A stretch of DNA of 44,010 nucleotides from a virus, in IMG/VR virus record IMGVR_UViG_3300009158_000077, positions 1 to 44,010 of that record; one strand, 5' to 3'. The notes under the pieces are model-generated. The model saw nothing but the letters and a program-made list of their open reading frames with translations, did not search any database and was not told the DNA's origin. Shown in pieces: positions 1 to 44,010 of the stretch. Position numbers and translations under genes: made by a program. Within the stretch, counting starts at the first letter, position 1. Each line of letters starts with the position of its first letter.

Positions 1-1818
1 GAATTTAAACCTTCTCGTACAAAGATTGAAAAGCTTAACGGTATGTACACCGTAACTACAGAAGATAAGTCTTACACTAAAGAAGAATTATCTAAGTATT
101 TAGATAGTGTACTATCTGATAAAGCTAAACAGCAAATGAAGATTGAAGCTTCTGTTCGTTATGGTAACGATCCAAGAGCTTTAGCTGGACTCTACACTAA
201 TGAAGTTCAAGATGCTATACCAGTTCTTGCTCAAAAGATTGAAGAAACTAAGGATAGAATTAAAAGAGAAAAGAATCCTGAGAGCATTAAAGCTTTACAA
301 GAAGACCAAGCTTACTATGAGCAAAGACAATCAAAGTTAGAAAGTAACTTAAAGAGTCTTGCTGGTGGTGATATGAGTTTCTTAACAGGTAATATTGAAG
401 GTCTTGCTTATGATATGTACTATAACCAAAACATTAGAAAATTGGCTAATGGTCTATCACATAAAGATATTGAACAAAGTATTGGTTATGACCAAGTTGC
501 AATGATGTATGCTAAATTTGATCATGATTTTGCATTGGAAAGATATAAGAAAAGTTTAACTGATAAAGAAGATAAAAAATTTACTGAACCTATTCCTATT
601 AGTACTGCTGGGTCAACTGTTAAATCAGATCTTACAACTCTAAAAACAGAAGTTAAAAATGCTGAATCTAATAGAGGTAAAGAGTATAATAATTTAAGAA
701 ATGTAGTAGCTTCTGCTGTTGGTAAATCATTTAATGAAGTTACTGTAGCTGATGTATCTACTTATGTATCTCAGCATCCTAATGAAAGTAAGGTACAAGC
801 TTATAATAATGCTCGTACTACATTTGAAACACTTCAATCTAGAAAAGATAACTGGGATTTAAGTTCTAAACAATATGCTTATGATCAACTTGGTTCAGAG
901 CAGTATAATTTAATACAAAAGATTACTCAGTTAAAAGAAGAAGGTAAAAAAACAATTGGGCAATCTTTTAGTATAGGTACATTAAATATACCAGCACCTA
1001 ATAAAGGAGCAGCGTATTATGATAGAGGACCAACGGGGTATTCACAATATGGTCAAGATCAAAAGAATTATGAAACCTTTGGAGGAGATACATATGCTGC
1101 TAATAAATTAGGAATGACTACAGCTCAAGTAACAGGTGCTTTAAAACAATATAATGACTTAATTAAAAATTATAATACTACAAGTAGAGAAATGGCTACT
1201 GTAAGTAGAAAAGGATTTACATTAAGTGCTGAAGATCCTAGACAGAAAAAAGTTATATCTCAGATTGAAGCAATCACTGGTAATACAGGTAAAGTTGGAG
1301 GAGTTAATTATTTTCCTTCACCTAATTCATTTGATATAGAGTTTAGTCTTAATGATCTTGAAGGTAAAATTAGTGGTGATGCTGTTAAAAACTTAGAGAC
1401 TCAATTACAAGCTAATATGAACAATACTTACCAAGGTGTATCTATTAAATATGATGATGCTAGAAAAGTATTTGTAGCTAAAAATTTAGGTAATATTATG
1501 CCTTCTGCAAGTACATTAGATCCATACTCTATGGTTAATCCTGTTCATAGACAAGTTTTACAAGCATTAGATGAATCCCGTATTCCTGCTCAAGGAAAAG
1601 AAAGTAGCACTTTAATGACAATGTCAGGAAAATCTGGTAATATTGTAGTAGGAATTACTAAAATAGCTGGTTATACCCCAGGAGATAATAACTATATGTT
1701 AAGCATTAACAATAAAACTGTACCTACTACGTTTAGTAGTTCTGTTCAAGCTTATAACATTGCAGCAACAGCTGTCAATAGCCCTGATAACTTGAATGCT
1801 TTATTAAAAGGTTTATAA
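1..1818 (+). CDS. Large helical phage protein upstream of the giant RNA polymerase gene (5' partial)
   Basis: The frame is open from base 1. The first ATG is at base 43, but 14 further in-frame codons precede it, so the gene almost certainly begins outside the window; about 605 residues are visible. I do not recognise a family. The N-terminal third is charged and predicted helical, with a coiled-coil-like stretch around residues 75-115 rich in Lys, Glu and Gln. The C-terminal half is polar and rich in Asn, Ser, Thr and Gly. There is no signal peptide or membrane segment in the visible part. It ends 14 bases before the giant RNA polymerase gene on the same strand, so the two are probably co-transcribed. 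By position it could be a virion or cargo protein packaged with the polymerase; that is inference only. Confidence 0.85.
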   Translation, partial: EFKPSRTKIEKLNGMYTVTTEDKSYTKEELSKYLDSVLSDKAKQQMKIEASVRYGNDPRALAGLYTNEVQDAIPVLAQKIEETKDRIKREKNPESIKALQEDQAYYEQRQSKLESNLKSLAGGDMSFLTGNIEGLAYDMYYNQNIRKLANGLSHKDIEQSIGYDQVAMMYAKFDHDFALERYKKSLTDKEDKKFTEPIPISTAGSTVKSDLTTLKTEVKNAESNRGKEYNNLRNVVASAVGKSFNEVTVADVSTYVSQHPNESKVQAYNNARTTFETLQSRKDNWDLSSKQYAYDQLGSEQYNLIQKITQLKEEGKKTIGQSFSIGTLNIPAPNKGAAYYDRGPTGYSQYGQDQKNYETFGGDTYAANKLGMTTAQVTGALKQYNDLIKNYNTTSREMATVSRKGFTLSAEDPRQKKVISQIEAITGNTGKVGGVNYFPSPNSFDIEFSLNDLEGKISGDAVKNLETQLQANMNNTYQGVSIKYDDARKVFVAKNLGNIMPSASTLDPYSMVNPVHRQVLQALDESRIPAQGKESSTLMTMSGKSGNIVVGITKIAGYTPGDNNYMLSINNKTVPTTFSSSVQAYNIAATAVNSPDNLNALLKGL

Positions 1819-1832
1819 AATAATAATATTCT

Positions 1833-4800
1833 ATGGCTGAAAATTTGCTAGAACAAGAACAATTAGATAGTGCTCCACAAGTTGATCAAAGTTTTCCTAC
1901 TAATACTATTCAACAAATAGGTTTAAATGAACCTATTAGTGGATCTCCTATTGCTCAAAGTCAATCAGAAAGTTATGATAAAATACAGCAACAACTTGCA
2001 CAAGAACCTAAACCTGATAGGTCTTCTTTAACTTATGATCAAGCTTTAAATAATTTAAATGTTCAAGCTAATAGACTTAACAAGTTTACTAAATATGAAT
2101 GGTTAGATCCTACTGTAGAATCTTATAATAAATCAGGTAGAAAGTATGAAGGAAATGATTTTGGTTATAGATATGGATTAGATAATGATGACTTCTATGG
2201 AGAACAAGAAGGTGCACTTAAAACTACAGGAAAAGGTATAGCTAGATTTGGATTAGGGGTAGTAACTAAAGTTGGTCAGGGTGTAGGTTATATTGGAGGA
2301 TTACTTACAAATGATTGGGATTCAAAGTTAATATCTAATGCATCTGATAATGCTTTTTCAAAAGTGTTTGATAGCTTAGATGAAAAAGTTAAAAATGACT
2401 GGTTACCTACATACCAAGAAGCAGCTGATAGAGATAAAGGATTTTGGTCAAGAGCATTTACTGATGGTGATTTTTGGATGACAGATGTTAGTGATGGTTT
2501 AGCATTTTTAGTATCAGCATGGGTTCCAGGTTTGGCATTATCTAAATTAAAACTTGGTGCTAGTTTAATTAAAGCTGCATCTGGATTAAGAGTTGGTATT
2601 GGTGCTGCAGAAGCTGAGATAGAAGGAGCTGCTATAGCAAGTAATTATATTGCTAAAGGTAATACTGCTTTTAAAGGATTAGATAAGTTTAATGCTTGGG
2701 CATTAGCTACTAGTTCAGAAGCAATGTTTGAAGCTAAAGGAGTTAAAGATCACGTTATGGAATCTTTAACATATGATGAATATGGTGGGTTAAGAAGAAA
2801 AGCTGACGGTACATTATATACTGAGGAAGAGAAAAAAAGAATAGCTGCAGGATCTGCTCAGAATACATTTTTATTAAATGCTGGTTTACTTGCTGCTACA
2901 AACGCAATTGAGTTAAAATGGTTTGGTAAAATGTTTGGTAAAGGAGAAGGAGCAGTTTCTAAAGGACTTACTCGTGGAACTATGTTTGGTGAAGAATTAG
3001 GTATTAGAGAATCAGTTGGAGGCATAGAGAAATTTTTGTCTACTAAAAAAGGGGCATTTTTAAAAGGTGCTCTTGAAGGTACTTTAGCAGAAGGATATTT
3101 AGAAGAAAATGGTCAGCTTGCTATTCAAAGAATAAATGAAAACTATGGTGCTGCTGGTAAGATTGCCACTATGGGTAATTTAGGAGAAGTATTTAAACAA
3201 TACGGTAGACAGACTATTGATGCTACATTAGGTAGAGATCAAGAAGCTGCAACTAGTATTGGTATTGGTGCTATATTAGGTGCACCGGGTGGTGGGTTTA
3301 GTTCTATATCTCAACAGAAACAAGATAAGTTAGCAACTACAGCAGCTGTAGAAGCATATAACTCTGCACAGCAGAACTGGTTAAAGTTTGGTAATATATA
3401 TAAGACTCAAACTATAAAAGCTGCTGATGAGAATGGTAATCCTATTACTAAAGAAACTTTAGTATTAGATCCTCAAGGAGAACCTATAATTGATACTAAA
3501 AAGATTGCTGGTGTAACATCAAGTTTCCAATCTGTAAACTCAGCATTGGATGAATCATTAAATGTTACTGATGGATTTAAACGTGATCTATTAAGAAATA
3601 AAGCTTTTGCTGACTTTGTTACAGCTCATATCAATGCAGGTATAGAAGATACATTAATGAGCAAGCTAGATGGTGTATCTAAAGCTGCTCCTGAAGACGT
3701 TGTTAAACTAGGATTTGTATTAGATAACGATGTTACTGATCAAATAAATAAGTACAAGAGCATAGCAGGAGCTATTATCTCTCAGAATAAATTATTAAAC
3801 TCTGATATCATTTTTGATAGTACAGATGTAGATAGAGGTAGAAAATCTCGTATGATTGATTTAGCTACTGATCAAACTATCTATAAGAATTTAGAATCTG
3901 AATTACTATCTGATACACAAACCATTAGTAATCAATTAGTTAATAATGAAAATTCATCTTTAACAGATGGTATTGTACAACAACTTAATGATCTAAAGAC
4001 TAGAATACAATCTCAAACAGAAGTGATTGAAGATCTTAAGTCTAAAGATAGCTTATTTGATTTAGAAATAGCTGAGAAAGTTCTTGTAGGATTAGAAAAA
4101 AATCTTAGCAACTTAGAAAAAGATAATGCTCTTTCTTTAAAAGAAATTAAGACTGACGAGAACGGATTCTATAAGTTTGAAAAAGCTGAACGTAATGATC
4201 CTAAGGTCTTTGAACAATATAATAAGAAGGCTAAATTAAGAGGAGAGATTCAGAATCATATTAAAACCGTAGGTTTTGAGTGGGGTAAGTATGCTGATAC
4301 AATAGATGGTAAGAACAACTTCTTAAAATATATTGCTTCTAATATTATAGGTCCATATAATAAGAAGATGGAAGAAGACGCTCTTCAACCAACTAGTGAG
4401 CTTCCAGATATGTCTGCTAAAACTATGACTGCTACGTATAGTGATCAAAGTGGTGAACAGCAAACTTTTGACTTTGTAACTGGTAAGAAGTACACTTTAA
4501 AGAATGATGATAACACTATATCTACATTAACTATTCAAGATGTAGATCCTGAGAATAATAGTGTGAGTGTAAAGGTAAACCAAAATCCTCCAGTAGATAT
4601 AGACGCTTCAGAACTAGCTGCTCAAATAGCTAATGAAGGATGGGAAGAAGTTATCCCAGAAGCTAAGAAGGGTAGAGGAAAGTTACCTATAAAGAATAGT
4701 AAGGATTCTAAAGATTTTAATAATGGTGAAGATGATGAGTTAGAAGATGACAACACTCAACCTACATTTAGTTCACAAAATAGATTACCTAAGTTTGAAG

Positions 4801-7800
4801 AGGTAGGATTCAATAAGACTTTTGGAAGACAATATATAGATGAAGAGGATACTATTATCAATAAAGATAGTGGTACTGATCGTTTCTTTGCATTCACTGC
4901 AAAGTATAACTTAAATAGAAGAGGATATGCTTTAAAGGTTATTACTAAAGATAATGATGACTTTGCTATTAGACAATCTGATATTAACGAAGATGACCTT
5001 AAAGTTGTTATAGTTAAGAAGGTTACAGATGACGCTGGTACAATTAGCTATTCTTATGTAGATGGTGATAATAAATTAATTCCTGAAGGACAGGCTACTG
5101 CTGATAATATTATCTATCGTTCCCTTGCTGATATTAAAAGCTGGGATGTAGAAAGAGTTCGTAGCAGTTATAGTGTAGATGAAGATACTACCGATGAGGC
5201 TATTCAGACTATCATTGATGAAGAAAAAGCTTATCAAGAAGCATTAGTTGAAAGAGTTAAAGAAGCTCCTGTATATCTCACTGTACAAACTACATCTCCT
5301 GGTACTCAAAGAATTGAATATACTAGTGCCATTAATGCTAATGGTAAACGTGAAATTGCTAAAGCACAAGTAGCGGGTCGTGTCACTGTAGAAAATCCTG
5401 ACTTTACAGATTTAAGAAGTGCTTCTAATCCAGAAGCTAATATTGGTTTAAGAATATCTACAGGTAAAGGTGTTCTTTTATCTGGGGTGCTAGCAGGTCG
5501 TGCTGTAATGCAAGAGTATACTTATGAGAACGGTAAGAAAATCTGGGGAGATAAAATTGTTAGAGTGTTCAACCGTGAACTATCTGATGATGAAAAGACC
5601 ACTGTAATAAGTGCTATGTCTAGATTGTCAGAGTTCTTTATTAAGAAATACGGATTTGGATTTGGTAAGACAAAGAAAAAAGCTACAGTGTTAACTAAGT
5701 CAGAACAAGCAGAATATGATCTTGTTTATGATTATTTACGTGGAGTGTTGAACTGGTCTAAACCTAGAAAAGGAAGTGTAAGTAATAAGTACTTCTGGAT
5801 AGATAGTGGTTTACACCGTGGTAATATAAAGATAGACTTCAAGCCTGAAGCTATTGCTAAGAATAAAGAAAGATTATTATCTAATGTTTTTCATCATGTT
5901 AATAATTCAGCATTACAAGATAACGGTCCGTTTACAAGCATTAAGTTTGTAAATAAGAAAGCTGTTCCTAATGTTAAGTATAAAAGCTATGAAGAGTATT
6001 TATTAGCAGGTCGTGACACTGATGTCCCACCTGTGTATACATCTTTACCTCTATATGATTCTGAGACTCCTCAGCGTAGTAACGTATATATTGTATGGAA
6101 AGATCCAACATTAACAGATGATACTGTTGAGGAAGAAGCTCCTAAGAAAAAAACTCCTAGTAAATCTACATCAGCTAAAGAAGTTAGAGGTGTAAGTAAA
6201 GTGAAAGGATCTGAGGTGGATGATGACATAGATGCCTTTATTGCAGGTGAGAAGCAAAAGATCAAGGTTAAAGACTATGAGATTAGCTATAAGCCTAAAG
6301 GTGGTGGTGTAGTTGTTCAACTTAAGAATGTTAAAACATTTAAGATTACAGAGTCTACTATCTTTAAATCTCAAAAAGATATAACTGCTAATAAGACTGT
6401 TATTCTAGAGAACATTGGTCATCTTACTAAGTACACATACGGTACATCTAAAGCATTAAACCCTATATTTGAGATGGCTCAAAAGGCTTTAACTGATTTT
6501 AGAACAGGCACTACAACTACTACTGAAAAAGCTCCTAATTTAGAAGAGCAGAAGACTACTGAGATAATGGCAGCTCTTGCTGAGGCTTTAGATCCTGAGG
6601 CATTTCTTGCTAATAGAGAATTTACTGCAGAAGAAAGAGCTATTGAAAAAGCTATTGTAGAAAAAATAGATGCTAAGTATAAGCTATTAGAAGAGCAACA
6701 ATCTAAAATTCAAGAAGCTAGTAATATATATTTTAATATTGAAGATGCTGTAGCTAATGCTGTAGTAGAAAATGGTAAAATGTCTGCCACTGTATATGAA
6801 AAGAATGTAGATACAGGTGAGGTGGCTAAGCTAGCTGAATTTAGTATGCCAGTAATGGGAGGGAATATTAATATCACTAAGACTTTATTAACTAAAGCTT
6901 TAATATCTCAATTACCTTCTATAGGAGATGAAGATGCTCCATTCAGATTAGCACTTGATCAAATGACTCAGACTGAAGACTTTGATAAGTTACGTGCATT
7001 TATGGAAAAGAATCTTCCTATGATCCCTATTAAAAAGATGGGAGAGCTTATTTATAATAAAGCTTGGGGAGCATTCTTAAAAGGAGCTATTTACATCTAT
7101 GAGAAAGCTGAGATTGGTACGGGTTACCATGAAGCTTTTGAAGCAGTTTGGGCTAGTTTCTTAAGTCCTGAAGAGCAGGGTGAATTAGCTAAAGAGTTTA
7201 AAGAAAGAGCTGGTACATTCTATAATCCATTTACTAAAGAAACTAAGAACTATTCAGATGCTTCTATGTACGATGTACGTGAGATGCTTGCTGAAGAGTT
7301 TAGAACTTATACATTAAATGCTCAAACACCTTCTGGTAAAGTTAAAGGCTTCTTCCAGAGGCTATGGGATTTTATTAGGTCTTTGTTTAACTTAAGTCCT
7401 ACAGACAGACAAGAGTTAGATGGTACTATCAATAACTTATTTAAGAAAATTGGTACAGGTGGGTTCAAGAATTCAAGAGCTATCTCTGAAAAGAATGTAA
7501 TGTCTCCTGTATTTAGAATAGGTAACTTTACTCAGAAGCAAAGCTCTGATGTATTAGAAGGATTAAAATACCATTTCTTTACTAATCTATTCTCTAAGGG
7601 GAATAACATTGATAGTATCCTAGGTACTCTTTCTAAACAAGAGTCTAATCAGTTATTATCAGATTTGTGGAAAGAGTCTATGGCTCAAGTGTTAGATAAC
7701 ATTGCTGTAATCAGTCCTAACTTAAGAACTGCAGTGGATGCTTATAGTCAAGAATTCTACGCTGAATTTAGAAAGAGTCTTGAAAGATATGGTGTAATGT

Positions 7801-10800
7801 TTAGTGAGATTGAAACTGCAGAAGAAGATAAAACTGATACTTTAGGTATTAGAGATACAATTACAGTAGATCCGAGAAGCATGACTAACACTAATGTTAG
7901 ATTACTTTTAGCTTCCCTACCACAGACTCAGGTGAAAAATGGCAAGGTGGTTCTTGTAAAGAATGACTTTAACCAACCTAAGCTAGTAGAAGAAGATAAG
8001 GTGCATGTAACTTTATTAAACGAGCTAAGTAATATTGTAAGCATTGTAGATAAAGATGGTAATAGAACTAACGTTCTTGATCAAATGTTTAACAGATTAG
8101 AAACTAAGTATAAATCAGATGGTAACTACCGTGATGGTTTTGGTTGGTTACGTAACTTAAAGCTTCGTCTTAAGTATGAAGACGTTAAAGGTAATAAGAT
8201 AGCTGCTACCACCTTAGATAGAGATGACATGTCTTTACGTGTATCTTTTACTAAAAGTTTTAGCAATGCTAGATTCCAACCTGAGAAGCTTATTGTATCT
8301 GACGAGGGATATATCTATAATGCTAATCCATTATTGAATGTTAATGAAGATAGAATCAGAAACGGCTGGGCTAATAACTTAAAAGTTAGAATTCAGAATA
8401 AACAAACTGATTTGGTTAAACTAGATACTAATGGTCGTATGATCATTAATAGAAAGTCTGACAACTATCGTGAGTTAATGGATACACTTAATGACATTCC
8501 TAACTTTGACATTTTAACATCGTTAAATGTATTAGATCAACTAGGTATTGAATTTAGTGCTGAGTTACCACAACTTATTGAGTTTCAAGCAAGTATTCGT
8601 GAGCAAGCTATGCAGATTCTTAATGTAATGAAAGCTGGTGAGATAGAAGACTTGGCTGATCTATTTGGAAAGAATGTAATTGGTGGTAGACTTAGTACAC
8701 TTATTAGTATAGAATCTAAGTTTAATAGTGAAGATAATGTTCTTAGTTATTTAAATGCTGAGGGAGAAACACAGTATTCTGTTAATATCCCTTCATTGTT
8801 AAGTAATACTATTAACACTTTAAATACAGTTAAGTCTCAAAAGGAACTTGTGCAAACATGTCCTTGGTTAGGCTTTATTGATGAAGATGACAACGTAGTT
8901 CTTAATGCATATCAAACTAACTCTGAGCTTTTAAAGGCTGGTGGTATTCTGTTTGACAAAGCGGGTAGACGTAAAAGAAATACAAACCTTAAGTACCATG
9001 TTATTTCTGGTACAGGTATCAGTGATGTAGACGGTGCTAATACAGCTAAGCTTCAATTCCCTGAGAGAGTAGCTAATGAGATTCATTACCTATTACAGAA
9101 CATAGTGTTCTCTAATATTAACTCTGATAAGAGCACTGAATATGGTATTAGCATTCCTGGTAAGTTAATAGTGAATTCTAAAGATGTGCGTGATATGCAG
9201 GAGTTTAATGACACTGCAATCATTGACAAGTATATGGCTCAATTGGCTGATGAAATGTCTGCAGCTGTAATACAATCTCAAGATCCTATAAACATTCAGT
9301 ACTATCAAGATGAGAATACCGGGGTGTACAATCTTGGGCACTTTAGAGATATTTTAGGTAAAGACTTGATTAACAAGTTTAAATCAGATGTTCTTTCTGA
9401 AGAACCTAAATATGAAAACTTTGAAGAGTTTGTTGAAGCTAATGATGCTAAGATAAAAACTAAGATTAAGAACTACCTAAATGATAAGATAGCAGAAACT
9501 GCAGAGTTTTTAAAGAGTCAAGACTTGTTTGTAAAGCCTGCAGCTTTCTCTAGTGAATTATATATTACAGATGCTATTGATAATGATACACTTAATACTA
9601 TTTTAGGATTAGGTGAGACTCAAAACATTAGATATAGAACATTAGGAAAAGATTCTGAGAATCTAGAGCGTAGTGGTTACACAGAAGATGATATTAACAA
9701 TCTTGCTGGTATCCTTGCTATCAATAAAGAGATCTTGCTAACTGAGCAACATAAAGTTATATACGGTCATCCAGCTATGTATAAAGACTTACCTAAGCGT
9801 GCTAACGGTGCCACTTCTAACAAGGAGGCATTAGTAGAAGATACTGATGTAGTAGCATGGATGGATAACAATATGGTACGTAATGATGGTAAGCAGCGTG
9901 CTAAAGATGTACATCAGACTATAAAGAACATATCATTTAAAGATATGAACGTAGCTAGTCTTTTCCATAAAGACATTGTAGAAAATACATATGCTCAATT
10001 GATTCAGAACAACTTAACTAAAGAAAAAGCTGAGTCTAAGATTGGTGCACGTTTTGATGATCAAGGTCAACTTACAGGATTCATTATGAAGAGTGGTAAG
10101 TTTACAGGTAGTGTTAAAGCTTATATGAACTTAGTAGAATCAGATGCTATGGCAATGGGTTTACCTGATGCTATCAGAGACATCTTATTCATGAGTGGTA
10201 AGTTTAATAACCAAGCTGAAGCTCAATGGAATTATGAAATGGCTTATGAGAAATTAGTACGCTCTGGTTCTATTAAGAAAAAAAATGGTACTAAGGTGGG
10301 TAAGTCAAGTCCTGAATATAAAGCTTACACAAAAGCTGAGATTGAATCTTCTAAAGAGATATATGAGAAGGGAGATCCTGGATTTGTATTCCAAGTTCTT
10401 AAGCCTCAATACTTTGGATATGCTAAGACTGATAATTTAACTCATCCTGTATTCTTAAAGCACTCGTTACAACCTAAGTTCTACCGTCACATAGAAGGTA
10501 CACAATTTGAATCACTATATTTAGCTGCTCAAAAAGAACAGATAGATGTTATTGGATTTGAGTCTGGTCAAAAGGTGGGTAATGTAACTACAGAAGATAA
10601 TGAGTTCTTATCTATCTATTCTGAAGACGGAAGTGCTAATGTAGATATTGTAAATAATCAATACACTTTACCAGAGTCTTTACCACGTCAAGAATTGTAT
10701 ACTAAGTTCTATGGTATTCAAGTGGAGCAATCTAGTAAACCAAAGCAGTATGTAGTTCGTGGTACTCAGGTTAGTAAGATTGTTATGACTAACTTCTTTA

Positions 10801-13800
10801 TTAATGGTGCTCCTATTAATGAAGAGATAGGCAAGCTTATAGCTGAATATAATGATACTATTACTAAGATGATTAAGTTGGGTAAACAATCCCTACTTGG
10901 AGAATTAGGATTAGAAAATCTTGATAATCAATACGTTGTAAAAGATCTTTCTAAATTAGTACGTACACTAAAGGCTGAGGCTGAGAAAAGAAACTTACCA
11001 GAGAACATAGTTAATGCTATTAACTATATCATTAACCAAGATGATACACAAGAATTGCAGTATCCATTTGATACTCTTATCAATAAAGACAAGATAGATA
11101 ACATCTTAAACTCTATTGTTGACTCTCGTGTTATATCTGAGAAGATGAGCGGTAAAGCTTCTGTACAAGTAGCAAGCACACTTTATGAGAGGAACCCAAG
11201 AGACTACGCATACCTAAAAGATGGTAAGTATGTTAAATTAACTAAGGAAGCTATACTTACGTTAAGTAAAGATGAAAAAGCTAGTGTTCGTATGCAGTCT
11301 TCAGATCTTAAATTCTACCGTAATAAAAACGGAAAGATTGCAGGTATGGAAGTGTATATTAGCTGGCCATTTAAAGAAGTTACTCCTGAGGAATTAGGAA
11401 TGGTTTTAGAGGATGGTGTTTATAAAGTTAATGGTAATATAGATTCTCAGTTATTAAAGGGTATTGGCTTCCGTATTCCTACAGATGCCATGAATAAAAT
11501 TGAAGCTATTGTAATAAAAGGATTTACTCCTTCTACAAATGGAGACATGATTGTGGTTCCATCTGAGATTGTTGGTAAAGCCGGATCTGACTTTGATATA
11601 GATAAATTAAACATTTACTTACCTAATTCTTCTGTAGTAGTAGCTGACTATAGTAGTAAGAAGTTTAAAGACTTCATGATTGCTGATATGGTAGCTCGTG
11701 GTAAAGATGAGAGGTATGCTAATGACTTATTAAATTCTTTAAGTAGTACTCAAATTAAAGAGATTAATAGATCTACTTACACAGATGAGGGTAGATTATC
11801 TAAAGGAGCTCTGACTTCTTTAAGTGATATAGCTAAAGACGAGAAAACTCAAGAAGACTTTGCGTTCTTTAAACAAGGCTTAAGTCGTTATAACGCTCAG
11901 TATAGAGGAAAGAAATCTTTAATATATACTCCTGCTAATGATGTAGACAAAGAAGGTTTACAGAATAAGCTTATCAATGTTATGTCTGAGCTTATCCTAC
12001 GTCCTGAAAACTACTCACAACTAGTTGTTCCTAACACTACAGAGAACTTAGAAGTGCTAGCCGAAGCTATTAAAAAAGCTAAGGTGGCTGCAGGTACTAA
12101 ATTAGAAGAAGACGAGAAGTCTCCTACTTATTTAAGAACCTTTGTAGGATCTGCTACTATTAGAGAGAGATACTTAACTGCTAAGAGAATGGTAGGTATT
12201 GCAGCATTACACGCTACTCTTCATGCTATAGCTCAGGTGAGCGGATTGAAACTTAATTCAGTGTTTAAGACTAGCGGTATTAAATACTTAGCTGGCAAAG
12301 ATGAGACTCAAAGAAGTATTAACATTAAACTGAGTCACCATCCTAAAACAGAGGATAATTTATATAACATAGGTCACATTACAGATGTAAATGGAGACAC
12401 TATATCTGATTTAATGTCAGAGGCTCTATCTGGATTTGTGGACGGGGCTAAGAATCCGTTTGTATTTGACTTAAACTTCTCTTTAAACACTGCAGGTACA
12501 TGGTTCTATTTACAACACCATGGTGTACCTGTAAATGAGCTTGCGTATTTCTTTAACCAACCTATATTAGATAGTTATTTTACAGAGTTAGGCAAGAACA
12601 AATCTAACTTTAAGAAGATTAACGGTGAAGAGTTAATTAGACAAGACTTATTTTATAAAGTGGTAGCTCCGTATTATGATAGATTAACTGGTGGTAATTT
12701 AAAAGCTAAATTAGCTTCTGTAGAAGATTCTCCAGCTGGTGTACAAACAGCTATGAAAGCTAGCATTCTTAAACAGCTTAATGAGGTGGATCAAAGCAAA
12801 GGGTCTTATAGCTTATCTGAACTTAAGCAAGGTGTTTCTAATGGTGATAGAGCAGATGCAGCATTACAGATCTCTGTATTAATGAACTACTTACAATATG
12901 AATCTCAGTCTAGATTCTTAAGTAACTTTATGCAGTCTATTAGTTATGATACCAATAAGACTCGTACCACTCAAGAAAACATGTTACAGATAGCTAGATG
13001 GGAAAGATCGGCTTCTGAAGAGTTTGTTAATAATCCAGAATCAGTATTAGATAATACATTCCTAGGTGAGATGAAAGCTCAAAAGGAAGATATATTTAAT
13101 ATGTTTAAGAACTTCTTTATCACTTTAAGCCCTGAATTACAAGAGGTGTTCCAACCATTGTATAGTAAGATTGATGACCCAGAGTATTTCTTTACAAAGG
13201 ATGATGTTACTAATCTAATTAATAGGTATCAGAATCATGTTATTGGTTATGTATTACATACTACACCTTTCGTAGATAATGATGGTAAGACTAAGGTGAT
13301 GAACAGCTTGTATAAAGACTTCTTTACAAGTGGTGGTACCATGGCTAAAAAGCTTTATGACTATAAAAACTCTATAGACCCTAATATTTCAGATAACTTA
13401 GTTATTAAAGAACTACTTCCGTTAATGACTGACGACGCTACCAAGACTGATAACATCATGTTGTTTAGAAATAGAATGGATACCTTTCAAATTAACAATG
13501 TAATTGAAGCTTTAAATAACTTAAAGGAGTATGCTCAGGAAACTGCAGATAATGATTTGCTTACTTTTACAGATAATTTAGCCAAATTTAGTATCTTGCA
13601 ATCAGGTTTACAATCTAGTTTTGTTGATTTTAAAAAGATATTAAGTACTGAAATTTACTCTGAGCTAGTTAAGACTATTCTAGATAAATTCAAAGCTGAT
13701 CCTAAAATTGACACAGAGCAAGTTTGGAGAACCTTCCATCAGAATAACTGGACTAATAGAAGTATTGTTCCAAAAGCTCCTTACTGGTTAAAGGTGAGAG

Positions 13801-14243
13801 GTGGAAGTCTTAGTATTAATCCTGAAAGTTCTGCAATTGTGCATGACTTCTATGTAAAATATATTAAGAATCCTAAGGTGAGTAAGGAAGAGTATAAGGA
13901 GATGAAGAAGAATAAAACAGTCTTCAAAGCTTTTGAACCAGTTCTTTTCCAAAAGTCTGATTTAAAAGATAAGAAAGGAAACATTTTATACTTACCTATC
14001 AGTAAGTTAGGTAATGGAAATAAGATGCTAGAATTGTATACTGATCCTAATCAAGAGTCAATTTTAGAGAACAACAGCAGTAAAGAAGCTGATGTTAGTA
14101 CTAAATTGATGATGGGTGGCTATGTAAGTGCTAGAGAATTATTCCCTGATATGTTTAAAGAAAAAAATACTCCTACTAAAAAGGATAAAGATCAAATAGA
14201 TGAAACTGAGGAGCTAGATGAAAAAGATGACTTTACTTGCTAA
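1833..14243 (+). CDS. Giant crAss-like virion RNA polymerase polyprotein (DFDID motif), 4136 aa
   Basis: One uninterrupted 4136-codon frame. Residues 3253-3257 read DFDID, preceded by AGS, matching the catalytic metal-binding motif of the crAss-like virion RNA polymerase (phi14:2 gp66), which is structurally related to eukaryotic RNA-silencing polymerases. In that family the enzyme is packaged, ejected with the DNA and transcribes early phage genes. Other visible parts: an N-terminal region with glycine-rich hydrophobic segments (about residues 132-160, 213-262 and 340-370) that could touch membranes; acidic and Lys-rich linkers near 950-990 and 1440-1480; and a zincin-like segment with HEAFE at 1766-1770 and a later AEEF that may supply another ligand. 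The C-terminus is highly charged. The polymerase core is in the last third, so about 2000 upstream residues probably form separate cargo or ejection domains. The polymerase call is strong; the other domain boundaries are tentative. Confidence 0.9.
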   Translation: MAENLLEQEQLDSAPQVDQSFPTNTIQQIGLNEPISGSPIAQSQSESYDKIQQQLAQEPKPDRSSLTYDQALNNLNVQANRLNKFTKYEWLDPTVESYNKSGRKYEGNDFGYRYGLDNDDFYGEQEGALKTTGKGIARFGLGVVTKVGQGVGYIGGLLTNDWDSKLISNASDNAFSKVFDSLDEKVKNDWLPTYQEAADRDKGFWSRAFTDGDFWMTDVSDGLAFLVSAWVPGLALSKLKLGASLIKAASGLRVGIGAAEAEIEGAAIASNYIAKGNTAFKGLDKFNAWALATSSEAMFEAKGVKDHVMESLTYDEYGGLRRKADGTLYTEEEKKRIAAGSAQNTFLLNAGLLAATNAIELKWFGKMFGKGEGAVSKGLTRGTMFGEELGIRESVGGIEKFLSTKKGAFLKGALEGTLAEGYLEENGQLAIQRINENYGAAGKIATMGNLGEVFKQYGRQTIDATLGRDQEAATSIGIGAILGAPGGGFSSISQQKQDKLATTAAVEAYNSAQQNWLKFGNIYKTQTIKAADENGNPITKETLVLDPQGEPIIDTKKIAGVTSSFQSVNSALDESLNVTDGFKRDLLRNKAFADFVTAHINAGIEDTLMSKLDGVSKAAPEDVVKLGFVLDNDVTDQINKYKSIAGAIISQNKLLNSDIIFDSTDVDRGRKSRMIDLATDQTIYKNLESELLSDTQTISNQLVNNENSSLTDGIVQQLNDLKTRIQSQTEVIEDLKSKDSLFDLEIAEKVLVGLEKNLSNLEKDNALSLKEIKTDENGFYKFEKAERNDPKVFEQYNKKAKLRGEIQNHIKTVGFEWGKYADTIDGKNNFLKYIASNIIGPYNKKMEEDALQPTSELPDMSAKTMTATYSDQSGEQQTFDFVTGKKYTLKNDDNTISTLTIQDVDPENNSVSVKVNQNPPVDIDASELAAQIANEGWEEVIPEAKKGRGKLPIKNSKDSKDFNNGEDDELEDDNTQPTFSSQNRLPKFEEVGFNKTFGRQYIDEEDTIINKDSGTDRFFAFTAKYNLNRRGYALKVITKDNDDFAIRQSDINEDDLKVVIVKKVTDDAGTISYSYVDGDNKLIPEGQATADNIIYRSLADIKSWDVERVRSSYSVDEDTTDEAIQTIIDEEKAYQEALVERVKEAPVYLTVQTTSPGTQRIEYTSAINANGKREIAKAQVAGRVTVENPDFTDLRSASNPEANIGLRISTGKGVLLSGVLAGRAVMQEYTYENGKKIWGDKIVRVFNRELSDDEKTTVISAMSRLSEFFIKKYGFGFGKTKKKATVLTKSEQAEYDLVYDYLRGVLNWSKPRKGSVSNKYFWIDSGLHRGNIKIDFKPEAIAKNKERLLSNVFHHVNNSALQDNGPFTSIKFVNKKAVPNVKYKSYEEYLLAGRDTDVPPVYTSLPLYDSETPQRSNVYIVWKDPTLTDDTVEEEAPKKKTPSKSTSAKEVRGVSKVKGSEVDDDIDAFIAGEKQKIKVKDYEISYKPKGGGVVVQLKNVKTFKITESTIFKSQKDITANKTVILENIGHLTKYTYGTSKALNPIFEMAQKALTDFRTGTTTTTEKAPNLEEQKTTEIMAALAEALDPEAFLANREFTAEERAIEKAIVEKIDAKYKLLEEQQSKIQEASNIYFNIEDAVANAVVENGKMSATVYEKNVDTGEVAKLAEFSMPVMGGNINITKTLLTKALISQLPSIGDEDAPFRLALDQMTQTEDFDKLRAFMEKNLPMIPIKKMGELIYNKAWGAFLKGAIYIYEKAEIGTGYHEAFEAVWASFLSPEEQGELAKEFKERAGTFYNPFTKETKNYSDASMYDVREMLAEEFRTYTLNAQTPSGKVKGFFQRLWDFIRSLFNLSPTDRQELDGTINNLFKKIGTGGFKNSRAISEKNVMSPVFRIGNFTQKQSSDVLEGLKYHFFTNLFSKGNNIDSILGTLSKQESNQLLSDLWKESMAQVLDNIAVISPNLRTAVDAYSQEFYAEFRKSLERYGVMFSEIETAEEDKTDTLGIRDTITVDPRSMTNTNVRLLLASLPQTQVKNGKVVLVKNDFNQPKLVEEDKVHVTLLNELSNIVSIVDKDGNRTNVLDQMFNRLETKYKSDGNYRDGFGWLRNLKLRLKYEDVKGNKIAATTLDRDDMSLRVSFTKSFSNARFQPEKLIVSDEGYIYNANPLLNVNEDRIRNGWANNLKVRIQNKQTDLVKLDTNGRMIINRKSDNYRELMDTLNDIPNFDILTSLNVLDQLGIEFSAELPQLIEFQASIREQAMQILNVMKAGEIEDLADLFGKNVIGGRLSTLISIESKFNSEDNVLSYLNAEGETQYSVNIPSLLSNTINTLNTVKSQKELVQTCPWLGFIDEDDNVVLNAYQTNSELLKAGGILFDKAGRRKRNTNLKYHVISGTGISDVDGANTAKLQFPERVANEIHYLLQNIVFSNINSDKSTEYGISIPGKLIVNSKDVRDMQEFNDTAIIDKYMAQLADEMSAAVIQSQDPINIQYYQDENTGVYNLGHFRDILGKDLINKFKSDVLSEEPKYENFEEFVEANDAKIKTKIKNYLNDKIAETAEFLKSQDLFVKPAAFSSELYITDAIDNDTLNTILGLGETQNIRYRTLGKDSENLERSGYTEDDINNLAGILAINKEILLTEQHKVIYGHPAMYKDLPKRANGATSNKEALVEDTDVVAWMDNNMVRNDGKQRAKDVHQTIKNISFKDMNVASLFHKDIVENTYAQLIQNNLTKEKAESKIGARFDDQGQLTGFIMKSGKFTGSVKAYMNLVESDAMAMGLPDAIRDILFMSGKFNNQAEAQWNYEMAYEKLVRSGSIKKKNGTKVGKSSPEYKAYTKAEIESSKEIYEKGDPGFVFQVLKPQYFGYAKTDNLTHPVFLKHSLQPKFYRHIEGTQFESLYLAAQKEQIDVIGFESGQKVGNVTTEDNEFLSIYSEDGSANVDIVNNQYTLPESLPRQELYTKFYGIQVEQSSKPKQYVVRGTQVSKIVMTNFFINGAPINEEIGKLIAEYNDTITKMIKLGKQSLLGELGLENLDNQYVVKDLSKLVRTLKAEAEKRNLPENIVNAINYIINQDDTQELQYPFDTLINKDKIDNILNSIVDSRVISEKMSGKASVQVASTLYERNPRDYAYLKDGKYVKLTKEAILTLSKDEKASVRMQSSDLKFYRNKNGKIAGMEVYISWPFKEVTPEELGMVLEDGVYKVNGNIDSQLLKGIGFRIPTDAMNKIEAIVIKGFTPSTNGDMIVVPSEIVGKAGSDFDIDKLNIYLPNSSVVVADYSSKKFKDFMIADMVARGKDERYANDLLNSLSSTQIKEINRSTYTDEGRLSKGALTSLSDIAKDEKTQEDFAFFKQGLSRYNAQYRGKKSLIYTPANDVDKEGLQNKLINVMSELILRPENYSQLVVPNTTENLEVLAEAIKKAKVAAGTKLEEDEKSPTYLRTFVGSATIRERYLTAKRMVGIAALHATLHAIAQVSGLKLNSVFKTSGIKYLAGKDETQRSINIKLSHHPKTEDNLYNIGHITDVNGDTISDLMSEALSGFVDGAKNPFVFDLNFSLNTAGTWFYLQHHGVPVNELAYFFNQPILDSYFTELGKNKSNFKKINGEELIRQDLFYKVVAPYYDRLTGGNLKAKLASVEDSPAGVQTAMKASILKQLNEVDQSKGSYSLSELKQGVSNGDRADAALQISVLMNYLQYESQSRFLSNFMQSISYDTNKTRTTQENMLQIARWERSASEEFVNNPESVLDNTFLGEMKAQKEDIFNMFKNFFITLSPELQEVFQPLYSKIDDPEYFFTKDDVTNLINRYQNHVIGYVLHTTPFVDNDGKTKVMNSLYKDFFTSGGTMAKKLYDYKNSIDPNISDNLVIKELLPLMTDDATKTDNIMLFRNRMDTFQINNVIEALNNLKEYAQETADNDLLTFTDNLAKFSILQSGLQSSFVDFKKILSTEIYSELVKTILDKFKADPKIDTEQVWRTFHQNNWTNRSIVPKAPYWLKVRGGSLSINPESSAIVHDFYVKYIKNPKVSKEEYKEMKKNKTVFKAFEPVLFQKSDLKDKKGNILYLPISKLGNGNKMLELYTDPNQESILENNSSKEADVSTKLMMGGYVSARELFPDMFKEKNTPTKKDKDQIDETEELDEKDDFTC

Positions 14244-14257
14244 AAATAATTTAAACA

Positions 14258-17200
14258 ATGATTTGTAACGTAAGACAAAATACAATTGATAATCTTAAGA
14301 AGAGAGGACTTGTTGATGATAACATGAAAATTATCAGCACGGAATTTGGATTATATAATGATAAGTATTCTAAAATAGCTAAGGATAAGTACGGTGTTAC
14401 AAATACTGATAAGTTATTTACAGTGGATATTCAGCAGATACCTATACTATATCCTACAGGTAATAGAGAAAACTTTAGGCAAGGAAATGCCTATGCTATT
14501 ATAAATGACGAGTTCTTTGATGAACTTCAAGAGTTACATAATGAGTATCATAAAGATTCAGATGCATCAGCATACTATCAGTTACTTAATGATGAGATGA
14601 GTCCTGTTATAGAACGAGAGGATGTAGAAGAAATGGAGGAGCCTATGCCTGTAAACCTACCACAGGTGGCTGCTAAACCTAAGGAGTCTGATAATAAAGC
14701 AGTTATACGTTTCTTAGAGAAAATTGGTGTATCTATCCAGTCTGTAAATGAGATACGTGATTCAGAGGGGAATATAGTTAACGCTGCAGCTAAGGCTAGC
14801 ATGCTTAATAAGATTATTGAGGTGGTAGAAAACAAAGCTTCTTTAGATACATTACCTGAAGAGGCGGCTCACTTCTTTGTAGAAATGCTAGGACCTGGAC
14901 ATCCTTTATATAAAGAGATGTACAATAAGATAACTGGGTATAAGGTGTATACCACTACAGTTAATCAGTACAAGAATAACAAAGCTTTCCGTAATGAAGA
15001 CGGATCTGTAAATTTTGATAAGATTAAGAAAGAAGCTATCGGTAAAGTGATAGCTGAACATATAGTTAAGAACCAAGCTCTAGAAGAGACTGATGAGAAA
15101 TTAGGATCTTTAATTAATTGGTTTAATAGATTGTGGGAGTATGTCACTTCTATATTTAATCAAGCTGATGAGAATCCTTTTGAGGATGCAGCTCAACAGA
15201 TCATTGATGGTGAAACTGCTCAATTAACGGATGAAGGTTTAATTGATGAAGAGTATTATCAATTAGCTGATCCATTGGGTGGATTAAGATTAGATCAAGA
15301 TAACATTGATCTTGATAACAGCATTGATAACAGAACTGGCCAGAAGAGACACATCTATAAGTATAAAGGAGAAGACGCTAAAGGATCTGTTACATCTTTT
15401 TATGTAGATAAGTGGCTTAAGAAGATATTTAGATCTGACCAAAGAAGTGATAAGCAAAAGCTTATTGACTTGGCTAAAGCTGAATATGGAGATATTATCC
15501 ATGAGCAGATTAAAGATATAATTGATAGCTGGTTAAACGAGGATGGTACTAAAAGACCTAGTCAAAAACCTATAGAGATTAAGATTAAGAATCAAGCTGT
15601 CTATAAAGGGTTGAATGATTATATACAAGAGGTTTTAAATCAGTATGATAATAGCACTGTGTTTATGACTGAGGTTAAAATCTTTGATCAGAAAACTAAA
15701 ATTGCTGGTAGTATTGACTTGCTAGCAATACAAGCAGATGGATTAGTAGATATCTATGACTGGAAGTCCCAAGAGATTGGAAAAGAACAGACTGATATCA
15801 AGACCTATAAAGAGCAGATGTATAGGATTCAGTTAGAAAACTATCGTAAAATCTTACAATTACAATACGGTTTTAGTAAGTTTGGTAAGATCCGTGCTAT
15901 CCCTATTAGAACAGCCTTCTCTTTTAGAGATGGAAAAATTGAAACTATTAAAGGCATAGAAGTAGGTAATACCGATCCTACTAAAATTCCTGATGAGAAA
16001 AGTTATTTATTACCTGTAGTTCTTAGAACAGAAAGTACAGGGGACGATCAATTGGATTCTTTGATAGAACAGCTTAATGGTATTTATGATAAGATTCAGA
16101 ATACTAGGTATACTAAAGAAGAGCTGTATAAAAAAAGAGAGGAGCTTAGTCAACTTAGAATAGCTATTCGTGACTTACAATTAAAAGGTAAGGTTAATAG
16201 ACTTGTTGACTTAGGATTATTAGAGTATAAGAAGTACAGTGAGATGTTAGAAAACAAGACATTGACTGGTAAAGATACTCAAGAAGCTATTAAGATTCTT
16301 GAGGTGTTTGGTAAAAGTAATGTACTACTATATGATTTACGTGATCAATACTACACTGTAGTTAAAGAGAAAGGCAATGCTAAAGAGATGGCAGCATTTA
16401 AAGAAGTCAATGATAAGTTTTTGCAAATGACTTCTAAGGTTAGTAAGTTAATTGATACTATTAAAAACTATCGTGATGAGCAAACTAGTACATTAGCTGA
16501 AAGTAATGGTATATTTAACTATCTTAATCCTGAGACTGCAGTGGGAACGTTAAGAGGGTGGTTAACTTCTTTATCTAACATCCCTCAAAAGGCTTTTAGA
16601 ATCTTCTCTAAGATATTAAGAATTGCTCAGAATAGAAGAGATGCTAAGTTTGATAAAACAGCTGGTGAATTGCTAGCTCTTAAAAAGAAGTTTAAACAAT
16701 GGGCAGCTGGAAAAGGTATTAGTACTGATAAAGCTATGGAGATGATTCTTCAGATTAATGACAAGGGTAACTGGACTGGTAACTTTGTAAGTACTTATAA
16801 ATCAGAGTTTTATAAATCTAGAGACAAAGCTATTGAAGATGGTAACTTTGAGTGGTTTGTAGACAACGTAGAATTTGATGATGTTAAGTTTGCTGCGTCT
16901 GAAAAAAGACAGATTGAGTTTTTTAAATCCATACAGTATGCTTTGGATGAACAAGAAAATGCAGCATTGGTTGCTAAAAAGATTGCTGAATGGAAGAGTA
17001 ACTTCCAAGTGATAAGAGAAGATGGTAAAATTAACACTAAGGCTTTAATTAATAAAGATAACAACTTTCTTAAACCTAAGTCTCAATGGTACACTGAAAA
17101 GTGGGCAGAGTTAAATAGAAAAGATGCTGCAGGTAATTACGTTAACGGTCCGTTAAAAGAGATGTATGATTACTTCCAGTCTTTAAATAACTATGCTGAA

Positions 17201-19180
17201 GAACTAGGAATGATTGATAGAAATGTAACTAAGTTTATACCGTCTACATATGCTAGTAAATTAGATCAGTTAGTGTTTGGAGATGTAAAAGGATTGTTTA
17301 GTGCAAAAGGATTGTTTGAAAACTTAGAAGTAGATTCAGGTACAGCATACACTCCAGAAGTTGATCCAACCGATGGTAGTATTATTAATCGTATTCCTGT
17401 ATACTTTACTAAAGACATGGGAGTAACAGATGAAAAGACTGGTGTTACAGATTATTCTAAAAAGTCAAGAGACTTGTTTAAAGTGTATGGTGTATGGTCA
17501 GCTCATATGTATAACTATGAAGCTATGCATTCTATTGAAGATCAATCACTTATGTTATTGGAAGCTGAGAAAAATAAAAAGAGTTTAGTAACTGATGCGT
17601 TTAATAATATAGTATTAGAAAATGGCAAGGTTAAATCTGTTAAAAATAATGATAGAAATGCTAACTTACTAGAAGGTTTTATTAACTATTATATTTATGA
17701 TAGTCTCCAAGGTAAAGGGAGTGATACTAAGATTAAGGTGAATATTCCACTACTTAATATTAATAAAGAATACTCATTATTAAAGACAGTACAGTCAGCT
17801 ATATCTTTCTTTAGTTTAAAGACATTAGCATTAAACCCTATTTCAGCGTCAGCTCAGTTTGTAGGTGGTACAGGTAATGCTTTGTTCGTTGCTCAAAAAG
17901 GTATATTCTTTACTAATAAAACTTGGGCTAGAGCTATACATGCTGTAGGAGGGAGTAAGAAAGCTCGTGCAGCTTTAGTATACCTCAATATTTTACAAGA
18001 AGGTAATAAAAACCTATTGATAGACGATCTATCTTTATCAGCTACTAATGCTGTATTAAAGAAAGATAACTTCTATGCTATGCAAAGAGCAGCAGATAAA
18101 GGAGTTCAATACCCTGTAGCAATTGCTATAATGATGGATCATATGGTAGTAGATGGTCAGATTGTTAGTATACAAAAGTTTGTAAAAGATAAGTATAACT
18201 ATAATGAAAGCTTCTATTCTTTATCTTCTTCAGAGAGAAAAGCTCTGATGGCTAAGATAGATAAAGAAGTGGGTGAGTTACAGGATAAAGAAAGTATACT
18301 AGTTAAAGGTGAGTTAGATAAGGATGGTCAATTTTCTATTCCGGGGATTGATAAAGAGTCTGATACTTTTTCTGACTTTAGAAGTAAGATAAAGGGAGTA
18401 AGTAAAAAGATACTAGGTAACTCAACTAGAGATGATATCAATAGTATTAGAAGCACAGTGTACGGTTCTGCTTTAATGCAGTTTAGAAACTGGATACCAG
18501 AGATGGTTGAGGAGCGTTTAGGAGGTCTTCAGTATGATGATGAATTACAAACTTGGACCTACGGTAAGTTTAACGTATTCTTTAGTAAGATCTTTTTTAA
18601 GAACATCCCTACATTACTTAAAGGTATTATCACTGGTTTTGGTGATGATGTTGTAAAGATGGGTAGAGAAAAGTTTGAAAACTTAAAACGTGATGCTCTT
18701 GAAAAAGGACAGGAATTTAATATATCTGAGGCTGAGTTCATAGACATGTACAAAGGTAATCTAAGATCTATGATGCTAGAAGTTATGGTTCTTACATCTT
18801 TTGCAGTTGCTATTATGTCAGTTGTTTCAGGAGATGATGAAGATAGAAAGAATAAGGGCATGAAGTTATACTTAGGTAGAGCCCTTAGAAAATACTATAA
18901 TGAGTTTGCATTCTACTACTTACCTACTGAATTTACTAAGTTAATTAAATCTCCTGTTCCGGCAGTTGGTCTAGCTGAAGATATGTATAGATTTATGGGA
19001 GCTTTAAGTAAAGAGACTTATGGTCAAGTTACAGGAAATGAAGAGTTAATTAAGTCTGCAAAACCTTTAAAATACTTTAATAGAATGGTACCTGTAGCTA
19101 AAGAAGCAATGTTACTTATGGCTACATATGATGATGACTTTAGAAAAGACTGGGATATTAAACTACAAGCAGGATACTAA
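14258..19180 (+). CDS. Giant multi-domain phage protein with PD-(D/E)XK nuclease core and zincin-like segment, 1640 aa
   Basis: It starts 14 bases after the polymerase gene. Residues 201-205 read EEAAH within an LPEEAAHFFVE context and are followed by KVIAEH, which resembles the zincin-like segment of the first giant protein with a degenerate HExxH. Around residues 410-505 there is a PD-(D/E)XK nuclease arrangement: a GDIIHEQ helix, D487 in GSIDLL, then D501-W-K503. A coiled-coil stretch (about 600-690) and long helical regions follow. One probable membrane helix lies near residues 1505-1525. crAss-like phages commonly encode one or more giant proteins beside the RNA polymerase, thought to be virion cargo. 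Here the domain order suggests a protein ejected into the cell that can cut DNA or process other proteins. The nuclease motif is clear by eye; the target is unknown. The gene ends at a strong terminator. Confidence 0.85.
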   Translation: MICNVRQNTIDNLKKRGLVDDNMKIISTEFGLYNDKYSKIAKDKYGVTNTDKLFTVDIQQIPILYPTGNRENFRQGNAYAIINDEFFDELQELHNEYHKDSDASAYYQLLNDEMSPVIEREDVEEMEEPMPVNLPQVAAKPKESDNKAVIRFLEKIGVSIQSVNEIRDSEGNIVNAAAKASMLNKIIEVVENKASLDTLPEEAAHFFVEMLGPGHPLYKEMYNKITGYKVYTTTVNQYKNNKAFRNEDGSVNFDKIKKEAIGKVIAEHIVKNQALEETDEKLGSLINWFNRLWEYVTSIFNQADENPFEDAAQQIIDGETAQLTDEGLIDEEYYQLADPLGGLRLDQDNIDLDNSIDNRTGQKRHIYKYKGEDAKGSVTSFYVDKWLKKIFRSDQRSDKQKLIDLAKAEYGDIIHEQIKDIIDSWLNEDGTKRPSQKPIEIKIKNQAVYKGLNDYIQEVLNQYDNSTVFMTEVKIFDQKTKIAGSIDLLAIQADGLVDIYDWKSQEIGKEQTDIKTYKEQMYRIQLENYRKILQLQYGFSKFGKIRAIPIRTAFSFRDGKIETIKGIEVGNTDPTKIPDEKSYLLPVVLRTESTGDDQLDSLIEQLNGIYDKIQNTRYTKEELYKKREELSQLRIAIRDLQLKGKVNRLVDLGLLEYKKYSEMLENKTLTGKDTQEAIKILEVFGKSNVLLYDLRDQYYTVVKEKGNAKEMAAFKEVNDKFLQMTSKVSKLIDTIKNYRDEQTSTLAESNGIFNYLNPETAVGTLRGWLTSLSNIPQKAFRIFSKILRIAQNRRDAKFDKTAGELLALKKKFKQWAAGKGISTDKAMEMILQINDKGNWTGNFVSTYKSEFYKSRDKAIEDGNFEWFVDNVEFDDVKFAASEKRQIEFFKSIQYALDEQENAALVAKKIAEWKSNFQVIREDGKINTKALINKDNNFLKPKSQWYTEKWAELNRKDAAGNYVNGPLKEMYDYFQSLNNYAEELGMIDRNVTKFIPSTYASKLDQLVFGDVKGLFSAKGLFENLEVDSGTAYTPEVDPTDGSIINRIPVYFTKDMGVTDEKTGVTDYSKKSRDLFKVYGVWSAHMYNYEAMHSIEDQSLMLLEAEKNKKSLVTDAFNNIVLENGKVKSVKNNDRNANLLEGFINYYIYDSLQGKGSDTKIKVNIPLLNINKEYSLLKTVQSAISFFSLKTLALNPISASAQFVGGTGNALFVAQKGIFFTNKTWARAIHAVGGSKKARAALVYLNILQEGNKNLLIDDLSLSATNAVLKKDNFYAMQRAADKGVQYPVAIAIMMDHMVVDGQIVSIQKFVKDKYNYNESFYSLSSSERKALMAKIDKEVGELQDKESILVKGELDKDGQFSIPGIDKESDTFSDFRSKIKGVSKKILGNSTRDDINSIRSTVYGSALMQFRNWIPEMVEERLGGLQYDDELQTWTYGKFNVFFSKIFFKNIPTLLKGIITGFGDDVVKMGREKFENLKRDALEKGQEFNISEAEFIDMYKGNLRSMMLEVMVLTSFAVAIMSVVSGDDEDRKNKGMKLYLGRALRKYYNEFAFYYLPTEFTKLIKSPVPAVGLAEDMYRFMGALSKETYGQVTGNEELIKSAKPLKYFNRMVPVAKEAMLLMATYDDDFRKDWDIKLQAGY

Positions 19181-19181
19181 T

Positions 19182-19216
19182 AAAAAGGGGAAATTTTACT
19201 TTCCCCTTTTCTTTTT
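19182..19216. terminator. Bidirectional intrinsic terminator between convergent blocks
   Basis: A perfect 11-bp stem (AAAAGGGGAAA at 19183-19193 with TTTCCCCTTTT at 19200-19210) closes a six-base loop. It is followed by CTTTTT on the plus strand and has an A-run at the 5' base that gives a T-run on the minus strand. It would stop transcripts from the giant genes and, from the other side, those of the replication block. Confidence 0.9.
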
Positions 19217-19388
19217 AAAACACGATTGTTATTTTCATAAAGATCACTCCAATTGATATGGAGTGATAAGCACTAATTACTAACTTCTTATCATCTGTAA
19301 TCTCATCACAGAAGTTTTGTTTATCATAATTAATGCCTAACAGACTTCCGTCTTCTTTAAAAAACTCTAAGCTTACCCCTTTTTTCAT
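19215..19388 (-). CDS. Small hypothetical protein, 57 aa
   Basis: ATG at 19388, TAA at 19215-19217, 57 residues beginning MKKGVSLEFF. It fills what would otherwise be a 200-base gap and starts 9 bases after the preceding gene ends, matching the tight spacing of the block. The sequence looks like a small folded protein: a charged beginning, a YDKQNF segment and a hydrophobic end (SISIGVIFMKITIVF). I recognise no family. It is the last gene of the minus-strand block, and its stop codon touches the bidirectional terminator. Coding confidence rests on spacing and composition. Confidence 0.65.
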   Translation of the reverse strand: MKKGVSLEFFKEDGSLLGINYDKQNFCDEITDDKKLVISAYHSISIGVIFMKITIVF

Positions 19389-19396
19389 ATGTCTAT

Positions 19397-19999
19397 TTAT
19401 TTATTTTCTACAGTGAAAGGGTGCTTCCCTATATAACAATCTTCAGCCCAACCCATGTGCTTTTTAAATCCATTGATGAAGCTATGGATGTTATTAGCCC
19501 CAACAGGGTTATGACTATGTACAGAACAAGACTTAATTACTAGCTTAGGATTAGCCTGTACAAGATCTACTAACCATTTAGCACAGTCTAAACCTGTTTT
19601 TTCAGCATATTTATCATAGCTGGGATGCTGATATCCCTGAGAAGCAAGCTGGCTAAAATAGTCATTTACGTGCTCCTCAGCTAGATCGTGGTCAAAGCTG
19701 ATTAAATCAGGTATACCATTAACTAAAATCCAACTAGTAAACTCTTCGTAGTTTCTCACTACATTCCAAGGCTCATAGCCTGGAATAGTATCTGTGGGTG
19801 TTCTTACATCATCTAGATAGAGAGCTGTTTTCATATTTTCTAATATTTTAATGTTACCTCTTGTATGAGGTTTAGTGTATGGACAGTGTCGGCACCCACT
19901 ACCACAGCAGCTTCCTCTGTTTATGTGAAAAGCAGCTGTGAAGATTACTCTGTCGTTTTCTAAGTAGTAGTCTTTATATTTTTCTAGCTGATGACTCAT
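19397..19999 (-). CDS. DUF5522 cysteine-rich domain fused to cyclic-phosphate-processing receiver-like (cREC) domain
   Basis: 200 residues with two parts. Residues 1-50 carry the dense motif RGSCCGSGCRHCPY (28-41), typical of the small DUF5522 family, probably a metal-binding knuckle. Residues 56-200 match the cREC receiver-like family: a beta strand ending in the acidic pair D63-D64 (LYLDDVRTP), then ISFDHDL (D103, H104, D105). By family description cREC domains are receiver-fold proteins predicted to act on cyclic phosphates of nucleotides or RNA ends rather than in classical phosphotransfer. An internal ATG at residue 56 could give the receiver part alone. The protein is cytoplasmic, near the end of the replication block. 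The fusion may suggest a role in nucleotide or RNA-end repair, or in neutralising a host nucleotide signal; that is inference. Confidence 0.75.
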   Translation of the reverse strand: MSHQLEKYKDYYLENDRVIFTAAFHINRGSCCGSGCRHCPYTKPHTRGNIKILENMKTALYLDDVRTPTDTIPGYEPWNVVRNYEEFTSWILVNGIPDLISFDHDLAEEHVNDYFSQLASQGYQHPSYDKYAEKTGLDCAKWLVDLVQANPKLVIKSCSVHSHNPVGANNIHSFINGFKKHMGWAEDCYIGKHPFTVENK

Positions 20000-20000
20000 G

Positions 20001-20264
20001 CTAAATCTTTATTGTTTCTAGTATATAGTTACTATTTTCTGTAGTAAATATTACGGTGCCGCCTTTCACTCTTGTAAAAGACTGTACTCTTGTAGTTTGC
20101 CAATAGTCAGCCATGCCTCTATATATAACTAACCCTCTACCTTTAGCGGGGCGTTTATACTTAGAGTTGCCGGTTAGCTTATAGTTAATCCAAACTATCT
20201 GAGTGCCTTCTTTTACAAGACCATCATTTAGTCTTGTTAATCTATACTTAGTAGGTGTTGACAT
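20001..20264 (-). CDS. Hypothetical protein, 87 aa, small beta-rich
   Basis: 87 residues, predicted mostly beta strand, with many Tyr, Thr, Lys and Arg and no signal peptide, cysteine cluster or membrane segment. The alternating pattern (GTQIVWINYKL, then RGLVIYRG and GGTVIFTTE) suggests a small barrel such as an SH3-like fold, but I recognise no family. It ends one base before the DUF5522-cREC gene starts and begins two bases after the thioredoxin-like gene ends, so it is co-transcribed with both. Reliable as a gene, function unknown. Confidence 0.75.
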   Translation of the reverse strand: MSTPTKYRLTRLNDGLVKEGTQIVWINYKLTGNSKYKRPAKGRGLVIYRGMADYWQTTRVQSFTRVKGGTVIFTTENSNYILETIKI

Positions 20265-20266
20265 AT

Positions 20267-20527
20267 CTACAAGTATTTTAGAATAGTCTCTTCATAGAGG
20301 AATGTAGGTCTTTCTCCAACCATTCTTTCTACTTCCACTCCGTCTTTTACAAAAATAACTGTAGGTATTGCTCCAACTTCATATGTCCCACCATGTTGGT
20401 CAGTGTTTAAATTCTGCCAAGATAGTCTTGTATTATACCTACTTTCTAGGTTTGAAAGTCCTGGTGCTACTTTCTGACAAGTGGGACACCAGTCTTCTAT
20501 AAATGTTTTTACTTCTAAAGTGCTCAT
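20267..20527 (-). CDS. Thioredoxin-like protein
   Basis: 86 residues with a thioredoxin-fold layout: an N-terminal strand, the redox pair CPTC at residues 14-17 preceded by Trp (DWCPTCQK), and the conserved cis-proline loop (GAIPTVIFVKDG) ahead of the last strands. It is shorter than a full thioredoxin (about 105 residues), nearer glutaredoxin-like or phage mini-thioredoxins. No signal peptide, so it probably acts in the cytoplasm, reducing disulfides for example in a ribonucleotide reductase or another phage enzyme. No reductase gene is visible in this window. Its ATG overlaps the stop of the upstream 35-residue gene (ATGA), indicating translational coupling. Confidence 0.85.
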   Translation of the reverse strand: MSTLEVKTFIEDWCPTCQKVAPGLSNLESRYNTRLSWQNLNTDQHGGTYEVGAIPTVIFVKDGVEVERMVGERPTFLYEETILKYL

Positions 20528-20631
20528 AAGTTTTTTACTATTTTAAAGATGTGATACCATAGATAAAATGATATAGCTGCTATAGTAAACCATACTATAA
20601 TAGCTGTCCAATTCCATTTACTCAGTTTCAT
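20524..20631 (-). CDS. Tiny single-span membrane peptide, 35 aa
   Basis: ATG at 20631 and TGA at 20524-20526, 35 residues. After a short basic start (MKLSKWNW) there is one hydrophobic stretch of about 20 residues (TAIIVWFTIAAISFYLWY) and a basic tail ending IVKNL, a typical small inner-membrane peptide. Its start overlaps the end of the upstream 89-residue gene by 14 bases in another frame, and its stop overlaps the start of the thioredoxin-like gene as ATGA. That double overlap, filling an otherwise empty 90 bases, is the main evidence that it is real. Function unknown. Confidence 0.65.
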   Translation of the reverse strand: MKLSKWNWTAIIVWFTIAAISFYLWYHIFKIVKNL

Positions 20632-20887
20632 GATTCATATAATTTACAAATTGAAGAGCTGCCTTAGGATTAACTTCCTGGAGATAGTTTAAAGATAACT
20701 CATATCTTCCTAACTCCACGTGCTTTATAAAAGTTTCATCATAAAGACTATCTTTTAATACAGTCATCTTATTCAGCTCCTTTTTTAATACATCTACTTG
20801 TTTCACTTGATTTCTTAGATCAAATAATGTATAGAACAGTAATGCTACTGTCCCTATACTTAAAATACCATTTATATACTTTTTCAT
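20618..20887 (-). CDS. Small membrane-anchored coiled-coil protein, 89 aa
   Basis: 89 residues. Residues 5-22 (INGILSIGTVALLFYTLF) form one N-terminal membrane anchor, followed by a charged helix (VKQVDVLKKELNKM) and a polar C-terminal region. It therefore sits in the inner membrane with a short helical domain on one side. Its start overlaps the upstream gene's stop (ATGA at 20884-20887) and its end overlaps the 35-residue membrane peptide. The two small membrane proteins side by side could work together, for example in membrane modification or superinfection exclusion; there is no direct evidence. Confidence 0.75.
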   Translation of the reverse strand: MKKYINGILSIGTVALLFYTLFDLRNQVKQVDVLKKELNKMTVLKDSLYDETFIKHVELGRYELSLNYLQEVNPKAALQFVNYMNHETE

Positions 20888-21159
20888 TTTATAGGATTAT
20901 TATCTATTTTTAAACCATAGCATAAATCAAACATTGCTACTTCTCTTTCTACTAGCCTTTTAGTCCATGCTTTTTTGTTCTTTTTTAGATAGTTGAAGCA
21001 CCATTCTTTCCACTCATCTCTTTGAGCTTCAGTCATAGTCCATTCAGTGTACCAAGCATCTTTTCTATCAAGGATGTCATTATAGCTGACCTCTGGATGG
21101 CCAGCTATAATAAACATTTGGTTAATAAGATCTTCTGCAACGTTAGCTTTCTGTTTCAT
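20884..21159 (-). CDS. Hypothetical protein, 91 aa, helical
   Basis: 91 residues, predicted all-helical, rich in Trp, Lys and Glu (AWYTEWTMTEAQRDEWKEW). The pattern looks familiar from hypothetical proteins of Bacteroidota phages, but I cannot attach a function. There is no membrane segment or metal motif. It overlaps the upstream zinc-ribbon gene by 17 bases and the downstream membrane gene by 4 bases, so it belongs to the same operon. Confidence 0.75.
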   Translation of the reverse strand: MKQKANVAEDLINQMFIIAGHPEVSYNDILDRKDAWYTEWTMTEAQRDEWKEWCFNYLKKNKKAWTKRLVEREVAMFDLCYGLKIDNNPIK

Positions 21160-21373
21160 TGTATAATTCTCTTACTTTAGCTCCTAACTCTTGATCATTA
21201 GGAGTGTTGTAAACAATATTATGTGGTACTAAGAAGTGTCTTCTATCTGTACCTCTCATCCAACAGGCATGACATAACTGTCCTGCACCTTCTATATATC
21301 CTACTCTCATATCTATATGGGTAGAACTATCGTATGCTGTATCAGCATCACATAAAATACATTTGTCTTTCAT
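21143..21373 (-). CDS. Small putative zinc-binding protein, 76 aa
   Basis: 76 residues. Two cysteine pairs frame the protein: CILC near residues 5-8 and CHAC near residues 36-39, a four-cysteine zinc-ribbon spacing. The remainder is polar (RRHFLVPHNIVYNTPNDQE). Likely a small cytoplasmic zinc protein that binds nucleic acid or protein; partner unknown. Its start shares four bases with the stop of the upstream membrane gene. Confidence 0.75.
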   Translation of the reverse strand: MKDKCILCDADTAYDSSTHIDMRVGYIEGAGQLCHACWMRGTDRRHFLVPHNIVYNTPNDQELGAKVRELYNETES

Positions 21374-21582
21374 AATTTATTTCTTTTAAATTTTATAGAA
21401 TGTAGTATTCCAATAGGAACAGCTACCCAACCTACTATTGCACATGGAAATAGTACACCTGCCACTTCTAATAATGTAAAATGAACTTGGTCATGATCTC
21501 CAAATTTAGATGATGGGTTTTTTATCACCCAACGTACAGCAATGATTGTTGTTATTATCCAATAATTAATTAAATAAAACAT
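21370..21582 (-). CDS. Small two-span membrane protein, 70 aa
   Basis: 70 residues with two hydrophobic helices, residues about 3-17 (YLINYWIITTIIAVRWV) and about 36-58 (LLEVAGVLFPCAIVGWVAVPIGIL), joined by a short polar loop with KNPSSKFGDHDQ, and a basic C-terminus. Probably in the host inner membrane. It starts 3 bases after the metallophosphoesterase gene ends. No family recognised; holins are usually with the endolysin, which here is far away on the other strand, so I do not call it a holin. Confidence 0.7.
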   Translation of the reverse strand: MFYLINYWIITTIIAVRWVIKNPSSKFGDHDQVHFTLLEVAGVLFPCAIVGWVAVPIGILHSIKFKRNKL

Positions 21583-21585
21583 ATG

Positions 21586-22275
21586 CTAAATTTTAAATTT
21601 ATTACCATAAGATGTTAATCCTAGATCAAAGCGTCCATCTCTTACACAAGCTGCATTAGAAAATGCTGTTTCTGTTTTAGCGTATCTAGATATACCTTGG
21701 TTGTCTACTCCATCCATATCATGGATATGACCAAAGCATACTAGTTTTAACTTACTTTTAAGAGCTTGACATCTTTTATAAAGAGCTAAGTCTCCACACA
21801 TTTCTAGTTTTCCGTTTCTATCAAATGATAAATCACGTATACCTTTAGGTGGACCATGTACTATAAGTACATCAGTGTCATCTGGAATCTTTGCCCACAC
21901 TTCATGAGTCTTATCTCTACCTTTCATAAATGCCCAATCTCCAAAGGTAGGTGTAATAGGAGATCCATAGAACTTAAGATCGTTTATTACAACTTCACTA
22001 TTTTGTAAGTATGTAATACCACGATCAGTGAACTCACTAGGAGCCCATTTATTTCTTTCTATAGAAGTGTCATGATTACCAGCTACAAATATTTTATGTT
22101 TAACTGGAACCAATTCATACCAATTAAGAAATTTATGTACTTCGTGTATATTTCTAAAAACATCTGCATAATTAGAGCAGTCACCACTGTGTACAACTAC
22201 GTCTATATCTTTCCAGGTAGCTTCAGGAAAGTCATCATGAAACCCATGGGTATCACTTATATGTAGAATTTTCAT
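21586..22275 (-). CDS. Calcineurin-like metallophosphoesterase
   Basis: 229 residues with the full set of metallophosphoesterase motifs in order: SDTH (D8, H10), HSGDCSN (D32), AGNHDTS (N67, H68, D69), VHGPP, and GHIHDMDG with the paired histidines. These residues bind two metal ions and hydrolyse phosphomono- or phosphodiesters. The length and the HGPPKG signature resemble the small YfcE/MPPED-like group, which act on phosphodiesters such as cyclic nucleotides. Substrate unknown; possibilities are DNA end processing or destruction of a host cyclic-nucleotide signal. A TAnnTTTG box 40 bases upstream of the ATG may give it its own promoter and drive the small genes downstream. Confidence 0.9.
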   Translation of the reverse strand: MKILHISDTHGFHDDFPEATWKDIDVVVHSGDCSNYADVFRNIHEVHKFLNWYELVPVKHKIFVAGNHDTSIERNKWAPSEFTDRGITYLQNSEVVINDLKFYGSPITPTFGDWAFMKGRDKTHEVWAKIPDDTDVLIVHGPPKGIRDLSFDRNGKLEMCGDLALYKRCQALKSKLKLVCFGHIHDMDGVDNQGISRYAKTETAFSNAACVRDGRFDLGLTSYGNKFKI

Positions 22276-22399
22276 ATAGTTTACTATTATTTTTATATAC
22301 TGATTTATCCTGCTGCAAAGTTACTTTAACATAAGGAATTTTAAATCTTTTTCTTTTCTTTACGGACTTATCAGTCGTTAATTTGGAATTCTGGGTCAT
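22253..22399 (-). CDS. Possible small basic protein, 48 aa (doubtful)
   Basis: ATG at 22399 and TGA at 22253-22255 give 48 codons beginning MTQNSKLTTD, very rich in Lys and Arg (KKRKRFK). It overlaps the 118-residue gene by 29 bases and the metallophosphoesterase start by 23 bases. The Lys-rich composition may merely reflect A-rich DNA, and a good -7 promoter box (22316-22323) lies inside it, which argues that this gap is regulatory. Listed because it would otherwise be missed. Confidence 0.3.
   Translation of the reverse strand: MTQNSKLTTDKSVKKRKRFKIPYVKVTLQQDKSVYKNNSKLYENSTYK
22316..22323 (-). promoter_or_regulatory. Bacteroidota-type -7 box (TAACTTTG) upstream of the metallophosphoesterase
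   Basis: On the minus strand TAACTTTG matches the TAnnTTTG element used by the Bacteroidota primary sigma factor and is followed by GCAGC, a frequent continuation of such promoters. It lies 40 bases before the ATG at 22275, in one of the wider gaps of the block. I see no convincing -33 TTG. Confidence 0.5.
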
Positions 22400-22727
22400 T
22401 TTCTATTAGAAATTTCATTAGTTCAGCGTCTTCATCATCCATAGGATAAACGTATTGGCACTCTCTATTATTAATAAGGTCTTTTAAAGTGGTTTTATTT
22501 TCCAAGATCATGATAGCATGTTTCTGACATGGGATAAACCCATGATTATCAATAACTTGCTCCTGCTCTGGAGTAATATCAATACTTTCTCTATTACAAA
22601 ATTCTTCTATGCAGCATTTAGGATAGCCAAAGTATTTACCGTTATCTTTCCAAAGATTAATATCTTCTTGAGTAACTTCATATACATCGTCATCATTATC
22701 TCCATAGGTTATACAGTGTTCACACAT
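22371..22727 (-). CDS. Hypothetical Cys-rich protein with FGYPKCCIEEF motif, 118 aa
   Basis: 118 residues. It starts with CEHC and has the striking FGYPKCCIEEFCNR around residues 32-46, followed by a CQKH pair, so it probably binds a metal through clustered Cys and His. I have the impression of this FGYP-x-CC motif from uncharacterised bacterial and phage proteins but cannot name the family. The rest is acidic (DDEDAELMKFLIENDPE). Its start is immediately next to the stop of the dNMP kinase-like gene. Function unknown. Confidence 0.75.
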   Translation of the reverse strand: MCEHCITYGDNDDDVYEVTQEDINLWKDNGKYFGYPKCCIEEFCNRESIDITPEQEQVIDNHGFIPCQKHAIMILENKTTLKDLINNRECQYVYPMDDEDAELMKFLIENDPEFQIND

Positions 22728-23413
22728 TACAATAAGTTTTCTTTTAATAATATCATCTCTACTGTCCCAGTAAGAGCTTTAAGATCAGACACGTTAGCTA
22801 TCTTATAGTCAAAGTTCCAACCATCTAATCCTATTTCACTAGGATGATCGTTGATAGGTTTAACGCCTGGTCTATCTACACGGATTATTAAACCTCCTGC
22901 ATCCTTAATAGCTTGTGCTTCGTTAGGAAATCTAGTATCTGTAATAATCCAATTAGGATGTTCGGGTTGTTCGTCATCATTGTAATCTATAGCTTTATAA
23001 TCAGCCATAAGAGCATTAACCCATGTATTATCATGTAGTCCTTCTCTTAAACCATCAGTACCTAATCTTTGTAAGAATTCTCTTACAGTCATAGGTTGCT
23101 TATGTGATGTACCTAATCCTCTTTTACCTACAGGATTACAATCCCATTCAGGTCCGAGGTTGGTCTTTTTAAACTCTTGGTTTTCAAACTTTGATTTATC
23201 TATACCAGTTAACATACTAGCAATAGATTTAAGTTTACCAGCCCATTTCTTTATTTCCCAGGTGGACATGTCTTCTAACCACCACTGATGAGTAAGAGGA
23301 AAGTCTAATACATCTTCTAAAGATGTGTTTACCGGTTTAGCTTTTAAATATTGTATGATAGTACCGACAGTGTCTTTTCCACTGCCGGCATATCCGTTAA
23401 TTCCTATAATCAT
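22727..23413 (-). CDS. Deoxynucleoside monophosphate kinase-like P-loop protein
   Basis: 228 residues starting directly with a strand and a P-loop (INGYAGSGKDT; Gly7 to Thr15), the arrangement seen in phage deoxynucleoside monophosphate kinases such as the T4 gp1 type. Further signs are a VREFLQRLGTDGLRE segment and a late WIITDTRFPNEA that matches the TDxRFxNE motif of that family, where Arg and Glu contact the nucleotide. The enzyme would use ATP to phosphorylate dNMPs for phage DNA synthesis in the cytoplasm. It overlaps the next upstream gene by 4 bases. The family call is good; substrate range cannot be read. Confidence 0.85.
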   Translation of the reverse strand: MIIGINGYAGSGKDTVGTIIQYLKAKPVNTSLEDVLDFPLTHQWWLEDMSTWEIKKWAGKLKSIASMLTGIDKSKFENQEFKKTNLGPEWDCNPVGKRGLGTSHKQPMTVREFLQRLGTDGLREGLHDNTWVNALMADYKAIDYNDDEQPEHPNWIITDTRFPNEAQAIKDAGGLIIRVDRPGVKPINDHPSEIGLDGWNFDYKIANVSDLKALTGTVEMILLKENLL

Positions 23414-23730
23414 ATAATTTCTATTGGTGTTACGCCTTCTTTAAGGCAATTTACAATTCTATCATGTCCAGCTTTAGCTTCTTCCCATGTACAGTATCTC
23501 CACATCTCTTCGTCATACTCTCCACCGAAGATCATGGTTTCAAATAATACTGGTTCACCATCTGGGTTCCAGTTATGATCTAGATGTAAAAACACTGTAG
23601 ATATTCTTTGATCATTTACTACATCGTCTCCTATGTGTTTAATAGCACTACGTAAGTCACCGTTTAAAGGATACTCACCTTCTGGGAATAGTTCTACACT
23701 GTGATCTTCATTTAATTTATACCACTTCAT
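23410..23730 (-). CDS. Hypothetical protein, 106 aa
   Basis: 106 residues, acidic, with a two-part look: a beta-rich start (MKWYKLNEDHSVELFPEGE) and a central segment with STVFLHLDHNWNPDGEPVLFETM followed by an aromatic, acidic stretch (GGEYDEEMWRYCTWEEA). Similar small proteins occur in many phages, but I know no function. It shares 4 bases with the kinase start and 14 bases with the upstream gene, so it is part of a translationally coupled run. Confidence 0.75.
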   Translation of the reverse strand: MKWYKLNEDHSVELFPEGEYPLNGDLRSAIKHIGDDVVNDQRISTVFLHLDHNWNPDGEPVLFETMIFGGEYDEEMWRYCTWEEAKAGHDRIVNCLKEGVTPIEII

Positions 23731-24073
23731 TGTTATTAATTTTAGTTTCAGGAAATGGCAGAGAGTCTTTCATCCACTCTGCTGCCTCTTGTTTATTTTT
23801 TACCAAAGTCTTAGTAGACTCTACTCTATCTTTATGTATTCTTTCTCTCTTTTTTTGATTTAAAGGTGCATCTTGACTAGTCATATGATAACCATTACAG
23901 TGGCAGCAGTAGTAAAATCTACATTGTTTTACTTTACCTGCTCCTCTATTTATTCTTTTACCTGTTGTATCATAGTATCTTTTACTTGACTTGAGACTAG
24001 TCATAGCTTCCTTAGCTTCTCCAGGTGTTGGAAACCTAGACTTGCCAGTCACTTTACATTTCTCCCTTGCCAT
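23717..24073 (-). CDS. Hypothetical basic zinc-finger-like protein, 118 aa
   Basis: 118 residues, strongly basic. The central motif KQCRFYYCCHCNGYHMTS has closely spaced Cys plus His (about residues 50-67), a layout for a zinc-binding knuckle; an upstream Cys near residue 6 may not take part. The C-terminus is Lys/Arg-rich and helical. Probably a nucleic-acid-binding protein; target unknown. It overlaps its neighbours by 14 and 20 bases. Confidence 0.75.
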   Translation of the reverse strand: MAREKCKVTGKSRFPTPGEAKEAMTSLKSSKRYYDTTGKRINRGAGKVKQCRFYYCCHCNGYHMTSQDAPLNQKKRERIHKDRVESTKTLVKNKQEAAEWMKDSLPFPETKINNNEVV

Positions 24074-24392
24074 ACTTTTTGTTAATATGATTATCTACTA
24101 GCTCTATTATGTCTTCTAAGTCATCACTACCAAGATCAAAGAGCTGCTCTGTCAGTAACATTATATAAACTAGATGTTCACTATCTAATTCTTTCTTTAC
24201 TTCCATTGCACCCTTTGAGTCTGGTAATAGATCACATATATGGTTAATAGCTAGCTTTACTTTCTGTACAGCATTACCTAAGGCATATTTCTGTTTTTGA
24301 CTAGTTAGAGCTTTTGCACAGTCTAGTCTCACTTCAATACACTTTAGATGTTGTAACACTGATTTAAATACTGAACCTACGCTGTCTTCCAT
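24054..24392 (-). CDS. Hypothetical helical protein, 112 aa
   Basis: 112 residues, predicted all alpha-helical, with repeated Leu/Ile and alternating charges, an acidic end (DLGSDDLEDIIELVDNHINKK) and two Cys in the first half. There is no motif that I can name. The C-terminal end overlaps the start of the zinc-finger-like gene by 20 bases, and the start lies 8 bases after the stop of the DUF932-like gene. Possibly a small dimeric regulator or partner of a neighbour. Confidence 0.7.
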   Translation of the reverse strand: MEDSVGSVFKSVLQHLKCIEVRLDCAKALTSQKQKYALGNAVQKVKLAINHICDLLPDSKGAMEVKKELDSEHLVYIMLLTEQLFDLGSDDLEDIIELVDNHINKKYGKGEM

Positions 24393-24400
24393 ATAAGATT

Positions 24401-25207
24401 TTATAAAAAGATTACACCACTATCATCACTTTCTACCAAAGCTTCTTCAGCTTCTTCTACAAATAATAATTCTGGTTGTATAAATTTCTTAGTAATTCTA
24501 TATTGATCTACAAAGAAACTATGCAACTTTTGATGATCGTTTAAATAACTCATTGGATGTGAGTCTTTTAAAGCTAGTGTAATATGATTGTATAATGTCC
24601 ATGCTGAATCAGCCGGGGCGTTATAAGTATGCGTAGGAGTTTCTATCTCACGCTTAACAATACCAACTTGGCTAAGAGTTAGTACATCTTGTTCAATCAA
24701 TAACTGACCTACTATAGCTGCTTGCTGACTTTTAGTTAATGTAATAACTTTTAACATCTCCTTATCTTTAACTAGTTGATCGTAGTATGTTCTAGCATTA
24801 GAAATTTGGTGTTTAATAGTATCTGTAGCTTCCTGCAAAGCATTACCTGTATGTTTTCTTGAGTAGTTGGATAAGTCTCCAGATACCATTCCATTCATAC
24901 ATATAAATACTTGTGCACCTACAGCACATTTAAATTTCATCATCTTATTATAGCTGTTTGACCATGCAAACATTAGACCCATATCTGAGTCACTGCCATA
25001 ATTTAAGTGATATATACCTTGTGCCACTTGACCATCTAGATTAGTCTTGTAAACTTCTTTTTGTATATGAAAACCTGCAGCTTGCAGTTCTCTTCTTGTT
25101 TCGTCTATAACATACCCATGAGGGATAGTTGTGTAAGTCTTACCATGGGTAGGTAAATTAGCGGATCTAATACGCTGCTCAGTTGTAAACTCTGTTTTTG
25201 CTGGCAT
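24401..25207 (-). CDS. DUF932-like phage/plasmid protein
   Basis: 268 residues. The order of features resembles DUF932 proteins, which are common on phages and plasmids: an N-terminal segment (TTIPHGYVIDETRREL), a strand-rich middle with GIYHLNYGSDSDMGLMFAW, and the FKCAVGAQVFICMNGMVSGD core, where the family typically has a C-x-NG pattern. After that a long helix and a SAWTLYNHITLALKD segment follow. The function of DUF932 is unknown; an association with DNA replication or anti-restriction has been suggested from context only. Here it lies 10 bases downstream of DNA polymerase and is probably co-expressed with it. Confidence 0.6.
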   Translation of the reverse strand: MPAKTEFTTEQRIRSANLPTHGKTYTTIPHGYVIDETRRELQAAGFHIQKEVYKTNLDGQVAQGIYHLNYGSDSDMGLMFAWSNSYNKMMKFKCAVGAQVFICMNGMVSGDLSNYSRKHTGNALQEATDTIKHQISNARTYYDQLVKDKEMLKVITLTKSQQAAIVGQLLIEQDVLTLSQVGIVKREIETPTHTYNAPADSAWTLYNHITLALKDSHPMSYLNDHQKLHSFFVDQYRITKKFIQPELLFVEEAEEALVESDDSGVIFL

Positions 25208-25217
25208 AATTGTAATT

Positions 25218-27158
25218 TTAAAATAATGATAATTGTGTGAAAGAGCTAAGCTTAATCTTGTTAATCTGCTCTATTTGCTTGTATATGTTTTCTAAATAAT
25301 ATTCTGTATCTATATCGTATGCTTCGTAAGCTATATTTGGATCTATTTCATTAGCTATCTTCTGCATCCATTCCCCGGCTTCCACCTGCATCTCTCTGCC
25401 ATCAGAATGGCATTTCATAATTTTAGTTCCTGACTTGCTTACATAATATCTAACAATCTTTTGTAATCTATTTGTAATTAGCTCACCATTAACTAAACTT
25501 CTTTCTTCATAGTACCACCCAAACTTAGCTTTAATCCCGCCACAGTAATCATATATAGATTTATTCTGGGCAAGAAACTCTTCTGGTAGTGTACCATAAA
25601 CAAAGTAGGCATAAATAGCTTTAGGAATAATAAGAAAAGATTTATTCTTATGAAGTACAGCCACCTTCTTTTTCTCTAGATCTTCCCACTCATATTTACC
25701 TTTTGACTTTACCTTTCCATTCTTATAGACAGCCATATAATTATTTACGTCTGCTATAATCATTTTAGAATACTCGTCATGTTCTAGGTTAAGCTGAGTG
25801 ATTTTTTCCCACTGAGCACATACATCCATATAAGTGGGTATAGATGAGGTAGGAATCATCATTTCTAGACCATCTGTATTTTGCATAAGTGGTATACCTT
25901 CTGGAATAGCTAGAGATAGCATCTCATATAGCATAGATAATTGAAGCTGACCATTGATAGTAATCTGCATAGTCATCTTAGGATCGTATAGGAAACTATT
26001 CTCATCACCTGTAAGACCGTATGTACTGTTAAGAATAATCTTGTATACATAGTTCTTTGGGTCAGACTTAGGAATCTTTTTACGCTCTTCAAAGAACCAT
26101 TCATATAGGTCCCCAAATTCTTTCTGAGGTAGGTGCTCTGGATGAAACTTGTTCTTAATGGCTAGATTAGGATAGAAAGAAGTTACGTCAGATGTCATAA
26201 TCGTCCATCCCGGCTGAGCTTGATATACTCCTGCATCCTTTGCACCATGGATACCGCCAAGACCGTAGTCAGTTTTTACACCTTTATAATCAAGCGTGTA
26301 TTTTAACTTGTCTTTAGTAGATGTAACTACCTTAGTTCTAAAGTAGTCATGAATCTTTTGGAACTCTGCTGTCTGGAATTTAATATAAGGCAATATACAT
26401 TGTCCAAGATATATCTCGTCACGCTTTGTTCTGAGTCTTTTAATTTCTGTTTTATCCCATCCTAGTTTCTTCTCAAGGAAAAATAAGAATAGTTCTTTAG
26501 AAATTCTAGGCTCTGAAGCAGAATACAGATCTATACCATATTCATTAGTAAGAGTCTTTCTAAGTTCTATTTGTTCTTTAGAGTGCTCAAATATCTTCTT
26601 AGTAGATTGTACATCATTAATACAATAAGTTATTATATCCTGCAGCTGCTGATCATTCTCAACAGGCTTAGTATGATGATGAGGCATCTCTTCTACATTC
26701 TGCCAGTCCATAGAATACTGTATCCATTTAAGAGAAGACATCTTAGCTTTATTATCCCAGTGATTCATTTTAAATAAATCTATCTGTCTAATTTTAAGCT
26801 GTCTAGGTGCAAACTCTTGGAACTCTCCTCTATCAGACTTATCAATAATACTTTGAGCTAGCTTATGAATATACATAGCCACTTCTAATCCACTAAGCTT
26901 CAGCAACTTAGCTTGATTTTTAAGTATGTGTTGAGAGATCTGAGCATCAAATGCTAGACCATTATAAGATATATGCCACTGATTAAGCTGTACACATTTC
27001 TTTAAGAAATCAATAAATTTAGGTAAGTCATTTTGGTCTTTAGTGATAATAAATATTTCACTAATGCTGTCATCTTTGTAGTGTTGAAACACACCTACAA
27101 AACAGTTGAGAAGGGTTTCATAATCCATAACCCAATGGGTTGGTAAATCTTGCTTCAT
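25218..27158 (-). CDS. Family B DNA polymerase with proofreading exonuclease
   Basis: 646 residues. The 3'-5' exonuclease motifs are all present: D12-Y-E14 (Exo I), YNGLAFD with N66 and D71 (Exo II), and Y178-CIN-D182 (Exo III). The polymerase motifs follow: D324-VTSFYP (motif A), K373-IILNSTYG (motif B), and QNTDG with D429 (motif C), where the usual first Asp of DTD is Asn427. A GLGGIHG segment around residues 299-305 is typical of phage family B enzymes. It replicates the phage genome in the cytoplasm. The protein is compact compared with cellular enzymes (about 780-1000 residues). crAss-like phages carry either a family A or family B polymerase, so this marks the lineage. The 92-base gap upstream holds a terminator, so expression may depend on readthrough or a promoter that I cannot identify. 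Confidence 0.93.
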   Translation of the reverse strand: MKQDLPTHWVMDYETLLNCFVGVFQHYKDDSISEIFIITKDQNDLPKFIDFLKKCVQLNQWHISYNGLAFDAQISQHILKNQAKLLKLSGLEVAMYIHKLAQSIIDKSDRGEFQEFAPRQLKIRQIDLFKMNHWDNKAKMSSLKWIQYSMDWQNVEEMPHHHTKPVENDQQLQDIITYCINDVQSTKKIFEHSKEQIELRKTLTNEYGIDLYSASEPRISKELFLFFLEKKLGWDKTEIKRLRTKRDEIYLGQCILPYIKFQTAEFQKIHDYFRTKVVTSTKDKLKYTLDYKGVKTDYGLGGIHGAKDAGVYQAQPGWTIMTSDVTSFYPNLAIKNKFHPEHLPQKEFGDLYEWFFEERKKIPKSDPKNYVYKIILNSTYGLTGDENSFLYDPKMTMQITINGQLQLSMLYEMLSLAIPEGIPLMQNTDGLEMMIPTSSIPTYMDVCAQWEKITQLNLEHDEYSKMIIADVNNYMAVYKNGKVKSKGKYEWEDLEKKKVAVLHKNKSFLIIPKAIYAYFVYGTLPEEFLAQNKSIYDYCGGIKAKFGWYYEERSLVNGELITNRLQKIVRYYVSKSGTKIMKCHSDGREMQVEAGEWMQKIANEIDPNIAYEAYDIDTEYYLENIYKQIEQINKIKLSSFTQLSLF

Positions 27159-27201
27159 ATATATGGTTCAGTTAAGCTGTCCCCCCTTGTTATTGAAGCT
27201 G

Positions 27202-27227
27202 AAAAAAGGGAAGATTTCTCTTCCCTT
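27202..27227 (-). terminator. Intrinsic terminator with GAAA tetraloop between the 133-aa gene and DNA polymerase
   Basis: Read on the minus strand: a perfect 9-bp stem AAGGGAAGA / TCTTCCCTT closing a GAAA loop, followed by a T-run. It lies 24 bases after the stop of the 133-residue gene. The rest of the 27159-27250 gap shows a G-rich run (minus-strand GGGGGG) but no clear promoter box. Confidence 0.85.
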
Positions 27228-27250
27228 ATCCAGTTTTTGTTTGGGTTAGT

Positions 27251-27652
27251 CTATACGGTCACGATGCTACTTGGTGTAGCTGATTTCTCTTCTATAAAGT
27301 ATTGCTTGTAATCAAAGCTGTCTGCATTAATAGCAAACATATTAATAAAGTTTTCTACCTCAGGAACGTTTTCTACATAATATTCATAGAAAGTCTCTAG
27401 TGTCTTACGTTCTTCAGCATAGTCTTTACCATTAGCTCTTCTGCCAATCTTCATTGTCTGAGGATCTCCAAATTCATTAAGCTTAGCAAGCATATGCAAT
27501 GATTCTTTTTTCTGTTTTGATATAACTGCTAGCACTTTATTATCTACGTCAAAGATAGCCTCGTTATAAGGGGATTCTGATGTTACAGGGATTAATTTAA
27601 ATGTCTTTTTGGTTCCCCATACGGATGTAATTAACATCATTGATTTATTCAT
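27251..27652 (-). CDS. Hypothetical protein, 133 aa, in its own small transcription unit
   Basis: 133 residues, soluble. It begins with a beta-rich half (MLITSVWGTKKTFKLIPV, then EAIFDVDNKVLAVISKQK), followed by a helical, acidic half, and ends in a short Ser/Thr/Val tail. I recognise no family. The gene stands out by context: a TAnnTTTG box lies 15 bases before its ATG and a strong GAAA-loop terminator lies 24 bases after its stop, so it can be made as a short single-gene mRNA, as expected for an abundant protein. It sits between the DNA polymerase and RecB-like nuclease genes; a DNA-binding or replication accessory role is possible but unproven. Confidence 0.8.
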   Translation of the reverse strand: MNKSMMLITSVWGTKKTFKLIPVTSESPYNEAIFDVDNKVLAVISKQKKESLHMLAKLNEFGDPQTMKIGRRANGKDYAEERKTLETFYEYYVENVPEVENFINMFAINADSFDYKQYFIEEKSATPSSIVTV

Positions 27653-27667
27653 ATTGTTTGTTTTTTA

Positions 27668-27675
27668 CAAAGTTA
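27668..27675 (-). promoter_or_regulatory. Bacteroidota-type -7 box (TAACTTTG) before the 133-aa gene
   Basis: Minus-strand TAACTTTG matches TAnnTTTG and is followed by an A-rich 15-base leader (AAAAAACAAACAAT) directly before ATG 27652. It overlaps the stop codon of the upstream gene (27673-27675). No clear -33 element seen. Together with the terminator at 27202 it defines a one-gene unit. Confidence 0.55.
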
Positions 27676-28233
27676 AGTAGTCTCTTCTAATAATTGTGTA
27701 TCTTCTATAGGAATTTTTAAAGTTTCTTTTTCTAAATCACACGGGTTACATAATTCCTTGGTAGTCTTTATAGTATCTATGTTTACATCTAATAGCTTAG
27801 AGTATACACCGTGATACTTTTCAGGATACAAATAAGTATCCATATACTTATACTCTGAAGAGCTTTCACCATAATATGTTTTAATAGCTCTTTTTAAAAC
27901 ATTTGATAGTTTAGAATATTTTCCTAATAAGAAGTTGAACCAGTCATCTTTATATATTTCAAAATTAAATATATAAAGACTGTATTCTTTTACATCTATT
28001 TTACTGTCAAATAAAGGATTAGTAAGTAGCATTTGTTTTTCAAACACTTTAAACCCTTCATCTTTAGTAACTTTATATACCACTATCAATCTCATATCCT
28101 CAGGATCTATCTTCCCCTCAAGAGAAAGATAGGTCCCTGTTGGACTAATGTTACTAGAACGTCTAATACCAAGAGCTGGATATAAAAAAGATCGTGATTT
28201 TTGAAAATACTTCCCATAAAGATTTTCTATCAT
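27673..28233 (-). CDS. Hypothetical protein, 186 aa
   Basis: 186 residues, soluble, rich in Tyr, Phe and Lys. The first 100 residues look beta-rich (MRLIVVYKVTKDEGFKVF; SLYIFNFEIYKDDWFNFLL), then a helix (LSNVLKRAIKTYYGESSSE) and an acidic tail. Two Cys (CNPC, about residue 163-166) might bind a metal. I do not recognise a family. It lies 10 bases downstream of the RecB-like nuclease gene in the same unit and could be an accessory to it. Confidence 0.75.
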   Translation of the reverse strand: MIENLYGKYFQKSRSFLYPALGIRRSSNISPTGTYLSLEGKIDPEDMRLIVVYKVTKDEGFKVFEKQMLLTNPLFDSKIDVKEYSLYIFNFEIYKDDWFNFLLGKYSKLSNVLKRAIKTYYGESSSEYKYMDTYLYPEKYHGVYSKLLDVNIDTIKTTKELCNPCDLEKETLKIPIEDTQLLEETT

Positions 28234-28243
28234 ATTTTTTTCT

Positions 28244-29272
28244 TTATAAAACTACGGAACCTGTTGCAAAATCATAAGGTAACTCGTAGTTTTTATTGTT
28301 ATAATGCCAGCTGGCTTTATCTATCACTTCAAACAATCTATTTCCCCATTTGTTTAGTGTTGTACTAGATACAGGGAAAGCATATGTTTGAAATGCTTTA
28401 TCTATAACTACAAAGTGAAAATTAATATTATATCCTTTGTCTATCAATTCTTTATACACTGTAGCAACCATTGCAATATACGCTGCAGCTTGCATCCAGT
28501 AGGAATAGAATTCAATAGTTTCAGGAAAGTCTTTTAAGTCTTTACTTGTAGTCTTGATATCGTTGACAAATATAGTCTTTTTATCATGATCTATAACTAG
28601 ATTATCTATAATTCCTTTAAGTCCAAAAGGCTGATTTAATAATTCTATTTGTAAAGGCAATTCGTTATGCACTTCTACATTACTAAAATCATTTAAATCA
28701 CAACCAATTAGCTCACAAATAGATTTGTTAGTCTTGATTAAGTCCACTGCACTCTTACAATAGTCATATGTCTCTTGATCAATTAAAATTTTAGCTCCTT
28801 TAATTTTAAGAAATGCCCAATAGTTAGTGGCTTCTAGTGTAACTACCTTTTGTACACGCTGCTTATCGGTTAACAGGTTCTGAAAGTAGTTTATATCTTT
28901 CATTACATCTAGTATTGCACCGTCAAACTCTTCTAAGTTAGTACGAGTGTCACCATCTTTAGCTATTTGCACATGATGACTGTACACTCTGTCAACTATT
29001 ATCTTGATATTATCACCTGGAAGTTTGCCGGGGCTAATAACAAACTGGTCATTAAACTTTTCTTCTTCTAAAAGAAGAGCGTGAATGATCTTACCTTGTA
29101 CTAAGTGAGCATCTGTACGTTCTTCTTTATTACCTAGAACATACATCTGATAAAATACTGCAGGGTTCCACATAAGCTTGTTTAAGCTACTATAAGAGAA
29201 GTAAAACTTCTTACTATAAAAGTCATCTTGTAATTTGACAACTGTTTCTTCCATTAATGATTCTAATTCCAT
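28244..29272 (-). CDS. PD-(D/E)XK exonuclease-like protein (RecB/Cas4-like)
   Basis: 342 residues from the ATG at 29272 (MELESL). The frame is open upstream to 29317, but that extension lies inside the preceding gene and reads as Cys/Arg-rich noise, so the shorter start is preferred. Nuclease signs in order: an SYSSLNKL helix, QGKIIHALLLEEE (the G-x-x-x-H box), GLKGIIDNLVID with the catalytic Asp, and VNDIKTTSK with D-x-K. After that an SYWMQAAAYI helix matches the QxxxY-type motif of RecB-family nucleases. There are no cysteines placed for a Cas4-like iron-sulfur cluster. It probably degrades or processes DNA ends during replication or recombination. Near the AAA ATPase, SSB and primase genes, it fits a phage recombination set. 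Confidence 0.8.
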   Translation of the reverse strand: MELESLMEETVVKLQDDFYSKKFYFSYSSLNKLMWNPAVFYQMYVLGNKEERTDAHLVQGKIIHALLLEEEKFNDQFVISPGKLPGDNIKIIVDRVYSHHVQIAKDGDTRTNLEEFDGAILDVMKDINYFQNLLTDKQRVQKVVTLEATNYWAFLKIKGAKILIDQETYDYCKSAVDLIKTNKSICELIGCDLNDFSNVEVHNELPLQIELLNQPFGLKGIIDNLVIDHDKKTIFVNDIKTTSKDLKDFPETIEFYSYWMQAAAYIAMVATVYKELIDKGYNINFHFVVIDKAFQTYAFPVSSTTLNKWGNRLFEVIDKASWHYNNKNYELPYDFATGSVVL

Positions 29273-29601
29273 CCTTCTGAGTTTTCTTGTTTTAATAAAT
29301 CTTGTGCAACACCGCAAATCATCATACCATTAATTTGATTACTTGGTAGTATACTATGGGAATAACTAAAGTCTTTATACTTCTCGTAAAAAGCTGTAGC
29401 TATGGCTCTCCAGGTGTAGTCTTCTACACAACGCCATTCTCTAATGTCATTCACCATCTCTGGTGTAAGATCATCTTTTAACTTTTGTTTCTCTTCTTCC
29501 CACTGCTTCTGAGCTTCCTCCTGCATTCTTTGAGTTTCTGGATCTTCCATCCATTTTCTAAATGCTGAGTTGTGGTCTATTTCTTGATCTATATCTGCCA
29601 T
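29263..29601 (-). CDS. Hypothetical helical protein, 112 aa
   Basis: 112 residues from ATG 29601 (MADIDQEID). A start at 29646 exists but would overlap the upstream gene by 44 bases, whereas 29601 sits one base after its stop. The middle is a long charged helix (KWMEDPETQRMQEEAQKQWEEEKQKLKDD), followed by a segment with an IREWRCVEDYTWRAIATAFYEKY stretch that might be a small DNA- or protein-binding helix bundle. No family recognised. It overlaps the nuclease start by 10 bases. Confidence 0.7.
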   Translation of the reverse strand: MADIDQEIDHNSAFRKWMEDPETQRMQEEAQKQWEEEKQKLKDDLTPEMVNDIREWRCVEDYTWRAIATAFYEKYKDFSYSHSILPSNQINGMMICGVAQDLLKQENSEGWN

Positions 29602-29602
29602 A

Positions 29603-30046
29603 CTATAAATTTTTAGGTTTCCAAACTCCCATGGCTCTATCACCATGAGCTATTACACAGTTCCTACAAAGTACAGTTATCCAACCTGAGGTCATGCCTA
29701 GGTCTTCTTCTGATCCACAGTCTTGACATTTGTCATCACACATACTTTCAGCCATCTTAATCATACCTTCTACCACTTCATCATGTCCATTTGTATAGAA
29801 GCGTAATCCTCCAAACTTTTCTTTCATTTGTGTACATGTAACTTGAGTTGGTTTATACTGCCCTTCTTTTGTATGTTTAACATTATGATCTATATACCAT
29901 TGTATACAATCACATAGTTTATCTATAATTGGTAACCAGCCTTCTGGTACACCATGCCAGTTAACCCTGCCGGGGTTACCCTGATAGTCTTCAAATATCT
30001 TTGGATACTTGGCTATTATTTCTTCTGTAGTTATCTGCTTGGCCAT
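29603..30046 (-). CDS. Hypothetical zinc-ribbon protein, 147 aa
   Basis: 147 residues. The first half has HGVPEGWLPIIDKLCDCIQ and EKFGGLRFYTNG, segments that I associate with a widespread uncharacterised phage family. The second half has four Cys in two pairs (CQDCG around residue 110 and CRNC around residue 128), a zinc-ribbon layout. There is no catalytic motif. A small cytoplasmic zinc protein; function unknown. It overlaps the upstream gene's stop by 16 bases. Confidence 0.8.
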   Translation of the reverse strand: MAKQITTEEIIAKYPKIFEDYQGNPGRVNWHGVPEGWLPIIDKLCDCIQWYIDHNVKHTKEGQYKPTQVTCTQMKEKFGGLRFYTNGHDEVVEGMIKMAESMCDDKCQDCGSEEDLGMTSGWITVLCRNCVIAHGDRAMGVWKPKNL

Positions 30047-30258
30047 AATCCTAATTCTATAAGTTTAGCACTCATACGTTGTTGTGATCTTGTATCTACT
30101 GTTAGTGCTTCCTCATACTCAAGGAGAGCTACTAATTCTTTAATTAGATCATTACAGTTTTTTAATTCAGCAGCTAGTTGCTCTCTAGATACTTTTGCAT
30201 CTTCTGACTTATTCCAATCGTCAACGTTTGGATCTGTGTCATTATTATAAATTGCCAT
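30031..30258 (-). CDS. Hypothetical small coiled-coil protein, 75 aa
   Basis: 75 residues, acidic beginning (MAIYNNDTDPNVDDWNKSE), then one long helix with Leu/Ile spacing (LAAELKNCNDLIKELVALLEYEE) likely to pair as a coiled coil, then a basic end. It starts one base after the HNH endonuclease gene and overlaps the zinc-ribbon gene by 16 bases. No family recognised. Confidence 0.7.
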   Translation of the reverse strand: MAIYNNDTDPNVDDWNKSEDAKVSREQLAAELKNCNDLIKELVALLEYEEALTVDTRSQQRMSAKLIELGLWPSR

Positions 30259-30259
30259 G

Positions 30260-30652
30260 TTATTTCTTTTCTAATTTTGTTTTATGATCGTGACATGTTG
30301 TACATAACACTTGTAAGTTATCCTGTTCACAGAAGAGCCTGTCCACAAATCCGGGAAGGTCCTGCCCACAGTTTAAACTACCTGCTCCTACAATATGGTC
30401 CACGTTAATTTGCTTATCAGGAAACCATGTCTTACAACTATTACATAAGTATTCAAACTTCTGTCTCTTATTAGGTCCCTTGTAGGGCCTACGAGCTTTC
30501 ATTTTACATTCTGTAATAGGTTTCCACCATCTAGACTTTTGTCTAAGGGCACTACGTATGAATGACCAAAAGGCTGATTCAGTCATAGTCCCCGCATTTC
30601 TAGTTTTAGGAACTCTACTTGTTTTCTTAACAGGTCTCTTTCTAGTTGCCAT
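30260..30652 (-). CDS. HNH endonuclease
   Basis: 130 residues. The N-terminal 65 residues are strongly basic and suited to DNA binding. The HNH domain follows: C70-x-x-C73, D85-H86 (the catalytic His in NVDHI), N112 in DNLQVLC, and C117-x-x-C120-H-x-H123-K, so both zinc pairs and the three HNH positions are present. It would nick or cut DNA with a metal ion. It lies directly between the primase and small-protein genes and overlaps the primase stop by one base. It is probably a resident phage enzyme with a replication, recombination or packaging role rather than a free-standing homing endonuclease, since the neighbours are intact. Confidence 0.9.
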   Translation of the reverse strand: MATRKRPVKKTSRVPKTRNAGTMTESAFWSFIRSALRQKSRWWKPITECKMKARRPYKGPNKRQKFEYLCNSCKTWFPDKQINVDHIVGAGSLNCGQDLPGFVDRLFCEQDNLQVLCTTCHDHKTKLEKK

Positions 30653-31620
30653 TATAATTTTTTATTTATTAATGGAACCAATCTGTCTCTAACAGCTTTA
30701 GCTCCATTGTCTTTTATTGAGTCAGACAAGTCTTTACTCATAGGAAGAAGAAGGATTTCCACTGCAGGGTAAGTAGTTTTATACTTCTCCATAGCTTTAA
30801 TACCTGCATCGTCATTATCAAACATTACTATCACTTTCTTATAATCTTTTATAAATTGTTCCATAGTGTCTCTTTTAATCATAGAGTTCTCACTATCTGG
30901 GGCTACTACATTTATATTAGAAAGCTTAAGAGACTTCAGAGACATCATGTCTTTAAGACTGGACAGAATAATTAGATAATCATTCTGCTCTAGATGCTGC
31001 TCTCCCTGTAAATGGTCTTTAATTTTTAGAAACTTTTTATCTGATGTTTTAGGTTGGTAGATTTTATATAGCTCCCCGCCTTTGGTAAAATACCCATAGA
31101 TGTAATTTCCACTAATTACTAATTCTTTACCGTCCTTTATCATAGTGTAATATGATAGGGGTTTTACACAATACTCATCTAGTAATTTAGATCCAATGTT
31201 AAACTGGGTCCAAAAATATTGATCTTGAGTAGTCCATGGTCTAAAAATATAACTATGTACTTTATACTTAGACTGCTCTTTAAATTCCTTTACGTCGTAT
31301 CCTCCATTATTATGGAGAACATAATCATTATATTGCTCTACAATTAGATTGCAGGCTTTATGATATGGTAAGTCATAGATATCTTTTACAAGATCTATGG
31401 CTGATCCGCCCTTACCTGTAGAGAAATCTTTATACTTATACACTTTAACTTTTGCATCAAAGTATATACACATGCTTGGCGTGCGTTCTTTACTATTAAA
31501 TAAGCTTTTAATTTTTACATCTTCACCAGCTAACTTTTCTTTCAGTTTGCAAAAATGTTCAAATACCCAAGGTGTTGGTACATCTTTTATATCATGTACC
31601 AGATTTTTAGTTTTAAACAT
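30652..31620 (-). CDS. DNA primase (DnaG/Toprim type)
   Basis: 322 residues. The N-terminal 90 residues resemble the DnaG start region (PSMCIYFDAKVKVYKYKDFSTGKGGSAIDLV), but without an obvious four-Cys zinc finger. Residues about 213-285 form a Toprim domain: a YLIILSSLKDMMSL segment where the usual catalytic Glu appears to be Ser, then VVAPDSENS, and VIVMFDNDDAGIKAM with D268 and D270. This SLKD variant resembles phage primase-like Toprim proteins. It would make RNA primers for the replication fork with the DnaB-type helicase encoded upstream. A terminator lies just upstream, behind the SSB gene, so primase may be expressed less than the SSB. Confidence 0.8.
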   Translation of the reverse strand: MFKTKNLVHDIKDVPTPWVFEHFCKLKEKLAGEDVKIKSLFNSKERTPSMCIYFDAKVKVYKYKDFSTGKGGSAIDLVKDIYDLPYHKACNLIVEQYNDYVLHNNGGYDVKEFKEQSKYKVHSYIFRPWTTQDQYFWTQFNIGSKLLDEYCVKPLSYYTMIKDGKELVISGNYIYGYFTKGGELYKIYQPKTSDKKFLKIKDHLQGEQHLEQNDYLIILSSLKDMMSLKSLKLSNINVVAPDSENSMIKRDTMEQFIKDYKKVIVMFDNDDAGIKAMEKYKTTYPAVEILLLPMSKDLSDSIKDNGAKAVRDRLVPLINKKL

Positions 31621-31630
31621 AGTTAAGAAT

Positions 31631-31664
31631 TTAAAAAAAATTGGGGAGAGTAGAAACTCCCCCC
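31631..31664 (-). terminator. Intrinsic terminator after the putative SSB gene
   Basis: On the minus strand GGGGAG (57-62 end) pairs with CTCCCC (43-48 end) around an eight-base loop and is followed by AATTTTTTTT. It lies in the 69-base gap between the SSB-like and primase genes, allowing more SSB transcript than downstream transcript. Confidence 0.8.
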
Positions 31665-31689
31665 TCAGAATGTATATGAAAGAAAGACT

Positions 31690-32301
31690 TTACATGTTAA
31701 AATCTTCGTTTACAGGCTCAAAACCAGATACTGGCTTAGTCTGTAAAGCTTTGTAATGATATTGATTGTTCTTATCAAACTTCTCTAATTTATTTTCATC
31801 TGCGTTTGCAAATTTAAACTTAGGAAGTGATAACTTAACAATTGTTTTACCATTGTATTCTTCTTCTTGAGCTTTAAGGAAGAAATATAAATTCTTTCCT
31901 TTTAATAACTTAGCTACTTGAGCAACCCAGTCTTCAATACTAGATGCACTGATAGTATCTAACTCATCTTTTAAACCCAATTCTACAGCAATAATGCTAA
32001 GCTTGTTCATAATCTCATTTTTAGACGGGCTCGTCTCATTATAAGAATCAATCCACATACTTGCAGACACTCTAGCAGATTGGCCTGTAAATTTAGGGCC
32101 ATTCTCATTACCTTTTTCTACAGTCCATCCCTCAAAGTTTTCTAATACAGGTCCCTCTAAAACTAATTCCAGAGCTTTTTTACCTGTATTTTTAGATTCT
32201 CTTACTGATGCACTAAAGATGTGTGCATAATTTACTCCTGGTTGTAGAGACTTTTGTACTCCACCACCTTGTTTTACTTCTTGTCCTTTTGTACTAAACA
32301 T
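31690..32301 (-). CDS. Putative single-stranded DNA-binding protein
   Basis: 203 residues with a flexible Gly/Gln-rich start (KGQEVKQGGGVQKSLQPG), a beta-rich middle (NYAHIFSASVRESKNTGKKALELVLEGP), a helical insert, then further strands (KNLYFFLKAQEEEYNGKTIVKLSLPKF) as expected for an OB fold. The end is short and acidic (EPVNEDFNM), like the protein-contact tails of SSBs. The call rests on position between the AAA ATPase and primase genes, on the terminator immediately behind it (an abundant, separately tuned product) and on the overall layout, not on a diagnostic motif. Alternatively a conserved crAss-like protein of other function. Confidence 0.55.
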   Translation of the reverse strand: MFSTKGQEVKQGGGVQKSLQPGVNYAHIFSASVRESKNTGKKALELVLEGPVLENFEGWTVEKGNENGPKFTGQSARVSASMWIDSYNETSPSKNEIMNKLSIIAVELGLKDELDTISASSIEDWVAQVAKLLKGKNLYFFLKAQEEEYNGKTIVKLSLPKFKFANADENKLEKFDKNNQYHYKALQTKPVSGFEPVNEDFNM

Positions 32302-32332
32302 ACTGTTTGTTTTATAAATGTTAAACGTTTAA

Positions 32333-33016
32333 CTAATTCTCAAAATCTGTGATTGCTTTCTTTACTAAACCTAAATCGTTTGCTATCTCAAAGGTATCAA
32401 ACATTCCTTTAGGTGACTTACATGTGTTATCACCTGTAGTCTGAGTTTCAAAAACATATCTAATTACATCATCTTTTCCTTTCTTCACTTTACCGTAAAG
32501 CACTATAGAGAATAATCCCTCTAAGGTAAGCTTTTCATCAACCATTTTACCAATAGTTTTTGCTTTTAATTTACGTTTACCATCCATATCAGTAGATTCT
32601 TCTGCATGAGTTAAGAAAAATACGGTTAAGTCTTCTCTCAAGTCTTTAGGCATTCTAGCTATACGAGCTAAACCTGCACCGATCTGAGTGAACTTCTCAT
32701 AACCTTTTTCATCTACTCTTTCAAAGAACTCAAACGAGCTCATGTACTGAAAATCATCTACCACTATGGTTTTGATTTCAGGACGCTTGTCATTTACATA
32801 CTGTAATGCTGCATAAATATTCTGGGTACTAGACTTATCATACATATTACCTGTAGGATTGTCTTTAGACCATATAGAATACTTTGACTTCCATCCTTTA
32901 AAGGGTAACGGTTTGTTAGCCACATTAATGATGAAGGTTTCTTTCGGGTCCAGGGTCTCAATAGCTGTAGACTTACCTGCACCGGACTCTGCAATAATTA
33001 ATACTCCTTGTGCCAT
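32333..33016 (-). CDS. RecA-like AAA ATPase (Sak4-like recombination protein)
   Basis: 227 residues. Walker A is AESGAGKST (residues 9-16) directly after the start strand; Walker B is TIVVDDFQY (about 87-95). A polar motif ahead of a LTVFFLTHAEE strand matches sensor-like positions, and KLTLEGLFSIVLYGKV follows. Short RecA-core ATPases of this type are common in phages as Sak4-like single-strand annealing or recombination proteins and are paired with SSB and exonuclease, both encoded nearby. It would use ATP to load or pair strands. It starts 17 bases after the upstream gene. Confidence 0.8.
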   Translation of the reverse strand: MAQGVLIIAESGAGKSTAIETLDPKETFIINVANKPLPFKGWKSKYSIWSKDNPTGNMYDKSSTQNIYAALQYVNDKRPEIKTIVVDDFQYMSSFEFFERVDEKGYEKFTQIGAGLARIARMPKDLREDLTVFFLTHAEESTDMDGKRKLKAKTIGKMVDEKLTLEGLFSIVLYGKVKKGKDDVIRYVFETQTTGDNTCKSPKGMFDTFEIANDLGLVKKAITDFEN

Positions 33017-33033
33017 GTGATTGTTATTATTTG

Positions 33034-33627
33034 TTATTTAGATTTTATAAGCTCGTTTAACCAGTTCTTGCTACTTACAGGCTTACCTGTATGGATAGCA
33101 TAGTAATCTCTAATAGTCATCTCACTATAAGGAGCATCTGATGAATCCATAGAAGCAGGTGCTGGATACATAGGCATGTCTTTTAAAGACGGGTTAGCAT
33201 TTGTTGTAAAGATGTTCTGTGTACTCTCAACTGCTGCATATTTACTAATAGCAATAGACTGAGGATTAACAGATCTTAGTTGTTCAATAGGGACTAAATA
33301 AGAACCTTTCTCATTTAATTCATACTCTTCTTCAAAAGTTGCATTGTAAGGGATTCTATACACTGTACGTTTAACATCTGCAGGGTCTAGCTCTCTAGTA
33401 ACTAATTCAAAATAGAAACCTTTTTCTTTCTTGAACTCTGATGAAAAGATACCTACTACTAATCTTCCTGATTTATCATGGAAGGGCATTTTCATATTGA
33501 AGTCTGTGATACTAATACCAAGATCTTCTATTAATGTTTTATGATGGGATCGTACAGCTTCAAGCTTACTACGCTTCCATTCTTTTTTCTGCTCATCGGC
33601 AGACTGTAAAAAATTAAAATCTGACAT
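33034..33627 (-). CDS. Conserved hypothetical replication-block protein, 197 aa
   Basis: 197 residues from the ATG at 33627 (MSDFNFLQSADEQKKEW). The frame extends to 33735 but that part lies within the helicase gene, so I use the internal start. A helical beginning is followed by beta strands (GRLVVGIFSSEFKKEKGFYFELV; KRTVYRIPYNATFEEEYEL) and a Pro/Ser-rich linker (MPMYPAPASMDSSDAPYSEM), then a C-terminal helix (NWLNELIKSK). The linker plus terminal helix resembles a docking tail. It sits between DnaB helicase and the ATPase gene; a replication accessory role is possible. No family recognised. Confidence 0.75.
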   Translation of the reverse strand: MSDFNFLQSADEQKKEWKRSKLEAVRSHHKTLIEDLGISITDFNMKMPFHDKSGRLVVGIFSSEFKKEKGFYFELVTRELDPADVKRTVYRIPYNATFEEEYELNEKGSYLVPIEQLRSVNPQSIAISKYAAVESTQNIFTTNANPSLKDMPMYPAPASMDSSDAPYSEMTIRDYYAIHTGKPVSSKNWLNELIKSK

Positions 33628-33640
33628 AATCTGTTTTTTG

Positions 33641-34696
33641 TTAAGGTTGAAATTGATTTGTTGTAAATTGCTGTCCAGCTGTTTGATTTCTAGCTGAACG
33701 TCTTTGATATGTACCTGTTGGATTCTGAGAGTCAAACTCTGGCACTTCTATTAATTTCTGTCTATTGAAATTAGCATCCATGAATAATAAGTTATTATCA
33801 TCAGATCCGTTTCTCACTTTAAGTAAGTGCATAAAGATATGATTCTTTTTAGCATCATACTCTTTAGGCCCATATAAAGGAATGTTTGCTTTATAAGGAT
33901 TGTTCAATGCTACTAGCATATCTGATCCTTGCATAAGAGCATCACCACCAAATACATCTGATGATACAGGATAGTTACCAATTTTACCTGGCTCCTTTCT
34001 TGACGGCTCATCAATTGTACGGTTAAGTTGTGTGACCATAAATATGATAACAGGAAGTTCTTTCTTAACTTGCATTAAGGCTTCTACAGTGTTATACAAT
34101 GTAGCAATCTTCTCTTTCTCATCTGGTGCTTTTTTAATTAACCAGCTATGATCAATAGTTACTATTAACGGTTTGCTACCAAGAGCAACATAAAACTGTT
34201 TAATAGCATCTACTATCTGTCTATTGTTAATAGGATTATTTATTTGTAATCTATGTATACCTTGACTCTCTAGTAATTCAGTCTCTTTAATATACTTTAG
34301 TAATAAATTATAACTATAATCATCAAGAGCTTGTGTAGTACTTAAGATTTGATTATAGTCAAGAGCAGTCTCTGCAGCAAAAGCTCTAGAGCCTGACTGT
34401 TTAGCTCCCATTTCAAATTGGAACTCTAAGATGTTAAAGTCTTGTCCAGGATTTAACTTACGAGCTTCTCTTAAAATTTGACTTACAATAAGTGTTTTAC
34501 CTGCACCAGGTCTTGCACCAATTGTAATAAGAGAGCCCCATTCTATACCGTTGACACCAGCTTTGTTAAGCCCAGGCCAAGGTGTTAGTAAAGATTTAAT
34601 GTTTCCTTTACGTCTATCATCTACGTATTTAGCAGTCTCTGTTAAGATTTCTGAATACTTTCTAGCACCGTAAAGTCTTTCTTTCTGTTCTGACAT
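33641..34696 (-). CDS. dnaB: DnaB-like replicative helicase (RecA-type motor only)
   Basis: 351 residues. It begins almost directly with the motor domain. Walker A is GARPGAGKT (residues 60-68) after SLITIG; a glutamate-bearing LEFQFEM segment follows; Walker B is PLIVTIDHSW; then FMVTQLNRTIDEPSR and GGDALMQGSDM match the later DnaB motifs. The N-terminal domain that contacts primase in cellular DnaB is missing, as in many phage helicases. It unwinds DNA ahead of the polymerase as a hexamer. The neighbours upstream (87 aa, 185 aa and DnaA-like) may help to load it. Confidence 0.9.
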   Translation of the reverse strand: MSEQKERLYGARKYSEILTETAKYVDDRRKGNIKSLLTPWPGLNKAGVNGIEWGSLITIGARPGAGKTLIVSQILREARKLNPGQDFNILEFQFEMGAKQSGSRAFAAETALDYNQILSTTQALDDYSYNLLLKYIKETELLESQGIHRLQINNPINNRQIVDAIKQFYVALGSKPLIVTIDHSWLIKKAPDEKEKIATLYNTVEALMQVKKELPVIIFMVTQLNRTIDEPSRKEPGKIGNYPVSSDVFGGDALMQGSDMLVALNNPYKANIPLYGPKEYDAKKNHIFMHLLKVRNGSDDNNLLFMDANFNRQKLIEVPEFDSQNPTGTYQRRSARNQTAGQQFTTNQFQP

Positions 34697-34899
34697 TATA
34701 AAGTGGTTACAATGTTCTTAAGATCCACTCTAACTTCATTTAAGGTTTCTATTTTTCCTTCTAGAACAGCTTTAGTCATTAAATTATTAACAGCTAATTT
34801 AAAACCTTCTAAACTAATCCCGTAGATTGATTTCTTCTCATTAAGAGGAATAGTAATTTGATAGAATTTATCTTCTATCTCTTTTTCATAATCTGTCAT
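34696..34899 (-). CDS. Hypothetical protein, 67 aa
   Basis: 67 residues from the ATG at 34899 (MTDYEKEIEDKFYQIT). The frame is open to 34959 but the extra 20 codons are low-complexity and AT-rich, and the internal start is followed by a clean acidic helix. The rest (GISLEGFKLAVNNLMTKAVLEG) is helical. It ends with a one-base overlap on the helicase ATG. The 78 bases upstream (34900-34977) show only a near match to a TAnnTTTG box with one extra base. No family recognised. Confidence 0.65.
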   Translation of the reverse strand: MTDYEKEIEDKFYQITIPLNEKKSIYGISLEGFKLAVNNLMTKAVLEGKIETLNEVRVDLKNIVTTL

Positions 34900-34977
34900 A
34901 CACTGTGTTTTTGTAATTTTGAGGGATGTGAAGTTAATAAATGTGTTTATAACTTCCAAAAAATATCTAAATTATTT

Positions 34978-35535
34978 TTAAATATTTAATATTTTAGGGT
35001 CATCTAATATAGCTTGACAAGTGTCCGCTAATTTAGACGTGTCATTTTTAAGTATAAAATAACTACTAGTGGCCATAAATTTATAGTCTAGCTTCTTATA
35101 GTAATTTACGTAATAATCCGTAGCATCCAAAACTAATTCCCAATCATATTGAGGGTACTTTTTGAAGAACTCTACAAACTTTTTTGTAAGCTCAGCAGGC
35201 ATTTGTCTACCTAACTCTTTAGAAGGCAGTCTGTTAGCAGGAAACATTTCTCTGTATTCATTTACATTTTTTATAAAATCGTCACCTAAAATTTCTTTTG
35301 TAATTCTAGACTTAGTCTTCTTTAAAAATGTTTCAAATTCATCTAAAATATATAATGCTCCCTCTGTTAATTTACCATCAGAGGTCATCCATCCTCTTTG
35401 TTCACATACAACTCTTTGAGCCTCAGCATTAATAACTTGGCTAGGTACAATTTTTTCTCTACAACTATCTAAATAGTACAGCTGATTAGGGCTAATGCTG
35501 TATTTTCTGCAAACGTTCCATAATTGGTGACTCAT
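34978..35535 (-). CDS. Hypothetical protein, 185 aa, possible helicase loader position
   Basis: 185 residues. The first half carries a helix-turn-helix-like helical run (QLWNVCRKYSISPNQLYYLDSC) and a segment AEAQRVVCEQRGWMTSDGKLTEGA that looks like a winged-helix end. The second half is a helix bundle rich in Tyr (WELVLDATDYYVNYYKKLDYKFMATSSYFIL). It lies between the DnaA-like gene and the helicase, and overlaps the DnaA-like gene by 44 bases. Position and build fit an initiator or loader that brings helicase to an origin; there is no motif to prove it. Confidence 0.65.
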   Translation of the reverse strand: MSHQLWNVCRKYSISPNQLYYLDSCREKIVPSQVINAEAQRVVCEQRGWMTSDGKLTEGALYILDEFETFLKKTKSRITKEILGDDFIKNVNEYREMFPANRLPSKELGRQMPAELTKKFVEFFKKYPQYDWELVLDATDYYVNYYKKLDYKFMATSSYFILKNDTSKLADTCQAILDDPKILNI

Positions 35536-35983
35536 CTGTTATATTGTTTATTTGTTTAATGTTATCTAATACTCTATGATACTTCTCTCTAAATACGGGG
35601 CAGGTTTCAATTAAATCTTTAAAGGTGTTAACTGAATGAATAACTGTAGTGTGGTCTCTCCCGTTAAGATATTCTCCAATAGTCTTAAGAGAGTAGCTCA
35701 TATTTCTAGCTAAAAAGCAGAAAATAGACCTTAGCTCAGTGATTTCTCTTATTCTAAGCTTTTGCTTTAAATGCACCACTTTATGGTACTTAATAGGTAA
35801 AAATGGGGTAAAATAAGATTCTAATTCATCCAAGGTGATTAATGCCGCTTTATCTGATTCATCTGTAATCAGGTTAATTTTGGTTAAAACCACAGGATAG
35901 TACTCAAATTTGTTAAAAAAGTCTTCTTTAAAACTGTCTATAAGCTTTTTCTCTAAACGGCTGGCGTATTGTTGTTGGTTCAT
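35492..35983 (-). CDS. DnaA domain IV-like origin-binding protein
   Basis: 163 residues. The second half (about residues 80-150) matches the DNA-binding domain IV of DnaA: an IREITELRSIFCFLARNMSYSLKTIGEYL stretch and then GRDHTTVIHSVNTF, the DnaA signature that contacts the DnaA box. The AAA+ motor of cellular DnaA is absent and the first half is a different, helical domain. crAss-like phages are known to encode such DnaA-domain proteins. It probably binds the phage origin or acts as a repressor or activator in the divergent region just upstream. It is the first gene of the minus block, with a TAnnTTTG box 18 bases before its ATG. Confidence 0.88.
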   Translation of the reverse strand: MNQQQYASRLEKKLIDSFKEDFFNKFEYYPVVLTKINLITDESDKAALITLDELESYFTPFLPIKYHKVVHLKQKLRIREITELRSIFCFLARNMSYSLKTIGEYLNGRDHTTVIHSVNTFKDLIETCPVFREKYHRVLDNIKQINNITDESPIMERLQKIQH

Positions 35984-36097
35984 ATATAGATTTTATGTTC
36001 ACAAATGTAGATAATTTCCTGAATATTTCGTATATTATATTGTAGGGATTATACAAATTCTACATGTTCTAAGTTTATATTTTAAATTATTTATACA
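35984..36097. promoter_or_regulatory. Divergent control region between replication and lysis blocks
   Basis: 114 bases, very AT-rich, the only place where both blocks start. It holds a minus-strand TAnnTTTG box, two TTATACAA repeats starting 42 bases apart, and an inverted pair TGTAG (36041-36045) / CTACA (36060-36064) around the first repeat. These look like protein-binding sites for the adjacent DnaA-like protein. An origin here is possible but not shown. I see no clear plus-strand -7 box. Confidence 0.6.
36002..36009 (-). promoter_or_regulatory. Bacteroidota-type -7 box (TACATTTG) for the replication block
   Basis: Minus-strand TACATTTG matches TAnnTTTG and lies 18 bases before the DnaA-like ATG at 35983, giving an 11-12 base A/T-rich leader. 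It would be the main promoter of the block. No distinct -33 TTG is apparent. Confidence 0.5.
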
Positions 36098-36098
36098 A
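36049..36098. repeat. Two TTATACAA copies, 42 bp apart
   Basis: TTATACAA at 36049-36056 and again at 36091-36098; the second ends on the A of the ATG of the next gene. The 42-bp distance is about four helical turns, so both would face the same side. They resemble a weak DnaA box (TTATCCACA) with two changes. Confidence 0.4.
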
Positions 36099-36379
36099 TG
36101 GCTAAAAAGTTTTATGCCCAGAAAGATTATCTAGGCTTCCCTATTCCGGGTACAATGATGTCTGTTGAGGCACCACGTAATATTCCTGCAGATACTATCA
36201 GTATTCCTGCTCAAGACGTAGCAGCTGGTGCTGGACAAGCAGTGGTTAAACAACCTTCAGGCTTACGTTATTTTGTACGTAAAGATTCAACTGGTAAAAT
36301 TATCCCTAACTCATTGACTATCAGCTTAGTAAAGCCTCAAGGATCAGTGTATGAGTTTAAGGTGTTAAAAACAGCATAA
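36098..36379 (+). CDS. Small conserved phage protein, 93 aa
   Basis: 93 residues, basic start (MAKKFYAQKDYLGFPIPG), mostly beta strand, with an Ala/Gly-rich turn (VAAGAGQAVV) and a strand-rich end (GLRYFVRKDSTGKIIPNSLTISLV). No signal peptide or membrane helix. It leads the right-hand block, right after the divergent region, and could be a small virion or head-decoration protein; I cannot name the family. The ATG is preceded by an AT-only leader, as usual for this genome. Confidence 0.8.
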   Translation: MAKKFYAQKDYLGFPIPGTMMSVEAPRNIPADTISIPAQDVAAGAGQAVVKQPSGLRYFVRKDSTGKIIPNSLTISLVKPQGSVYEFKVLKTA

Positions 36380-36391
36380 TCTTAACTAAAA

Positions 36392-36670
36392 ATGACTAAA
36401 GACAATCCTTCTATAGGTACATTTAAAGCTTGGATATTCCCAACACTTGTATCCTTAGTTAGTTTACTCATCTGGAATGATGTAAACGAGATTAAATCTG
36501 ATGTAAAGTTACTAATGGCTCAGTCTAATATAGACAAGACCCGTATTGACAACTTAGAACGTCAAATGTTTAAAGCTAGTAATACACTGCCTTCACCATC
36601 TATCCCTAGAAAAGAAGAAGAGATTACATATGCTGTCTTAGTAGATAACAAAATAAAATTTACAAAATGA
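36392..36670 (+). CDS. Membrane-anchored coiled-coil lysis-region protein, 92 aa
   Basis: 92 residues. Residues about 11-30 (AWIFPTLVSLVSLLIWNDV) form one membrane span, followed by a heptad-like helix (NEIKSDVKLLMAQSNIDKTRIDNLERQM) and a charged tail. This layout, one span plus coiled coil beside a holin-like gene and endolysin, resembles hemolysin XhlA-type or holin-partner proteins. It overlaps the next gene by 4 bases. Role inferred from position. Confidence 0.75.
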   Translation: MTKDNPSIGTFKAWIFPTLVSLVSLLIWNDVNEIKSDVKLLMAQSNIDKTRIDNLERQMFKASNTLPSPSIPRKEEEITYAVLVDNKIKFTK

Positions 36671-36915
36671 ACTTTAAAGACTGGGTTTTAGATCTTTTTA
36701 AAGATGAGCGTGGCTCTACATCAATTAAACCAGTGGTAGGTTTTATGTGTGCATTATTCTTATGTGTAACATTAACAGCTAATAGCTTTAGTCATGGAGA
36801 TATAAAACCTTCTGACGCTTTAGTTGACGCTGTAATGTTCATATGTATAGCTGCTATAGGCGGTGATACTGCTGACAAGTTTTCACATAAAAAGAAACCA
36901 AATGAAATATCTTAG
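36667..36915 (+). CDS. Holin-like small membrane protein, 82 aa
   Basis: 82 residues. Two probable membrane spans: about 22-40 (IKPVVGFMCALFLCVTLTAN) and about 52-68 (LVDAVMFICIAAIGGDTA), with a short His/Asp loop and a Lys-rich C-terminal tail (FSHKKKPNEIS). Size, two spans and basic tail fit a class II holin. In the lysis cassette it would make holes in the inner membrane so that the GH19 endolysin reaches the wall. Other holin candidates lie further right (41969 and 42575), so the assignment is not unique. Confidence 0.7.
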   Translation: MNFKDWVLDLFKDERGSTSIKPVVGFMCALFLCVTLTANSFSHGDIKPSDALVDAVMFICIAAIGGDTADKFSHKKKPNEIS

Positions 36916-37522
36916 TATAATTATAGTTATATTAATAGTGGTGCTGTTCTTCCAACAAGGAGGATGTGGCTACGTTAATTTTAACGGTAAAAAATCAGAT
37001 ACAACTGTTGTACATGATACTAGTTGGTCTGTACATGATACAACTATTTATAAGACAATGACTTTAAAGGGTAAGGTGTTACATGACACTATTGCCACTC
37101 CTTCAGAATATATAGCTGATACTAATTATCCTAAGCTTTTAGCTCAGTATAATGACTTATTAGGTAAGTATATGGCTCTTGTAGAATTTAAAGATACTAT
37201 TAGAATAGATACCCTTGGTTATGTAGCTATTACAGATACAGTGAACCAGAATAGTCTTAGAGGTAGATCAGTGAGATCTAACTATAAGATTCCTACAATA
37301 ACTAACACTGTAACTATACAGCATTATGAAAAGCCTAAGACTCAAATGTTTTTGGGTGGTGGTATAAATGGTAATCAAACTCTTGGAATTACAGGAGCTA
37401 GTGCTGGATTGTTATTAAAGAATAAAAAAGATCATATTTATGGATTGAATATAGGTACTGAAATTAACGGTCCTATCACTTATGGTATTCAATCTTATTG
37501 GAAGATAAAATTAAAGAAATAG
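36902..37522 (+). CDS. Spanin-like membrane or lipoprotein-like protein, 206 aa
   Basis: 206 residues from the ATG at 36902, preferred over 36863 because the first 13 codons would lie in the holin-like gene. The start is MKYLSIIIVILIVVLFFQQGGC, a hydrophobic segment ending in Gly-Gly-Cys, which may be a lipobox or a membrane anchor. A helical region with repeated Asp/Thr (HDTSWSVHDTTIYKTM) follows, and the last 60 residues are Gly-rich beta strands (FLGGGINGNQTLGITGASAGLLL). Bacteroidota phages often carry a protein of this shape between holin and endolysin. It could link inner and outer membrane during lysis (spanin). It overlaps the upstream gene by 14 bases. Confidence 0.65.
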   Translation: MKYLSIIIVILIVVLFFQQGGCGYVNFNGKKSDTTVVHDTSWSVHDTTIYKTMTLKGKVLHDTIATPSEYIADTNYPKLLAQYNDLLGKYMALVEFKDTIRIDTLGYVAITDTVNQNSLRGRSVRSNYKIPTITNTVTIQHYEKPKTQMFLGGGINGNQTLGITGASAGLLLKNKKDHIYGLNIGTEINGPITYGIQSYWKIKLKK

Positions 37523-37523
37523 T

Positions 37524-37691
37524 ATGAAGAAAATTATTGCGTTTTTTAAAGGTTTGTTTTCAGCTCCTGCAAAAGCAGTAGTGGCTGCACCAGTAGCTAA
37601 ACAAGAAGCTCCTAAAGCTAAACAAGTAGTTGTTTCTGAACCAGAAGCAGCTCCTAAAAAGAAAAAAAGATACTACAAACCAAAAGCTTAA
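37524..37691 (+). CDS. Small Lys/Ala/Pro-rich basic protein, 55 aa
   Basis: ATG 37524, TAA 37689-37691. 55 residues: a short amphipathic start (MKKIIAFFKGLFSAP), then an Ala/Pro/Lys linker (VAKQEAPKAKQ) and a strongly basic end (PKKKKRYYKPKA). It fills the 171-base gap between the spanin-like and endolysin genes with 1 and 2 base spacing. Possibly a small lysis or membrane-associated peptide, or a DNA-compacting virion peptide. No family recognised. Confidence 0.65.
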   Translation: MKKIIAFFKGLFSAPAKAVVAAPVAKQEAPKAKQVVVSEPEAAPKKKKRYYKPKA

Positions 37692-37693
37692 TC

Positions 37694-38311
37694 ATGGACC
37701 TATCTCGTTTAAAAGGACATGTTCCTGATACAGTTATTGCTCAGATTCCTTCTATACAAGAAAAGTTTGGTGTTAACACTGCATTACGTTTAGCTCACTT
37801 TCTAGCTCAAGCTGGTCATGAATCTGGTGGATTTAGAGTTACACAAGAAAACCTTAACTACTCTGCTAAAGGCTTAACAGGTATATTTAAGAAATACTTT
37901 ACAAGACCTGATAAAACCATAGATGAACCTAAGGCTGCAGCTTATGCTAAGAAGCCTGAAAAGATTGCTAATCTTGTTTATGGTGGTAGAATGGGTAACG
38001 GTCCAGAGTCTTCTGGTGATGGTTACAAGTTCAGAGGCCGTGGTTACATCCAGTTAACTGGTAAAGATAACTATACAGCATTTGGTAAATCTATTGGTAT
38101 AGATATGCTAGTTAATGCTGATTCAGTAGCTTCAACACATGCTCTAACTTCTGCAGCATGGTTCTGGTCTAAGAATAAACTTAATGAAATTGCTGATACA
38201 GGTGCTACTGATGAAGTGGTTACCAAGATCACAAAAAGAGTTAATGGTGGTACAATTGGTCTACCTGATCGTATCAAACATTTTAAAGAGTTTCACACCC
38301 TACTTGTATAA
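37694..38311 (+). CDS. GH19 chitinase-like endolysin
   Basis: 205 residues, a single glycoside hydrolase family 19 catalytic domain. The catalytic Glu is E43 in the motif HFLAQAGHESGGF (residues 35-47). The second landmark is YKFRGRGYIQLTGKDNY in the middle, then AAWFWSKNKLNEIAD and KRVNGGTIGLPDR near the end, all typical of phage GH19 lysozyme-like enzymes. It cuts the peptidoglycan sugar chain at the end of infection. No signal peptide, so it needs a holin to reach the wall. It follows the lysis membrane genes and is the clearest gene of the cassette. Confidence 0.93.
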   Translation: MDLSRLKGHVPDTVIAQIPSIQEKFGVNTALRLAHFLAQAGHESGGFRVTQENLNYSAKGLTGIFKKYFTRPDKTIDEPKAAAYAKKPEKIANLVYGGRMGNGPESSGDGYKFRGRGYIQLTGKDNYTAFGKSIGIDMLVNADSVASTHALTSAAWFWSKNKLNEIADTGATDEVVTKITKRVNGGTIGLPDRIKHFKEFHTLLV

Positions 38312-38328
38312 CATTTAAATAAACCACA

Positions 38329-38451
38329 ATGGCTAAAGTAAAATCAGACAGTCGTAAGATTAGTTTTGGTAAGCGTAAAACAGGAAGAGCTTATAAAACA
38401 TCTGGCCCCAAAGCTAAAAAAATTAGTAAATATAGAGGACAGGGTAGATAA
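38329..38451 (+). CDS. Small basic protein, 40 aa
   Basis: ATG 38329, TAA 38449-38451. 40 residues, highly basic (MAKVKSDSRKISFGKRKTGR...KKISKYRGQGR), with no acidic residue after Asp7. Such short Arg/Lys/Gly peptides can bind nucleic acid or be packaged with DNA. It begins 17 bases after the endolysin. Its stop codon lies in the loop of the terminator behind it, so translation termination and transcription termination overlap. Confidence 0.6.
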   Translation: MAKVKSDSRKISFGKRKTGRAYKTSGPKAKKISKYRGQGR

Positions 38452-38466
38452 TTTCTACCCTTTTTT
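38442..38466 (+). terminator. Intrinsic terminator closing the lysis cassette
   Basis: A perfect 7-bp stem GGGTAGA (38442-38448) / TCTACCC (38454-38460) with a TAATT loop is followed by TTTTTT. The stop codon of the 40-residue gene is inside the loop. It separates the lysis cassette from the exported-protein genes. Confidence 0.85.
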
Positions 38467-38485
38467 CTTGTCAAAATTATAAGAT

Positions 38486-39130
38486 ATGGTAGCAATTATT
38501 AATAAAGCTAAGCTATACTTGGTATATACTTTCTTTACGTTGTTTGGATTATGGTTAGTATTTGCACTATCGTTGATGTCTTATGCTTTATATCTAGAGT
38601 TTTCTAATCAACAAGAAACTCTAAGAAACATGACTAACTGGATAGAATGGAGAATTGACGGGACATTTAAAAACAGTCCTGAAAATATCTGGTATGAAGG
38701 TCCTGAAGATATTACTATAGGAGCTATTACTAATAAGGTACAAATGGGTAATCTTGCCGGTAATAGAAAATTAGAATTCGGTGTAAAGAACATCCTAGAA
38801 GAGGTGATACAAGAAAGAGGAATATCTCTAGATCCTGCTTCTAAAAATATGTTAAAGGTGGATATAGTCTATTTAGATGTTTTAAAGACTCAAGCTAGCT
38901 TCTCAATTGTACATAATAACAAAGAGTCTGTAGTAATTAGATTACAAGGCTTCCTGTATAAAGATGGTAAATTATCTAAAAAGTTCTTAGTTGAAGAGTC
39001 TGCAGATGAAATCTCTATGTCTACACTACTTGTAGATGAGGGAGGTAAGTTTAATAACCAAAACCTATCTAGTGCTTTAAAAAAAGCATGTAGTTCATTA
39101 GTAACCAAAATAATAGAAGATAAAAAATGA
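38486..39130 (+). CDS. Membrane-anchored periplasmic-type protein, 214 aa
   Basis: 214 residues. Residues about 12-35 (VYTFFTLFGLWLVFALSLMSYALYL) form one membrane span with a short cytoplasmic start; the remaining 175 residues are probably periplasmic. The C-terminal half (LKVDIVYLDVLKTQASFSIV, then VIRLQGFLYKDGKLSKKFLVEES, then LSSALKKACSSLVTKII) has a strand-strand-helix pattern loosely like the CsgG-type protein encoded at 42790, so the two may be related, but this is weak. It overlaps the cohesin/dockerin-like gene by 4 bases (ATGA), which ties it to the exported set. Function unknown. Confidence 0.7.
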   Translation: MVAIINKAKLYLVYTFFTLFGLWLVFALSLMSYALYLEFSNQQETLRNMTNWIEWRIDGTFKNSPENIWYEGPEDITIGAITNKVQMGNLAGNRKLEFGVKNILEEVIQERGISLDPASKNMLKVDIVYLDVLKTQASFSIVHNNKESVVIRLQGFLYKDGKLSKKFLVEESADEISMSTLLVDEGGKFNNQNLSSALKKACSSLVTKIIEDKK

Positions 39131-41253
39131 GTAAATTAAGACTGTTTCTTGTCACAATTTTTACAATATGTGTGACACTATCTTACGGACAAATTAAATT
39201 TAAAGCTGCTACATCAGTAGGTGGTGCATCTTTAGATAGAGGTACAACCTTTGATTATGTTATTTATGCTAATGGTAATAGTAATTCTACTACCCGTCAG
39301 TTATTATTTGATATTCAGTATGACAAAGATAACTTTGAATTAGTTACTGTTGCTCATACTGGTACTGGTGGTAATGGTGGTATTCTTCCTCAGAATTCAT
39401 CACCTACTATTTCTTATTATAACTATCCAGGTTATAACTTTATTCCCGCTACTTCAGGTAATAATAATAATACCACTACAAACGGTACAACTAATTATCA
39501 GTATGCCAATTATAATTATAGTGCTACTAATCCTTATGCTATTTTAAGAAGTACACTTACTTGGTCTACTAATTCTGCAATGCCTTACACTAGTTATGAT
39601 GGTCTTGTTAAAATTACATTTAGATTAAAAGCAGCTTCTACAGCTTACACTTTCAATCCTATAAAGTTAAACTTTGTAGCTGCTTGGAATGCGGCAGGTG
39701 GTTGGGATAATACACTTATGGAAACTCCATTAAGTACAAATGTTATCATGAATCAAAACTTTGGTAAGTATGTAACTGCTAGTGTAGATTTAAACTCTAA
39801 CTTATATAATTTATCAAGTTTAAAAGTAGCGTTCTATGACACTCTTGCTAAAACAGCTCAGTTATTTAATGTTACTTCAACAGGAGCTGTAGATATTAAT
39901 CAATCCTTATTAGCTGCTGACAAGGTGTATGATGTCACTCTTATGCATGATATGGATAAGCTATACAACATATACAATAGTGCAATTACTATATCAGACT
40001 TTACTACAGCTCAAAATGAGTTCACTTCTATGGGTCTGGACGGATCTAACGGTCAGAATTTAAAAACTGGACAGTCTTTATTAGCTGCAGATATCAATGA
40101 TAACAGTAAAATAGATGGGGGAGACCTTCCTAGATTGTTAGCTCAGGTTGCAGGTATAGATACATTATTTAAATTACCTACTACCTATACCTCTTCAGGA
40201 GCAGGTACTAGTTATATGAGTATTCCTACTTGGAAAGCTGCTGATGTAATGAGTGTTGGTGGTCAAGTGGAATGGTCTTATGTATCTGTAGGTACTAGTA
40301 ATAGTACACTGTATTTAGATATGAGAAAATTCCCCACAGGTGTAACACCTAGTAGTATTAGAAGTATACAATTATTTGATCTATACACTGGACCTATAGA
40401 ATATTTATCTGCAGATGCTACATGGGCACAATATAGAGTGCCTTCTACATTTACTAAAGCATCTGATGGAACTTCTACATATATTCCTTATATAAGAGCA
40501 AATGGTATAGATTATTCTTTTAAGTCTGAATTTGTATTTGATGTAAGTCCTAATAGTTCTTGGGGAGCTATCACTACATCCAATTGGAAAACTATTACAA
40601 CACCTCATGCGTATTTTAAAACAGGACCAATAGGTACTAATGCTATACTTGATCTTAAGTATCTTTTATGGGCTGATGTAAATAGATCTCACTCTTCTCA
40701 GGTGATTGTATCTTCCGGAGGTACATCTTCTGTACAGACTAATGCTGTTAATAGCTTACAAACAAACACTGTGTTTAAGACTATGGCTACTCAAGTGCAA
40801 GCTACCGGGGGATGGATTAACACTCCATATGATATTAGTGCTGTAGATGTAAACTTAACAAATTCAACTGTAACAAGTAACACTATAGAAATACCTGTAG
40901 GTTTAGATACTAAGGGTTTAAATGTAAGTGGTTTACAGTTTGAATTTACGTTTGATCCTGCTAAGATAAAATTTGAAGAGTTAATTCCAACAGTACCTGC
41001 TACATGGTATGTATTTGCTAATACAAAAGATGGTCGTGTAAAGTTTGGAGCGTTAGATCAGAACAAGTCTGCTTCTCTCACTGGTGTAAGTGTTCCGTTT
41101 AAACTTAAGTTTAGCACTATAGGAGAAGGAGTGAATATATTAACAGCTATCAAAGTGTCACAAACTATGGACGCTTCTGATGCTAAAGGAAATCAATTAG
41201 GTATTAATCTAAATACTTCACAAATTAAATTAACAGGTTATAACAATTTCTAA
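39127..41253 (+). CDS. Secreted cohesin/dockerin-like phage protein, 708 aa
   Basis: 708 residues with a clear signal peptide (MSKLRLFLVTIFTICVTLSYG, cleavage before Gln22, a common Bacteroidota pattern). Residues about 22-205 look like a cohesin-type beta sandwich (FDIQYDKDNFELVTV, later GLVKITFRLKA). At residues 322-333 an EF-hand-like loop (D322, N324, N326, K328, D330, D333) inside AADINDNSKIDGGDLPRLL resembles one half of a dockerin. The middle is beta-rich. Residues about 565-705 form another cohesin-like unit (LQFEFTFDPAKIKFEEL; SVPFKLKFSTIGEG). Cohesin-dockerin pairs join proteins in cellulosomes and on cell surfaces. A signal peptide is unexpected for a tail or head protein, since virion assembly is cytoplasmic. 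A host-surface protein made during infection is the best reading; a structural protein is the alternative. Confidence 0.75.
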   Translation: MSKLRLFLVTIFTICVTLSYGQIKFKAATSVGGASLDRGTTFDYVIYANGNSNSTTRQLLFDIQYDKDNFELVTVAHTGTGGNGGILPQNSSPTISYYNYPGYNFIPATSGNNNNTTTNGTTNYQYANYNYSATNPYAILRSTLTWSTNSAMPYTSYDGLVKITFRLKAASTAYTFNPIKLNFVAAWNAAGGWDNTLMETPLSTNVIMNQNFGKYVTASVDLNSNLYNLSSLKVAFYDTLAKTAQLFNVTSTGAVDINQSLLAADKVYDVTLMHDMDKLYNIYNSAITISDFTTAQNEFTSMGLDGSNGQNLKTGQSLLAADINDNSKIDGGDLPRLLAQVAGIDTLFKLPTTYTSSGAGTSYMSIPTWKAADVMSVGGQVEWSYVSVGTSNSTLYLDMRKFPTGVTPSSIRSIQLFDLYTGPIEYLSADATWAQYRVPSTFTKASDGTSTYIPYIRANGIDYSFKSEFVFDVSPNSSWGAITTSNWKTITTPHAYFKTGPIGTNAILDLKYLLWADVNRSHSSQVIVSSGGTSSVQTNAVNSLQTNTVFKTMATQVQATGGWINTPYDISAVDVNLTNSTVTSNTIEIPVGLDTKGLNVSGLQFEFTFDPAKIKFEELIPTVPATWYVFANTKDGRVKFGALDQNKSASLTGVSVPFKLKFSTIGEGVNILTAIKVSQTMDASDAKGNQLGINLNTSQIKLTGYNNF

Positions 41254-41255
41254 CT

Positions 41256-41630
41256 ATGAGAAAAATAGACAAAATTTTAGGGTTAGGGTTTTTAGTAACA
41301 CTATTAGCGTTAAGCTGTAGAAAGGTGGATGTTCCTGTAATAATGAGTACCATTGATTTAGGTATTAAATCTACAGCTACATCTATAAAGTCTATAGGTC
41401 AAACTGGTAATATTGTTACTGCGGAGTTTGTTACCACTCCGGGAGCTAAGTATTCAGTACAAGTAATTCCATTTGGAAAAGATGAGGCTATTAAAACAGA
41501 GGGCTTTACAGCAACTGATACACTCACTAAAAAGGTATACGATCTATCTGCATTACCTAAAAAAGATTATGATTTAATCTTTATAGATATAGCAGGTAAA
41601 GAAGTTAAACATCCAATAATTATAAAATAA
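41256..41630 (+). CDS. Small lipoprotein, 124 aa
   Basis: 124 residues. The start MRKIDKILGLGFLVTLLALSC is a lipoprotein signal with the lipobox LALS-C21, so the mature protein would be lipid-anchored at Cys21. About 100 residues of beta-rich sequence follow (IVTAEFVTTPGAKYSVQVIPFG and YDLIFIDIAGKE), like a single immunoglobulin-type domain. It begins 2 bases after the cohesin/dockerin-like gene, so the two may be partners, with this one as the membrane anchor. No family named. Confidence 0.75.
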   Translation: MRKIDKILGLGFLVTLLALSCRKVDVPVIMSTIDLGIKSTATSIKSIGQTGNIVTAEFVTTPGAKYSVQVIPFGKDEAIKTEGFTATDTLTKKVYDLSALPKKDYDLIFIDIAGKEVKHPIIIK

Positions 41631-41635
41631 ATTTT

Positions 41636-41941
41636 ATGTCAGAAGAACAACAAGAATCAACAGGCTCTAGTCTAAAAAAAACAATATTAGGTACTATAGC
41701 TACAGTTGTAACGGCTGGTGGGGCTTGGTTAGGCTCAACCTTATTTGGTGGAGGAGAAGATAAAGCTGCTGCTCCAGCACCTGCTCCAGTAATTAATATC
41801 ACTAACTCTAATCAGCAATCTCAAGCTGCTGGTGGTAAAACTGTTATTATTAATCAGAAAGCTGCAGAACCGGCTAAACCGGCTGCTCCTGTTAAAAAGA
41901 AAGAAGCTGACGAGTTTAAAGAAAAACCTGCTCAGTGGTAA
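41636..41941 (+). CDS. Small membrane protein with Ala/Pro linker, 101 aa
   Basis: 101 residues. One hydrophobic, Gly-rich segment (residues 17-38, TILGTIATVVTAGGAWLGSTLF) sits behind a polar start. An Ala/Pro linker (KAAAPAPAPVINIT) follows, then a Gln/Asn-rich stretch and a Lys/Ala/Pro tail (AEPAKPAAPVKKKEADEF). There is no cleavable signal. It could be a holin-type or spacer protein that reaches across the periplasm. It starts 5 bases after the lipoprotein. Role unknown. Confidence 0.7.
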   Translation: MSEEQQESTGSSLKKTILGTIATVVTAGGAWLGSTLFGGGEDKAAAPAPAPVINITNSNQQSQAAGGKTVIINQKAAEPAKPAAPVKKKEADEFKEKPAQW

Positions 41942-41968
41942 TATATTATTAAGAATTAAAAATCTCTT

Positions 41969-42550
41969 ATGGAAGATAAAAAACAACCAGAATCCGGTGG
42001 ATTTAAAGAACTATTAGGTAAAATGATGACTAGACGCTGGTATATTACTGGCTTAGTACTAGGAACATTTATTATGATCATAGCTGGAATATTCGTAGCT
42101 GTATCTAATAATGCTGTTATGTCCGGTGAATGGAAAGAACTACTTATGTTATTATTAGGAGCTTTTATTGGCTCTTATGGTAAGATTATAGATTACTGGT
42201 TCTCTGATACTGACAAAGATAAAATGCTTGTACAGAAAATGGACGAGGAAGATGGTGTTAGTATAGGTAGTGTTAATGACATTAAAGAGTCTAACAAACC
42301 TTATGCTCCATTAATCCCTGATGCATTTGTTGCTGCTGCGGGCCGAGCGTCTGAACAAACTAAGATTGATCATGTAGTTAAAGCTGAAGCTGATAAAGTG
42401 GCTGAACAGCATCACCATGAGATTGAGCTTAAGAAATTAGAGTTTGAGCATCAAGAACACAGACAGTGTGAGCATGTGTTTGCAGATATAGACCATGATG
42501 GAGACTATGAATGTATCCACTGTGGTAAGATCAAGGATGAACATTGTTAA
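41969..42550 (+). CDS. Two-span membrane protein with C-terminal zinc-knuckle, 193 aa (holin-like)
   Basis: 193 residues. Two membrane spans, about 24-45 (YITGLVLGTFIMIIAGIFVAV) and 56-73 (LLMLLLGAFIGSYGKII), are followed by a long charged helical region (IDHVVKAEADKVAEQHHHEIELKKLEFEHQEH). The end has CEHVF, CIHC and a terminal Cys, a zinc-binding pattern around a DIDHDGDYE loop. The spans resemble small phage holins; the extended coiled region with a metal knuckle is unusual and would probably stay in the cytoplasm. It could tie membrane and a cytoplasmic partner together. Confidence 0.75.
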   Translation: MEDKKQPESGGFKELLGKMMTRRWYITGLVLGTFIMIIAGIFVAVSNNAVMSGEWKELLMLLLGAFIGSYGKIIDYWFSDTDKDKMLVQKMDEEDGVSIGSVNDIKESNKPYAPLIPDAFVAAAGRASEQTKIDHVVKAEADKVAEQHHHEIELKKLEFEHQEHRQCEHVFADIDHDGDYECIHCGKIKDEHC

Positions 42551-42574
42551 CTTAATTAACTCCCATGGACCCTG

Positions 42575-42793
42575 ATGAATTACAAAGACAGAATAAAAAG
42601 ATTTACTTTTTACAAAGATACTTCCCTACTATTAGCCATGTTTTTTCTGCCGTTTGGCTACGACTTCCTCTTCAAGCTGATTATGGACGCTACAGGTTCG
42701 TATTGGGCTGCAGATATAACTTTCTATTTCCTTTCCGGATGCTTCTGGCTCTCTTTTATATATTGGTCCAGATCTATAAATAAATCTAAATGA
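42575..42793 (+). CDS. Small two-span membrane protein, 72 aa
   Basis: 72 residues (MNYKDRIKRFTFYKDTSLL start). Two hydrophobic spans, about 18-37 and 44-64 (WAADITFYFLSGCFWLSFIYW), with a basic N-terminus and C-terminus. Its stop overlaps the start of the CsgG-like gene as ATGA, which decides in favour of this frame over the alternative at 42565-42783. Possibly a holin-type or membrane-modifying peptide. Confidence 0.7.
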   Translation: MNYKDRIKRFTFYKDTSLLLAMFFLPFGYDFLFKLIMDATGSYWAADITFYFLSGCFWLSFIYWSRSINKSK

Positions 42794-43506
42794 AGAACAT
42801 ACTAATTTTTATAACAGGTTTACTATTAACTATTAGCAGTAATGCTCAGATAGCTAAGACTCAAACTGAGAATTATAAAGCTAGCTTTGAAAAGGCTATA
42901 GACATATCACAATTTTTAGACTATGAAGGTGTACAAATACCTATACAAATCCTTAAAGCGGGTATATCAGATGAGATGTATGAAATGTATCCGGAGCTTA
43001 AAGAAAAGCGTGTAGGATTAGGCGTAGCTAACATTTCTATGGAGTATTTAGAGAACCTTAATAGGTTCAAGTTTACAGAGGATAAGACAGAGATTAAAAA
43101 CCGTATGGTAAAGCAGTTTCAAGCTTCACAATCTGGCATCTCTGAGAATAAACTAGACGGTAGAGGTAAGATTAACCTAGCTAAGTATTTTGTTACTATT
43201 GAATGCTATGACTATTCTATATCAGAAGACGAGTCTGTTTATATTAAAGGTGATACCAAACAAATGATGGTAACACGTATTGGTCTGCAAGTGAGATTTA
43301 CAGATGCTGAGACAGCAACCATTATTTCTGCCTCTGGGCTTGGTGAGGCTAAGACTACTAAAGAGACTTCAGGATTATCTGATGCTTCTTTAGACCCAGT
43401 TAAGTTTAATCAATCTACCATATCTATTGCTACAAAGAAGGCTCTAGATATAGCTTGTGCTAGAATTCTAGATAGGATGGTTAAAAAAGGAATATTTACT
43501 AAGTAA
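42790..43506 (+). CDS. CsgG-like exported protein, 238 aa
   Basis: 238 residues with a signal peptide (MKNILIFITGLLLTISSNA, cleavage before Gln20, with no lipobox Cys). The body follows the order of CsgG/curli-type secretion proteins: VGLGVANISMEYLENLNRFKF, then a GKINLAKYFVTIECYDYS strand pair, TRIGLQVRFTDAETATIISASGLGEA (the characteristic strand with a TGE-like turn, here AETATI), and a final helix (ATKKALDIACARILDRMV). CsgG forms an outer-membrane channel that exports amyloid subunits. A phage copy next to secreted adhesin-like proteins could make a pore or assist their export. The family call is by pattern; no lipid-anchor Cys is visible, unlike classic CsgG. Confidence 0.6.
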   Translation: MKNILIFITGLLLTISSNAQIAKTQTENYKASFEKAIDISQFLDYEGVQIPIQILKAGISDEMYEMYPELKEKRVGLGVANISMEYLENLNRFKFTEDKTEIKNRMVKQFQASQSGISENKLDGRGKINLAKYFVTIECYDYSISEDESVYIKGDTKQMMVTRIGLQVRFTDAETATIISASGLGEAKTTKETSGLSDASLDPVKFNQSTISIATKKALDIACARILDRMVKKGIFTK

Positions 43507-43516
43507 ATTTATTGTT

Positions 43517-43624
43517 ATGGCAAACGCTAAGAAAAAGAAAAGAGCTATGAGATCAGTTAAGTCTGGAGTTAAAACTGCAGCTTTAATCAAATCTAATCTA
43601 GTCATCTTAAACAAGTTAAAGTGA
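43517..43624 (+). CDS. Small basic peptide, 35 aa
   Basis: ATG 43517, TGA 43622-43624. 35 residues, Lys-rich start (MANAKKKKRAMRSVKSGVK) and a hydrophobic end (AALIKSNLVILNKLK), so it could bind nucleic acid or lie on a membrane. It begins 10 bases after the CsgG-like gene and its stop immediately precedes the next start. Family unknown; similar in style to the 40- and 55-residue basic proteins of the block. Confidence 0.55.
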   Translation: MANAKKKKRAMRSVKSGVKTAALIKSNLVILNKLK

Positions 43625-44010
43625 TTGAAAAAGTTTATATTTGCTCTAATTTTAGTAGTATTACTACCTTTTTATGCGTATAATCAAACTCTTATACAGA
43701 CTTTTGTTGACCCTTGTACAAAAGTCGTTAGCACTTTTAGTATTCCTATCAATGGGATTACTACTATTGTCTTTTATAATAAGTCTCGTACTTTTACTTC
43801 CGCTGATGTATCTTCTGGTGCATTTCAGGCTTGGCTTAATCAAGTGTATGAAGACTATAGAAAATTATCTCCCTGCTCTGTTGCTCAAACTGCACAAACT
43901 AGCAATACAGTTACAGCCAACGCTGTCTCTGCTGCAGTAAGTGCTGCTGTAAGCTCTGCAACGTCATCTGCGGCTTCTAGTGCCGCTTCTTCAGCTGCTT
44001 CTGCCGCTGC
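43625..44010 (+). CDS. Secreted Ala/Ser-rich protein with TTG start (3' partial)
   Basis: The frame opens with TTG at 43625, directly after the preceding TGA, and runs off the window (at least 128 residues). With TTG read as Met, the start is MKKFIFALILVVLLPFYAYN, a good signal peptide or membrane anchor. Then come about 60 residues of mixed sequence with two Cys (VDPCTKV; LSPCSVAQ), and from about residue 90 a low-complexity Ala/Ser/Val stretch (AAVSAAVSSATSSAASSAA). The frame and composition fit far better than the overlapping 88-codon ATG frame at 43674-43940. The Ala/Ser repeat suggests a flexible or fibre-like exported protein; the remainder lies outside the window. Confidence 0.7.
   Translation, partial: MKKFIFALILVVLLPFYAYNQTLIQTFVDPCTKVVSTFSIPINGITTIVFYNKSRTFTSADVSSGAFQAWLNQVYEDYRKLSPCSVAQTAQTSNTVTANAVSAAVSAAVSSATSSAASSAASSAASAA

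Follow-up and report, generated by a model that had tools for sequence, protein, structure and literature searches.

A widespread phage operon of exported proteins with a CsgG-fold member and its possible role at the Bacteroidota cell surface

Gene content and boundary of the operon

The analysed stretch of DNA, hereafter termed the window, comprises positions 1-44,010 of IMGVR_UViG_3300009158_000077. In it, a lysis cassette and then a terminator are followed on their 3' side by a one-strand (+) operon of exported or membrane proteins, with genes named A to H. The features of the locus are as follows.

36667-36915, +: h2, a two-TM holin-like protein, found within the module in several lineages
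37694-38311, +: GH19 endolysin, part of the lysis cassette next to the module (PF00182, 2e-10; phrog_181, 1e-68)
38441-38461, +: intrinsic-terminator-like hairpin (8-bp stem, loop of 5, TTTTTTC tail)
38486-39130, +: A, membrane-anchored, with a YajG/TraT-like (LptE/CsgG-superfamily) domain
39127-41253, +: B, signal-peptide surface protein with cohesin and a dockerin-like motif
40090-40128, +: dockerin-like calcium-loop motif DINDNSKIDGGDL in B (aa 322 onwards), read from the sequence
40879-41184, +: cohesin-like domain of B (aa 585-686; PF00963, E=5.8e-4)
41256-41630, +: C, small lipoprotein whose end is Ig/CTD-like
41636-41941, +: D, single-TM protein with a Pro/Ala-rich tail
41969-42550, +: E, two-TM protein with a His/Cys-rich tail and holin-like topology
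42575-42793, +: F, small two-TM protein
42790-43506, +: G, CsgG-fold protein that is exported; no other member is as conserved
43517-43624, +: basic ORF of 35 aa lying between G and H, read from the sequence
43625-44010, +: H, signal peptide, disulfide domain and start of an Ala/Ser linker, cut by the window end

The hairpin at 38441-38461, which is the best among 6 found (3.0 expected), parts the module from the GH19 endolysin gene, and together with the open reading frames it bears out the claim of an earlier note that a one-strand cluster of exported envelope proteins follows a terminator. Scans for the Bacteroidota -7 motif and for sigma-70 found these no more often than in shuffled sequence, for which reason a promoter was not assigned, and no convincing PHROGs family was obtained for the module proteins. 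The module extends beyond the window, whose end cuts H; the "signal-peptide Ala/Ser-rich protein" of the earlier note is in fact the N-terminus of H, whose homologue in lineage L060 is complete (L060:11728-13017) and constitutes a 429-aa outer-membrane barrel protein. Between its G and H genes, L060 also harbors an additional gene, X, which is outer-membrane barrel-like and absent in the window. At the position of F, other lineages carry an h2-type holin-like gene.

Conservation and carriers of the gene set

Operons of exported proteins are rarely kept by tailed phages. The counts given here refer to 53 divergent lineages in which G is flanked on either side by 7 kb of sequence or more. D and H were found in 53/53 lineages, as was a surface protein of the B type, A in 48 and E in 35, which upholds the predicted co-conservation in relatives, crAss-like ones included; a scattered occurrence of the individual genes, named by the earlier note as the result that would speak against it, was looked for and is not the case, the gene set being held in 53/53 lineages. 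Export signals were predicted on B, C, G and H, while 629 of the 711 non-module ORFs of these loci are devoid of one. Since the set is kept in every lineage and export signals are rare in the neighbouring ORFs, its composition is not attributed to chance.

The carriers comprise crAss-like podoviruses, T4-like myoviruses and jumbo phages, whose hosts are aquatic Bacteroidota. The module is shared by crAss-like and contractile-tailed phages, and no contig carried the markers of both; crAss-like capsid and portal proteins were found in G001 and other close relatives, a result that applies to these relatives rather than to the window fragment itself. In the INPHARED search for B and G, G was carried only by the immuto phages; in immuto, G corresponds to gp017 and H to gp018. 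The conservation of G exceeds that of the replicative helicase, and a dN of about 0.1 beside diverged synonymous sites indicates very strong purifying selection. Recent transfer was ruled out as the source of this high identity by the heavy divergence at synonymous sites. A host origin of G was likewise ruled out, for one scan of genome contigs and 395 Bacteroidota genomes returned phage-like contigs only, and G occurred in no bacterial chromosome checked. In the tree of G, the crAss-like rows form one clade (98/99) beside the window-type myoviruses; the tree of D is too short for judging transfers. Horizontal sharing of the module among phages is proposed as part of the display reading given below, and with the same even confidence as that reading as a whole.

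Folds and domains of the exported proteins

The AlphaFold model of G (pLDDT 75.6) gave CsgG as the best fold among solved structures, with CsgG occupying all of ranks 1-22 in the Foldseek search (best E 9.1e-7) and phage CsgG as the only strong viral match. By sequence, PF03783 found no match in the window copy and matched 1/40 homologues (2.3e-4), while hhalign with E. coli CsgG returned a probability of 2%. The hairpin regions of G measure 26 and 26 residues versus 33 and 37 in CsgG, the first being acidic and the second poorly modelled. Hence, of the CsgG-like protein claimed previously, the fold is retained on the strength of the model, whereas neither sequence membership nor a pore role, given the shortened hairpins, could be upheld. 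A lipobox is absent in the window copy of G and present in 28/115 distinct homologues. PelC and LptE also have a fold like that of G, but no polysaccharide or LPS transport genes exist in the module.

The model of H from L060 displays a 12-strand outer-membrane barrel (barrel pLDDT 75-89), a periplasmic domain, a linker and a helix at 86-130. Its best solved match is FapF, the amyloid exporter of the Pseudomonas Fap system, with which it shares the periplasmic N-terminal domain, the disordered linker and the 12-strand barrel. Nevertheless, FapF has a coiled coil where H has an alpha/beta disulfide domain, no FapC/FapD-like partners and no amyloid substrate were identified for H, and its barrel also matches the oligosaccharide porins NanC and KdgM. 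Judging from these models, G may not be a pore, nor G-H a conduit, as the hairpins are short and the barrels match many porins.

A resembles the envelope lipoproteins YajG and TraT in sequence: PF03923 is matched by the window copy (E=3e-5) and by 7/15 homologues, while the likeness to TraT (PF05818) is weak, being detected in 3/15 homologues with 5.9e-4 at best. Many A homologues have a signal peptide in place of the membrane anchor, and a sequence comparison of A with solved structures yielded nothing significant.

B-type proteins are very diverse, so that the displayed product would differ among lineages. The cohesin domain of window B taken alone falls just below the curated cut-off of PF00963, which is matched by 10/15 B-type relatives (best 1.4e-10); dockerin scored 0.0016 in B-type proteins by Pfam, and the B homologue of L194 matched the solved ScaB dockerin with E=5.9e-4, in agreement with the cohesin/dockerin-like protein described earlier. 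C-type and laminin-G lectin domains also occur in B-type relatives. The likeness to cellulosome scaffoldins, i.e., cohesin and dockerin within one surface protein, is confined to the domain level, however, because no enzyme partners or scaffoldin repeats were seen. Moreover, the B homologues of immuto (gp015), L194, L208 and L220 possess a signal peptide and, at the C-terminal end, the type IX secretion system (T9SS) sorting domain Por_Secre_tail (PF18962) scoring above the curated cut-off. They resemble in this respect the T9SS cargo of Bacteroidota, with the difference that they are phage-encoded, that the likeness holds for one clade, and that window B gave no match to PF18962 by Pfam. The lipoprotein C, whose lipobox Cys is invariant in 21 aligned homologues, is present only where B is without the sorting domain, the two being mutually exclusive (81/61/0) in a split that largely tracks one phylogenetic split. 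Among the papers listed in the search for phage T9SS cargo no such report surfaced, and no paper was found that contained both "crAss-like" and "cohesin".

Interpretation and competing explanations

Type VIII (curli) modules have been described in pelagimyophages, HTVC023P-type pelagiphages and phage Melnitz (PMC7029224, PMC9599517, PMC9004378). Like the present operon, they combine a CsgG-fold outer-membrane protein with exported products, are common to several phage families and absent from host chromosomes, and have aggregation, superinfection exclusion and lysis as candidate roles. In contrast, here there is no recognisable CsgF, CsgA/B, FecR or adenylate cyclase, G has almost no sequence match to CsgG and shorter hairpins, cohesin/dockerin/lectin proteins, the lipoprotein C and the barrel H are added, and the hosts are Bacteroidota, with T9SS signals present. 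Curlin repeats (CsgA/B), CsgF and CsgE were not detected by Pfam among the A, B, C, G and H families and the window copies of D-F. The curli- or cellulosome-like display system suggested earlier therefore stands with regard to cohesin/dockerin and the T9SS signal on B homologues and falls with regard to curlin, CsgE and CsgF; its novelty holds for the present make-up, which matches no described phage system, although curli-type export genes were already known in other phages.

The favoured reading, which we consider about evenly balanced between right and wrong, is that the module refits the envelope of the infected Bacteroidota cell and displays the cohesin/lectin-type B at the cell surface. 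Together with H, the proteins A and G (LptE/YajG and CsgG folds) would form an envelope-spanning outer-membrane assembly, in which the H barrel would be tethered to its periplasmic domain and which D, E and F would anchor in the inner membrane, B being the putative displayed product. In the immuto-type clade, where the sorting domain is present, B would exit via the host T9SS, while in the window-type clade, without that signal, C and the G-H assembly would take over export. The module would be used on the infected cell, and its most likely purpose would be to hide or modify surface receptors as a defence against superinfection, or to keep sibling cells close to virions that have been released. 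A bolder proposal, offered tentatively, is a new envelope-spanning secretion/display machine, mobile between unrelated tailed phages and combining a ring of CsgG fold with a barrel like that of FapF, which would export B or couple it to the host T9SS and thereby recode the Bacteroidota surface.

The main rival of surface display is outer-membrane lysis, a function which the earlier note did not weigh; most lineages have lysis genes in linkage with the module. G, H and A would weaken or open the outer membrane beside h2/E as holins and the GH19 endolysin, with B proteins as passengers or rupture aids. It is consistent with GH19 lying no more than 7.5 kb from G in 36/53 lineages, with h2 in 38/53, with h2 and even GH19 entering the module gene order (L041, L219), with an endolysin that, having no signal peptide, needs a holin, and with the similar proposal for the CsgG of phage Melnitz. 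Yet the module has its separate terminator, the window cassette already contains an endolysin, a holin-like and a spanin-like gene, 17 lineages are without GH19 nearby, and T9SS sorting, lectin and cohesin domains would be odd for such a role, so that lysis is judged rather unlikely. Considerably less probable is an import or gating channel, in which G/H would admit larger nutrients or cofactors and B would bind surface glycans in a SusCD-like scheme: the porin matches of H, the lectin domains of B-type relatives and the uptake proposed for pelagiphage CsgG point that way, but the operon contains no TonB-dependent receptor, SusD-like protein or metabolic genes. Least probable of all are virion or adsorption parts, for although B is large and its binding domains resemble those of certain tail or decoration proteins, it is argued against B and others ending on the particle that B, G and H have signal peptides, that B homologues bear the sorting domain and that the module of a T4-like genome is situated well away from the head and tail genes.

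The presence of type IX secretion signals on phage-encoded proteins suggests that phages make use of this host pathway. A cultured carrier exists in Flavobacterium phage immuto with strain LMO8, which renders display, superinfection exclusion and lysis directly testable. An exported protein that outdoes the replicative helicase in conservation and is common to crAss-like, T4-like and jumbo phages points to an undescribed general step of infection in Bacteroidota.

Layout and conservation of the A-H operon

In this 44,010-base virus-record fragment, the module is arranged as an operon in which several genes almost touch or overlap, and the features concerned are as follows.

Features of the window and of the near-identical contig L060
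Upstream of the module: lysis cassette of holin-like, spanin-like and GH19 endolysin genes
36863-37522: spanin-like gene whose product has an N-terminal anchor or lipoprotein signal and, besides a long stalk rich in Asp and Thr, a C-terminal part rich in beta structure
38329-38451: very basic short ORF (40 aa) flanking the module, its end overlapped by the terminator
38441-38461: hairpin terminator between lysis cassette and module
From 38486, + strand: tightly spaced operon A-B-C-D-E-F-G-H, H being cut by the window end
43517-43624: very basic short ORF (35 aa) between G and H, interrupting the module
L060:10717-11607: gene X, located between G and H and encoding an outer-membrane-barrel-like protein of 296 aa, cleanly missing from the window (43506-43625)
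1833-14243: giant ORF (4136 aa)
14258-19180: giant ORF (1640 aa) with a PHROG exonuclease match (3e-9)

The full H protein (429 aa) was read from L060, where the genes beyond H lie on the opposite strand and converge on it. Gene X is located between B and D in T4-like relatives, and the spanin-like gene also occurs downstream of H in other lineages. Judging from divergence, the start of the module at gene A (38486-39130) looks like a recombination hot spot, because A differs far more from its L060 copy (synonymous difference 0.57) than the neighbouring genes do (0.07-0.26).

Viral contigs yielded 480 stretches with relatives of G, the distant branch being reached by a second scan with the homologue from the cultured phage immuto as query. 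A total of 199 loci were collapsed to 77 divergent lineages, and the counts were made on the 53 in which G is flanked by 7 kb or more on each side. All of these (53/53) encode the single-TM protein D, the barrel protein H and one or more exported proteins of B-type, a term that denotes a class rather than strict orthologues, the B profile having broadened as it was iterated to take in further exported proteins of lectin or Ig type. They are followed by A (48/53), the two-TM holin-like h2 (38/53), the GH19 endolysin (36/53), the two-TM protein E (35/53) and the lipoprotein C (22/53), and h2, even the endolysin, is located within the module in some lineages. A-H is a real unit.

These endolysin and holin-like neighbours agree with the main rival to surface display, an outer-membrane lysis role for the module: GH19 lies near G in 36 of the 53 lineages against about one-eighth expected for random placement in a genome of ~130 kb, a rough estimate over lineages that are not independent. 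Such a role has been proposed for the CsgG of phage Melnitz, and the module may serve both display and lysis.

G, H and A as predicted envelope components

Every fold described here was predicted from a monomer model, and localisation was read from sequence signals scored by a simple script. G is predicted to be exported by a signal peptide; a lipobox is found in about a quarter of its distinct homologues and is absent from the window G. G shares 83-89% identity with relatives whose DnaB is 52-63% identical, which is attributed to purifying selection on the basis of substitution rates, because its synonymous sites have diverged (0.56-0.81 per site) close to those of DnaB (0.65-0.90) while dN is near 0.1; the same synonymous differences rule out recent exchange.

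The G model, built from 40 sequences (mean pLDDT 75.6), displays a CsgG-type order of elements. Among solved structures, CsgG takes the first 22 places in its match list, followed by FlgT, GNA1162, PelC and LptE, and the only strong match among viral models is an annotated phage CsgG. By its model, G has the CsgG fold, and its pore role is kept putative because the TM-scores are modest (0.34-0.49), sequence matches are nearly absent (Pfam CsgG in 1/40 homologues; 2% in hhalign against E. coli CsgG with a shallow G profile) and the pore-hairpin regions are short (26 + 26 residues versus 33 + 37 in CsgG, the first in G being acidic). An equally good fit would be a PelC-like ring or adaptor in the periplasm.

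H begins with a signal peptide, after which come a small alpha/beta domain whose cysteines are conserved, a long helix, a linker that is disordered and rich in Ala, Ser and Lys, and a modelled 12-strand barrel (pLDDT 75-89). By E-value, its top match is FapF (2.7e-7), the channel through which Pseudomonas exports amyloid, and both proteins combine a 12-strand barrel with a linker and a periplasmic domain. By itself, the barrel does not single out FapF, because target TM-scores are higher for two small porins, NanC and KdgM. In the A family, 7/15 members resemble the lipoprotein YajG and 3/15 weakly resemble TraT, a surface-exclusion protein.

B, C and the cell surface

Cohesin was detected in 10/15 B-type proteins (best 1.4e-10), and some contain dockerin, C-type lectin or laminin-G domains; one dockerin region matched the solved dockerin of the scaffoldin ScaB (5.9e-4). 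Four B homologues, including gp015 of immuto, terminate in a type IX sorting domain (Por_Secre_tail, PF18962) above the curated cut-off. The host type IX secretion system (T9SS) carries such cargo to the cell surface, which is therefore the predicted destination of these homologues. The window B has no such domain, and the lipoprotein C comes next. Among loci with sufficient upstream sequence, 81 harbor C only, 61 the sorting domain only, none both and 14 neither, at least one of the last (L124) having other small lipoproteins in the position of C. This exclusivity mostly mirrors one deep split, not many independent events. A Por_Secre_tail match in 2/21 C proteins (0.004) gives a hint only that the end of C might resemble the sorting-domain fold.

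Carriers, phage curli modules and a proposed mechanism

In the 50 large contigs, a crAss-like capsid protein was found in 11 (6 near, 5 at ~26% identity), a T4-like tail sheath in 25, phages of 269 to 326 kb among them, and both in none, the marker identities having been verified by comparison with named phages and PHROGs. In the G tree, a single clade (98/99) unites the crAss-like rows and adjoins six window-type myoviruses, and the other branch holds 14 further contractile-tailed rows; this topology, midpoint-rooted only, suggests a single transfer of the module between virion types. The portal of one crAss-like carrier, G001 (L221:13639-16374), is nearest to that of the cyanophage Leptolyngbya phage Lbo-JY46 (33%), with gut crAss-like phages behind. 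One carrier, Flavobacterium phage immuto, is cultured. The genome collections consist of metagenomic fragments; a genome-contig scan and 395 Bacteroidota genomes yielded no bacterial chromosome copy of G, and two matches in bacterial assemblies are both on phage-like contigs. The contigs L219 and L220, both phage-like, had been binned with bacterial assemblies in GTDB, namely a Flavobacterium MAG and a MAG of an uncultured Bacteroidetes.

The curli modules of pelagiphages and Melnitz comprise CsgG/CsgF and, in some, curlin-like repeats (PMC7029224, PMC9599517, PMC9004378). The present module is placed as a variant of these, because both have, within a phage operon, an outer-membrane part of CsgG fold, whereas the partner proteins differ and the present module adds a FapF-like barrel, T9SS signals and surface proteins of cohesin, dockerin or lectin type; there is a chance that it is a distinct machine.

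In the most likely scheme for display, A, B, C, G and H would be exported by Sec, H would insert into the outer membrane with G and A assembling beneath it, and D, E and F would tether this assembly to the inner membrane. B would be displayed via T9SS in one clade, and probably by the phage assembly together with C in the other, to which the window belongs. The infected cell would thereby acquire a new surface, for which exclusion of competing phages and cell aggregation, both with precedents in phage biology, are candidate purposes.
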